DNA of 47,006 nucleotides from Paracoccaceae bacterium (GTDB lineage: Bacteria; Pseudomonadota; Alphaproteobacteria; Rhodobacterales; Rhodobacteraceae). A program made the translations under genes and the position numbers. The DNA lies in assembly GCA_902606585.1 (NCBI GenBank), contig CACLGX010000012.1:1-47006 (forward strand), written 5' to 3'. This document shows positions 1-47,006 of the stretch, one piece after another. The notes below the pieces were generated by a model. The model was not told the origin of the DNA, searched no databases, and worked only from the letters and a program-made list of their open reading frames with translations. Positions within the stretch are counted from its first letter, which is position 1; each line of letters opens with the position of its first letter.

Positions 1-574
1 CTCTTTTCGCCCCAAGATTTTTAGCAAGCTCAATAGCTAACTCTACGGCAGCTTTTTCACCAGATATAACAACTTGAGAAGGATCATTATCATTTGCTGC
101 CTGACAAATACCTGCAGCTTCAGCTTCATTAGCCAAAGATTGAACCGTAGCAAAGTTTAATCCCAATATGGCAGCCATAGCCCCAACTCCAACGGGAACT
201 GCGTCTTGCATAGCGAGCCCTCTAGCTCTCAGAAGTCTTGCCGCATCTGAAACAGAAATAGCTTTACTCATCGCCAGCGCAGAATATTCACCCAGAGAGT
301 GCCCGGCTAAGTAAGCACAGCTTTCAATTTTAAAACCTTCACTTTCTAATCCTCTTAAAGCCGCTAAGCTCATCGCCATTAATGCTGGCTGAGCGTTTTG
401 GGTGAGAGTCAATTCTTCAATATCGCCATCCCATATTAGGGAAGATAGGTTTTCGCCCAATGCATCATCAACTTCCTCAAATACAGCTTTGGCTGACGAA
501 TATTCGTCAGCTAGTAATTTGCCCATTCCTATACTCTGAGACCCTTGCCCAGGGCATACTAAAGCTCTAACCAC
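1..574 (-). CDS. fabD: Malonyl-CoA:ACP transacylase, 3' end outside window
   Basis: This enzyme moves malonyl from CoA to acyl carrier protein in the cytoplasm to feed fatty acid chain extension. The visible N-terminal 191 residues contain the oxyanion loop CPGQGSQ near residues 7-13, the nucleophile elbow GHSLGEYSALA and the family arginine in RARG. The start is GTG at 574-572, six bases after a GGAG ribosome site at 584-581. No other start gives the conserved N-terminus. The gene runs off the left edge, so its C-terminal third is missing here. It is transcribed in the same direction as the genes from 633 to 8203, but a 58-base gap separates it from the amidase. Confidence 0.93.
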   Translation of the reverse strand, partial: MVRALVCPGQGSQSIGMGKLLADEYSSAKAVFEEVDDALGENLSSLIWDGDIEELTLTQNAQPALMAMSLAALRGLESEGFKIESCAYLAGHSLGEYSALAMSKAISVSDAARLLRARGLAMQDAVPVGVGAMAAILGLNFATVQSLANEAEAAGICQAANDNDPSQVVISGEKAAVELAIELAKNLGAKR

Positions 575-632
575 AAATAACTCCTTGTATATAAATTGCA
601 GATATCTGTCTTGTTGAAATCATGCAATCCTT

Positions 633-2006
633 TTAGTTTATAAAAGTAGGTGGGTATTTTTCTGGAAAACTTGTAGCCCTGTGCCAACTTTCGGCAATAT
701 TTAAAAGGTTATTATCAGAAAACTGTTTGCCAATTAATTGAATACCAAATGGCAATTTATTTTTGCAAAAACCAGCTGGAAGATTAATAGCTGGAAGCCC
801 TATTAAACTGACCGGCACTACGACCTGCATCCATCTATGATATGTGTCCATCGGGTGGTTAGAAATGAATTCTGGATATTCTTTTTCTATATTAAACGGC
901 TGTACCTGTGTTGAAGGCAATACAGCAGCATCACACTGGTCAAGAACTGAAGCCATTTTTTTAAACCACTCGCTTCGGGTCTTAGAAGCTTGTACTATCT
1001 CGTCGTTTTTGAGCGATAGCCCTCGCTTTATCTCCCATATAAGTGGTTTCTTCATCAACCTACGTTTTACTGGATCATCAAATTCCTTTGCAAGCGAGTT
1101 GGCGACGGACCAAGATCGCAAAGTAATCCAAGCTTCCCAAACTTTTTCCATAGCCATGGGTAAATCAATAACCTCTACTGAAGCGCCTAGTTCCTCAAAT
1201 TTTTTTAACGATTGCTCAGTGAGATCCCTTATTCCTTCTTCAAGTGGAAGATCCCAGCCCATAAAAGATATTATCCTTTTATTTTTTAATGAATGATCCT
1301 TTATCGGAACGTTTACATCAAAAAAAGGAACTCCATTAGGTTGCCGTGCATCTTTACCAGCCATAACCCTCAATAAAACTGCTAAATCCTGAGGGTTTTT
1401 GGCCATTGGTCCACTAGTCGACAATTTATGCAAATATAACTCATCGCTAGGTTCACTAGGCACTAAACCCCAGGTAGGTCGCATCCCATAGACATTATTC
1501 CAAGCAGCGGGGTTCCGAAGAGAACCCATCATATCCGAGCCATCAGAATATTTTACCATATCACAAGCCAAAGCAACCGCTGCTCCGCCAGAGGATCCTC
1601 CAGCAGATTTACTCAAGTTATAGGGGTTTTTTGTAGCTCCAAATACTGGATTAAAAGTATTACTACCTAGCCCAAGCTCTGGTGTATTCGTTTTTCCAAT
1701 TATAATAGCGCCGGCCTGACGCATTCGGGCAACAATTATGTCATCATTATCAGCTATTTCATTAGCAAAAATCGGCGAACCTTGAGTTGTCCTGAAACCC
1801 TTTGCATTTGCTAAATCTTTTACTGCAATGATCTCGCCATGAAGTTCACCTTGCTCCCCAATTGGTAATTTTTCTTTGTTAAAAGCCTCATCTAGAATAT
1901 CACTTTCGTGTCGCATTGAAACAATGGCATTCACTTCAGGGTTCCATTTACGAATTTGCGCAAGCCTAAATTCAATTTTCTCTGTTACTGATCTTTCAAT
2001 TGTCAA
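633..2006 (-). CDS. Amidase-signature family hydrolase
   Basis: This is a 457-residue cytoplasmic Ser-cisSer-Lys hydrolase of the amidase signature family, which cleaves small amides. The triad is visible: Lys63 in AVKDLAN, cis-Ser138 in SAGGSSGGAAVALA, and nucleophile Ser162 in the MMGSLRNPAAWNN segment. The Ser-Ser spacing of 24 matches malonamidase and FAAH. The MMGSLRNPAAWNN version of the nucleophile loop differs from GatA, so it is probably a stand-alone amidase rather than a Glu-tRNA amidotransferase subunit. The start is TTG at 2006, with only a weak purine-rich ribosome site. It lies 36 bases downstream of prfB, probably in one transcript. The substrate cannot be read from the sequence. 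Confidence 0.85.
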   Translation of the reverse strand: MTIERSVTEKIEFRLAQIRKWNPEVNAIVSMRHESDILDEAFNKEKLPIGEQGELHGEIIAVKDLANAKGFRTTQGSPIFANEIADNDDIIVARMRQAGAIIIGKTNTPELGLGSNTFNPVFGATKNPYNLSKSAGGSSGGAAVALACDMVKYSDGSDMMGSLRNPAAWNNVYGMRPTWGLVPSEPSDELYLHKLSTSGPMAKNPQDLAVLLRVMAGKDARQPNGVPFFDVNVPIKDHSLKNKRIISFMGWDLPLEEGIRDLTEQSLKKFEELGASVEVIDLPMAMEKVWEAWITLRSWSVANSLAKEFDDPVKRRLMKKPLIWEIKRGLSLKNDEIVQASKTRSEWFKKMASVLDQCDAAVLPSTQVQPFNIEKEYPEFISNHPMDTYHRWMQVVVPVSLIGLPAINLPAGFCKNKLPFGIQLIGKQFSDNNLLNIAESWHRATSFPEKYPPTFIN

Positions 2007-2042
2007 ATTGTTATCTTTTATCTAATTTTCTCTACTCTTAAC

Positions 2043-3170
2043 TTAATCGCTATCCTTTGCTTCAGCCCTTGATTTCCCAGAAACATTCATTGCTAAAGTA
2101 GCAGCCATAAAATCGTCGAGATCACCATCTAATACTCCTTTTGTATCAGAAGTTTCGTGTCCAGTTCTAAGGTCTTTGACCATCTGATAAGGTTGTAAGA
2201 CATACGACCTTATTTGGTTGCCCCAACCCGCGTCACCTTTATTCTCATGGGCCTCAACAACGGCAGCACTTCTACGATCCAACTCCAGCTGGTATAATCG
2301 CGATTTTAGCGCTTTCATTGCAATATCGCGGTTTTGATGCTGAGATTTTTCTGAGCTTGTCACGACAATTCCCGTGGGATTATGCGTTATTCTAACCGCT
2401 GAATCAGTGGTGTTAACATGTTGCCCACCAGCCCCTGAAGAGCGAAAAGTGTCTATTCGAATATCCGCTGGATTAACCTCAATATCAATATTATCATCTA
2501 CCACTGGATAAACCCAAATTGAACAAAAGGAAGTATGCCTTTTAGCCGAACTATCAAAAGGTGAAATCCTAACAAGCCTATGGACGCCACTTTCCGATTT
2601 CAGCCAACCATAAGAATTATGGCCACTTATTTTATAAGTGACAGATTTAATGCCAGCTTCTTCCCCAGGGGTTTCCGATTGTAAATCGATATTATACCCT
2701 GTTTTTTGAGCCCACCTTAGATACATGCGAGCCAACATCGCCGCCCAATCACAACTTTCTGTGCCGCCAGCACCAGCATGAATTTCAAGGAACGTATCGT
2801 TTGCGTCAGCCTCACCATTCAAAAGCGCTTCAAGCTCTTTTGAAGCTGCATTTTTTGCTAAAAGGTTTATAGCTTTTTCAGCTTCATCGATAATTTCGCT
2901 ATCTTCTTCCTGCTCACCTAATTCAATCATTTCGATATTATACAGTAGATCATCTCTAATTTGATTATGCCCCTCCATTGCGTCAACTAATGATTGTCTC
3001 TCTCTCATCAACTTCTGAGCCTGATCAGGTTTATCCCAAAGATTGGGGTCTTCTACACGAGCATTAAATTCTTCTAGACGATTAGGAGCAGTATCCCAAT
3101 CCATTCTCTGGCGAAGTAGTTCCAAAGATTTTTCAACTGCGTTAACTAAATTTTCTATATCTGCTCTCAT
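2043..3170 (-). CDS. prfB: Peptide chain release factor 2
   Basis: RF2 recognises UGA and UAA stop codons and releases the finished peptide at the ribosome. The 375-residue protein has the RF2 codon-reading tripeptide SPF at residues 203-205 and the peptidyl-tRNA hydrolysis motif GGQ at 248-250, followed by HVN. The frame is open from the ATG at 3170 throughout. There is therefore no in-frame UGA near codon 26 and no autoregulatory +1 frameshift of the E. coli type. The gene sits 43 bases after mrcA and 36 before the amidase gene, all on the minus strand. Confidence 0.97.
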   Translation of the reverse strand: MRADIENLVNAVEKSLELLRQRMDWDTAPNRLEEFNARVEDPNLWDKPDQAQKLMRERQSLVDAMEGHNQIRDDLLYNIEMIELGEQEEDSEIIDEAEKAINLLAKNAASKELEALLNGEADANDTFLEIHAGAGGTESCDWAAMLARMYLRWAQKTGYNIDLQSETPGEEAGIKSVTYKISGHNSYGWLKSESGVHRLVRISPFDSSAKRHTSFCSIWVYPVVDDNIDIEVNPADIRIDTFRSSGAGGQHVNTTDSAVRITHNPTGIVVTSSEKSQHQNRDIAMKALKSRLYQLELDRRSAAVVEAHENKGDAGWGNQIRSYVLQPYQMVKDLRTGHETSDTKGVLDGDLDDFMAATLAMNVSGKSRAEAKDSD

Positions 3171-3213
3171 AGTTTTTCTTTTAATTTACCGCTAATATTT
3201 CATGAATTTTTTC

Positions 3214-5754
3214 TTAGTAAAGACCACCAGAAGTAAGAGTTCCTAGGCTTGCGGCACCACCGAAGGTTACAATTTCTCCACTGGAACTTGTTGTATGAAC
3301 TAGTCGCTCATCCTCTTCGGAAAAAAGGTCAATATTGCTTCCCATTGCAAAACCTCCGTTTACTGCATCCCCAAATGTTGGTTCCTCTCCGTCGCGAAAA
3401 TATTCTGCAACCACAAAATCCCCTTCTGCCTTTTCATCTAATCGATCACCTGTAAGACGATGGAGGTTAATAAACTTACCGCCTTCCGGCACCTTAAAAT
3501 CACCTCCACCATATTTCTTGATAGCTGAAAGCATAAATTCATTGAATACCGGACCACATGTACTACCACCGCCCGTTCCTCGACCAAGCGGCGCGGGAAT
3601 ATCATAACCGATATAACAACCAGCAACAATATTGCTGGTGAAACCCACAAACCATGCATCTTTAGCTTCGTTAGTTGTCCCTGTTTTTCCAGCAGTAGGC
3701 ACTGGTAATTTTACCGTTCTAGATGCTGTTCCGCGAGTAACAACACCTTCCATCATTGAAGTCAGCTGATAGGCGGTTACGGCATCCATAACTCTTTCTC
3801 TTTTTGAAGTAATTTCTGGCCCCAAACCCAGTGGTAGAAAATCCTCCACACAATCCTCGCATACTCTTGGGTCATGGCGATAAACTGTCTTGCCAAACCT
3901 ATCTTGAATACGATCTACCAACGTTGGTTCTACTCGCTCACCACCATTTGCAAACATGGCGTACGCAGCAACCATCTTATAAAGTGTGGTTTCTTCGGCA
4001 CCCAAAGAATTAGCCAAATAGGGACGCATATTCATGTAAACACCAAAACGTTCAGCATAATCTGCTATAGTTTTCATTCCAACATCTTGAGCAACCCTAA
4101 TAGTCATTAAATTTCTAGACTTTTCTATACCCGTACGCAGGGGAGTTGGTCCATAAAACTTACTTGACGCATTCTTGGGCCGCCAAAGACCTTCCGGCGT
4201 ATTGAATTCGATTGGTGCGTCGATAACTACGGTGGCAGGAGTATACTTACTGTCAAGCGCAGATGCATAAACAAATGGCTTAAAACTTGAACCTGGCTGA
4301 CGATCTGCTTGGGTGGCCCGATTAAAAACAGAATGGTCATAATCAAAGCCACCTTGCATGGCAAGAACGCGCCCAGTGTTGACGTCCATGGCCATAAACG
4401 CTCCCTGAACTTCGCTAATCTGTCTCAGTGTCCATCTCTTAAATTCTTTATCCTCATCAAGTAACGCTCTTACATAAATAACATCACCTAGAGACAAGAT
4501 ATCTTGTGCCCTTTTTGCCTTATACTGCACGCTTTCTTGATCGGTTTTTTTATGAGCCCAAGTTACATCTTTATATGAAATATAATGTCCTCTTGGATCG
4601 TCAGGAACTCCTTCTATCCCAATGATTGCACTATCTCCTTTAAAACCTAGAACAACGGCAGGGTACCATCGCCCACCTAAGTTGATTTTACGCGACATAG
4701 GGAGCACAGAAAGAGCTTCTCTCCAGTATCCTAACTGAACTTCTGTCAATTTCAATCCAGTCCCTCTCCAAGCCCCTTGCTTCCTATCAAAAGCTTCAAG
4801 TGCTCTTTGTAATGCTGTGGCCGCGACGCTCTGCATCTCTGGATCCAGTGTTGCCCTAACCGTCATCCCCGAGGTAAAAAACTCTTCTTCACCAAAATTT
4901 CTGCTCAACTGCCTGCGGATTTCATCTGTAAAATAATCACGCGGAGGAAGAGAGGATTTAAATGAGAGGAAATCACCATTTTGAACAGATTTTAGTGGCT
5001 TTTGAAGTTCAACTTTATATTCTGTTTCGTTAAGATAGCCATTCTGCCACATTTCGCGGAGGACGTAGTTCCTTCTCTCTAATAAGCGATCTTTTTTTCT
5101 TACTGGATGAAATTTGGAGGGAGCTTTTGGTAAAGCAGCGAGAAAAGCGGCTTCATGCGGAGCTAATTGGTCCAAGGTTTTATTAAAATAAGTTTGGGCC
5201 GCGGCCGTTACACCATAGGAGTTTTGCCCAAGAAAAATTTCATTCAAATATAGCTCAAGTATTTTACTTTTAGGTAGCGTATTTTCTATGCGCGTTGCTA
5301 AGATTATTTCTTTAATTTTTCGCTCAGCTTGACGTGAACCATCTAACAAAAAGTTCTTCATGACTTGTTGAGTAATAGTTGATGCCCCCCTTACTACCTG
5401 TCCGCCGGAACGAACTGCATCAACAATAGCTGAGATTATTCCTCTTACATCATACCCGGGATGTGAGTAAAAATTTTTGTCTTCCGCTGATATAAATGCA
5501 TTTTTAATTGAAACCGGGACTTCATCAACAGGCGTAAATAGCCTCCGCTCTCGAGCAAACTCATCTATTATTCGCCCTTCTACAGAATAAATCCGACTAA
5601 TTGTTGGGGGTTTATACTGAGAAAGCGATTCATGACTTGGAAGATCTCGTCCATATATCCAAAAAACTGCTCCAATAGTAATAGCAGCACCAATTGCACC
5701 CAACGTTAAGATGGTGAAAACCGATCCAATAATGTTTATTAATGGCCTAACCAA
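3214..5754 (-). CDS. mrcA: Penicillin-binding protein 1a, bifunctional glycosyltransferase/transpeptidase
   Basis: PBP1a polymerises lipid II into glycan strands and cross-links peptides on the outer face of the inner membrane. A membrane anchor spans about residues 8-34. The GT51 domain has catalytic Glu91 in SAEDKNFYSHPG and the GASTITQQVMKNFLL motif at about 123-137. The transpeptidase has SSFK at 489-492, SRN at 546-548 and KTGT at 690-693. An OB-like linker of about 100 residues lies between the catalytic domains, as is usual for class A PBP1a. The start is TTG at 5754, preceded by AAGGGA. It lies between amiC and prfB on the same strand, so septal and wall enzymes are grouped here. Confidence 0.96.
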   Translation of the reverse strand: MVRPLINIIGSVFTILTLGAIGAAITIGAVFWIYGRDLPSHESLSQYKPPTISRIYSVEGRIIDEFARERRLFTPVDEVPVSIKNAFISAEDKNFYSHPGYDVRGIISAIVDAVRSGGQVVRGASTITQQVMKNFLLDGSRQAERKIKEIILATRIENTLPKSKILELYLNEIFLGQNSYGVTAAAQTYFNKTLDQLAPHEAAFLAALPKAPSKFHPVRKKDRLLERRNYVLREMWQNGYLNETEYKVELQKPLKSVQNGDFLSFKSSLPPRDYFTDEIRRQLSRNFGEEEFFTSGMTVRATLDPEMQSVAATALQRALEAFDRKQGAWRGTGLKLTEVQLGYWREALSVLPMSRKINLGGRWYPAVVLGFKGDSAIIGIEGVPDDPRGHYISYKDVTWAHKKTDQESVQYKAKRAQDILSLGDVIYVRALLDEDKEFKRWTLRQISEVQGAFMAMDVNTGRVLAMQGGFDYDHSVFNRATQADRQPGSSFKPFVYASALDSKYTPATVVIDAPIEFNTPEGLWRPKNASSKFYGPTPLRTGIEKSRNLMTIRVAQDVGMKTIADYAERFGVYMNMRPYLANSLGAEETTLYKMVAAYAMFANGGERVEPTLVDRIQDRFGKTVYRHDPRVCEDCVEDFLPLGLGPEITSKRERVMDAVTAYQLTSMMEGVVTRGTASRTVKLPVPTAGKTGTTNEAKDAWFVGFTSNIVAGCYIGYDIPAPLGRGTGGGSTCGPVFNEFMLSAIKKYGGGDFKVPEGGKFINLHRLTGDRLDEKAEGDFVVAEYFRDGEEPTFGDAVNGGFAMGSNIDLFSEEDERLVHTTSSSGEIVTFGGAASLGTLTSGGLY

Positions 5755-5849
5755 TGCTCATCCCTTAACATGCTCAAATGTAGTCAACAAATTACTCATG
5801 CTCTAAAATACTTACAATATGTTTAAATTAAATAGATACAATTTTAAGA

Positions 5850-7055
5850 TTATTCCTTTTTTAAAAATTTGTGCTGTTTATCATTTATCTGCCAGCGTGA
5901 TATTGCTTCGGAAAGTGCATCGGCAAATTCTACCCGCCACTGTGGCGTAATTAAATTTTGCAAATCAGAGGAAGTAGACATAAAGCCAGCCTCTATTAGA
6001 ATTGACGGAATAGCTGGAGATTTTAAGACGGAAAATGCTGCATATCTTAACGGCTGCGAACTGAGTTCCGTGATTTTTTCCTTAAATACTTGAAGAATAA
6101 AAGAAGCAACGGCCTCATTTCGTGGCTTTGTTTCTTGCCTAGCCATGTCAATTAATACAGAGGCGACTTGGCTATCTATGCCACTCAGATCAACATCTCT
6201 TAAAATTTCTGACCGATCATGCCTCGAAGCCAATTGAGCGCTCATTTTATCAGTTGCATTTTCGCTTAAAAGATAAACCGTTGTCCCACTTGCTTCTCCT
6301 TCAATTACAGCGTCTGCATGTAATGAAATGAAAAGATCTGCACCCGATTTTGCTGCTATTGTTATCCGATCCTCAAGAGAAAGAAATATATCGTCGGTCC
6401 TCGTCAAAACCACCTTAAATTTAGTGTTTCTAATTAAACTTTTTTTGACCGCTGCGGCCAACTCCAACATTAGATTCGACTCACGATAACCACTGGCCTC
6501 AGCACCGGGATCTTTACCGCCATGCCCAGGGTCCAAAACAACTACAAATTCCTTATTTTCAATGACTGCACTTTTTTCTTTTTGTTCCGAATTTTCACTC
6601 TTTAGGAAATTTTTACCATTTACATTTTCTGATTTAAAAACATCTTCAGACACTGATTTTAATAAAATTGAAATTGTTGCACTGCTATCGTTTGGATCAA
6701 TCCTCATTTCAGTATTCTCAATATTCCATAAGTCCTCAAATTGGATCGAAAGCCTTGACCATTTAGAGTCTAACTCTTCAAATTTTATAAATTTTATATT
6801 CTTACTATGATTAAGTTTTTGTGGATCTATCTCATCAAAGTTCACTATATTAAAATCGATGATTAAACTTATTGGATCCTCTAAAAAGCTTATTTTGTAA
6901 GGAACCCCCTGGCTTAAGCTAAGATTAATTTCAACACCACCGAAAAATCGATCCTTAGCAAAAGAATTTTCATGTAATAATCTTGCAAAACTAACTTCTG
7001 ATGCTGCTGGAACAGCTAAAACTAAAAAAAAGATAGTATAAATAAAATTTATCAA
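5850..7055 (-). CDS. amiC: N-acetylmuramoyl-L-alanine amidase, AMIN plus Amidase_3
   Basis: This periplasmic zinc amidase cuts the stem peptide from muramic acid to separate daughter cells. A signal peptide covers residues 1-19 (ending PAASE), and an AMIN-like beta domain spans about 20-135. The Amidase_3 domain occupies about 170-390, with zinc ligands His178 (DPGHGGKDPGA), Glu192 (RESN) and His246 (SLHADA), and catalytic Glu355 (ILIEAGFMS). The TTG start at 7055 overlaps the stop of the upstream aminotransferase by four bases, which suggests translational coupling. It is followed by mrcA after 95 bases. The E. coli inhibitory helix near the active site was not checked in detail. Confidence 0.93.
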   Translation of the reverse strand: MINFIYTIFFLVLAVPAASEVSFARLLHENSFAKDRFFGGVEINLSLSQGVPYKISFLEDPISLIIDFNIVNFDEIDPQKLNHSKNIKFIKFEELDSKWSRLSIQFEDLWNIENTEMRIDPNDSSATISILLKSVSEDVFKSENVNGKNFLKSENSEQKEKSAVIENKEFVVVLDPGHGGKDPGAEASGYRESNLMLELAAAVKKSLIRNTKFKVVLTRTDDIFLSLEDRITIAAKSGADLFISLHADAVIEGEASGTTVYLLSENATDKMSAQLASRHDRSEILRDVDLSGIDSQVASVLIDMARQETKPRNEAVASFILQVFKEKITELSSQPLRYAAFSVLKSPAIPSILIEAGFMSTSSDLQNLITPQWRVEFADALSEAISRWQINDKQHKFLKKE

Positions 7056-8203
7056 AAATACCCTCGTTTTTTCATAAATTCGCCTAACTTTTTTAAACCC
7101 TCTGTTATTTCTTCAGTCGATCTAGCATATGAAATTCTAATAGTCGTTTTGCCTCTCGCAGGATCAAAATCTACTCCTGGAGTTATGGCAACTCCAACTT
7201 CTTGCAAGATATCATTGCAAAACGATAAACTGTCATCACTATATTTAGAGATATCTATATAAAAATAAAAAGCTCCATCGGGAGGGGCAAAGCTTTGTAA
7301 TCCTATATGTTGTAAACCGTCCATGATAATTTGACGATTTTTGCGATAGATATTTAAATTTTGAGACAGCTCGTCTTCACAACTCATAGCTTCTAAAGCC
7401 GCAAACTGAGAAACGTGGGGGGAACATATAAATAAATTTTGAGCTAGGCGCTCTACAACTCTAATATGATTTTGGGGAACCACCATCCAACCAACGCGCC
7501 ATCCAGTCATCGAAAAAAATTTCGAAAAAGAATTTATTACATAGCAATCATCGGTAACTTCTAAGGCTGAAACAGCTTTTTTTTCATACTGTATGCCGTG
7601 ATATATTTCATCGCTTATGAAATTTGCCCCAATAGATTGAGATGCGTCTATTAAATCAGTAAGCTCATCCTTACTCAACATGGTGCCCGTAGGGTTTGAA
7701 GGTGACGCAACGAGCAATCCATCTAAATTTTGAGAAACGACATCTTTTGCCGTAGGTTGAAATTTATTTTCGAAATTTGTCATGATATCAACTGGTGAAA
7801 TACCGAGCGATTTCAAAATTTGTCGATAACTGGGGTAGCCCGGAGCACCTATACCCACCCTCGCACCTTCCTCAAAAAGAGCGGTAAATGAAAGAATGAA
7901 AGCACCGGAAGAACCTGATGTAACAATCACACGCGAGGGGTCTAAATCTAAATTATACCATCGGCCATATAAATCAGAGATTTTTTTTCTTAATTCTGGC
8001 AAGCCTAGTGCAACTGTATATCCAAGAGGGTTACTTTTAATTATCCGACATGTTCGCTCTAAGGCATCAGATGGTGCTGCCGTACTAGGCTGGCCAACCT
8101 CCATATGTATAATTTTACGGCCACCTTCTTCAGCTTTCCTAGCATTTTCCATAACATCCATGACAATGAATGGATCTACATTTCCTCTCATCGAGTATTT
8201 CAT
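7052..8203 (-). CDS. Class I/II PLP aminotransferase
   Basis: This is a 383-residue cytoplasmic PLP enzyme of fold type I. Visible residues are the cofactor-binding SGSSGAF loop near 96-102, the NPTGT motif near 170-174, Asp198 and Tyr201 (SDEIYHG), and the Schiff-base Lys228 in SFSKFFSMTGWRVGW. The C-terminal Arg in TTIRISYA should bind the substrate alpha-carboxylate. The substrate is uncertain: the family covers aspartate, alanine and aromatic aminotransferases. It begins the minus-strand run leading into amiC and mrcA, and is divergent from the DsbA-like gene across about 236 bases that probably hold both promoters. Confidence 0.88.
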   Translation of the reverse strand: MKYSMRGNVDPFIVMDVMENARKAEEGGRKIIHMEVGQPSTAAPSDALERTCRIIKSNPLGYTVALGLPELRKKISDLYGRWYNLDLDPSRVIVTSGSSGAFILSFTALFEEGARVGIGAPGYPSYRQILKSLGISPVDIMTNFENKFQPTAKDVVSQNLDGLLVASPSNPTGTMLSKDELTDLIDASQSIGANFISDEIYHGIQYEKKAVSALEVTDDCYVINSFSKFFSMTGWRVGWMVVPQNHIRVVERLAQNLFICSPHVSQFAALEAMSCEDELSQNLNIYRKNRQIIMDGLQHIGLQSFAPPDGAFYFYIDISKYSDDSLSFCNDILQEVGVAITPGVDFDPARGKTTIRISYARSTEEITEGLKKLGEFMKKRGYF

Positions 8204-8439
8204 GTGATTGCTTTCCCATATTTTTTAGATCCAGGCTTTTCCAGATACATCGGCTTTGACTGTCGGTAGAGTTTATAACAAATTTTCATGTTACATTTTT
8301 AATCTAATTTAGAAGGTTGCACTATTTAAAAATTGATTTAACCCTGTGGGAGGCGGGTTAGAAAATATACTTACCATAATAAAGAAAATGCAATCTCTAA
8401 AAGCCACAGATGAGATAATCCAAAGAATAGGTCCAAACA

Positions 8440-9177
8440 ATGTTTAGAATAGTAATTTCGTTTTTATTTTTATTGGCAACTCAATCATTTGCTTTAGACC
8501 TACCTAAAATGAGCGCATCTGAAAGAGCGCTATTGCAAGAAGAAATTCGACTATACCTACTGGAAAATCCTGAAGTTATCATGGAAGCCATTGAAGTATT
8601 GCGAAAAAAAGAGCAGCAAGCAGCGATTCAATCTGATTTTGAGTTAGTGAAAAAGCATAAAAAAGCTATTTTTGAAGATGGCTTTTCGTTCATGGGCGGA
8701 AATCCAAATGGGGATATCACGCTGGTGGAGTTTGTTGATTACAGATGTGGTTATTGCAAAAAAGCGCATAATGAGGTGGAAAAGCTTCTGAGTACCGATG
8801 GGAATATTCGTTTTGTTATAAAGGAGTTTCCCATACTAGGCGACGACTCTTTATTGTTATCTAAATTTGCTTTGGCCGTTAAAATTACACATGGCGATGA
8901 AATGTATAAGCTAGTACATGACATTTTAATTAAAATGAAAGCTCCACCAAGTGAAAAAGCCTTCTATCAAATTATGAGTAACCTTAGTTTAGATGCCAAC
9001 CGTGTTGAAAGCGCAATGGAAAGTAATGAGGTGAATGGAATGATTGCTTATACACGCAATCTGGCTGAAAGGCTGAAGATAAGTGGAACTCCAACCTTCG
9101 TTATGAATGATGAATTAATTCGGGGCTATGTCCCTTTCGATACTTTAATTAATATTGTTGACAATAAAAGAGAGTAA
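8440..9177 (+). CDS. DsbA-family thiol-disulfide oxidoreductase, periplasmic
   Basis: The 245-residue protein has a signal peptide (about residues 1-18, ending QSFA) and an N-terminal helical extension found in Com1/ScsC-like members. Its thioredoxin fold has the redox centre Cys103-Gly-Tyr-Cys106 and the cis-proline loop GTPTF near residue 218. It would oxidise or isomerise disulfides of exported proteins. The N-terminal helices (about 20-75) could allow oligomerisation, as in ScsC-type proteins; that is inference. The last 33 bases overlap convergently with the 3' end of the dehalogenase-like gene on the other strand. Confidence 0.9.
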   Translation: MFRIVISFLFLLATQSFALDLPKMSASERALLQEEIRLYLLENPEVIMEAIEVLRKKEQQAAIQSDFELVKKHKKAIFEDGFSFMGGNPNGDITLVEFVDYRCGYCKKAHNEVEKLLSTDGNIRFVIKEFPILGDDSLLLSKFALAVKITHGDEMYKLVHDILIKMKAPPSEKAFYQIMSNLSLDANRVESAMESNEVNGMIAYTRNLAERLKISGTPTFVMNDELIRGYVPFDTLINIVDNKRE

Positions 9178-10032
9178 GGCACTTACAGTTTGTTGTGGAT
9201 ATTGATCAGGAAAAAAATGCCCACCATCCATGGGCTTTTTTTTAATATTTGAAAAATTTTTACTCCAAGTTGCAGGGACATCGAAGTGCTGAGCCATTGC
9301 CCCAGTTTTTCCCCACATCACGCAAGCCGGAATCTCAAGACAACGATTGTTATCCTCTTTATCAAGTGCCCAGTCAAAATCTATTGCTGCTCTATAATCG
9401 TCACACATAGCACGAATTGTATCTACGTTATTCCACGATTTTCTGTATTGGGTGAGTTTTTCTGGGTTGAAGCTATCAAGTTTTGCTCCGCCCCAACCCA
9501 AAAGACAAGATTCATAAAAATAGTTAGGATCCGCAGCAATCAATTTTTCCGGTAAAGGTGATTTCTGGGCCAAAAACAACCAATGATAATAGCTTTGAGC
9601 AACCTGAGTTGTTAACTGAGAAAGCATAAGTGCGGTGGGAACTATATCCATTAGTGTAATAGTTTTTATTCTATCTGTCTGATCGAGTGCCATTCTATGA
9701 GCTACTCGCCCTCCCCTATCGTGACCCACAATATGAAACTTTTTAAAGCCCAAGTGCGACATTAATTGAAATTGGTCTTCAGCCATAAGTCTAAAACTAA
9801 AATTTTCAACACCCTTAGGCTTTTCCGAATTACCATACCCTCTTAGATCGGAACAGATAATAGGATACGTGTCAGGAAACTTGTCTGCTATTCCTGCCCA
9901 CATTGCATGAGTTTGCGGAAATCCGTGAAGAAACAAAATCGCATTTTCAGATGCGTTATGATTGTTTTTCATCCTAAAATTTATTTCTACACCATTCACT
10001 TTGGCATAAGAGAGCTCGAAATCTTCAAACAT
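9145..10032 (-). CDS. Alpha/beta hydrolase, probable haloacetate (fluoroacetate) dehalogenase
   Basis: The 295-residue hydrolase keeps the residues known from fluoroacetate dehalogenases. They are nucleophile Asp105 followed by Arg106 and Arg109 (GHDRGGRVAHRMALD), Asp129 (LMDIVPT), His272 (DGGHFFPDQ), and the halide pocket His150-Trp151 (YYHWLFLAQ) and Tyr213 (CDDYRA). The oxyanion segment HGFPQTHAMW is near residues 36-45. The reaction would be hydrolysis of a haloacetate to glycolate and halide in the cytoplasm. An epoxide-hydrolase-like activity is the main alternative. The gene overlaps the M20 dipeptidase by eight bases, so the two are probably cotranscribed, and its 3' end overlaps the DsbA-like gene. 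Confidence 0.82.
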   Translation of the reverse strand: MFEDFELSYAKVNGVEINFRMKNNHNASENAILFLHGFPQTHAMWAGIADKFPDTYPIICSDLRGYGNSEKPKGVENFSFRLMAEDQFQLMSHLGFKKFHIVGHDRGGRVAHRMALDQTDRIKTITLMDIVPTALMLSQLTTQVAQSYYHWLFLAQKSPLPEKLIAADPNYFYESCLLGWGGAKLDSFNPEKLTQYRKSWNNVDTIRAMCDDYRAAIDFDWALDKEDNNRCLEIPACVMWGKTGAMAQHFDVPATWSKNFSNIKKKPMDGGHFFPDQYPQQTVSALLSFIVNNIN

Positions 10033-11410
10033 TTTGCAACTCAGAAAAGGAATTTATCACTCTCACCCAACTCCGGATACCTCTATGAAAACTCTCAAGA
10101 TCATATTTCTCGTTTGGACTGTGAATTTGATCATCATCTTTCGCAAATCCTATTAATATTGGGTCAACCCCAGTTATCTTCTGGAAATGGCCAGCAATCG
10201 GAATGGAACCACCGCAACCAACGAAAGCGGCTTCAGTTCCCCATTCTTCTGAAATCGCTTCTCTTGCTTTTTCAAACCCAGGAGACGAGGTATCCATTTG
10301 GCTGGCTTTTGAGGCCTCGTGCTCAGAAAATGTAACTTTACAGTCAATTGGGACGTGATTTTCAACCATTTCTCGGAAAGATTTGCGTATTTTTAAGGGA
10401 TCTTGGGTTCCAACCAATCTAAAACTTATTTTTGCTGAGGCTTGAGATGGTAAAACCGTTTTAAACCCCTCATTGATATAGCCAGATTTCAGGCCATTAA
10501 TTTCACAAGTTGGTCGCGACCATATCATCTCAAGTGGAGCCCTACCTTTTTCTCCTGCTGGGTTAGATAAACCAACGTCATGAAGGAATTGATTATGGTT
10601 AAAATTTAAACCTTCCCATTGATCTTTAATATTTTTGGGTAATTCTGAGACTTCGTCGTAAAAACCGGGTATTGTTACTATACCCTCGTGATTATGGAGA
10701 GCAGATAAAACATCTGTTAGAACCCTTGCTGGGTTGGTAGAAATACCTCCGTACATTCCAGAATGCAGATCTTTATCTGGTCCAGATATAATAATTTCCT
10801 CTTTGAGAATACCCCTCAACGTCGTTACAATTGAAGGGACCCTACTTTCAAATAACCAAGTATCACATATAAGAACAATATCTGAAGATATTTCCTTTTT
10901 ATATTTTTTCATAAATGGAACCAGGCTGGGAGATCCACTTTCTTCCTCACCCTCAAAGAAAAAAGTGACCTTGAATGGAAGCTTGCCATTTTGTGAAATC
11001 CAGGCTCTGCAAGCTTCCACAAATGTCATTAGTTGCCCTTTGTCGTCTGATGCTCCACGAGCACGGATAACGTGGCCGCTGGGTAATTTTTCTAGAACTG
11101 GGTCAAAAGGATCCCTGTCCCATAATTCTAATGGATCAACAGGTTGGACATCGTAATGCCCGTAAAATAGGATATGGAGCCCACTTTCAGATCCTAAGTG
11201 TCCCAAAACTATCGGATGTCCACCTGTTTCATATTTTTCGACCTTTGCACCGAAAGATTCAAGATCTTTAACTAACCAATTTGCGGCATCCACGCAGTCG
11301 CTTTTAAACTCTGGATCTGTGGAAATTGATTTTATTTTCAGAAAATCAAATAACCTATTTAGATTTTGCTCCATTTCATTATCTATGCGCGACAAAGTGG
11401 CATCTAGCAT
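10025..11410 (-). CDS. M20 family metallo-dipeptidase
   Basis: This 461-residue cytoplasmic di-zinc peptidase resembles the CNDP/PepV-like dipeptidases. Metal and catalytic residues are visible: His85 and Asp87 in GHYDVQP, Asp122 in RGASDDKGQ, and Glu154/Glu155 in EGEEESGS. The lid domain carries HSGMYGG, and the GCGGSIPI loop near the C-terminus helps the active site. The expected reaction is hydrolysis of dipeptides or small N-acylated amino acids. The ATG at 11410 is the first good start, though its ribosome site is weak. It is followed, with an eight-base overlap, by the dehalogenase-like gene, and is divergent from hemA. Confidence 0.9.
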   Translation of the reverse strand: MLDATLSRIDNEMEQNLNRLFDFLKIKSISTDPEFKSDCVDAANWLVKDLESFGAKVEKYETGGHPIVLGHLGSESGLHILFYGHYDVQPVDPLELWDRDPFDPVLEKLPSGHVIRARGASDDKGQLMTFVEACRAWISQNGKLPFKVTFFFEGEEESGSPSLVPFMKKYKKEISSDIVLICDTWLFESRVPSIVTTLRGILKEEIIISGPDKDLHSGMYGGISTNPARVLTDVLSALHNHEGIVTIPGFYDEVSELPKNIKDQWEGLNFNHNQFLHDVGLSNPAGEKGRAPLEMIWSRPTCEINGLKSGYINEGFKTVLPSQASAKISFRLVGTQDPLKIRKSFREMVENHVPIDCKVTFSEHEASKASQMDTSSPGFEKAREAISEEWGTEAAFVGCGGSIPIAGHFQKITGVDPILIGFAKDDDQIHSPNEKYDLESFHRGIRSWVRVINSFSELQNV

Positions 11411-11563
11411 CTATTGAAACCCTTATGTTTCGGCTTAACTGTCATTATAGAAAATTTAGCCTAGACTTTGATTGTCGCACGAGCAAGACAAAAGTTCAAA
11501 GTGCCGTTTATTATAAACAAACTTTGATTATTTGGCATCAGGGTCAATAAAAGATATTGTTTG

Positions 11564-12808
11564 ATGACAAGCAAAATAGATAAAAATTTTTATGACCAGA
11601 AACTGAGTTCCGCGTTAGAAAGCCTGCACTTAGAGGGAAGATATCGCACTTTTATTGAAATAAAACGAACCAGGGGCAACTTCCCAAATGCAAGATGGAT
11701 AACCGAAAATAAGATAGAGAAACCCGTGACTGTCTGGTGCGGCAATGATTACCTCGGCATGGGACAAAGCAACATTGTCCTGGAAGCAATGCAGGATGCT
11801 CTAAAAAGCACTGGCGCTGGCTCTGGCGGGACAAGAAACATATCTGGGACAACTGTCTATCACAAAGAACTTGAACATGAATTGGCCGGCTTACATCAGA
11901 AAGAGGCTTGCCTACTTTTCACAAGCGCATATGTCGCCAACGACGCAGCTCTTTCAACTCTCACAAAGCTATTTCCAGGTTTGATTATTTACTCTGACGA
12001 ATTAAACCACGCCTCCATAATCGAAGGAATACGTAGAAATGGAAGTGAGCGACGGATTTTTCGTCATAATGATGTAGAACACTTGCGTAAACTTTTAGAG
12101 ACGGATGATCCTGGAGCGCCAAAACTTATAGCTTTTGAATCAATTTACTCCATGGACGGTGATTTTGCTCCGATAAATGAGATATGTAGTTTAGCTAAGG
12201 AATTTGCAGCCCTGACTTATATTGATGAGGTGCACGCCGTTGGAATGTATGGGGAAAGTGGTGGCGGAGTAGCTGAACGGGATAATTTACTATCTGATAT
12301 CGATGTCATTAATGGAACCTTAGCAAAAGCCTTCGGAGTAATGGGAGGGTACATCGCTTCCTCTTCGAAATTGTGTGATGCTTTAAGGTCTTATGCGCCA
12401 GGATTTATTTTTACAACTTCATTACCACCTGCAATCGCAGCTGGCGCAGCCGCTTCGGTAGCACACTTGAAATCTAATCATACGCTTCGAGAGCAACACC
12501 AATTGCAGGCAAAGATTCTGAAAGCTAGGTTGAAGGCTGTTGGCCTTCCTATAATCGATCATGGAAGCCATATAATACCAGTTGTCGTGGGCAACCCGAT
12601 TCATACGAAAAAACTTTCTGATATGCTATTGTCGGATTTTGATATTTATGTACAACCAATCAACTACCCGACCGTTCCAAGAGGCACCGAACGCCTTCGG
12701 TTTACTCCATCTCCTGTGCACGGACCAAAAGAAATTGATCACTTGGTAGCATCGATGGACTATCTTTGGTCCCATTGTGCACTGAATCGTGCCGATTTAA
12801 GCGCATAA
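11564..12808 (+). CDS. hemA: 5-aminolevulinate synthase
   Basis: ALAS condenses glycine with succinyl-CoA to 5-aminolevulinate, the first step of tetrapyrrole synthesis by the C4 route typical of alphaproteobacteria. The 414-residue PLP enzyme has the glycine-rich [12 protein letters not shown] segment, the [12 protein letters not shown] loop, Asp221-Glu-Val-His224 ([11 protein letters not shown]) and Schiff-base Lys255 in [16 protein letters not shown] codon lies just upstream at 11561, but the ATG at 11564 is the more likely start. It stands alone, divergent from the dipeptidase gene, with 150 bases between them for regulation. The length matches Rhodobacter-type ALAS. Confidence 0.96.
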
Positions 12809-12921
12809 ATTTGATGTAAGTGCAAAAATAAGTTTATTGTGATAAACAACAGGTTAGGTGTCGTGAAAGCGATTCGCTGAACGTTTTCGGTTGGGGTTAA
12901 GGCACTTGGGGTAAATTGGTT

Positions 12922-14160
12922 ATGGCTAAATATAAACTGGCTTATAATAGTCAGGAACATAAAAAAGATAGACCTAAAGGTTTTGACGACTTTGAGTTGA
13001 AACTTGGAGACACACTGCGCGGCGAACGAGCAACCTTAGGGAAGTCCCTTGAAGAAGTTCAAAATGAGTTAAAAATCAAGGCTGCCTATATTTCAGCTAT
13101 AGAGAATTGTGATCCTCTCGCATTTGATACTCCCGGGTTTGTGTCCGGTTACGTACGTTCTTATGCTCGATATTTGAACTTGGATCCCGATGAAACTTAT
13201 GAGAAGTTTTGTATGGAAAGTGGCTTTGCTACTGTTCATGGGATGTCAGATAAAGCCTCATCAATCAAACCAAATAAAAATTCAGTCTTACTGCCATCTG
13301 AAACGTTTATTGACGGAGAAGAACTTTTTAACAAATCTCCTTCAGCTATATTGGACAGCTCCTCAAAAACTTTCGACAAAATTGAACCTGGAGCCATAGG
13401 TTCTTTAGCTGCATTGATACTTGTTGTATGTGGAATTGGTTATGGTGGATTAATGATATTTAATCAAATGCAGACAGTTAAAATTTCACCCTCTGACGCC
13501 ACACCAGTAGTTCTTACTGAAATCAGTTCAGAACTTATAAGGGAAGAAAATGTAGTCAGTCTAGCAACAGACCAAGTAACAAATGACCGATTAGATCGAT
13601 TATATAGACCTCAGGCTTTAGATGTGCCGGTCCTTACAGCTAGGGATGGTCCTATATCCACTTTAGACCCATCTTTTTCCAATAATTTTGTTATGGATCA
13701 TAAGTTAAATGTCCCTCAAATTACGAGTAACGGATCAGAAATCAACTTAGCTGAGAAAGTGCTTGGCAATAATATCGAAGAGGTATCAATCCAGGTTGTT
13801 CAAGATCTTCCGCCTGCTATTGCAGTCTTGGTAACTGAAAACGCTTGGGTGCAAATTACTGCTTCAGATGGTACGGTTATTTATGAAAATATAATGCTTC
13901 CAGGAGAAGAATTTATTTTACCTCAATTAGAAGTGCCACCAAAACTCAGAGCAGGCATGTCCGGTTATGTTTATTTTTCTGTAAATGGTGAACTTTATGG
14001 CCCAGCGGGAAGCGGCACCTCAGTTAGAAAAAATGTTGAGCTTTCTGCTACTAATATTGTTTCAACTTTACAAACGCCTGAACTTTCGAACAAAAAAATG
14101 ATTGCTGAGTTGATCTCTGAGGGGAATTTTCCAAGTTTACAGAAGTTTAATCTGGACTAA
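12922..14160 (+). CDS. RodZ-like cytoskeletal membrane protein (HTH_25 plus DUF4115)
   Basis: The 412-residue protein begins with a Cro-like helix-turn-helix at about residues 28-95 ([20 protein letters not shown], then YISAIE and [17 protein letters not shown]). An acidic linker follows, then a single membrane span near 152-176 ([20 protein letters not shown]). A C-terminal DUF4115 beta domain occupies about 290-385 ([15 protein letters not shown]). This is the RodZ plan: the cytoplasmic HTH binds MreB, and the periplasmic domain links it to the wall machinery. TTG (12916) and ATG (12922) are both in frame, and the ATG is chosen. It is followed after 59 bases by ispG, a pairing familiar from Rhodobacterales. 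Confidence 0.88.
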
Positions 14161-14219
14161 AAGGCTATTTATCGTTCATAAAACAACTGGCATACGAATG
14201 TCACAAGAACGGTATAAAA

Positions 14220-15347
14220 ATGTCTGAAAACCATATTAGGCCTTGGCGAAATATTTACCGGCGTAAATCGCGGCAAATTAATGTTGGTAACGTGCCGATT
14301 GGTGGTGACGCCCCTATAGCAGTCCAAACAATGACCAATACGCTAACCACTGACATTAAGAGTACTATTCAACAAGTAGTTGCTGCTTCTGAAGCTGGAG
14401 CAGACCTTGTTCGGGTTTCAGTGCCAGATCTCGACAGTAGTAAGGCGCTGAAAGAGATTGTTAAGGAGAGCCCAGTTCCAATCGTTGCTGATATTCACTT
14501 CCATTACAAGAGAGGCATAGAGGCCGCAGAAGCTGGGGCAGCCTGCTTGAGAATAAACCCAGGAAACATCGGTTCTGAAGAAAGGGTCAAAGAGGTTATT
14601 CAAGCGGCAAAGAATAATAACTGCTCTATGCGCATTGGTGTAAATGCTGGCTCATTAGAAAAAGACTTACTAGAAAAGTACGGGGAGCCTTGTCCAGAGG
14701 CAATGGTTGAAAGCGGATTGGACCACATAAAAATTTTAGAAGATAATGATTTTCACGAATTTAAAATAAGTGTCAAAGCATCTGATGTATTTTTGTCCGC
14801 GGCAGCTTACCAGGCTCTAGCGGATGCTACTGATGCACCGTTACATCTAGGGATTACTGAAGCTGGTGGTTTGATGAGCGGCACCATAAAGTCATCTATC
14901 GGGTTAGGCAGCCTTCTTTGGCTAGGCATAGGGGATACTATAAGAGTTTCTTTATCAGCCGACCCCGTAGAAGAAGTAAAAGTTGGCTTTGACATATTGA
15001 AATCTTTGGGGCTGCGGCATAGAGGGGTAAATATTATTTCTTGTCCGTCTTGTGCCAGGCAAGGCTTTAATGTCATTGAAACCGTCAAAATTTTAGAGGA
15101 CCGTCTTGCTCATGTCAAAACACCAATGAGTTTATCAATAATCGGGTGTGTCGTTAATGGCCCGGGAGAAGCTCTTATGACAGATATAGGGTTCACAGGG
15201 GGTGGAGCAGGAAACGGTATGATTTACTGGGCTGGAAAACAGGATCACCGCATTGGCAACGATGCTATGGTCGACCATATTGTAGATCTTGTTGAGAAAC
15301 GCGCTAAAGAGATTGATGCTGAAAAGGTTCAAGAAGCCGCAGAATAA
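14220..15347 (+). CDS. ispG: 4-hydroxy-3-methylbut-2-en-1-yl diphosphate synthase
   Basis: IspG (GcpE) converts MEcPP to HMBPP in the MEP isoprenoid pathway using a [4Fe-4S] cluster. The 375-residue single-chain bacterial form has the cluster ligands Cys275, Cys278 (SCPSCAR), Cys310 and Glu317 (GCVVNGPGE). The N-terminal TIM barrel holds QTMTNT near 36-41 and ADIHFHY near 90-96. It follows the RodZ-like gene and precedes dgkA by 36 bases; the three probably form one transcription unit. Confidence 0.97.
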
Positions 15348-15383
15348 ATCATACAGTCTTGCGCATTTAAAAGTAAAATTTTC

Positions 15384-15755
15384 ATGCGATTTATATTACA
15401 AGAATTAGTTAAAATAAAAAATAGAGCCGTTTGGTCTTGGTATGGTTTTTACCATGTTGCGAAAACCGAAGGGAGCTTATGGCAGTGGATAATCGCAAAT
15501 ATTATTTCTGGCTCTTTAACTTTTGCCTTACCTATTACTTATACTCAACAGGCCTTAATACTAGCAGGTGGTATTTTGATATTAGCAGCTGAATGTCTAA
15601 ATACAGCTATAGAGCGCGTGGTAGATGATATCAGCACTAAAGAAAGACCAGCAGCGAAGCAGGCAAAAGATGCAGGCAGTGCAGCTGTAGCAATTACAGC
15701 AATCGCGACCGGCGTGAGCTGGCTTGTAATTGTTTTTGATTTACTATTGCGTTAG
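15384..15755 (+). CDS. dgkA: Diacylglycerol kinase, prokaryotic integral membrane type
   Basis: DgkA phosphorylates diacylglycerol to phosphatidic acid in the inner membrane, recycling DAG from osmoregulated glucan or lipid turnover. The 123-residue protein has an N-terminal amphipathic part and three membrane helices. The family signature ECLNTAIERVVD contains the catalytic Glu and Asn, and KERPAAKQAKDAGSAAV follows as expected. It lies 36 bases after ispG on the same strand. Confidence 0.92.
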   Translation: MRFILQELVKIKNRAVWSWYGFYHVAKTEGSLWQWIIANIISGSLTFALPITYTQQALILAGGILILAAECLNTAIERVVDDISTKERPAAKQAKDAGSAAVAITAIATGVSWLVIVFDLLLR

Positions 15756-15883
15756 TCACTTCATGGTAGTTTTTATTTCGCTAGATTTAATTGCGCATTC
15801 GACTGGGTTCCAAACTAAATTCAATTGGATAATTTTCAAAAAAAACTATTTCCCACTTCAAGGTAGTTTTCCAAAGGGTAAAA

Positions 15884-17338
15884 GTGTCAATATTTTTAGA
15901 AAAAATTCTAAAACTTCCAAATATTTGCGTAATAATTGGGTTTCTTAGCCTATTTCTCGTCGAATTAGACCGAAAGGCGTATGAGAGCAATACTTTCAAT
16001 AATTCTGACAGCAATATCGAAATTATTAAAAGTATTTACCCGTCAAAAGAGTTTACAATTATTAGCCATGGCTTTGCCGGCTCAAAAGAAATGATGAGAC
16101 AAATAGCCTATGATATTGCTAAGGCAGGAAGTAATGCTGTGCTGTTCGATTTCATCGGTCATGGCTCAAATCAGCATAAGCTTGTAAATCAACCAACAGA
16201 GATCACAGGTACTACCCAGCAATTAGTTAATCAATTATCAGACATTATAAAATTATTTTATGAGAAATTTGGAAATGAAATCATTATATCTTTAGTTGGG
16301 CACTCTATGGCTTCAGACATCGTGATTAGAGCCAGTTCCGATAAAAGAATTAAGTCTGTTGTTGCTATTTCTCCATATTCTACTGGAGTAACTAAGGACT
16401 TTCCAAAAGACCTTTTGCTTATATCTGGGCAATTTGAAAATCATTTAAGGTCGCATGCTTTACAAATGGTAAAAGCTTTTAAACCCGAGGTTAAGGAAAA
16501 TACGGAATATGCGGATGAAAAAATCAGGAGAAAAGCTTCCTTTATAGAAAACACCGGCCACGTAAGTGTTATTTATGCGCCGCAAACTACAAGAATTATC
16601 ATTGATTGGCTAAAACTTAATAATTATGACCGACCCTTTTGGAAAACTCAAATTGTATGGATTACAATAGGCGTAACCTTAATTGTGTTTGGTATGTCTC
16701 GATTGAATGCTAATTTGGTCCACCAAAATATATCAGATTTAGAGGATAGAAGAGCCTTACGCAAATTACTGTTAGCTACAATTTGTGCCCTATCATCCGG
16801 ATTTATTGAAATAAACCTTCTATCTATTTATGGCTTTGAAAGGATTGCAATTTATTTTGGATTAATCGGACTTTTTGCTTATTTATCTTCTTTTGATTAT
16901 CAAATTACGAAACCCAATATTGACCTTCTACTTTGGCTAAAACTTATTTTGTGTTTTGGAGTATTAAGTCTCTTGATAAATCGCTATGTTGGCTCTTTTA
17001 ATCTAAACGAAAACCGAGCATCCGCTTTTTTTACCTTAATTTTACCAGTTACTTTGTTTTGTTTAATGATTGAAAAATTGATAGCCACTTCTTCAATTTG
17101 GGTTTCTATCTTATTACGCGGCTTACCAATTGTTGGTTTTTCAATTCTTTTAATTTTATTCCCAGAAGAATACGGCTTAATGTTCACAACAGTTTTAATC
17201 TATATTCTTTACTTCCTTGTTTTTGGCTACATTGGAAAACACCAACGAAAAAAAATTGGGCCCTTAAAAGTTGGCTTGACCCATGGGATATTTTTATCTT
17301 TTGCTTTTGCTGCAACAAATCCAATTTTTGCACTCTAA
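15884..17338 (+). CDS. Alpha/beta hydrolase with polytopic membrane C-terminus
   Basis: The 484-residue protein has one N-terminal hydrophobic segment (about 11-26) and then an alpha/beta hydrolase domain (about 45-240). That domain carries SHGFAGSKEMM, Ser141 as nucleophile in LVGHSMASD, and a likely catalytic His in ENTGHVSVIY near 226. The C-terminal half (about 250-480) is strongly hydrophobic with around seven or eight predicted helices. The GTG start at 15884 has an AAAGGG ribosome site. Transport or lipid hydrolysis at the membrane is conceivable, but the substrate is unknown. I do not recognise a named family for this architecture. It follows dgkA after 128 bases. Confidence 0.75.
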   Translation: MSIFLEKILKLPNICVIIGFLSLFLVELDRKAYESNTFNNSDSNIEIIKSIYPSKEFTIISHGFAGSKEMMRQIAYDIAKAGSNAVLFDFIGHGSNQHKLVNQPTEITGTTQQLVNQLSDIIKLFYEKFGNEIIISLVGHSMASDIVIRASSDKRIKSVVAISPYSTGVTKDFPKDLLLISGQFENHLRSHALQMVKAFKPEVKENTEYADEKIRRKASFIENTGHVSVIYAPQTTRIIIDWLKLNNYDRPFWKTQIVWITIGVTLIVFGMSRLNANLVHQNISDLEDRRALRKLLLATICALSSGFIEINLLSIYGFERIAIYFGLIGLFAYLSSFDYQITKPNIDLLLWLKLILCFGVLSLLINRYVGSFNLNENRASAFFTLILPVTLFCLMIEKLIATSSIWVSILLRGLPIVGFSILLILFPEEYGLMFTTVLIYILYFLVFGYIGKHQRKKIGPLKVGLTHGIFLSFAFAATNPIFAL

Positions 17339-17536
17339 AGCACGGGAAAAAGCTTTAGTTATCAGTTGGCGAGAACAAACTTCACACCATTGGCCGCAAA
17401 GGACTGGTCAAACAACTGACCATAAACTGCTTTTAATGACCATGTAAGTTATTTATTTGAATTATTTGGATTGTTAGGCTTAGCTATTTAAGAAATTGAC
17501 TTTTTGTCAGTAAGTAAAAATGGAAACTAATACAAG

Positions 17537-19354
17537 ATGCAGAAGGCCAGCGAAAGTTTTAAAAGAAATATCCTCGCTGCAGATGCGGTTGGATTTTCAA
17601 AGTTAGTGTCTGAGAATGAATATGAAACGTTAGCATCGCTTAAAGATTGCCTCAATATCTTTGCTGAATTGATCTCTAAAAATGGGGGACGCATCTTTCA
17701 TTCTGCTGGAGATTCCGTGCTTGCTGAATTCGTTGAAAGTAAAAACGCACTTGAAGCTGCAAGGTTAATTCAAAATGAAATATGCGAACATCAAAAAAAC
17801 ACAAAGTTACAGAAACTCGAGTTCAGAATTGGCATCGATTTTGGAGAAGTATTTGCGGATGGAGAAAATTTGCTTGGCGAAGCAGTTAACTTCGCTGCGC
17901 GGCTTGAAAGTTTCGCCCAGCCAAACGGTATAAGCCTATCGAAGAGCTTCTATCAGAATTTGGGAATGTCAGAATTATTAGTTAGTGATCATGGCATACA
18001 AACCATAAAAAATTCTCAAATTCACTGTTTTGACTTAATTCTTCCAGGCGTAAATAAGAGAAGGTTACTCAGCTCTAAAGAGAGATTTAGAATAAAAGTA
18101 GGAGCTTTGTTTTTTATCCTTGTCTTAACAACTTGGGCATATAACTACTATTTTGTAACAGACTATGAACGAAGTACCGTAGCTGTTTTTCCTTTCATAA
18201 ACGCAACCGATGACGCAAAACTAGACTATATAGTAGCCGGCCTTCGCAATGAAATTTCTGGATCACTGTCCCAGATAAGCAGTATGGATGTAATTTCCAA
18301 TTCTAGCATCAACGCAGCTTCTCTGCAAAACCAAAGCTTCCTAGAAATTTCTAATAAACTTGGTTTAGACCACTTAGTATTTGGTAAAATTTCGCTTCAA
18401 GGTTCTAAAATCGAATTAGCAGTCAATTTGTATGAATCACAGCAGGATAAAACTAGCACTATTTTTTCAACCAAAAGCGAGCTTACAGAAATTCTGGAGA
18501 AAAATGCGAGTGCCGTCTCAAGTGTAATTGACAGCATCGATGTGCCTATTTCATCTTCTGAAAAAGCTGGTGCGTTGAGACAAGGGACATTAGATATAGC
18601 AGCATATGACGAATTTCTAAAAGGAGATTACCACTTCAATTTAAGAACCCCTCTCGATACTTACAAGGCAAAAACTCACTTCGATAATGCAATTAATATC
18701 GACCCAAAATTTGCTCGACCATATGGTTACTTGGGAATATTATTTTCTCGTATCTCTAACCCTATCGCAGGCTCAGCGTTTAAACCGGAAGAACAACACA
18801 GCGCTATTTATTTAGCAGACTTAACGACCAAAGCTGCCACATCGCTTGGCCCAAACGTGCCCGAGACCTTTTTTGCCCGTGCCTTTGTTCAAACTTTACG
18901 ACTTGGCCAGCATAAAGACGCGCTTAAAAATGTAAATATTGCTCTAGCATTGCGCCCCAGCTATGCAGATGCGATGGCTGTTAAGGCGACAGCACTTCTT
19001 GGGCTAAAAAAGCCTGTAGAAGCGCTAAAAAGCTTAGCACAGGCAAGTGAATTAAATCCCAACTTTTCAATAGAGTACCTGAGTATCGAGTTAATTGCGC
19101 ACTTGATGATGGAAGACTGGAAAAAAGCAAAAGAGATTGCAACTTTAGCATTGCAGCGACTGCCAGAGCATCGGTCTAGTTTAGTAATGCTTATAATGGC
19201 AGATGTAGCTCTTGGAAATATGGAGGATGCGTTGTGGAACTTGGAGGAGCTTTTAATACTCAATCCAGATTTCAAATTTGAGAACTGGCAATTTGGTGAT
19301 TTTAAGTTTCTGAATGAGATTGCCTTGCAAACTGCTAAAAAGATTTATCAATAG
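17537..19354 (+). CDS. Class III adenylate/guanylate cyclase with TM, FlgO/TolB-like and TPR regions
   Basis: The 605-residue protein starts with a class III nucleotidyl cyclase domain (about 8-170). Metal ligands are Asp16 (ILAADAVGFSKL) and Asp59 (FHSAGDSVLAEF), and the transition-state pair is Asn118/Arg122 (GEAVNFAARLESF). One membrane span lies near 185-206. The next region (VAVFPFINATDDAKLDYI) resembles the TolB-N/FlgO-like domain often found in this architecture. TPR-type helices fill about 360-600. It should make cAMP (or cGMP) in the cytoplasm, with the TPR part outside the membrane as a sensor or scaffold. The ligand is unknown. It is the last core gene before the tRNA-Asp hotspot. 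Confidence 0.88.
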   Translation: MQKASESFKRNILAADAVGFSKLVSENEYETLASLKDCLNIFAELISKNGGRIFHSAGDSVLAEFVESKNALEAARLIQNEICEHQKNTKLQKLEFRIGIDFGEVFADGENLLGEAVNFAARLESFAQPNGISLSKSFYQNLGMSELLVSDHGIQTIKNSQIHCFDLILPGVNKRRLLSSKERFRIKVGALFFILVLTTWAYNYYFVTDYERSTVAVFPFINATDDAKLDYIVAGLRNEISGSLSQISSMDVISNSSINAASLQNQSFLEISNKLGLDHLVFGKISLQGSKIELAVNLYESQQDKTSTIFSTKSELTEILEKNASAVSSVIDSIDVPISSSEKAGALRQGTLDIAAYDEFLKGDYHFNLRTPLDTYKAKTHFDNAINIDPKFARPYGYLGILFSRISNPIAGSAFKPEEQHSAIYLADLTTKAATSLGPNVPETFFARAFVQTLRLGQHKDALKNVNIALALRPSYADAMAVKATALLGLKKPVEALKSLAQASELNPNFSIEYLSIELIAHLMMEDWKKAKEIATLALQRLPEHRSSLVMLIMADVALGNMEDALWNLEELLILNPDFKFENWQFGDFKFLNEIALQTAKKIYQ

Positions 19355-19383
19355 GATAGATATAGATTTACAAGTAAAACCCT

Positions 19384-19518
19384 TTGGTAAAGCAGCGGCA
19401 GCAAAAGCAGCGATGGCAGAAACGACGACGGCAGCAGCAGGCACGGTATTGGAACCATCTTAAGGAAGAGGAAGAAGCTTCTGAGGTTCCAGCTACACCA
19501 GACGAGCCTTTAGTATGA
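19384..19518 (+). pseudogene. Short Q/R-rich reading frame ending TPDEPLV, probable gene remnant
   Basis: A 44-codon frame from TTG 19384 to TGA 19518 encodes a basic Gln/Arg-rich stretch (QRWQKRRRQQQARYW) followed by an acidic tail EEEEASEVPATPDEPLV. An in-frame stop just upstream (19375-19377) and the lack of a ribosome site suggest a truncated gene. Its final codons overlap by ATGA a nine-codon frame beginning MIQMEV. The same junction is repeated at 41,691-41,730. The 19,355-19,835 stretch otherwise holds only the small membrane ORF at 19720. Confidence 0.35.
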
Positions 19519-19533
19519 TCCAAATGGAAGTTA
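19494..19533. repeat. 40-bp repeat, copy 1 (copy 2 at 41,691-41,730)
   Basis: Forty bases match 41,691-41,730 with two mismatches by eye. The repeat covers the end of a frame coding TPDEP(L/I)V and the overlapping start of a frame coding MIQ(M/I)EV. The two copies lie 22 kb apart, one left of the tRNA-Asp islet and one in the tRNA-Val island, so the two accessory regions have shared DNA. Confidence 0.85.
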
Positions 19534-19719
19534 AGGATGCGTAAAGTTATACATCCTGACCTTCCATGTCGGATACCGTAGTCCATCAGCAGTCCAAAGG
19601 CATTACATTAGTTTGTGGCGCTTTTACTTTTGGTAGGTTTGTTGGTGTATTTCCTACATATACTCACAAAAACACACGCTGGGATTTACTAAGGATAGTT
19701 CTTGGGGTTTAGTTAGCTT

Positions 19720-19806
19720 ATGCAAAATATGGGTTCATCAGGGTTACTATTGCTAGTTGCTGTAGTGTTGGTCGTCTACATTTTACTTCGGAAAGATAAA
19801 AAATGA
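19720..19806 (+). CDS. 28-residue single-pass membrane peptide, hypothetical
   Basis: An ATG frame encodes a peptide with a short polar head (MQNMGSSG), a membrane helix (LLLLVAVVLVVYILLR) and a lysine-rich tail RKDKK. This is the pattern of a real N-out/C-in small membrane protein. GGGG at 19704-19707 is the only purine-rich site and is rather far upstream. It lies in a remnant-rich stretch before the NTF2-like gene. The function is unknown, and it could be a chance frame. Confidence 0.4.
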   Translation: MQNMGSSGLLLLVAVVLVVYILLRKDKK

Positions 19807-19835
19807 CAAAAACTACTTCTGAAAAAGGTTAAGAT

Positions 19836-20153
19836 ATGAGTATGTTTCAACAACTTATTGAGTGCTTCAATAATTGGGATGAAGAAATCTTTAAAGAGTT
19901 ACACCATGAAGACTTTATGTTTATTAGGGAAACTGAGCTTTTAAATCGTGATGAACATGTACGCAATATTGCTCAACTAGTAAAAGAAACCAGTTGGAAT
20001 TGGCAGCACATTGCCATTTTAATTCATGAAAATGAGTTCGTCACTGAGGCAAGGTGGGAAGAAAATGACGAAGTAGTTACAAACTTTATGGTTAAAAAAA
20101 ACAATCAGATATGGAGAGCTTTAGTTTGTAGAGTAGAGAAAAACTCCTCCTAA
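19836..20153 (+). CDS. NTF2-like (SnoaL/DUF4440-type) small protein
   Basis: The 105-residue protein has the N-terminal helix and His-Glu-Asp segment (LHHEDFMFIRETELL) followed by alternating strands, as in the cystatin-like NTF2 fold. It is a distant paralogue of the gene at 39653 (LLHEDMLFVQETTLE). Such proteins bind small hydrophobic ligands or act as isomerases, but no catalytic pair can be assigned here. AAAGGTT precedes the ATG at 19836. The last bases run into the left copy of the tRNA-Asp-linked direct repeat, so the 3' end may have been made or altered by the recombination. Confidence 0.7.
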   Translation: MSMFQQLIECFNNWDEEIFKELHHEDFMFIRETELLNRDEHVRNIAQLVKETSWNWQHIAILIHENEFVTEARWEENDEVVTNFMVKKNNQIWRALVCRVEKNSS

Positions 20154-20314
20154 TGAAATCAATAGTATAACTGCTTTTAAACATTGCGATTTGGATCTAA
20201 GCCCCGTCACCTTGCGTTTTTATTAGTGACCCAAAAGTGAACCAAAGCCCCTAAAAAAGGCTAGGTTATTGTTTTTCATAAGAATTAATGGCGCGGTTGA
20301 CGGGGCTCGAACCC
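20145..20314. repeat. Left direct repeat with partial tRNA-Asp 3' end (attL-like)
   Basis: This 170-bp segment closely matches 27,540-27,710 in the same orientation. The best parts are 20,145-20,216 and the 26-bp core 20,289-20,314, which equals the 3' end of tRNA-Asp (acceptor strand with CCA plus T-arm, minus strand). Identity stops abruptly inside the T-arm. A truncated tRNA 3' end copied downstream of an intact tRNA is what site-specific integration leaves. Confidence 0.85.
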
Positions 20315-20761
20315 ATTAAATTAACTTCGGCTATGTACGAAAATCGTTGTTTATATACGTATATTTACGTCTTAGCGGAGCTAAACGGAGGTCTAAAACG
20401 GTATCGTCTGTGATCCATTTGTGATCCTGATCACAAAAATACGAATGAAATTTAGGTACTATAATTATGGGTCTTGACCATGATCGATTTGGGCTGTTTT
20501 GAGAACTGATTGCCCTTCTTTTTGTTACGCCTTTTGCCAGCTGTGGTGGCTGCCATATTCTGCTGGCGACAGGGCCTTGATCACCTTCCCAAACAGATAC
20601 CTTTCACCCCAACGGCCAGAAATCTGCAAACAATGAAATTTGTTGATTTTAATTGAGTGTTAAGTCTACTCTCGATCTATAAATAAATAGTTCAATTATT
20701 TCATTGAGACAGTTTTCTGCTTTGGCCACATAATTGAGCAGGTTATATAGGAGGTCAATTT
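20315..20761. other. 447-bp non-coding left end of the islet
   Basis: This stretch has no convincing complete gene. It contains a near-palindrome ACGTATATTTACGT at about 20,357-20,370 and a 17-bp arm-like sequence GTGATCCATTTGTGATC at 20,410-20,426. The arm recurs with one mismatch at 27,621-27,637 near the other end of the islet. A more GC-rich coding remnant lies on the minus strand at 20,525-20,629. A good AGGAGG ribosome site for the binding-protein gene closes the stretch. Confidence 0.6.
20525..20629 (-). pseudogene. Possible 3' remnant of a gene, C-terminus ends SHHSWQKA
   Basis: On the minus strand a frame of 34 codons is open without a good start and ends at TAA 20,525-20,527. It contains GRWGERYLFGK and IKALSPAEYG. 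Codon use is more GC-rich than in the neighbours, suggesting a transferred gene fragment. I do not recognise the parent family. It lies just inside the left end of the tRNA-Asp islet, where a lost mobility gene could have been. Confidence 0.3.
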
Positions 20762-22255
20762 ATGTTAAACAAGTTTAATAAACCAATCCGGGTTGCCATC
20801 TATGCCTCGATTGCATTAACCATGAGCTTTTCTCATTTGTTTGCTGGCTCATCAATATCTATCGGCATGCAGCAGGAGCCTACTTCCCTAGACCCAACTT
20901 CAGACGCGACTGCATCCATTGACGGAATGTTGTCTCACAATGTTTATGAATCCCTCACTACAGTAAACGAAAGCGGACAGGTCCTACCTGCGCTTGCAAC
21001 TGATTGGCAGGTCTCCCCAGATGGGTTGGAATATACTTTCAATCTTCGTAAGAACGTTAAATACCATGACGGTTCTGCCTTTGATAGTGAAGATGTATTA
21101 TTTTCTTTTGAACGTGCTATGTCTGAAGACAGCGTCAATCCAACCAAGAAAATATTCAAACCAATAGAAGAAATTTCAGCGCCAGACAGTCACTCTGTTG
21201 TAATTAAACTGAAGAAAAAAGATGCGTTTTTTCTTTTCAACATGGCAAAAGGTGATGCTTCGATTGTTGCTTCGGAAAGCAGTGCTTCAAACAATGAAAA
21301 ACCCGTTGGAACGGGTCCATTCATTTTTGATGATTGGAAACGAGGTGATAGGCTAGTACTTGTGAAAAACTCAAATTGGCATGATGCGCAATCTGTGTCT
21401 CTTGAAAAAGTAGAGTTTAGGTTCATTTCTGACGCTGCTGCGGCAACAGCAGCAATGATGGCTGAGGAGTTAGATGCTTTCCCCGGTTTCCCCGCGCCAG
21501 AATTACTTGAGCAGTTTGAGGCAGATCCGCGCTTTACGGTTACGATCGGAAGCACTGAGGGAGAAGTCATCCTTGCCTTCAACAACAAAAAATCACCTTT
21601 TGACAACTTAGATGTACGTCGCGCATTAAGCCATGCGATAAACCGCGATGAAGTAATCGATGGAGCCATGTACGGTAGAGCAGTACCAATCGGAAGCTTC
21701 TATCCGCCTCACGGCGCTGCTTATGTTGATTTGACGAATGTTTATGCTCACGATCTGGATAAATCCAAAGAGTTGCTGAAAGTTTCTGGGTTAAAAATTG
21801 ACGAATTAAGCTTGCGCGTTCCTCCTTTTCCCTATGCCACTCGGTCTGCTGAAATTATACAGGCGCAATTTTCTAAAGTTGGTATTGATGTTAAAGTGGA
21901 AAACGTAGAGTGGGGCTTTTGGATAGATGAGGTGTATAAAAAGAAAAACTACGATATGACAATTATTGCACACACCAGTCCCAATGATCTTGGAAACTTT
22001 GCGCGCGGCCCCAAGTACTTTTATGGTTTCGATGATCCAGCATATAACGATTTGTATGCGCAAATTGTCGGAGAGGCCGATCCAGAAAAGCGCAATGAAC
22101 TTGTTAAGCAGGCTCAGCGCTATCTAACTGACAAGGCCGTGCATGGTTTTTTGTTTCAACTTCCAAAACTTGGTATCTTTAAGAATGGGATAAAAGGTTT
22201 CTGGAAATCTGCACCTGTTCTTTACCAGCCGCTACAAGCTGTATCAGTGAATTAA
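20762..22255 (+). CDS. ABC transporter substrate-binding protein, peptide/SBP_bac_5 family
   Basis: The 497-residue periplasmic protein binds the ligand for the importer encoded downstream. A signal peptide covers about residues 1-29 (VAIYASIALTMSFSHLFAGS). The mature part shows family 5 features: DPTSDATASIDGMLSHNVYE, KYHDGSAFDSEDVLFSFERA, and RRALSHAINRD near 285-295. It has an excellent AGGAGG ribosome site. It is the first gene of a six-gene run in an islet bounded by tRNA-Asp repeats. The ligand could be an oligopeptide, nickel chelate, opine or another small organic compound. The phosphatases at the end of the run hint at phosphorylated substrates. Confidence 0.93.
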   Translation: MLNKFNKPIRVAIYASIALTMSFSHLFAGSSISIGMQQEPTSLDPTSDATASIDGMLSHNVYESLTTVNESGQVLPALATDWQVSPDGLEYTFNLRKNVKYHDGSAFDSEDVLFSFERAMSEDSVNPTKKIFKPIEEISAPDSHSVVIKLKKKDAFFLFNMAKGDASIVASESSASNNEKPVGTGPFIFDDWKRGDRLVLVKNSNWHDAQSVSLEKVEFRFISDAAAATAAMMAEELDAFPGFPAPELLEQFEADPRFTVTIGSTEGEVILAFNNKKSPFDNLDVRRALSHAINRDEVIDGAMYGRAVPIGSFYPPHGAAYVDLTNVYAHDLDKSKELLKVSGLKIDELSLRVPPFPYATRSAEIIQAQFSKVGIDVKVENVEWGFWIDEVYKKKNYDMTIIAHTSPNDLGNFARGPKYFYGFDDPAYNDLYAQIVGEADPEKRNELVKQAQRYLTDKAVHGFLFQLPKLGIFKNGIKGFWKSAPVLYQPLQAVSVN

Positions 22256-22262
22256 CAGATCT

Positions 22263-22292
22263 GGCAGTCTAGGTCTAATTCCCTAGGCTGCC
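22263..22292 (+). promoter_or_regulatory. Intercistronic stem-loop after the binding-protein gene
   Basis: An 11-bp stem, GGCAGTCTAGG with CCTAGGCTGCC (one G-U pair), closes an eight-base loop. No T-run follows. Such hairpins after binding-protein genes commonly stabilise the upstream mRNA, giving more binding protein than permease. That role is inferred from position. Confidence 0.6.
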
Positions 22293-22340
22293 TAATCGCA
22301 GATATGTCGGTAACATAAAGTCAAATGATCTTATTTTTTA

Positions 22341-23270
22341 TTGCGGCGCTTAGTAAACTTTTTAGTAACACTTTTTGCCGTCTCGATAATTGTTTTTGCG
22401 GCTATGAATGTGTTGCCAGGGGATCCTGCCCTCACTATTTTGGGGCTTGATGCAACTGAAGACGCTTTGGAAGCCTTAAGGCAAAGGCTAGGACTCAATG
22501 AGCCATTAACTAAGCGATACTTCTTGTGGATAGGCAATGCCCTGACGGGAAATTTTGGAATTAGCCATTCATTTTCCGTTCCCGTCTCAGATTTAATAAT
22601 TGAACGTTTGCCTCTTACGGTTTCACTCGCGATTTCAGGAATGACTTGTACCGTGATATTAGCCTTTGTTCTCGGTGTCTTTGCTGCAGCAAATCATAAG
22701 CGTTATGGAGATTGGGGCGTTATGGTAATAAGCCAGCTAGGTATTGCACTGCCCGCATTTTGGCTTTCTATCCTTTTGGTTCTACTATTTGCAGTAAAGC
22801 TACGCTGGCTGCCGCCTGGAGGTTTTCCTGGCTGGGAAAACCCTACAGATGCGATACGTTCCTTGATCCTGCCTACTTTAGCTCTATCGCTCGTCCAATC
22901 AGCAGTTTTAGCACGTGTTACTCGCTCATCTATGCTTGAAGTAATGCGTCAAGATTATATACGTACTGCTCGAGCAAGCGGTTTCCAGCGAAGTCGAATA
23001 CTCTGGCGACACACACTCCCCAATGCTTTAATTCCAATAGTGACTATCATTGGTATGCAGTTCGCAGCTCTAGTCACTGGAACAATTGTGATTGAGAATG
23101 TTTTTTATTTGCCAGGTTTAGGTAAATTGATATTTCAATCTATTTCAAATCGTGACCTACCCACTGTTCAGGCCTTGGTTATGCTATTTGCTGCCATTGT
23201 TATAATCGCAAACTTTATAGTTGATATTACCTACTCTGTGATTGATCCCAGACTGAAAGATCGAGCTTAA
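22341..23270 (+). CDS. ABC transporter permease, DppB/OppB type
   Basis: The 309-residue inner-membrane subunit has six predicted helices. The N-terminal motif FAAMNVLPGDPA near 23-34 and the EAA-type loop YIRTARASGFQRSRILWRHTLPN (split in text as YIRTARASGF and LWRHTLPNALIP) contact the ATPase. The TTG at 22341 is taken as start because an in-frame stop lies 15 bases upstream and the family N-terminus fits. The ribosome site is weak, consistent with lower expression than the binding protein. It is two bases from the second permease. Confidence 0.9.
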   Translation: MRRLVNFLVTLFAVSIIVFAAMNVLPGDPALTILGLDATEDALEALRQRLGLNEPLTKRYFLWIGNALTGNFGISHSFSVPVSDLIIERLPLTVSLAISGMTCTVILAFVLGVFAAANHKRYGDWGVMVISQLGIALPAFWLSILLVLLFAVKLRWLPPGGFPGWENPTDAIRSLILPTLALSLVQSAVLARVTRSSMLEVMRQDYIRTARASGFQRSRILWRHTLPNALIPIVTIIGMQFAALVTGTIVIENVFYLPGLGKLIFQSISNRDLPTVQALVMLFAAIVIIANFIVDITYSVIDPRLKDRA

Positions 23271-23272
23271 AT

Positions 23273-24088
23273 ATGCGATTTCCATTAAACTTTGTAATTG
23301 GTTCAATAATGATTATTTTCGTTTTGACCGCTGCTGTAGTTTCTTTATTTTGGACGCCTCACAGCCATAGCGAATTAAATATATCTATGAAATTTGCTGA
23401 ACCTAGCATGCTTTACTGGCTTGGGACTGATCAGTTAGGAAGAGATGTAGTTTCACAATTAATGGTCGCTGCTCAAAACTCTGTGCAGGTTGCACTTTTG
23501 GCAGTTTTTTTTGGTGGCGCAATCGGAACTTTCCTAGGCTTAACGGCTTCGGCTATTGGTGGAGTGGTAGAAGATATAATTATGAGATTGGCAGACTTAG
23601 GGTTTGCGTTTCCAGCCTTGCTTTTTGCAATTATGCTTGCCGCCTCATTAGGACCGTCTCTTAACAATGCGATTATCGCAATAGCTTTCATTAATATACC
23701 TATCTTCGCCAGAGTATCACGAGGTAGTGCTAATCAAATTTGGCAAAGAGAATATGTTGCTGCTTCCAAAGCTTCTGGGCTCACAAAGTTCAAAATATCG
23801 ATAGATCATATCCTACCTAACATTATGGCACCCATAATCGTTCAAGCTACTATTGAATTTGCGGTCGCAATTCTAGCTGAAGCGGCGCTTTCGTATCTAG
23901 GGCTTGGTGCACAACCGCCTCAACCCTCTTGGGGCCGAATGCTATCCGAAGCTCAAACACTCATGTATTTAGCGCCGGAATTAGCAATTTATCCAGGTAT
24001 TTGCATAATAATTGCTGTCATTGGGTTTGGCTTATTAGGTGACGGATTGCGGGATATTACTGACCCACGGTTGCAAGGGGACAGATAG
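23273..24088 (+). CDS. ABC transporter permease, DppC/OppC type
   Basis: The 271-residue inner-membrane partner of the DppB-like permease carries the DppC N-terminal block WLGTDQLGRDVVSQ near 47-60. Its EAA-type loop has YVAASKASGL and DHILPNIMAPI. Five to six helices are evident. The start ATG is two bases after the previous stop, and the stop directly abuts the ATG of the ATPase gene, so the genes are translated as one operon. Confidence 0.92.
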   Translation: MRFPLNFVIGSIMIIFVLTAAVVSLFWTPHSHSELNISMKFAEPSMLYWLGTDQLGRDVVSQLMVAAQNSVQVALLAVFFGGAIGTFLGLTASAIGGVVEDIIMRLADLGFAFPALLFAIMLAASLGPSLNNAIIAIAFINIPIFARVSRGSANQIWQREYVAASKASGLTKFKISIDHILPNIMAPIIVQATIEFAVAILAEAALSYLGLGAQPPQPSWGRMLSEAQTLMYLAPELAIYPGICIIIAVIGFGLLGDGLRDITDPRLQGDR

Positions 24089-25783
24089 ATGATTTATATT
24101 GAAAAACTTACTGTAAAGTTGCCCAAAGTTGAAGCACTCAAAAACATTAATCTTGAAGTGAAAGCGGGCCAACGGTTGGGGCTCGTAGGCGAGAGCGGTA
24201 GTGGCAAAACAATGCTTGGTTTAAGCTTATTAGGTATTACACCAGATCCAGCAATAAACTCCGGTATATTAAAGATAAACAATCTAAATATGCTCAATGC
24301 ATCGGAAGATGAGTGGATAAAACTCCGATTGCACAGAATTGCAATGGTTTTCCAAGAACCCATGAGCGCATTAAATCCGATAAAACGTATAGGAGACATA
24401 CTTTCTGAACCTATCAGAATTCACCAGAAAATTAGTTACTCAAATTCGAAAAAAAAAGCACTTAGATTACTTGAGGAGGTGGGGTTACCAGAAGTTGAAA
24501 TCAAAATAAATCAATTTCCTCATGAACTCTCGGGCGGGCAGCGTCAGCGAGTTTTGATAGCTTTGGCACTCTCTTGTGACCCTGAAATATTAATAGCAGA
24601 CGAGCCAACTTCGGCACTAGACTCTAACACAGCTCTTCAAATCACTAATTTATTGGTTTCTCTATCTAAGAACCGAAATATGGCCTTAGTTTTCATAAGT
24701 CACGACTTAAATGCAGTTGCTAGAACCACCCAATATTTGGCTGTAATGTTCAAAGGTGAAATATTAGAAAAAGGGCCCACAAATAAAATACTAAGCAACC
24801 CGCAACACGCTTATACAAAAGGGTTAATTGCCGCTCGACCAAATTTGGAGCCTAAATTTAAAGACTTAGAAGGGAAACGACCGCGATTAATAATGATGGA
24901 AGATATTTTCTATTCGAATGAAGGAAAGTCGACTGTCACATCTCACAGCTCACCCAGTTTTCTATCTGACGCAAAAAATCAAAATTTAGAAACTAATGAC
25001 GAAAAGCATGAGCCATTACTCAAAGTAATTGACCTTAGTAAATCATATAAATTACCGCGCAAAAATCTTTTCGAAAGACGCTGCTTTTTAACTGCAGTTA
25101 ATAAAGTACATTTCACATTGGAACATGGTCAAACACTGGGCATTGTTGGGGAATCTGGGTCGGGTAAGTCTACCATTGCTCGACTAATTATGGGTTTTGA
25201 AAAGCCTGATACTGGGAAGGTGTCAGTTAAAGGTAATGATATAAATAAGATTAGCCAAAAAAAGCTCAGATCTTTGCGATCTGAGTTTCAAATTGTATTC
25301 CAAGATCCATTTGGATCATTAGATCCACGCCGTAAAGTGGGATGGTCAATTTCTGAGCCACTTCGAGCACAAACAATTGGTTCTGCACACAAAAAGCTAA
25401 TAGCAGAAGCTCTACATCAAGTTGGCTTGAAACCTGATGATGCAGATAGATACCCTCACCAATTTTCTGGTGGTCAAAGACAGCGGATCGCTATTGCCAG
25501 AGCACTTGTAAGCCGTCCCAAAATTTTAATTGCCGACGAGGCAGTATCAGCACTGGATGTCTCTGTTCAAGCACAAGTACTCAATCTTTTTATTGAACTT
25601 CAAGAAAACTTAGGACTTGGGGTGATATTTATAAGCCATGATCTTGCAGTTATAAACAGTGTATGTGACGATGTTTTAGTAATGAAAGATGGAAACGTGG
25701 TAGAGACTGGTCCAACTATGGAGGTGATAAATACTCCAAAAGATCCTTACACTATTGAACTGTTGAATTCAGCAAGCGCTTAA
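24089..25783 (+). CDS. ABC transporter ATPase, fused DppD-DppF type
   Basis: This single 564-residue polypeptide carries both nucleotide-binding domains. Domain 1 (about 1-255) has Walker A GESGSGKTM near 33-41, signature LSGGQRQRVLIAL and Walker B ILIADEPTSALD. Domain 2 (about 310-564) has Walker A GESGSGKST, FSGGQRQRIAIARAL and ILIADEAVSALD. In domain 2 the residue pair after Asp is Glu-Ala rather than Glu-Pro; the catalytic Glu is retained. The linker includes the oligopeptide-transporter C-terminal extension. It energises import through the two permeases. Confidence 0.94.
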   Translation: MIYIEKLTVKLPKVEALKNINLEVKAGQRLGLVGESGSGKTMLGLSLLGITPDPAINSGILKINNLNMLNASEDEWIKLRLHRIAMVFQEPMSALNPIKRIGDILSEPIRIHQKISYSNSKKKALRLLEEVGLPEVEIKINQFPHELSGGQRQRVLIALALSCDPEILIADEPTSALDSNTALQITNLLVSLSKNRNMALVFISHDLNAVARTTQYLAVMFKGEILEKGPTNKILSNPQHAYTKGLIAARPNLEPKFKDLEGKRPRLIMMEDIFYSNEGKSTVTSHSSPSFLSDAKNQNLETNDEKHEPLLKVIDLSKSYKLPRKNLFERRCFLTAVNKVHFTLEHGQTLGIVGESGSGKSTIARLIMGFEKPDTGKVSVKGNDINKISQKKLRSLRSEFQIVFQDPFGSLDPRRKVGWSISEPLRAQTIGSAHKKLIAEALHQVGLKPDDADRYPHQFSGGQRQRIAIARALVSRPKILIADEAVSALDVSVQAQVLNLFIELQENLGLGVIFISHDLAVINSVCDDVLVMKDGNVVETGPTMEVINTPKDPYTIELLNSASA

Positions 25784-25784
25784 A

Positions 25785-26591
25785 ATGAGCAGCTTTTTAC
25801 ATATCAGTGATTTGCATATCTCGTGCAGACTTCGGGATACGCAAAATGAGAATAATAACCCGAATTCAAACTTAAAGATGGCCATTAACATAACAAATAG
25901 ACTAACACCAAAGCCGAAGTTTGTGATATTTAGCGGCGATCTGACCGATACAGGTGATCTCGAAAGCTATGAATATCTTAAATCTGTCATTTCGGCTTCT
26001 AAGATTCCTATTATTTTAGCACTTGGCAATCATGATAACAGATCAAATTTTCGAAAGGTTTTTTATGGAAGTGAAATTGATGACCCATATTTTCATGCTT
26101 CGGAATATGACGAATTCAAGGTTATCGTATTAGACACGAGCAAACCTTCAAAAGTTTCAGGTACTATTTGCGAAAATCAATTTATTTTTTTGCAAGAAGT
26201 TCTTAATGAAAGCAAAAATCACAAAGTGCTTCTAGTGCTGCATCATCCTCCATCAGTTGATGAGGATGATTTACCATGGACAACACTTGATAAAAAAAGT
26301 TCGCTGGAACTCTATAGTTGTTTAAAAGGTCACGATATTTCTGGCATTTTTTGTGGACACATCCATCTCAACAAATTCATAAATTGGAATAATATTCCAA
26401 TTATCACTTCCAGTGGGCTTCAATCCACAATTGATCCATTGGAAAAAACAGAATTAAGATTACTTGAAGCAGCAAGCGTGAACCTTTGCAAACTTAACAA
26501 GGGCGGGCTAAATATTACAAGTTTACAAATACACCCAGCAGGAAGAGAAATAAGACGCGTTAATAAGAATTTACTTGGTTTGATGGTTTAA
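25785..26591 (+). CDS. Class III metallophosphoesterase (CpdA/GpdQ-like)
   Basis: The 268-residue cytoplasmic protein has the five calcineurin-type metal motifs in order: ISDLHIS (near 7), SGDLTDTG (near 50), GNHDNR (near 83), LHHPP (near 149) and CGHIHL (near 188). This is the layout of 3',5'-cAMP phosphodiesterase CpdA and glycerophosphodiesterase GpdQ. No signal peptide is seen. It starts one base after the ATPase gene ends and overlaps the next gene (TAATG). Position after the importer suggests hydrolysis of an imported phosphodiester, but cAMP hydrolysis is an open alternative. Confidence 0.85.
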   Translation: MSSFLHISDLHISCRLRDTQNENNNPNSNLKMAINITNRLTPKPKFVIFSGDLTDTGDLESYEYLKSVISASKIPIILALGNHDNRSNFRKVFYGSEIDDPYFHASEYDEFKVIVLDTSKPSKVSGTICENQFIFLQEVLNESKNHKVLLVLHHPPSVDEDDLPWTTLDKKSSLELYSCLKGHDISGIFCGHIHLNKFINWNNIPIITSSGLQSTIDPLEKTELRLLEAASVNLCKLNKGGLNITSLQIHPAGREIRRVNKNLLGLMV

Positions 26592-27358
26592 TGATGGTCA
26601 CAACGCAATACCCAGTATACAGAATTCTTGGCACTCACAATGTTAGAGACTTGGGTGGCTACCGAACAAAAGGTGGCAAAATTACTAAGACTGAGCGGTT
26701 CATACGCAGTGATAGCCTCCACAGAATTGGAGCCGAAGGCATCAATTTTTTGCTCGAGAAAAATCTAACAACAGTCATTGATTTACGAACAAGTAATGAG
26801 ATTGAAAAAGAGCCAAACCCATTTTCTGATATTGGTGGAGTTACATATCTAAATATACCATTACTGGAAAATTTGGCTCCAGCTTTCTTAGGAACAAGCA
26901 AAAATGGAAAGATTTCAAATGACCCTCTTTTATCGTTTTACCTATCAGCTCTTCATGAAAGACAATCTGCTATAAGAAATATTTTTTCAGCAATTTCGGA
27001 ATCCAATCCAGGCTTAATTCTTTTCAATTGCACTGCTGGTAAAGATAGAACTGGAATAATTTCAGCCCTTCTATTAGGTTTAGTTGATGTTCCATCAGTC
27101 GACATTATAAAAAATTATACAGATAGCGAACTGTTTATCTCTGAATTAGTTGAAGAATTCCTTGAAAGATCCCGCCAGCGAGGAGGAGATACCGAGTCCT
27201 ATGCTCGAATGCTTAGGTGTCCAGGGAAAACAATGGCTAGCGCTCTAGACAGTATTTATGTTAGCCACCAAGATATTCGTACTTACTTAACGACAATAGG
27301 ACTTTCAGAGGAACAGTTACTTAAGGTATCGCATCGATTAGTAGATAGCGCCTATTGA
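26591..27358 (+). CDS. Tyrosine-phosphatase-like protein, IphP/Y_phosphatase3 family
   Basis: The 255-residue protein has the family N-terminus HNVRDLGGYRTKGG and FIRSDSLHRI, and the Cys-X5-Arg phosphatase loop FNCTAGKDRTG near 150-160. Members hydrolyse phosphotyrosine, phosphoinositides or small phosphomonoesters. The ATG overlaps the stop of the metallophosphoesterase gene by one base, so they are coupled. A diesterase followed by a monoesterase could release phosphate from an imported organophosphate in two steps; that is inference. A hairpin at 27,420 may end the transcript. Confidence 0.85.
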   Translation: MMVTTQYPVYRILGTHNVRDLGGYRTKGGKITKTERFIRSDSLHRIGAEGINFLLEKNLTTVIDLRTSNEIEKEPNPFSDIGGVTYLNIPLLENLAPAFLGTSKNGKISNDPLLSFYLSALHERQSAIRNIFSAISESNPGLILFNCTAGKDRTGIISALLLGLVDVPSVDIIKNYTDSELFISELVEEFLERSRQRGGDTESYARMLRCPGKTMASALDSIYVSHQDIRTYLTTIGLSEEQLLKVSHRLVDSAY

Positions 27359-27419
27359 ACTTTAAAGCTTTATTCAACAAACAATCATTATTGCAAAGTA
27401 GTTTAGGATACACCCTGAT

Positions 27420-27445
27420 AATTAGCTTTCTAAGAAGCTAATTTT
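27420..27445 (+). terminator. Hairpin downstream of the ABC/phosphatase operon
   Basis: AATTAGCTT and AAGCTAATT form a nine-bp stem around a six-base loop, followed by TTCTC. The T-run is short and the stem is AT-rich, so termination would be modest. It lies 62 bases after the last operon gene. Confidence 0.45.
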
Positions 27446-27539
27446 CTCAATTTTGAGACACAAATTATTTTAAATCTATTATTTATAAAAATTTTATCCC
27501 AAAAAACTTCTTAAAAATTTAATTTATTCTGTGAAAAAA

Positions 27540-27710
27540 TCCTCCTAATGAAAACAACAGTATAACTGCTTTTTGACATTGCGATTTGGATCTAAGTCCC
27601 GTCACCTTACACTTTTCTTTGTGATCCGTTTGTGATCGAAAGCACCCTTTTTTTGGTTAAGTATTTGTTTTTAGGAGGAATAAATGGCGCGGTTGACGGG
27701 GCTCGAACCC
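27540..27710. repeat. Right direct repeat overlapping the tRNA-Asp 3' end (attR-like)
   Basis: This is the partner of 20,145-20,314. The final 26 bp (27,685-27,710) are the real 3' end of tRNA-Asp. The arm-like sequence GTGATCCGTTTGTGATC lies at 27,621-27,637. Recombination between the cores would remove about 7.4 kb and leave the tRNA gene intact. Confidence 0.85.
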
Positions 27711-27761
27711 GCGACCCCCGGCGTGACAGGCCGGTACTCTAACCAGCTGAGCTACAACCGC
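27685..27761 (-). tRNA. tRNA-Asp(GUC)
   Basis: The 77-nt cloverleaf on the minus strand has acceptor GCGGTTG/CAACCGC with discriminator G and encoded CCA. The D-arm is AGCTCAGCTGGTTAGAG, the anticodon loop is CTGTCAC (anticodon GTC), and the T-loop is TTCGAGC. Its 3' part doubles as the attachment core of the islet extending toward lower coordinates. Confidence 0.97.
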
Positions 27762-27915
27762 GCTTCGCTCTAGGCGTAAATTCCGGTTTAAACTTGGGGC
27801 ATACACTCGTCAAGGATTCTAATAGAAATTTTAGTTATTTTTTGCGAGAATTATCAGAAAATAAAAGATATTCGCAAATTCTTAGTTATAGTTCACGATT
27901 TAGTTTGAGGATAGA

Positions 27916-27946
27916 CTTGAAAAACAGTTGATAGAGAACCAAATAT
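27916..27946 (+). promoter_or_regulatory. Candidate heat-shock (sigma-32) promoter of lon
   Basis: CTTGAAA at 27,916-27,922 and CCAAATAT at 27,939-27,946 are spaced by 16 bases. They resemble the sigma-32 consensus CTTGAAA / CCCAT-T. The site is about 60 bases upstream of the lon start, and lon is a classical heat-shock gene. The assignment is by eye. Confidence 0.4.
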
Positions 27947-28008
27947 AAAAATGTAAAACAAAAAGAAATAAACGAGTTATAATACCAACTATAAGACGAG
28001 GATTGAGC

Positions 28009-30414
28009 ATGCCGGATGAAAATAATATCACCTTTCCTATCCTTCCCCTGAGAGACATTGTTGTTTTTCCACATATGATCGTTCCTCTATTTGTAGGTAG
28101 GGAAAAATCAGTTAGAGCATTGGAAGAAGTGATGAAAGACAACGAACAAATTTTGTTGTCAAGTCAAGTCGATCCCGCCGAAGATGAGCCAACCGAAAAT
28201 AGTATATTTAAAACTGGTGTTCTTGCAAATGTACTCCAACTATTAAAATTACCAGACGGCACAGTGAAAGTTTTGGTAGAAGGCCAAACAAGGGTTTTGA
28301 TAACCGATTTTGTAGAAAATGAATTATTTTTTGAGGCAAAATGCGAAAAAATTGATGAGACGCTAGGTGACGAAAAGGCCAATATTGCACTTGTGAAAAC
28401 AGTATCCCAAGAGTTTGATCGATATGCTAAAGTAAAGAAAAATATCCCAGATGAAGCTATCACAACAATCGCCAGCACCAATGACCCGGCTAAATTATCT
28501 GACCTAGTTTCTGGCCATCTTGGAATAGAGATTGACCAGAAGCAAGATCTACTTGAGACGCTTTCAGTAAGCGAAAGGTTAGAAAAAGTTTTTTCACTAA
28601 TGCAAGGCGAAATGGGTGTTTTAAAAGTAGAGAAAAAAATTAAGACACGCGTAAAATCGCAAATGGAGCGCACTCAAAGAGAGTATTATTTAAACGAACA
28701 GATGAAGGCCATTCAAAAAGAGCTAGGTGATGGCGAGGATGGCCAAAATGAAGCTGCCGAGATTGAGGAGCGCATAAACAAGACCAAATTTACGAAAGAA
28801 GCTCGCGAAAAAGCAGAAGCAGAACTCAAAAAATTAAAAAATATGAGTCCAATGTCTGCTGAAGCAACCGTGGTCAGAAATTATTTGGATTGGCTACTTT
28901 CTATTCCATGGGGAACAAAGTCGCGGGTTAAGAAAGATCTCCATAAAGCTGAAACAGTTCTCGATAAAGATCACTACAGCTTAGAAAAGGTTAAAGAAAG
29001 AATAATTGAATACCTAGCCGTTCAAAAACGAAGCTCTAAATTAAAGGGCCCAATTATGTGCCTCGTTGGTCCACCAGGCGTGGGCAAAACATCTCTTGGC
29101 AAATCAGTAGCAAGAGCCACTGGACGTGAATTTATAAGAATTTCTCTTGGAGGTGTCAGGGACGAAAGCGAAATTCGTGGACACAGAAGGACATATATCG
29201 GCTCAATGCCAGGAAAAATTATTCAAGCACTCAAAAAGGCAAAGACAAGTAACCCATTAATTTTGTTGGATGAAATAGACAAAATGGGACAAGATTTTCG
29301 TGGGGATCCCGCCAGTGCTATGCTTGAGGTTCTCGACCCAGAGCAAAATAGTACGTTTACGGATCACTATTTGGAAGTCGAGTACGATCTCTCAAATGTT
29401 ATGTTCATTACAACGGCAAATAGCTACAACATGCCGGCCCCCTTGTTAGATAGAATGGAAATCATACCGCTGGCAGGCTATACAGAAGATGAAAAAATTG
29501 AAATTGCCAAAAGGCACCTAATCGAAAAAGCCGTCAAAAACCATGGCTTAAGAAAAGGAGAGTTTGAGCTGACAGATGGGGCTTTAACCGGTATCGTTCG
29601 TTACTATACAAGGGAAGCGGGTGTAAGAAATTTGGAGCGGGAAATTTCAAAATTAGCGCGTAAATCTGTTACAAAGATCGTTAAAAATGAAAATAAGGAC
29701 ATTAAGGTCACTATGGATAACCTTGGAGACTTTCTTGGTGTTAAGAAGTTTAGGTTTGGTTTAGCTGAACAAGATGATCAAATAGGCGTCGTTACAGGCT
29801 TGGCTTGGACTTCTGTTGGAGGTGATTTACTACACATCGAAGCGCTTAAGTTACCGGGCAAAGGTAGAATGAAAACTACCGGAAAACTGGGAGATGTAAT
29901 GAAAGAAAGTATTGATGCGGCAAATTCATATGTTCGTTCAATTAGCGCTGAAGTTGGGATCAAACCGCCCAAATTTGACAAAACTGACATTCACGTTCAC
30001 GTACCAGAAGGAGCTACACCAAAAGATGGGCCAAGCGCCGGTTTGGCAATGGTTACGTCAATTGTATCCGTACTAACCGGCATTCCTGTGAGAAAAGATC
30101 TAGCGATGACCGGAGAAGTTACTTTGCGTGGGAATGCTCTGGCAATAGGCGGGCTGAAAGAAAAGTTACTTGCCGCCCTCAGAGGAGGGATCAAAACAGT
30201 ACTTATTCCCGAGGAAAATGAAAAAGATCTTGTAGACATTCCTGATAATGTGAAAACTTCTTTGGAAATTATCGCCGTCAAAAATGTTTCTGAAGTTTTG
30301 AAGATTGCACTTACGGAGTCTCCAAGCCCAATAGAATGGGACGAAGCTGCAGAGGAGGCTGCAGCTGCAAAAGCTCTTGAGGAACAGAAACAAAGCCAGA
30401 CAATTAAACATTAA
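28009..30414 (+). CDS. lon: ATP-dependent protease Lon
   Basis: Lon degrades misfolded and regulatory proteins in the cytoplasm. The 801-residue protein has the N-terminal LON substrate domain (about 10-200), a coiled linker, an AAA+ module with Walker A GPPGVGKT at about 355-362 and Walker B ILLDEIDK, and a C-terminal serine protease domain. The catalytic dyad is Ser676 (DGPSAGLAM) with the Lys near 719 (GGLKEKLLAALRGG). The ATG at 28,009 follows GAGG at good spacing, better than the upstream in-frame TTG at 28,003. Its upstream region holds a candidate heat-shock promoter. Confidence 0.97.
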   Translation: MPDENNITFPILPLRDIVVFPHMIVPLFVGREKSVRALEEVMKDNEQILLSSQVDPAEDEPTENSIFKTGVLANVLQLLKLPDGTVKVLVEGQTRVLITDFVENELFFEAKCEKIDETLGDEKANIALVKTVSQEFDRYAKVKKNIPDEAITTIASTNDPAKLSDLVSGHLGIEIDQKQDLLETLSVSERLEKVFSLMQGEMGVLKVEKKIKTRVKSQMERTQREYYLNEQMKAIQKELGDGEDGQNEAAEIEERINKTKFTKEAREKAEAELKKLKNMSPMSAEATVVRNYLDWLLSIPWGTKSRVKKDLHKAETVLDKDHYSLEKVKERIIEYLAVQKRSSKLKGPIMCLVGPPGVGKTSLGKSVARATGREFIRISLGGVRDESEIRGHRRTYIGSMPGKIIQALKKAKTSNPLILLDEIDKMGQDFRGDPASAMLEVLDPEQNSTFTDHYLEVEYDLSNVMFITTANSYNMPAPLLDRMEIIPLAGYTEDEKIEIAKRHLIEKAVKNHGLRKGEFELTDGALTGIVRYYTREAGVRNLEREISKLARKSVTKIVKNENKDIKVTMDNLGDFLGVKKFRFGLAEQDDQIGVVTGLAWTSVGGDLLHIEALKLPGKGRMKTTGKLGDVMKESIDAANSYVRSISAEVGIKPPKFDKTDIHVHVPEGATPKDGPSAGLAMVTSIVSVLTGIPVRKDLAMTGEVTLRGNALAIGGLKEKLLAALRGGIKTVLIPEENEKDLVDIPDNVKTSLEIIAVKNVSEVLKIALTESPSPIEWDEAAEEAAAAKALEEQKQSQTIKH

Positions 30415-30483
30415 GATTTGTTGGTAAAAAGTTGTACAAATGCACTTGCCTAAAACTAAGGGTTTAAGTAGACAGGGCAAGGC

Positions 30484-30559
<76 letters not shown>

Positions 30560-30626
30560 TCTACTCTTCTATGTATGTAAATAACCCTTTAATAACAGAC
30601 ATTTACAAGATTGTCTAATATAAAAG

Positions 30627-30647
30627 TGTACATGTTTTTGTACATGT
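30627..30647. repeat. TGTACATG repeat pair upstream of the integrase
   Basis: Two copies of GTACATG (30,628-30,634 and 30,640-30,646), each containing the palindrome TGTACA, flank a T-run. The 13-bp core TGTTTTTGTACAT recurs inverted at about 37,822-37,834. It lies between tRNA-Val and the integrase start, and could be an integrase arm site or an operator. Confidence 0.4.
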
Positions 30648-30683
30648 GTATATTGGTGTTGATGAGAGTTAGAGGGCTTTTAT

Positions 30684-32420
30684 TTGGCACTACTTCTAGA
30701 AAGATTCAGTTATCCTGAACCACACCTTAGACCACGTAATGGGATTTGGCGTTGCAGAGTTTACATACCAGAGGCGTTATCAACTCTTTTTGGCACAACA
30801 AACTACCTAGAAAAGACACTCTCCACTTCGAATAAATCGCTTGCTGAGAAGCTGCTATGGCGCAAGGCAAATGAGATTTATGATAAGTTTGATCAGAAGC
30901 AGATGGAATACCTAGAGCATCAGTATGCTGAACAACTACGAACACAAAAAACATTAGATGCACATGTGCAAAAAAGGATCATTAACTTTGCAAATGCCTT
31001 TAGTGTTCCCAGTATTGAACTCGTAGAAACTACTAGCTTGGATGAACTGAAAGCCCACAGAGATACATTAGAAACGTTTGCAAGTGTCTTGGTAAATACT
31101 CTTCCTGACCCTACTACATCAAAAGGACAGTCGTTCTATACACAGGTCTACGGTAGAGACTTAGGATCTTGGGAGCTACCAAAAGAAGATACCCCTAAAA
31201 GGATGGTCGGTGGTTGGCAAGGACAGGAGGTAAAAGTTGGTGCTACTGATAACGACAGGATGGATACGGGCTTTACGAAAGGCCAAATAAAAGCAGCTAT
31301 TAAATATAAATCATATTCGGTTCACAGCTTCTGGTGTGACCTGTTTATACTAGCGGCAGATAAGCAAAGATTAAAGCCACCTACTCTACCGACACCTGAG
31401 AAAATGTGGAGTAAAGCATATGAAGACGCTAAAGAAGAAGTGGTTAACTTTTATAAGACCATAGGTGCTGAAGACTTATTACCTGTTGAGGAAGATTTAA
31501 CTTCAGAACTTTTGAAGGAGTCTGACAGACCACGCACAACAGATGATCCTCTTCCCAAAAAGATAACAAGCTACTTCGATAGTTGGGAGAATGTCCTAGT
31601 AAGAGACTATGAAGTGGGTTCCTCATCCTACAGAAAACTGCGTAAGGGCATCAGACTATTTGTGGAACTTGTAGGAGATTTGCAGATAGAAGAACTAGAA
31701 CCTTTCCATGCATTTAGTTTTGCTGACAGACAGTTAGAAGAGAACCCTAAAGTCTCTAAGTCTGTGCTTAAAGATAACCAATGGGCTGCATCTAGTTTTC
31801 TAAAACATCTTGTTGAAAAGGGTCTGATCAAGGTCAATCCATTTGCCTCTGTAAGATTAGGTGAAAGGAGAGGTGTAAAAACCCGTCACTATCAGGACTT
31901 CAAAAGGGAACAACTCTTTGATGTTTTTAACCATGATTGGAGCGAGGAAGACAGATTGTTCTTATCCATATTGGTTACAACAGGTATGAGAAGTTGGGAG
32001 GCTGCATCTTTAACTTGGGAGCAGTATAACGATACCGAGTATCAAGGTATTAGGTATTTTGATCTTACAAAAGCAAAAGTGAAGACAGAGGGTTCAAAGA
32101 GGAAAGTACCGTTGCACCCTGCCCTAATACTGCCACCAAAGAAAACTAAAGGCAGATTGTTCTCATACGCAAAAGGGCATGAGAATGATGTTATAAACGC
32201 TGTGCTAACTGAGATGTTTGGTAATGATAGATTAAAAATACACTCGTTTAGACGTACTCTTAAAAAGCATATGAGAGATGCTGGCATACCTATGGATGTA
32301 AATCACCACTACATAGGGCATGGACTTGGTGACACTAGCCCTAATGCGTACCTAGGTATGAGCGTTGATGCTGTGTACGAAGGTATCTGTAAAATGAGTC
32401 ATCCTTACCTTAAAGGATAA
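30684..32420 (+). CDS. Tyrosine recombinase, island integrase
   Basis: The 578-residue integrase has an N-terminal SAM-like DNA-binding part (about 280-390, including SSYRKLRKGIRLFVELVG) and a C-terminal catalytic domain. The catalytic residues visible are Arg436 (TTGMRSWEAASLTW), a Lys near 470 (GSKRKVPLHP), His520-X2-Arg523 (HSFRRTLKKHM), a His in IGHGLGDT and nucleophile Tyr near 555 (NAYLGMS). The TTG start at 30,684 has an AGAGGG ribosome site. The DUF6538-like N-terminus (RNGIWRCRVYIP) is common in alphaproteobacterial island integrases. It lies beside tRNA-Val and is convergent with the polymerase-like gene. Confidence 0.92.
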   Translation: MALLLERFSYPEPHLRPRNGIWRCRVYIPEALSTLFGTTNYLEKTLSTSNKSLAEKLLWRKANEIYDKFDQKQMEYLEHQYAEQLRTQKTLDAHVQKRIINFANAFSVPSIELVETTSLDELKAHRDTLETFASVLVNTLPDPTTSKGQSFYTQVYGRDLGSWELPKEDTPKRMVGGWQGQEVKVGATDNDRMDTGFTKGQIKAAIKYKSYSVHSFWCDLFILAADKQRLKPPTLPTPEKMWSKAYEDAKEEVVNFYKTIGAEDLLPVEEDLTSELLKESDRPRTTDDPLPKKITSYFDSWENVLVRDYEVGSSSYRKLRKGIRLFVELVGDLQIEELEPFHAFSFADRQLEENPKVSKSVLKDNQWAASSFLKHLVEKGLIKVNPFASVRLGERRGVKTRHYQDFKREQLFDVFNHDWSEEDRLFLSILVTTGMRSWEAASLTWEQYNDTEYQGIRYFDLTKAKVKTEGSKRKVPLHPALILPPKKTKGRLFSYAKGHENDVINAVLTEMFGNDRLKIHSFRRTLKKHMRDAGIPMDVNHHYIGHGLGDTSPNAYLGMSVDAVYEGICKMSHPYLKG

Positions 32421-32453
32421 ACCCTTGTTATCTAATGTCTCTTAGCAGAAGAA

Positions 32454-33848
32454 CTATATAGCGTTACGCATTCCAGTAGAGCATTGTTCTAATAAATACC
32501 TTCCCTGCATTCTAACTTTAGATTTAGTTTTACTCTCTACGCTTACAGCTACTTTAAGGTTTAATTGAGGTAGGTTTTTTTTACTCTGATAGGTAGCAAC
32601 GTATTTAGAGAACTCAGCCCTAAAAGTTTTAACTGCGATAGACTGTTGCTTTTCTTTTACTAACACACAGTCATGGATAGGATATGCTACAACACCCTGC
32701 CCTTTTAACTCGACAAGAGTGTTAGTTAGGATGTTTGCTTCGTGAAAGGATAAAGCGTCTATAAAGTTAAAATATTCTTTGTTGAGATCGTTTAAAGCAG
32801 GGTACATATCCAAGGCTAGATCACGTATTAAAGTGAACTCCTCAACATTTTCCAGGATGTTGTTTGGCTGCTTGGATGGCTCACGTTTGTTAGGATTACC
32901 AGTGCCAATTAGCTCCACAAATACTTGCTTCACCTTATCTCTAGCATTCTCAATATTAGGAAGCTGATCCACCAAACATTGATACGCATCTGTCCACGTT
33001 TCACCAATAAGCATGGGCTTGCTAACAAGACAGGACAACAGGGTTGGCAGCGAAGCATTTAGATCAATCTCACACACTGGCTCTTCATCTATTGTGAACT
33101 GCAAGCGTTGGTCAGAAGAAATATTACTCCATTTTCCGTACCAACGGCCTCCTGACTTGATTGAGGCATTGTGGAATACCCTAGTAGCTGCTGCGTAATA
33201 TTCTTTTTGGATGGGATTGTATAAGGGGTGTTGCTGCCAATAGGCAGTCATTTCTTTTACTGGTCTTACTGCCTTTGAGTATTCTGACCTAAAGGTAGAT
33301 TTGACTTTGCTGATGCCCATGCGCTGCCGTTGCTCGCCTTGGCTCTTGCGGTCTAGTCTTTCTTCCCAAGTTTCAGCTTCATTAACTTGCGCTAGTGGGA
33401 GATTAGCCTCGACAAAGATAGCATCATCCAAACCTTTTACCATTGCCGTAACTTCAGATGTTGGGTTGATCACTGGCTGCTTTACACCTGTCATTAGCTC
33501 AAATTCTGACGGTGTTACTCCAAAGCTTTCCATGATCTGTTGTTCAAGGAGTTCTTTTTTTCTTTTAGTCGTATCTGAAAGCAAGCCATGTTCCATTAGT
33601 AGGCCACGAACCTTATTGATTACCTTAACGCCAACATTTGGATAGTGGCTGTAAAACTTTAGGTTCCTATTCTCATTACCTACCAACCAATAGAAAGGTG
33701 TGCTGTCAGCTGTTTTAGCCATGGCAAGGAAAGACGCCAAAACAATCTCATGCTTTTGATTCAACGCTAAACCAATTTGTTCAGCTATGGATTGAACTAA
33801 ATCAGAGGCCGCTTTGTTATAAGGAAGGTATGAAGGTCGGTAGTGCAT
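32454..33848 (-). CDS. Unrecognised protein with family-A polymerase-like palm motifs
   Basis: I do not recognise this 464-residue protein by name. Its second half has motifs in the order expected for a polymerase palm of the DNA Pol I/T7 RNAP type. They are GGRWYG at 233-238, a motif-A-like CEIDLNASLPTLLS with Asp262, a motif-B-like stretch ARDKVKQVFVELIGTG at 302-317, and motif-C-like YPIHDCVLV with His392-Asp393. The N-terminal 200 residues are helical without known motifs. It has no exonuclease motifs that I can see. It is convergent with the integrase (33 bases between the stops) and divergent from a small basic protein. A replication, priming or repair role in the island is inference. 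Confidence 0.6.
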   Translation of the reverse strand: MHYRPSYLPYNKAASDLVQSIAEQIGLALNQKHEIVLASFLAMAKTADSTPFYWLVGNENRNLKFYSHYPNVGVKVINKVRGLLMEHGLLSDTTKRKKELLEQQIMESFGVTPSEFELMTGVKQPVINPTSEVTAMVKGLDDAIFVEANLPLAQVNEAETWEERLDRKSQGEQRQRMGISKVKSTFRSEYSKAVRPVKEMTAYWQQHPLYNPIQKEYYAAATRVFHNASIKSGGRWYGKWSNISSDQRLQFTIDEEPVCEIDLNASLPTLLSCLVSKPMLIGETWTDAYQCLVDQLPNIENARDKVKQVFVELIGTGNPNKREPSKQPNNILENVEEFTLIRDLALDMYPALNDLNKEYFNFIDALSFHEANILTNTLVELKGQGVVAYPIHDCVLVKEKQQSIAVKTFRAEFSKYVATYQSKKNLPQLNLKVAVSVESKTKSKVRMQGRYLLEQCSTGMRNAI

Positions 33849-33933
33849 TAGTTTGCATTAGAGCAGAATGGTCTACTAACAAACCCCAACATGCAAATAT
33901 TGTCATTCACCATTTCAAAACTATCATTTCGCT

Positions 33934-34125
33934 ATGGTAAGACGAACTTATGAATCTGATGCTGCAAAGATAGAAGATGTAGATGATCTTGACGATCTTG
34001 TAGCTGACAAGCGTGAGGCATGGAGGGCAACTTCTGATAACGCAAGACGTAGGCAGCGTAGATATAAGAAACGTCTAACTAAAAGATTAATTCTATTGGA
34101 AGCTTTTGAAGGACTAATAGAATGA
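33934..34125 (+). CDS. Small basic protein, hypothetical
   Basis: The 63-residue protein has an acidic N-terminal half (KIEDVDDLDDLVADK) and an Arg/Lys-rich C-terminal helix (RRRQRRYKKRLTKRL). It has no signal or membrane segment. It is divergent from the polymerase-like gene, with 85 bases between the starts. The stop overlaps the ATG at 34,122, but the next gene more likely starts at 34,149. Nucleic-acid binding is plausible from the charge pattern alone. Confidence 0.55.
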   Translation: MVRRTYESDAAKIEDVDDLDDLVADKREAWRATSDNARRRQRRYKKRLTKRLILLEAFEGLIE

Positions 34126-34148
34126 TTTTTTTTACCAAGGGGGCAATA

Positions 34149-34550
34149 ATGCAGGAAACTTATTTTAAACAGCTAATCATATTTAAGGTTTTATTGTTTG
34201 TTTTGATAATTATTTGGGGCGGCACGGTACAAATGAACGATGGAAATAATTCTGAGGTCAACAATTTTTCAACTATTAGAAATTTATTATTTGCTCTATT
34301 TTCTCTTTCTTATTTCTTTGCTTCCTACAAAATTTACAAATTTAAAAATGTAGGTAAAAAATTATTTGTACCGCTAGTTTTGACTTTTATTATTTTAGGC
34401 TTCCTAGGTGAGTTTTTGTATTCTCTTGAGATAAATCAAGACCTTTTTTACTTGATAATTTTTTATATTATTTCACCACTGTTTTTTGTTGTTCAGGGAA
34501 TAGTGGCTGGAATGTTGTATTTCTCAGAATGTAGTAGCAATTTTAGCTAA
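34149..34550 (+). CDS. Four-helix membrane protein, hypothetical
   Basis: The 133-residue protein has four predicted membrane helices (for example FKVLLFVLIIIWGG, LLFALFSLSYFFASY, PLVLTFIILGFLGEF and IIFYIISPLFFVVQGIVAG). The ATG at 34,149 is chosen because AAGGGGG lies five bases upstream. The earlier in-frame ATG at 34,122 has no ribosome site. It is 13 bases from the next gene, so the two are probably cotranscribed. The family is not recognised. Confidence 0.65.
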   Translation: MQETYFKQLIIFKVLLFVLIIIWGGTVQMNDGNNSEVNNFSTIRNLLFALFSLSYFFASYKIYKFKNVGKKLFVPLVLTFIILGFLGEFLYSLEINQDLFYLIIFYIISPLFFVVQGIVAGMLYFSECSSNFS

Positions 34551-34563
34551 ATAAGGAGAAATT

Positions 34564-35364
34564 TTGAGTTTACGGTTTATATCAAACTTCCTTTTTCTTG
34601 TTTATTTACCAAACTTCGTTTTTGCAGAGGGAATACAAGGCTTAACCGAAGAGAATTTTGGTGAGCGCTTCTATGGTGTTTATCTTGGTGAATTTAAACT
34701 AGGTTACGTGAGCCATGAGGTTAGCCAAACTGAACATACAGTTACTCAAAATTTTTCAATGAATATGCGCATAACACTTTCTGAAGAAGAGCAGACGCAA
34801 CATAAAGCTAAATACGCTTTTTCTCAGATTATTTCTCGTTATCAGTTTGATAAAAAAACTGGCCTACTCAATGAAATGACAAAAGCTGATGGAAAAAAAT
34901 ATTATGCTGATTATGACTCTCTTTTAAAAAGTAATCACTTCAAGGGGGAAATATCGACCTTAACCGCAAAATATAAAGGTGACTTCTCTTATGAGGTTTT
35001 AACAAATAGTGAAGACGAAGAAACGTCTAAGCTTCTTAAATTACCCAAACTTCATATGAATGATTACTTTGCTGAGATAAACTTTATTTTATCAAAGCCT
35101 GAAATTGGAGAAACCAGATCCATAGAAGTTTTTGATCTAGATTTTGAAAAAGAAGTTTTTCTGGGCGCAAACTTGACCCTTCAACAAAAAGTAAGAGGGT
35201 TAGGAGGGAATTACGAATATATTATTCAAGAAGATATAGGCGATGAAACTTTTACATACACCGTAGATCGATATGGCAATGTTATTGGAGCGGAAATTTT
35301 TGGTTTGAACATAATCCTTGAACCAAAAGAACAGGCATTCACACTAGATGCCAAAAATATTTAG
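34564..35364 (+). CDS. Secreted protein of unknown function, beta-rich
   Basis: The 266-residue protein has a signal peptide (about 1-21, ending FVFAEG). The predicted mature form is beta-strand rich, starting ERFYGVYLGEFKLGYVSHEV. That pattern resembles the extracytoplasmic N-terminal beta domains of some transglutaminase-like proteins, but no catalytic domain follows. It starts with TTG at 34,564, six bases after AAGGAGA. It probably forms a pair with the upstream membrane protein. The location would be the periplasm or outer membrane. Confidence 0.65.
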   Translation: MSLRFISNFLFLVYLPNFVFAEGIQGLTEENFGERFYGVYLGEFKLGYVSHEVSQTEHTVTQNFSMNMRITLSEEEQTQHKAKYAFSQIISRYQFDKKTGLLNEMTKADGKKYYADYDSLLKSNHFKGEISTLTAKYKGDFSYEVLTNSEDEETSKLLKLPKLHMNDYFAEINFILSKPEIGETRSIEVFDLDFEKEVFLGANLTLQQKVRGLGGNYEYIIQEDIGDETFTYTVDRYGNVIGAEIFGLNIILEPKEQAFTLDAKNI

Positions 35365-35382
35365 TATTTATTAATTACATCA

Positions 35383-35502
35383 CTAGAAAGTTGTAACAAA
35401 AGGTGCGGCCCCTTTGTCACCTAGTCGCTTTTTAAGCGTATCAGCAACGAGATCAAAGTAATCAGGCTTTGGTCTAAATCTTACAGTTGATATTGTCTTC
35501 AT
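35383..35502 (-). CDS. 39-residue protein, truncated ABM-like, hypothetical
   Basis: An ATG frame at 35,502 has GGAG eight bases upstream and starts three bases after the stop of the ABM-like gene. It encodes MKTISTVRFRPKPDYFDLVA and a short helix, then stops at 35,383. The start resembles strand 1 plus helix 1 of a dimeric alpha/beta-barrel protein, so it may be a truncated paralogue. It is the third gene of a minus-strand cluster (35,820, 35,505, 35,383). Confidence 0.5.
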   Translation of the reverse strand: MKTISTVRFRPKPDYFDLVADTLKKRLGDKGAAPFVTTF

Positions 35503-35504
35503 CT

Positions 35505-35813
35505 TTAGCTCCAGTTAAACGTAAAACCCGTAACGGCTTCAGTTCTACTGCCATTTTCATCCTTTTGTAGAAGGTGGTCCACGCTATCTAACCACGCCAA
35601 ACCTTCATCTTGTTCCCCGATAAGAACGTCCATGTTTGGACATATCATGATCTGGATGAAGCTACCGTCATCTAGCTTAGTAAACTTAACAGTCGCTTTA
35701 TCGGCAAAGCCACTTGCCTTGTTTATCTCAACAAGTTTTTTCAGTTCTTCTTCGAACTGGTCCCCACAGCCTTCAAGTGGTCTATACTTTATGATGGACA
35801 GAGTTTCTTCCAT
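35505..35813 (-). CDS. ABM-like dimeric alpha/beta-barrel protein
   Basis: The 102-residue protein has a ferredoxin-like beta-alpha-beta pattern (SIIKYRPLEGCGDQFEEELK, FIQIMICPNMDVLI, GLAWLDSVDHLLQ) typical of the antibiotic biosynthesis monooxygenase/dimeric barrel superfamily. No cofactor or metal site can be named, so the activity is unknown. It starts six bases after the 35,820 gene ends and is followed closely by the 39-residue frame, so the three are one operon. Confidence 0.65.
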   Translation of the reverse strand: MEETLSIIKYRPLEGCGDQFEEELKKLVEINKASGFADKATVKFTKLDDGSFIQIMICPNMDVLIGEQDEGLAWLDSVDHLLQKDENGSRTEAVTGFTFNWS

Positions 35814-35819
35814 ATCTAA

Positions 35820-36185
35820 TTAACCTGACTTCTTAGCTTTTCTTTCAGCTTCAAAAAATTGCCTATCTTTTTCTGTGTATTCGGCAACAATCTCTGCGTT
35901 TGGGTCTTGGAAAAAGTAATTTAGATCTCCTTCGTAGTAAAAAGTATCTTTTACAGTTATAGCCACAGCATCTTGCCATTTCTGTCTTCCAACCAAGTTT
36001 TTTTCAGCTTCTTCATAACTCTCATATATTGCTAAGGACATTACAGAAAGTGGCCCAGTTTTAACATTGATAACTACCTGAGCGTTTGGGAAGTATTCTT
36101 TTTGTGTAGCAAGATACAATTTTTGAGCGCCTTTAAGAGCTTCATCACTTGTAAACTCAATCATAGTTATTCTACCAATAGACAT
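35820..36185 (-). CDS. Small alpha/beta protein, paralogue of the gene at 42,992
   Basis: The 121-residue protein begins MSIGRITMIEFTSDEALKGA and has blocks NAQVVINVKTGPLSVMS and DTFYYEGDLNYFF. These align directly with the protein at 42,992 (MSIARITMMEF, NAQTVINVRTGPTSILS, DSFYYEGDITYFE). The fold looks like a dimeric alpha/beta barrel. The function is unknown. It heads a three-gene cluster on the minus strand. The extra charged C-terminal tail (about residues 105-121) is absent from the paralogue. Confidence 0.7.
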   Translation of the reverse strand: MSIGRITMIEFTSDEALKGAQKLYLATQKEYFPNAQVVINVKTGPLSVMSLAIYESYEEAEKNLVGRQKWQDAVAITVKDTFYYEGDLNYFFQDPNAEIVAEYTEKDRQFFEAERKAKKSG

Positions 36186-36188
36186 AGT

Positions 36189-36323
36189 TTAACATTCCTT
36201 TTCCAAGTCACTTTTCAGCCAGTGCTTTACAACCTCAACAGCCAAGCACTTCTCGCATAGGTTATTACTTATGTCTTTAGCATCAAAGAGTTTCTTACAA
36301 GAGGAGCGTGTGTTTGTCGTCAC
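36189..36323 (-). CDS. 44-residue Cys-containing protein, possible zinc knuckle
   Basis: A GTG frame from 36,323 to 36,189 encodes a small protein with Cys9, Cys23, Cys26 and Cys44 (SSCKKLFDA, NNLCEKCLAVEVVKHW, EKEC). The CxxC pair with a preceding Cys suggests metal binding. GGAG lies ten bases upstream. The gene overlaps the 3' side of the 36,326 gene region closely and ends three bases before the start of the 36,185 gene. The similar motif in the protein at 37,309 (FLCGECLQKVKAEFE) suggests a relationship. Confidence 0.45.
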   Translation of the reverse strand: MTTNTRSSCKKLFDAKDISNNLCEKCLAVEVVKHWLKSDLEKEC

Positions 36324-36325
36324 AA

Positions 36326-36622
36326 CTAACTCGCTCCAGATAGGAAAATTAAAAATAACAAAGCTACTATGATCCAGCCAATAATAGTTAACTGCCTTAA
36401 ATATCTAACCTTGTCTAAACTGAGCTTAGCAATCCTCGACAGGTTTAGATTCTGGTGTATTTGCACTTGGCGCTTCGGTAGATATTCCCACTGTTCTGGT
36501 GTCCACTCAGTAAATCTGTTTTCCCACTCTTCATCTTTTATTTGAACAGTTGCCTCATGCACATGGTATGGATCATTAAAACCTTCTGTCCACAGCTTAT
36601 CACTTTTCCAGTAATACTTCAT
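36326..36622 (-). CDS. C-tail-anchored small membrane protein, hypothetical
   Basis: The 98-residue protein has a charged, Trp-rich N-terminal part (YYWKSDKLWTEG, EEWENRFTEWTPEQWEYLPK) and a single C-terminal membrane helix (TIIGWIIVALLFLIFL). The start overlaps the stop of the serine recombinase gene by four bases (ATGA), so translation is coupled to the recombinase. The function is unknown. Confidence 0.6.
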   Translation of the reverse strand: MKYYWKSDKLWTEGFNDPYHVHEATVQIKDEEWENRFTEWTPEQWEYLPKRQVQIHQNLNLSRIAKLSLDKVRYLRQLTIIGWIIVALLFLIFLSGAS

Positions 36623-37182
36623 AAGTTGGCCTCCTTAACTATCCGATAATAACTGGTCTTGCTTATATTCAACTCACGCATGATATGGGCAGGTTTAAAA
36701 CCTTCTTTTATTGCCATCATAACCATATCTGTTTTGTTTCTAGCGGTGGGTTTACGGCCTTTATATTTACCCTCTGCCTTTGCTTTGGCTATACCTTCAC
36801 GTTGACGCTCTAACATCATCTCACGCTCAAATTGTGAGACAGATGACATGACATTTAATATTAGTTTTCCTGTGGCATTGGACGTATCAATACTTGTGCC
36901 ACCCATATCTAATATGACTAGCGAGGCATCCGCTTGATTAACAGTGTCTATGATCTCGCCTAGATGCCTGACGCTCCTAGCCAAGCGATCAAGTTTTGTG
37001 ACCACTATTTTGTCACCGCTACGAAGAGAACCTAAAGCTACGTTGAGTTGTTCACGCTCACCAACGCTTGATACTTGCTCTTTGAATATCTTCTCACAGC
37101 CATATTCTTTTAATTGTTTTACTTGTGCATCCAACCCTGCGACTTGCTCTATGGTGGATGTCCTAGCTACACCTATTAACAT
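36619..37182 (-). CDS. Serine recombinase (resolvase/invertase family)
   Basis: The 187-residue protein has the N-terminal catalytic domain with Ser9 in GVARTST, the conserved GDKIVVTKLDRLARS block near 56-70, and the helix-E region FEREMMLERQREGIAKAKAEGKYKGRKP. A C-terminal helix-turn-helix (PAHIMRELNISKTSYYRIVK) completes it. This is the DNA invertase/resolvase plan. It could resolve multimers, invert a promoter or move the element. An inverted-repeat region lies directly upstream (37,217-37,302) and could be its target or operator. It is divergent from the zinc-ribbon-like gene at 37,309. Confidence 0.9.
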   Translation of the reverse strand: MLIGVARTSTIEQVAGLDAQVKQLKEYGCEKIFKEQVSSVGEREQLNVALGSLRSGDKIVVTKLDRLARSVRHLGEIIDTVNQADASLVILDMGGTSIDTSNATGKLILNVMSSVSQFEREMMLERQREGIAKAKAEGKYKGRKPTARNKTDMVMMAIKEGFKPAHIMRELNISKTSYYRIVKEANL

Positions 37183-37216
37183 ATCTATATTCCCATTAGC
37201 ATCTAAGACTAAATGG

Positions 37217-37302
37217 AACTATAGTACCAAAAATAGAAAATACAATCCTATTGGTACTATATAGTATAGTTCTCTTAGACCTTGGTCTATTGGCACTATA
37301 TA
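37217..37302. promoter_or_regulatory. Inverted and direct repeats between divergent genes, candidate res/operator
   Basis: AACTATAGTACCAA at 37,217-37,230 is inverted as TTGGTACTATATAGTATAGTT at 37,251-37,271. A third copy, TTGGCACTATATA, lies at 37,290-37,302. The region separates the recombinase start from the divergent gene at 37,309. Multiple inverted subsites beside a resolvase gene resemble a res site, or a self-regulated promoter. Confidence 0.55.
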
Positions 37303-37308
37303 CAACGT

Positions 37309-37488
37309 ATGAGAGTTCGCACCAAAGATTGCTATAAATGCTCTGCACCGAAAGAGGTTCTTTATCGTTGCAGATATAAAGATTTGCAGGAATGGGTGTT
37401 CCTGTGTGGAGAATGCTTGCAAAAGGTAAAGGCAGAATTTGAAAGCACGTACCAATACGGTGGAACGTGGAAAGCTAAGAAGAAGTAA
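37309..37488 (+). CDS. Zinc-ribbon-like small protein, hypothetical
   Basis: The 59-residue protein has two CxxC knuckles, DCYKCSAPK near residues 7-10 and LCGECLQK near 33-36, joined by a strand-rich linker. This is the pattern of a single zinc ribbon. The ATG at 37,309 is preferred over the upstream in-frame TTG at 37,282, which lies within the repeat region. It is divergent from the serine recombinase. A nucleic-acid- or protein-binding role is likely but not shown. Confidence 0.55.
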   Translation: MRVRTKDCYKCSAPKEVLYRCRYKDLQEWVFLCGECLQKVKAEFESTYQYGGTWKAKKK

Positions 37489-37490
37489 AG

Positions 37491-37733
37491 TTATTCTCTT
37501 TCTTTTGTATTGCTCCCTCTCATAGCAAACTCTGAGCCTCCGACATAAACAAGTCGCATCTCAATACCACCCTTCCGTTTACACGCTGTGCATTTAGCAT
37601 TCTTGCGTACTTGATCTAGGGTAATGTTTTCACCATATGCCTCGACTAGTTCTATCACAGCTACCATGCGTGAATGATTGCACCGACATCGCAGATACAA
37701 GTGGTGAGGAAGCACATTTTTAAGTTGAATCAT
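37491..37733 (-). CDS. Small zinc-finger-like protein, hypothetical
   Basis: The 80-residue protein has CRCNH near residues 16-20 and CTACKRKGG near 47-55, so four Cys/His ligands can be paired as one zinc site. The rest is helical (MVAVIELVEAYGENITLDQV). Proteins with CxCxH and CxxCxxKG spacing are common hypotheticals in alphaproteobacterial islands, to my knowledge without a function. It is convergent with the zinc-ribbon gene, with two bases between the stops. Confidence 0.55.
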   Translation of the reverse strand: MIQLKNVLPHHLYLRCRCNHSRMVAVIELVEAYGENITLDQVRKNAKCTACKRKGGIEMRLVYVGGSEFAMRGSNTKERE

Positions 37734-37882
37734 ACTAATGACAATGAGAACAAAACAGGAACAGAGTCAATTAGTTTTAGATGGGGTGCGAGCGCCACTG
37801 GGGGTGGCATAGATATGGTATATGTACAAAAACACAGAAGTGGTTTCTAATAGAGATAGCTAAAAATGAAGGAAACTAAACA

Positions 37883-38329
37883 ATGAAGACAAAAATACCG
37901 CCTCCTATTCTAGCGCTCGTAATGATCGGTTTAATTTATCTCTCTTCTTTATTTATTGAACCAACCACATTTAATTATCAAGGCTCATTGAGTATCTTGG
38001 TTCTTATTTTGGGTTTCGCATGTTTGTTACCTTCTTTTAAATTGTTTGCGAAATTCAAAACAACTATCACCCCTTTAACGCCTTCCAATACTACTGCGCT
38101 AGTAACTGAAGGTATGTATCGGTATTCAAGAAACCCAATGTACCTAGGGTTGCTATTAATAACTATCGCTTCAACAATTTGGTTTGGAACTTGGTTAGGT
38201 ATAATCATTAATATTGTATTTATTTTTCTTATTAATTTTTTACAAATCATTCCTGAAGAGGAAGCACTTCTGGAAATTTTTGGTGAGGAATATGAAGAGT
38301 ACAAAAAGAATGTGAGAAGGTGGATTTGA
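37883..38329 (+). CDS. ICMT/phospholipid methyltransferase-like membrane protein
   Basis: The 148-residue protein has about four membrane helices and the family block GMYRYSRNPMYLGLLLI near 75-91, with Glu and His-like positions toward the C-terminus (PEEEALLEIFGEEYEEYKK). This matches the isoprenylcysteine carboxyl methyltransferase/PEMT family, which transfers methyl groups from SAM to lipids or prenyl thiols. The natural substrate of bacterial members is mostly unknown. The ATG follows AAGGAAA. It stands alone between the zinc-finger gene and a terminator-like hairpin. Confidence 0.8.
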   Translation: MKTKIPPPILALVMIGLIYLSSLFIEPTTFNYQGSLSILVLILGFACLLPSFKLFAKFKTTITPLTPSNTTALVTEGMYRYSRNPMYLGLLLITIASTIWFGTWLGIIINIVFIFLINFLQIIPEEEALLEIFGEEYEEYKKNVRRWI

Positions 38330-38449
38330 TAGGAAGAAATGGGCTACTAGAACAGTTAAGTGATCCAAATAGATATTTATAAAGTATTACCTTTCGACAA
38401 ATATCTTACCTCCCCGTTCGATATGTCATACTGAGCCTCGTGTCATTCC

Positions 38450-38474
38450 CCCCGACATGGGGCTTTTTCTTTGG
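38450..38474 (+). terminator. Hairpin with T-run, probable terminator
   Basis: CCCC-CGACAT-GGGG followed by CTTTTTCTTT forms a short GC stem with a T-rich tail. It lies about 120 bases after the methyltransferase-like gene. The second half belongs to a 35-bp sequence repeated at 40,710. Confidence 0.5.
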
Positions 38475-38494
38475 CGTGTTCACAGGCTCATAAA
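38460..38494. repeat. 35-bp repeat, copy 1 (copy 2 at 40,710-40,744)
   Basis: GGGCTTTTTCTTTGGCGTGT and the following 15 bases match 40,710-40,744 with two mismatches. Each copy begins at the right arm of a terminator-like hairpin and continues past the T-run, so more than a generic terminator is conserved. Confidence 0.8.
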
Positions 38495-38545
38495 AGCCTA
38501 ACAGATTTTATTTGACGGACGTTTAATCATATGGGAGGTTTAGAC

Positions 38546-38698
38546 ATGATGTCAGATTTTCAAGATACTAATTGTGAATGCTGTAGTAGTGACTGTAATT
38601 GTAGTAGTTGTAATTGCGGTGATCTAGATGATTGTGTGACTTGTGAATGCTGTGAAACAGATTGCACCACAGAATCTGATCGCTGTATCTGCGATTAA
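38546..38698 (+). CDS. 50-residue acidic Cys-rich peptide, metallothionein-like
   Basis: The frame starts at ATG 38,546, seven bases after GGGAGG, and ends at TAA 38,698. Fourteen of 50 residues are Cys (10, 12, 13, 17, 19, 22, 24, 30, 33, 35, 36, 40, 47, 49), arranged as CxCC, CxC and CxxC. The blocks NCECCSSDCNC and TCECCETDCTT look like an internal duplication. Apart from Cys it is rich in Asp and Glu, with one Phe and no Trp or Tyr. There is no signal peptide. Known bacterial metallothioneins (SmtA/BmtA) have His and Lys and fewer CxCC motifs, so this would be a different type. Metal binding is inference. Confidence 0.7.
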   Translation: MMSDFQDTNCECCSSDCNCSSCNCGDLDDCVTCECCETDCTTESDRCICD

Positions 38699-38715
38699 AA
38701 ACTATCTCAGGTATA

Positions 38716-38842
38716 TGGAGTCAGCCCTAGCCATTAACTCTACTGTGTGAGGCTGCTCAGTGGGTGTATGAGCCTGGAAGGAACCTCTGTAAGGTGCATG
38801 CTTCATCCACTCGCACTTGGTAGACTCAGCATTTACTCCATG
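38716..38842 (+). ncRNA. Candidate structured RNA with complementary hairpin loops
   Basis: Outer arms ATGGAGT (38,716-38,722) and ACTCCAT (38,836-38,842) can close the element. Inside, hairpin GCTCA/TGAGC (38,756-38,774) shows AGTGGGTG across its loop. Hairpin GGTGC/GCACT (38,794-38,818) shows CATCCACT in its loop. The two loop sequences can pair over eight bases with one G-U, like a kissing interaction. It starts 18 bases after the Cys-rich gene and ends 60 bases before the 38,903 gene. No known riboswitch was recognised. The strand is uncertain. Confidence 0.35.
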
Positions 38843-38902
38843 TATTAAAAATAAGTATAGATAGAATATTATTCATAATTTTTAAATCAAAGGGATCAAA
38901 AA

Positions 38903-39199
38903 ATGGCAAAATATATAGTTTACACAACGTGGTATCATGAAAAGGGATTGAGGCCTGCGGAAGAATTTCAAGAAGGTATGCGCAAAAATGTTAAGCCACA
39001 TTCCCCTGCAGTAGATTGTATATGGTGGAAGAAAGATGATAACCATCATCAATCTATAATGATTTATTCTTCTGAGGAATCAGCAAACCAACATAGAGCG
39101 CAACTAGAAGAATTTCGTAAAGACAGTTCAAGCGAATTGTCAATAAAGATGGTTGAAGAAACTATGGGCCCTCTTCTTGCTCAACTGTCAGAATTATAA
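38903..39199 (+). CDS. Small alpha/beta-barrel-like protein, hypothetical
   Basis: The 98-residue protein starts with a strand (KYIVYTTWYHEKGL), followed by helix, strand (AVDCIWWKKDDNHHQSIMIY) and helix (EESANQHRAQLEEFRK) segments. This matches the ABM/dimeric barrel pattern of its island neighbours. AAAGGGA precedes the ATG. A run of two His and two Trp in the middle is unusual, but no function can be assigned. It lies downstream of the structured element. Confidence 0.6.
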   Translation: MAKYIVYTTWYHEKGLRPAEEFQEGMRKNVKPHSPAVDCIWWKKDDNHHQSIMIYSSEESANQHRAQLEEFRKDSSSELSIKMVEETMGPLLAQLSEL

Positions 39200-39402
39200 C
39201 AAAAATAAAAAATTTCATCTTTGTGAAAGCTGCTTGTTTAATAGAGCTGTGAAAAGATTAGCGTATTCCTAACAGCAACGTAGGTTCAGGTTGGAATAGC
39301 CATATATTTATAGCCTTTTCTCTATACAGGCTTGAAAAGCTGATGAAAAAGGATGAACGAAGAAAATGAGGAGTAGAGGTTTACTGGTGAGATCTGCCTA
39401 TA

Positions 39403-39639
39403 ATGTTTACTAAATCGAATTTAATAAGAAATGGAGTGCCGTCATTAGTTGCTTTTGTTATTCTTTATTTCTTAGGTGATAGGTATGTGCTTCCCGCTGT
39501 ATTCAGTGCTACAGATAGCGGTAATATGAATTTAGTGATATGGCTTGCTGTTGATGCAGTGATGTTAATATCAACATTCTATGGAACTAGATGGGCTTTA
39601 TTCAAGTTTGGCCTTATCGATAATTGGCTAAGTAAATAG
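39403..39639 (+). CDS. Two-helix membrane protein, hypothetical
   Basis: The 78-residue protein has two membrane helices (VPSLVAFVILYFLGDRYV and VIWLAVDAVMLISTFYG) joined by a polar loop. It ends 13 bases before the NTF2-like gene at 39,653, so the pair may be cotranscribed. The 203 bases upstream (39,200-39,402) are AT-rich without a visible gene. Confidence 0.55.
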   Translation: MFTKSNLIRNGVPSLVAFVILYFLGDRYVLPAVFSATDSGNMNLVIWLAVDAVMLISTFYGTRWALFKFGLIDNWLSK

Positions 39640-39652
39640 AGGTTCATTGGTG

Positions 39653-39985
39653 ATGGTTTTAGAGAAATTTATCGAAGGCATAACCAACCAGGATTTGGCT
39701 CTTTTAGAAAGTCTTTTGCATGAAGATATGCTCTTCGTGCAAGAAACAACTTTAGAGACAAAAGAAGAGTGGATGAGAGATACCAAAGAACAATTTAAAA
39801 ATGGTATGCTTGATGCAACTAAAATGGGAGTCACAGCAAAATTTGAAACAAAAGATATGGGAGCACTTGAGGTGACCATGAAGAAAGATGGCCATTTGAT
39901 AACATTTTCAAACGTCTTTTTATATAAAGATAATAAAATTTACAGACATTTGATAAATGTGGTTACAGATAATTTAACTGAGTGA
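39653..39985 (+). CDS. NTF2-like (SnoaL/DUF4440-type) small protein
   Basis: The 110-residue protein has LESLLHEDMLFVQETTLETK, parallel to LHHEDFMFIRETELL in the gene at 19,836, and the strand-rich C-terminal half of the NTF2 fold. ATG 39,653 is listed; GTG 39,650 and TTG 39,647 are in frame and closer to the AGAGG site, so the true start may be up to six bases earlier. A small-ligand-binding role is likely; no catalytic residues are assigned. Confidence 0.7.
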   Translation: MVLEKFIEGITNQDLALLESLLHEDMLFVQETTLETKEEWMRDTKEQFKNGMLDATKMGVTAKFETKDMGALEVTMKKDGHLITFSNVFLYKDNKIYRHLINVVTDNLTE

Positions 39986-39989
39986 ATAA

Positions 39990-40055
39990 ATGAAACACAT
40001 CCTACTCACCATATTACTTATCTTAAGTGCTACGGCTGTAAGTGCTGATGAATAA
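39990..40055 (+). pseudogene. Signal-peptide-only frame, probably a truncated secreted gene
   Basis: A 21-codon ATG frame encodes a complete signal peptide (MKHILLTILLILS, then ATAVSA) and ends right after the predicted cleavage site with DE and a stop. A fragment of the same coding sequence (TAVSAD) occurs at about 41,730. A full gene that lost its mature part is the simplest reading; a free signal-like membrane peptide is the alternative. Confidence 0.45.
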
Positions 40056-40095
40056 TTTTTGTGAAAAGACCACTGACGCTCAAATACAAAAAATT

Positions 40096-40114
40096 CCTTA
40101 CGCTTAACGTAAGG
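40096..40114 (-). terminator. Perfect 7-bp hairpin, terminator-like on the minus strand
   Basis: CCTTACG-CTTAA-CGTAAGG is flanked on the low-coordinate side by an A-run, which becomes a T-run on the minus strand. No minus-strand gene ends near it, so it may be a relic of the recombination here, or it may act weakly in both directions. Confidence 0.4.
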
Positions 40115-40181
40115 TACTAACTAGTAGTTTATTTTTAATCATATTACCTAGTCTCATAATTTAACTCTGAAAGGAAAGATT

Positions 40182-40649
40182 ATGAGAAAATTATTGATAG
40201 CTTTTGTTGCTATAATAATGCCATCCCTGGCACTTTCTGGTGGCCACTCTGGCCTGGGTGGAACTGGTACAGGCGTAGTGGTTGATATGAAAACAATGGA
40301 GGGCAAATCAGGAGTTCTAGTACACCAGACTACTAGCGATGTTTGGGTTTATGACAATCCACCAGAAGGTTTTCCAAAAGCTACAAGCGCAACATGCAGT
40401 CAATTTATTACTTTTGCGATGGGACAACAGCAGCAACCTGTGGGAGGCGCTTTAGCATGCCAAGTAGTAGACCCAGATGGCGATGTGTCAATACACATGG
40501 GGGCTTTTCAGGGTGACGGAACAGTATTGATAACTCAAGTTTCAGGTACTGGTAAATGGGCCGCTTTAGTTGGCTCTCAGGTAATAGGTAAAACAGACAT
40601 TCAAATTGACGCAAAAACATCTACATACTCATGGACGGCAGTAAACTAA
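40182..40649 (+). CDS. Secreted beta-rich protein, hypothetical
   Basis: The 155-residue protein has a signal peptide (about 1-19, ending PSLALS) followed by a Gly/His start GGHSGLGGTGTGVVVDMKT. The rest is strand-rich with two Cys (TCSQFITFAMG and ALACQVVDP) that could form a disulfide. The tail TSTYSWTAVN may be a final strand. The ribosome site AAAGGAAAG is good. A hairpin terminator follows at 40,661. No family is recognised. Confidence 0.65.
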   Translation: MRKLLIAFVAIIMPSLALSGGHSGLGGTGTGVVVDMKTMEGKSGVLVHQTTSDVWVYDNPPEGFPKATSATCSQFITFAMGQQQQPVGGALACQVVDPDGDVSIHMGAFQGDGTVLITQVSGTGKWAALVGSQVIGKTDIQIDAKTSTYSWTAVN

Positions 40650-40660
40650 AAAAGCACAGA

Positions 40661-40720
40661 AGCCCTTTACTCACCGAAGCCTTCTTTCAATGAATGGCTG
40701 CAGTGGAAAGGGCTTTTTCT
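40661..40720 (+). terminator. Terminator-like hairpin after the secreted-protein gene
   Basis: AGCCCTTT (40,661-40,668) pairs with AAAGGGCT (40,706-40,713), enclosing a smaller AGCC/GGCT hairpin and followed by TTTTTCTTT. It begins 12 bases after the stop codon. The tail is copy 2 of the 35-bp repeat. Confidence 0.6.
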
Positions 40721-40744
40721 TTGGCGTGTCCACAGGCTCGTAAA
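40710..40744. repeat. 35-bp repeat, copy 2
   Basis: This copy matches 38,460-38,494 with two mismatches. Downstream, 40,745-40,875 has no gene. It contains a GGCAGC/GCTGCC hairpin (40,811-40,831) inside an ACATGG/CCATGT pair (40,792-40,797 and 40,851-40,856). That layout loosely recalls the element following copy 1. Confidence 0.8.
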
Positions 40745-40875
40745 TACTCTCAGGCTATCATGAGTCATATGAACTGCTAACCGCACTGTGGACATGGTTA
40801 TATTGAGTCTGGCAGCGTGTTAAATGCTGCCTTCCCATCATTTATTTTGTCCATGTATGCTTAAAGATTAATCTG

Positions 40876-41571
40876 TTACAGATCTTTATAATCGTCTGGG
40901 TAATATTTTCCTATGTACCATCGCCCACACCCTAGTATCACCCACGAACATACCATAATAAAAAATATGTATTTGTTTACCAGCATGGCTGCTCCCATCG
41001 ATTTTTTTGCGAAATATACCATTACACCGAAAGCCAAGACGTTTCCAAATACTATGAGAAAAGTGCCTGACCACGTGATCATAAATTTCCAAATGAACTG
41101 ATCCATTGAGGGACCAAAAGGCATTTGGCCCGTTTTTGTTTGCAAGTGTTTATTAGGAAATAAAAACGCAACAAACGCAGTGGCCAAAAGCGCAAAGGTC
41201 AAAATCGTGGCACTTGTTTTTTCGGAGTAATAATAAAAAATTAGTGACAAGGGAGCAGCAATAATCCAAATGAAGAGTATACCTCTCGTCCTTTTTAAAA
41301 ACTGTTTATAATTTTCCTCGTCTTTTATATCCATTGAGGGAGCAAACGGCTTTGTAACTATATCTGTCTTCTTGTGTTGCTTGGAAAAAATATTTTTACT
41401 GGGAAACAAAATCGCAACAAATACCGAAGCAACAGTTGCAAAAGCTAAAATCGTGATACTCGTTCTTTCAAAAGTAGAATACAACATCAGTGATAAAGGA
41501 AGAGCAATAACCCAAATTAAAATCAGACCTCTTGTCTTTTTTATAAAGTTTTTGTTTTTATCATCTTTCAT
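40876..41571 (-). CDS. Membrane protein with an internal tandem domain duplication
   Basis: The 231-residue protein contains two copies of a two-helix unit: residues 9-81 (FIKKTRGLILIWVIALPLSL to PFAPSMD) and 91-157 (FLKRTRGILFIWIIAAPLSL to PFGPSMD). A non-repeated C-terminal pair of helices follows (about 160-220). Each unit has a K-[KR]-TRG motif, two membrane helices, an [IF]LFP loop and PF[AG]PSMD. Six helices are expected in total. The start is ATG at 41,571. No family is recognised. It is the only minus-strand gene between 38 and 44 kb. Confidence 0.65.
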   Translation of the reverse strand: MKDDKNKNFIKKTRGLILIWVIALPLSLMLYSTFERTSITILAFATVASVFVAILFPSKNIFSKQHKKTDIVTKPFAPSMDIKDEENYKQFLKRTRGILFIWIIAAPLSLIFYYYSEKTSATILTFALLATAFVAFLFPNKHLQTKTGQMPFGPSMDQFIWKFMITWSGTFLIVFGNVLAFGVMVYFAKKSMGAAMLVNKYIFFIMVCSWVILGCGRWYIGKYYPDDYKDL

Positions 41572-41690
41572 AGTATAATCATATTCAAAATATAGTAGCT
41601 CTCAAGCCTTTAAAGATGCTTCTACTAAGGTCTGATTTACAAGCGATGCACCAAGGACCTCTGTCTTGGTAAAGCGCATGTTGCTCCAGA

Positions 41691-41730
41691 TACACCAGAC
41701 GAGCCTATAGTATGATCCAAATAGAAGTTA
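41691..41730. repeat. 40-bp repeat, copy 2, joined to a signal-peptide gene fragment
   Basis: This copy matches 19,494-19,533 with two mismatches. Directly after it, TACGGCTGTTAGTGCTGAT matches the signal-peptide frame at about 40,031-40,049 with one mismatch. The short frame from ATG 41,713 (MIQIEV then TAVSADTSETIKC) is therefore a mosaic of two sources. It ends overlapping the start of the gene at 41,765. Confidence 0.75.
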
Positions 41731-41764
41731 CGGCTGTTAGTGCTGATACTTCAGAAACAATAAA

Positions 41765-41995
41765 ATGCTAAAGTACCTTACATACTTCTCTTTATTAGTT
41801 ACAATTATTAGCGGTGCTGTTTGTTACTTCAGCACAAATGAAGAAAGCTTCTTCTATTACTTGATTACCTCTATTGTTTCTGGAGCTATATTCTGCGTGT
41901 TAATAGCAATTAAAATGATAACTGCGGATACAGGTAAGATTGACCATAAGAAGCACATTGGTACCTTCTTTGATGGTGGCGGTGGTGGATCATGA
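41765..41995 (+). CDS. Two-helix membrane protein with Gly-rich tail, hypothetical
   Basis: The 76-residue protein has two membrane helices (TYFSLLVTIISGAVCYF and YYLITSIVSGAIFCVLIAIKM) and a cytoplasmic-type tail HKKHIGTFFDGGGGGS. Its start overlaps the end of the mosaic frame before it, and its stop overlaps the ATG of the next small membrane gene by four bases. The tight packing suggests a real, coupled pair. Confidence 0.6.
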   Translation: MLKYLTYFSLLVTIISGAVCYFSTNEESFFYYLITSIVSGAIFCVLIAIKMITADTGKIDHKKHIGTFFDGGGGGS

Positions 41996-42171
41996 TTACA
42001 GAAAACATAGCTGGAATTATATTAATCATATTGCTTGTTGGTCTGTTGTACATTTACAAAACTAGAGGTTTTACCAAGCATGGTAAGTTTGCAAAACCAT
42101 CTAATACATACTTCTGGTTTCAGATTGGCCTACTAGTCTTCCTATTTCTTTGGCAACCTTGGAAGGAGTAA
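41992..42171 (+). CDS. 59-residue two-helix membrane protein, hypothetical
   Basis: The ATG at 41,992 overlaps the previous stop (ATGA). The protein has helices AGIILIILLVGLLYIY and FQIGLLVFLFLWQPW with a basic loop KTRGFTKHGKF between them. The basic loop suggests both ends face the periplasm. It forms a translationally coupled pair with the 41,765 gene. Confidence 0.6.
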   Translation: MITENIAGIILIILLVGLLYIYKTRGFTKHGKFAKPSNTYFWFQIGLLVFLFLWQPWKE

Positions 42172-42554
42172 GAAACTACCCTATGACACAACGTCAATTA
42201 TACTTTTAATCGTTATTATTCGGAATTTAGATTTAGTTTGGTAAGCTTTATTAAAGTGTTAGATGATTGCAAACCAGGTCGTGAAAAAACCCTATCCTAT
42301 GGTAGTTCGGTTTGGGATAGCAGCAATTGTTAATTCCTTTGCTAATCTTTCTTTCGGGAGAAAAATATTGTTGGTAAGGTCTCTAAAACATTGGAACATT
42401 CGTTTATATTAAATTCGCAAAAAATTTAAATTAAACCACGCCCTAATCACAATTTTTTTTTAGTAATATTTTAATTGTTAATCTTATTATTGACTTACGG
42501 CTTTCTTATGTTTTCATCAAAAGTATTTAAACTAAGTTTATGAAAGGGATTGAA
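42172..42554. other. 383-bp AT-rich stretch with one weak small frame
   Basis: The only candidate is a plus-strand frame 42,263-42,412 (49 codons, ATG) encoding MIANQVVKKPYPMVVRFGIA followed by a short hydrophobic/basic tail. It has no ribosome site and is probably a remnant or chance. AAAGGGA at 42,543 serves the DUF1330-like gene. No other structure was seen. Confidence 0.4.
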
Positions 42555-42881
42555 ATGACTGTTTATTTAATTGCGGAAATAAAAGTTACAGATGATAAGT
42601 GGGTTCCAGATTATGCCGCACATGTTCATCCGCTTGTGGAAAAGCATGGCGGGAAGTACTTATCTCGAAGCGCTAACATCAAGGTTTTGGAAGGCGAGGA
42701 CAGGGGCAATACTTTTATCGCAATCTTACAGTTTCCAGACGCAACTTCTGCGGAGGCATTCGTAACCGACCCAGAGTATGTTCCACATGGCAAAGCGAGA
42801 AAAGAGGGTGCAATAAACAGTTTCCAGTTAATAGATGATACTGATGCAGCTGGCACGATACCGTACTTAACGGCTGGCTAA
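42555..42881 (+). CDS. DUF1330-like dimeric alpha/beta-barrel protein
   Basis: The 108-residue protein matches the DUF1330 layout: MTVYLIAEIKVTD strand, helix DYAAHVHPLVEKHGGKYLSR, strand NTFIAILQFPDATSAEAFV, then the DPEYVPHGKARKEG helix region. ATG 42,555 is chosen over 42,540 because AAAGGGA sits between them at the right distance. The function of the family is unknown. It heads a plus-strand cluster of three related small proteins. Confidence 0.75.
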   Translation: MTVYLIAEIKVTDDKWVPDYAAHVHPLVEKHGGKYLSRSANIKVLEGEDRGNTFIAILQFPDATSAEAFVTDPEYVPHGKARKEGAINSFQLIDDTDAAGTIPYLTAG

Positions 42882-42991
42882 CTTATAGCTTTGATTTCGT
42901 AAACTCAATAAAACGAAACACGTTCTTCTCAATATATAACACATCTGCGGCGCTGATGCTGTGAGCGCTAAAACTCATAAGGAAACTATTT

Positions 42992-43312
42992 ATGTCTATA
43001 GCCAGAATAACAATGATGGAATTTTTGTCAGAAAAGGAAATGGCCGAATCTGAAAATTTCTATCAAACGATACAAAAAGAATGGTTTGGTAATGCGCAGA
43101 CAGTTATTAATGTACGAACAGGCCCCACCTCGATTTTGTCATTTGCTGTATACTCCAGTTACGAAGATGCAGAGACTAACCTTACTAAAAGAAAAGAATT
43201 TCAGAAGATATTAAAAGATAAATTTACTGTCGTTGATAGTTTTTATTATGAGGGTGATATTACTTATTTTGAAAATTCTAAAGCGAATGAAATAAAAGTT
43301 GAGTGGAAGTAA
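42992..43312 (+). CDS. Small alpha/beta protein, paralogue of the gene at 35,820
   Basis: The 106-residue protein shares MSI(A/G)RITM(M/I)EF, NAQ(T/V)VIN, TGP and FYYEGD(I/L)(T/N)YF with the protein at 35,820-36,185. AAGGAAA precedes the ATG. Its stop directly abuts the ATG of the broken barrel gene at 43,313, repeating the order seen in the minus-strand cluster. The function is unknown. Confidence 0.7.
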   Translation: MSIARITMMEFLSEKEMAESENFYQTIQKEWFGNAQTVINVRTGPTSILSFAVYSSYEDAETNLTKRKEFQKILKDKFTVVDSFYYEGDITYFENSKANEIKVEWK

Positions 43313-43648
43313 ATGCCAAAATCTGAGACACTTTTAATGAGTTATATTGTTTGTGACCTTCTTAGTAAAAGTGATCAAACAGTCGCTCATGAAGCCTGGG
43401 TAAAAATTATTGAAGGTATGCAAGAAGATTTCAAAAAAGCTGGGGCTTTAAGGCAGACCGTTTCCCAAATTTGGAACAGGAAAGGCACTTTTAAGCTGGG
43501 TTTCATGTGGTAATATAAAGATGAAAAAGCATTTACTGCTTGCCAAGAATTGTTTCGAGTTGCAGAAGCCGAGTTTGTAAAGAAGACTGGTATCTCTTGG
43601 CGTATTACACCTACTAGAGGTATTGTTCTGGCAGATATGCATTTTTAA
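43313..43648 (+). pseudogene. Dimeric-barrel gene interrupted by one in-frame stop
   Basis: The frame codes 66 residues to FKLGFMW, then TAA at 43,511-43,513. It continues in the same frame with YKDEKAFTACQELFRVAEAE and onward to a second stop at 43,648. The total of 112 codons suits a complete ABM-like domain, and the sequence reads smoothly across the stop. A single GAA-to-TAA change would explain it. A 66-residue functional product or read-through is the less likely alternative. Confidence 0.65.
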
Positions 43649-43785
43649 AACTTACTGAAAAAATTTTATACTCATTCATATTTGTGGAATATTAGAAGGC
43701 TTATAAGTAAATATTTTTATTAGTTTTTATTGGATAACATTAAAAGTTTCAATCTTAGTTATGGTTTACTACTAGATATCTAAAG

Positions 43786-44310
43786 ATGCTCTTACAAAAA
43801 GAAAGAGTACTTCACAAAGTTGAAACTTTTACTAGAAAAATGAAAACGACCAGCTACTCTGATCCAATAAATTTGGAGAAAAAATCAAGCCTTTACATAA
43901 ATCTGGTTTTTAGAAAAAATAGCCTAGTAGAGTTTCAATTTAATATAGGATTAAATCCCTTGAAAAAAATGTGCACTCGAAAACAGATCAAGCAATTATG
44001 TCAGACCTATTCAAAGGAAACTGGAACTGATTTTACAAGTTATTATGATGCAAAATTTTTGGAATGGCTTGAAAATTCAAATCCCACAGAAGACAACAAA
44101 AAACAAAAAAACTATACCTTTATTGAAACGAGCAAGTTCGTCAAAGCCATAATGGAAGCATATATGACTTCTATGAATGAAGTATCCCAAAAACTAGATA
44201 ATCACATGTCTAAAGAGTCTTACACAAAACAAGAAGTGGTCGACATCGTTTTTGAAGCATTCAATTCAGCCAAAACCATCGGTGAAGGTCAAATTAAAAA
44301 TTTAAAATAA
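43786..44310 (+). CDS. Hypothetical protein, helical C-terminus
   Basis: The 174-residue protein is Lys-rich and has no signal or membrane segment. The first third is strand-like (SLYINLVFRKNSLVEFQFNI). The second half is helical (FVKAIMEAYMTSMNEVSQKL, then SKESYTKQEVVDIVFEAFNS). Its stop is three bases from the stop of the convergent flagellin-like repeat gene. No family is recognised. Confidence 0.55.
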   Translation: MLLQKERVLHKVETFTRKMKTTSYSDPINLEKKSSLYINLVFRKNSLVEFQFNIGLNPLKKMCTRKQIKQLCQTYSKETGTDFTSYYDAKFLEWLENSNPTEDNKKQKNYTFIETSKFVKAIMEAYMTSMNEVSQKLDNHMSKESYTKQEVVDIVFEAFNSAKTIGEGQIKNLK

Positions 44311-44312
44311 TA

Positions 44313-47006
44313 TTAATACTTCGGCAACTTTTGAGAATCTTTCAACAACTTTAAGAGATGTTGCTGGCCCTCACCAGCCTGAGCCAAAATGGCGGTAGCA
44401 GTATCTTTTAGTATTTGCTTTTTAGCTAAAAGAGCTGTCTCAGAAGCTAAATCAACGCGACTAACCTCGTTATATTTCGTCTCGTATTCAGCTGTCAGGT
44501 CTGTAGTAGATATTACTAAACTCTCAAGAGCAGAGTATTGCGAACCCGCCTGCTCACGCGCCTTATTTAAAAGTTGCTGAACTCGATCAATTTTTGAAGT
44601 TAGTATACTAGTATCAATTTCTTCACTTATTTTAGTTATATTACCATTATCAGCAGCCGCGTCACCCGCAGTGGACACCAGTGCCGCCGCAATACTTCTG
44701 GAAGATTCAGGATCATCATCTCCAAGGTTGGTAATTATATCATCGGTTGAAAATTGGTCAGTGTTATCATTTCTTATAGATGACGTGATCGAACTTGTTT
44801 CACTCTCAACAATATCAGAATTAGAATAGCTCACTGCTTTTATAAGAGCAGCAATAGTTTCCTCATCCGCGATAAATGGAAATTCTGCAACGATATTATC
44901 TATTCTCATACTAGCGCCAGCTGCTAATCCTCCAGTTTTATCGAAGGTCCCTACGATAAAGACAAATCTATAGTCGCCACTATCTTCAATTTCCACTGAA
45001 GCACGACCATCTAATTCAACGGTACCAGTCTCATTTAGAGCCATAAAAATTTTAGGATCGCCATTCTCATCCAAGATAGGATCTCCAGTAGCGACGTCTA
45101 CTTTATAAATATAACCTGCGACGTGATAATCATCTACATCTCCTGCGGCACTGTAATTAAGTTTAAGAAATTGGCCCGCCTCTGCAGAAAACTGTTCACT
45201 TACAATGGCCGGACCGTGATAAATACCAAATGCTGCACTATCCTCAAATTTTAATTTTCCTGTAAATAGCTCCATAGCTGCTCCAGAAAAAGGATCTGTT
45301 ACAGTATCATCTGATACAAGGCCAATTGGAACATCTGGTGTATCAAGAGAAAAAGTATCTGCATAATCTCGCACATCCTCGCCACCACTTTGCTCTACCG
45401 GTACAGTTGCCGCATCATCTCTGTTTTTAATAGCCGGATTACCAGGTGATCCATTTAGGCGTGTGAATGAGCCATAATCAGGCTTAGCCATTTGAGCCAG
45501 CGTTGGTGTTGGTACAGTTATTGAAGGTACGTCTGCTGGATTGAAACCCGTTCCGTCTCCGTTCCATGCATAAGATCCATCAGTATCAAAAACTTGAAAT
45601 GTTGAACCAAATTCGACACGATCATCGTACATCTTCCAATTATTTATGTACACCTGATTATCGCGCTCCCAGCCCACGTGAGCTCTAATTTCAGAACCAT
45701 CTGGGTTATTCGTTACCCGCGTTTCGCCGATATATTTTTCAACTTGACCCGAAATATTTACTGCAGTTCTCAACTGTTTATTTCTTGTATAGAAGGCTAC
45801 CTCTTCTCGACTATATCCAGTAATTTCCTGCCGGTCATAGTCTGTTATTACAGGTCTTTCATAATGACTGATAGAATTTGAATAAGAAACAGTACCAGCA
45901 GATCTAGTAAAAAATTCTGGCAAAGCTAACGCATCATCAATTCTTGTAAAAAATTCCGGTGAAGCCGCCTCAGTCCTAGTAAAAAATTCTGGTGAGGCCA
46001 CCTCACTGCTAGTAAAAAATTCTGGTGAACCTACCTCTGTTCTAGTAAAAAATTCTGGTGAAGCCACTTCATCGCTAGTAAAAAATGCTGGCTCGGCTAA
46101 TTCATCATCAGTTCTATAAACAGTAGTACCTGCAGGTGGATTGTCAGGGTCAAACTGATCAGCCCAGGCAGTAAATTCCAAGCGAACATCACCCGCACTG
46201 TAATTTAAGTTTACAGGATTAAAGTTCGTTCCAGCAACATCAAAAGTATATGCCCCATCAGAGTCATGTCGGATGTCAGTTCTATAAACAGTACTGCCTG
46301 CTGGCGGATTGTCTGCATCAAATTGATCAGCCCAAGCAACAAACTCTAAGGGATCATCACCTGCGCTATAATTTAAGTCTGCGGGATCAAAATCCGTGCC
46401 GGTGACATCAAATGTATAAGTTCCATCAGCGTCATGTCTGATATCAGTTCTATAGACAGTACTACCTGCAGGTGGATAATCTGCATCAAATTGATCAGCC
46501 CAGGCAGTAAATTCCAAGCGAACATCACCCGCACTGTAATCTAAGTCTGCAGGATCAAAGTCCGTACCAGTAATATCAAATGTATAGGCACCATCAGCGG
46601 CATGTGTGATGTCAGTTCTATAAACAGTACTACCTGCAGGTGGATTGTCTGCATCAAATTGATCAGCCCAGGTAATAAATTCTAAACGGTCATCACCTGC
46701 ACTGTAATTTAAGTCTGCAGGATTAAAGTCCGTACCAGTAATATCAAATGTGTAGGCACCATCAGCGGCATGCGTGATATCAGTTCTATAGACAGTACTG
46801 CCTGCTGGCGGATTGTCTGGATCAAATTGATCGGCCCAAGTAACAAATTCTAAGGGATCATCACCTGCACTGTAATTCAAGTCTGCAGGATCAAAGTCCG
46901 TTCCAGCAACATCAAAAGTGTAAGTTCCATCCGCGTCCTGTGTGATATCAGTTTTATAGACGGTACTGCCTGCTGGCGGATTGTCTGCATCAAATTGATC
47001 AGCCCA
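44313..47006 (-). CDS. Giant tandem-repeat protein with flagellin-like C-terminus, 5' end outside window
   Basis: The frame is open from the right edge; 897 residues are visible. In order from the N-terminal side they hold: 56-residue repeats (for example WADQFDADNPPAGSTVYRTD), six short repeats built on SPEFFTRTEV, a Tyr-rich stretch, a non-repeated region with beta features, and a C-terminal helical domain. The last 80 residues (LASETALLAKKQILKDTATA, then ILAQAGEGQQHLLKLL) follow the flagellin C-terminal D0/D1 pattern of alternating Leu/Ala heptads ending in LL. It is strongly acidic. An extracellular filament or adhesin is likely. A flagellin sensu stricto is doubtful because of the length. 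Confidence 0.75.
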   Translation of the reverse strand, partial: WADQFDADNPPAGSTVYKTDITQDADGTYTFDVAGTDFDPADLNYSAGDDPLEFVTWADQFDPDNPPAGSTVYRTDITHAADGAYTFDITGTDFNPADLNYSAGDDRLEFITWADQFDADNPPAGSTVYRTDITHAADGAYTFDITGTDFDPADLDYSAGDVRLEFTAWADQFDADYPPAGSTVYRTDIRHDADGTYTFDVTGTDFDPADLNYSAGDDPLEFVAWADQFDADNPPAGSTVYRTDIRHDSDGAYTFDVAGTNFNPVNLNYSAGDVRLEFTAWADQFDPDNPPAGTTVYRTDDELAEPAFFTSDEVASPEFFTRTEVGSPEFFTSSEVASPEFFTRTEAASPEFFTRIDDALALPEFFTRSAGTVSYSNSISHYERPVITDYDRQEITGYSREEVAFYTRNKQLRTAVNISGQVEKYIGETRVTNNPDGSEIRAHVGWERDNQVYINNWKMYDDRVEFGSTFQVFDTDGSYAWNGDGTGFNPADVPSITVPTPTLAQMAKPDYGSFTRLNGSPGNPAIKNRDDAATVPVEQSGGEDVRDYADTFSLDTPDVPIGLVSDDTVTDPFSGAAMELFTGKLKFEDSAAFGIYHGPAIVSEQFSAEAGQFLKLNYSAAGDVDDYHVAGYIYKVDVATGDPILDENGDPKIFMALNETGTVELDGRASVEIEDSGDYRFVFIVGTFDKTGGLAAGASMRIDNIVAEFPFIADEETIAALIKAVSYSNSDIVESETSSITSSIRNDNTDQFSTDDIITNLGDDDPESSRSIAAALVSTAGDAAADNGNITKISEEIDTSILTSKIDRVQQLLNKAREQAGSQYSALESLVISTTDLTAEYETKYNEVSRVDLASETALLAKKQILKDTATAILAQAGEGQQHLLKLLKDSQKLPKY
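45907..46100. repeat. 33-bp repeats (11 residues, SPEFFT[RS])
   Basis: GTAAAAAATTC recurs at 45,907, 45,946, 45,979, 46,012, 46,045 and 46,078. The spacing is 39 once and then 33 four times. On the coding strand each unit reads like SPEFFTRTEVG. It lies C-terminal to the long repeats. Confidence 0.9.
46111..47006. repeat. 168-bp tandem repeats (56 residues), continuing past the window
   Basis: The marker GTTCTATA (GTTTTATA in the last) occurs at 46,111, 46,279, 46,447, 46,615, 46,783 and 46,951, an exact 168-base period. Units differ by scattered substitutions but not by length, so they are kept in register as coding repeats. Each unit encodes YTFD(V/I)(T/A)GT(D/N)F and YSAGD motifs. Confidence 0.95.

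Follow-up and report, generated by a model that had tools for sequence, protein, structure and literature searches.

A divPolA2-family polymerase gene beside a tyrosine integrase: a probable backbone gene of small tRNA-integrated elements in bacteria

Polymerases of the divPolA2 type have been reported in barbaviruses and other Caudoviricetes phages (Virol J 2024, PMC11348598). The available text of that report describes a protein whose palm carries catalytic residues and whose N-terminal domain is of unknown kind; it has no exonuclease and no recognised thumb. Several paralogues occur per genome, lytic phages are among the carriers, and AUR84708 is the modelled representative; a role as repair DNA polymerase or as RNA polymerase has been proposed (PMC11348598). 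Mobile elements with a polymerase of their own are exemplified by the pipolins, which encode piPolB and one or more tyrosine recombinases, are bounded by att-like direct repeats in a tRNA gene and carry restriction-modification cargo (PMC7385651). Two further groups of small islands are the PICMI satellites, which carry AlpA and a primase (PMC10803314), and the tycheposons, which the available text of their description defines by a tRNA and a tyrosine recombinase and not by this polymerase (PMC10872708).

Here we analyse a bacterial member of the divPolA2 family, encoded in a 47,006-nucleotide stretch of DNA from a marine Paracoccaceae bacterium (the window, by which we mean the whole stretch). 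Taken together, sequence comparisons and predicted structure favour a reading in which a family-A-type polymerase belongs to the backbone of elements seated at tRNA 3' ends and would copy, prime or fill their excised DNA. The protein family itself is known; its genomic context in bacteria, an integrase and tRNA-end repeats, appears to be new, as our literature search, which had most subscription journals outside its scope, found no bacterial divPolA2 in tRNA-integrated elements. The open reading frame is real and lies on the minus strand. Its features are listed below in window coordinates, with conservation counted over 64 aligned family members.

32454 to 33848, minus strand: divPolA2-family polymerase-like open reading frame, 464 aa, ATG start; phrog_4756 match at E 3.4e-10, with a structure model and fold search as further evidence
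33249 to 33848, minus strand: N-terminal part, residues 1-200; only weak winged-helix matches
33135 to 33152, minus strand: upstream motif GGRWYG, residues 233-238; G234 in 64/64, R235 in 62/64; paired with TGRL by hhalign
33033 to 33074, minus strand: motif A, residues 259-272, with Asp262 in CEIDLNASLPTLLS; D in 63/64
32898 to 32945, minus strand: motif B-like helix ARDKVKQVFVELIGTG, residues 302-317, with R303 (R in 59/64) and K307 (K in 63/64); helix 302-316 in the model
32706 to 32750, minus strand: helix before motif C, SFHEANILTNTLVEL, residues 367-381, acidic at 370; helix 362-383 in the model
32658 to 32684, minus strand: motif C hairpin, residues 389-397, with H392-D393 in YPIHDCVLV; H in 60/64, D in 61/64

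The motifs quoted in the original prediction (GGRWYG, Asp262, the motif B helix and His392-Asp393) all sit at the residues it gave. Its assignment of the protein to an unknown family was wrong: the family is phrog_4756 (3.4e-10), which is the phage divPolA2. A weak match to a Thioclava plasmid led to the phage members, and with the plasmid relative as query 280 phage records were recovered, mostly from Vibrio and Rheinheimera phages. Against a profile of the bacterial members, AUR84708 scored 110.8 bits and Barba19A gp041 131.9 bits (the E-values of that comparison refer to two sequences only), and the protein family is therefore one already known; phage and bacterial members share the palm with its catalytic residues (PMC11348598). 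The window protein itself retrieved nothing from IMG/VR and nothing from phages by sequence search, and the query A2 likewise found nothing in IMG/VR. A Pfam search detected no domain in its 464 aa, PADLOC gave no match, NCBIfam returned a single chance match (0.16), and PF00476 was absent from the Pfam families listed for family members. Searched by sequence, solved structures gave nothing significant; an entry for DNA polymerase I stood at E 1.7. Over the N-terminal part, the profile matched AspA at E 0.58 and 0.85, which is not significant, and in Pfam HTH_24 was matched by 1 of 40 members (E 0.1). Its close relatives (best segments 38 to 47% identical) are found in a small number of Rhodobacteraceae/Paracoccaceae genomes, for the most part MAGs or single cells. 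Searched for more broadly, phrog_4756 turned up in 54 of 394 genomes from the window's family and in 25 of 398 drawn from its phylum, and the window's own genome holds three family copies. On a Sulfitobacter contig (L046, 5470-11031), one intact member is accompanied by several detached pieces over about 6 kb. Two IMG/VR members, at 775 aa (L067, 3215-5539) and 681 aa (L088, 365-2407), are far longer than the usual 400-500 aa and are possible fusions.

The predicted structure places this protein among the family-A polymerases. An AlphaFold model of the whole protein, built from 40 sequences, reached a pLDDT of 87.1 and a pTM of 0.86; a palm-only model (residues 200-452) reached 93.2 and 0.89. 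With the whole model, Foldseek matched 84 solved chains at E <=0.001, and the best 50 of these 84 are all family-A DNA polymerases; because only part of the protein aligns, the TM-scores are low, at 0.27-0.35 of query. The palm-only model matched 30 solved chains at the same threshold, with family-A DNA polymerases first (TM 0.44-0.58 of query) and DNA polymerase alpha after them at lower probability. Among predicted viral proteins the best matches were phage proteins of 400-450 aa, one of them named DNA polymerase (Barba31A). In the DSSP assignment D262 ends strand 256-263 and H392-D393 occupy the turn of a hairpin formed by 388-391 and 394-398, which is where motifs A and C lie in a palm. 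Motifs comparable to GGRWYG are TGRL in Pol I and DxRGRxY in T7-like RNA polymerases. When aligned by hhalign to five alphaproteobacterial Pol I sequences (E 1.5e-4, probability 52%), the family profile superimposed motif on motif: GGR on TGR, D262 on the motif A Asp, and HD on HD. Like Pol I, Pol nu, Pol theta and apPOL, the divPolA2 members have a palm and fingers fold, the A-B-C motif order, the R...K of motif B and the HD of motif C. The profile probabilities alone are modest; fold, motif order and conservation together make a family-A palm near certain, and the product of the open reading frame is almost certainly a divPolA2-family protein with a palm of this type. A compact palm in which motifs A, B and C follow one another, without an exonuclease, had been read from the sequence beforehand; the two models (pLDDT 87 and 93), the fold search led by family-A DNA polymerases and the profile-profile comparison, closer to Pol I (E 1.5e-4) than to RNA polymerases (E 0.0022), all bear out the palm, and a protein of only 464 aa with no Pfam domain probably has no exonuclease.

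Conservation defines what is constant in this palm and where it departs from its relatives. G234 and R248 are invariant, residue 370 is acidic throughout (D in 47 members, E in 17), and residue 394 is S in 52 of 64, so that an HDSF-type motif C is commonest. In Pol I and T7 RNA polymerase the nucleotide gate consists of two residues, one five positions beyond the Asp of motif A and one eight positions beyond the Lys of motif B. In our reference alignments the former is invariably Glu (PolA) or Gly (RNA polymerase) and the latter invariably Tyr. The divPolA2 members depart from both patterns: the first position is His in 49 of 64, Gly in 1 and Glu in none, with Leu in the window protein, and at the second 48 members have Asn and 2 have Tyr, with Gly in the window protein. 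Family-A DNA polymerases differ from this family in the Glu gate (DYSQIE; 0/64 here), in the motif B Tyr (missing here from 62/64) and in the exonuclease, which the members appear to lack. Conservation across the 64 members rules out a chance occurrence of the motifs.

Two other readings of the protein have to be weighed against these data. A T7/mitochondrial-type RNA polymerase, which would make element transcripts or replication primers, is suggested by the GR-Y upstream motif, the HDSF-type motif C and the acidic residue 370, which pairs with an Asp invariant in seven T7-like RNA polymerases. Moreover, PF00940 drew more A6 members than any other Pfam family, yet only 4 of 40 (best E 0.017), and an RNA polymerase has been considered for the phage members too (PMC11348598). 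The fold matches argue in the other direction: those among solved structures are DNA polymerases, and no RNA polymerase appears among the 50 matches listed for either the whole or the palm-only model. The hhalign comparison with the seven T7-like enzymes was also weaker (E 0.0022, probability 13%, confined to the motif C region) than that with PolA, and the gate Gly and Tyr of those enzymes are found in 1 and 2 of 64 members, respectively. We therefore consider an RNA polymerase unlikely. The second reading, a catalytically dead relic or a structural relative, draws on the loss of the PolA gate Glu and on the near absence of the Tyr at K+8, as well as on damaged copies. The motif C HD is replaced by SE in a copy on another contig of the same genome (L036, contig C29), by NQ in G001 (L007) and by YG in G002 (L002), and these copies are therefore probably inactive; in a further own-genome copy, on contig C30 (L008), the match is interrupted by a stop. 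Against a relic stand D262 (63/64), K307 (63/64) and D393 (61/64), held constant among members often <20% identical to the window protein, and the window copy retains every catalytic position. Asp262 and Asp393 are accordingly conserved as had been anticipated, and a dead enzyme is highly improbable.

The family-A-type polymerase gene lies within an island that begins at a tRNA gene, whose parts are as follows.

30484 to 30559, plus strand: tRNA-Val(tac), left border and probable integration site (ARAGORN, Rfam); synteny with G001 breaks after it
30560 to 30655, plus strand: stretch common to G008 and G010, probable common element end; blastn matches extend to 30655 and 30649
30684 to 32420, plus strand: tyrosine integrase with a DUF6538 N-terminal domain (PF00589 7.8e-08, DUF6538 4.2e-07)
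36619 to 37182, minus strand: serine recombinase (resolvase) inside the island, 187 aa (PF00239 1.1e-36)
30560 to 42483, no strand assigned: island of about 12 kb, right end approximate, from the comparison with G001

The integrase is directly downstream of tRNA-Val and convergent with the polymerase gene, with 33 bp between them; the island integrase proposed at the outset as the neighbour is indeed a tyrosine integrase. In G001 the lon-tRNA-Val segment matches the window at 91% up to 30560; 163 unmatched bases follow, and then the window sequence 42484-43669 at 94%. The roughly 12 kb with integrase, polymerase and serine recombinase are therefore absent there. G008 and G010 match at about 82% over the aligned stretch, which includes lon and the tRNA, and have about 90 bases past the tRNA in common with the window. 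Among 16 genomes of the genus, the window integrase occurs in one, the window's own. No second copy of the tRNA-Val end was found within the window, which leaves the right end approximate, decayed or outside the contig. We considered and dropped an intact att pair for the window, since no right repeat turned up. The stretch 42484-46067 (see also L252) follows the same tRNA-Val almost directly in G001 at 91-94% identity, which makes the site to the right of the tRNA a hot spot where DNA is exchanged. Since further relatives have different DNA at this position, G001 is not a clean empty site. Several other features of this region deserve mention. A 35-bp direct repeat, 94% identical, lies within the island (38460-38494 and 40710-40744). 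Small ORFs that by eye resemble antibiotic-biosynthesis-monooxygenase-type proteins occur as one pair inside it (35505-36185) and another just outside (42540-43312). At the contig end, 168-bp tandem repeats (46107-47006) and 33-bp repeats (45904-46115) lie inside a long minus-strand ORF, and the contig terminates within the repeats.

Is the proximity of polymerase and integrase a property of the family? Our first set comprised 95 member ORFs, 62 of them intact (>=380 aa), of which 34, the window included, have 5 kb of flank on both sides; the controls were 40 windows of 17 kb from the same genomes, placed at fixed contig fractions or round numbers and not drawn at random. A tyrosine integrase lies within 5 kb of 24 of the 34 members and of none of the 40 controls (Fisher 7e-12), a serine recombinase in 14 of 34 versus 0 of 40 (Fisher 3e-6), and either one in 27 of 34 versus 0 of 40. 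A second set of 20 regions, to which no flank filter was applied, yielded 18 intact members, 17 of them outside the window's family, after exclusion of a 341-aa piece (L279) and a region in which the family profile found no member (L280). Here a tyrosine integrase was within 5 kb in 13 of 18, a serine recombinase in 9 and either in 15; the 20 control windows had no integrase within 5 kb of the centre, one at the window edge, and no serine recombinase. Because flank ORFs, but no control windows, went into the iteration of the integrase and resolvase profiles, these profiles may favour the flanks; the PF00589 background provides an independent check: 123 matches in 7 genomes (~27.9 Mb), about one per 227 kb, or ~0.05 expected per neighbourhood.

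The association is frequent and not universal. Seven of the 34 members have neither recombinase within 5 kb, among them L188 and L189 of the same genus. The closest homologues within the genus are the four loci L188-L191, and in none of them does the examined flank contain a recombinase. The members therefore do not always sit beside a tyrosine integrase, as an invariable arrangement would demand, and what holds is the link to integrating elements (24/34 versus 0/40, 13/18 versus 0/20, and tRNA-end repeats at 22 loci). Arrangements vary as well. Where the integrase is within 500 bp (15 of 62 intact members), it is convergent at the polymerase 3' side in 8 and just upstream in tandem in 7. A quick tree, in which the window appears twice (W and L153) and the position of several long branches is unsure, shows at least 13 changes of layout and 20 of the serine recombinase. 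The association is therefore not one inherited gene pair, and a single ancestral integrase-polymerase unit is ruled out on that tree.

Complete elements in relatives provide the boundaries that the window shows on its tRNA side only. We examined 99 flank loci, 49 of which have a family member and a tRNA in the stretch. At 24 of these 49, 14 nt or more of the tRNA recur as a direct repeat; in 23 loci it reaches the last tRNA base and encloses the polymerase gene or pieces of it, as do the att repeats of pipolins, and in 22 it encloses the integrase too, the exception being L120. No tRNA-end repeat was seen in 10 tRNA-bearing control windows. Ten kinds of tRNA are used at the repeat-bounded loci (Lys, Gln, Gly, Leu, Ala, Asn, Ser, Cys, Arg and Met). 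In L116 and L122 it is the polymerase gene, and not the integrase, that adjoins tRNA-Gln, and the repeat lies at the opposite end; the L122 polymerase gene is broken, and no integrase was found there. With L122 and L129 left out on account of broken polymerase genes, the set comprises 21 elements of 6.1 to 14.2 kb (median 9.3). An integrase is present in 20 of them, or in all 21 with a slightly wider boundary, and a serine recombinase in 10. As the elements were found via the polymerase, its presence in all is by selection. ORFs overlapping the polymerase, integrase or recombinase apart, no further gene family occurs in more than 3 of the 21, and therefore no other candidate replication gene recurs. 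Among the cargo checked by profile, L157 has a type I methyltransferase with its specificity subunit, L132 an MmeI N-terminal piece together with an AAA ATPase, L262 an OLD/AriA-like ATPase and L182 a fibronectin-repeat protein; no profile matched two L158 genes and two further cargo genes.

Could the polymerase be cargo as well, for instance an anti-phage defence gene of the kind that collects next to integrases? Genes beside integrases often are cargo, other genes of these elements match defence models, and layout and partners are reshuffled on the tree. We nevertheless think this improbable: none of five family members tested with PADLOC was matched, the 21 two-ended elements share integrase and polymerase and no other constant gene, and lytic phages carry the gene too (PMC11348598). 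A backbone gene of small integrative elements is very probably what the divPolA2-family polymerase represents.

We propose the following model for these elements. A tyrosine recombinase would integrate them at the 3' end of tRNA genes and excise them as a circle. The excised DNA may then be copied, primed or second-strand-filled by the polymerase, multimers might be resolved by the serine recombinase, and the element would re-integrate. The elements would be a family-A counterpart of pipolins and carry cargo, in several examples restriction-modification or OLD/AriA-like ATPase genes. How directly the polymerase takes part in element DNA synthesis is the least settled step, and we judge a direct part and its opposite to be evenly balanced. 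The enzyme might instead serve integration or repair, filling gaps or the second strand during recombination, and leave the excised circle alone. Its closeness to the integrase (<=500 bp in the 15 of 62 intact members) and the lack of any recurrent initiator or helicase family in the elements are consistent with such a role, and repair has been proposed for the phage members (PMC11348598). Classical tRNA-site integration by tyrosine recombinases, on the other hand, needs no DNA synthesis, and we give this alternative a low probability.

Set beside known systems, the elements with a divPolA2-family polymerase resemble pipolins in plan, with a family-A-like instead of a family-B polymerase. The likeness extends to a polymerase of their own, a tyrosine recombinase, direct repeats at a tRNA gene and restriction-modification cargo; the differences are a family-A-like palm in place of the family-B piPolB, the use of many tRNA genes and a serine recombinase in 10 of 21 (PMC7385651). 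PICMI satellites and tycheposons are likewise small integrase-bearing islands of marine bacteria with little gene content (PMC10803314, PMC10872708). The PICMI satellites are set apart by their description, which gives them AlpA and a DUF3987/DUF5906 primase, whereas here no further gene family exceeds 3 of 21 elements (PMC10803314). The phage divPolA2 genes differ in context, having variable neighbourhoods and, in the available text, no integrase link, whereas the bacterial members are found in tRNA-integrated elements with a tyrosine integrase and often a serine recombinase (PMC11348598).

What are the implications of a polymerase in this context? In a bolder version of our model, which we put forward tentatively and with more doubt than belief, these self-replicating integrative elements would make up a class that is large and as yet unnamed. 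Their sole replication protein would be a thumbless family-A polymerase whose nucleotide gate is non-classical and which starts without a primer, in parallel to the family-B enzyme of pipolins; a tyrosine integrase would serve integration at tRNA ends and a serine recombinase would deal with multimers, and phages would hold captured copies. The function of divPolA2 was left open in the available text of its description (PMC11348598), and the recurrent element context gives it a concrete, testable role; the complete elements of 6-14 kb are systems in which the polymerase gene could be deleted. If the model is true, a family-A branch would be added to the polymerase-bearing mobile elements, of which the pipolins represent family B, and the gene would become a marker by which small cargo islands of Alphaproteobacteria could be located.
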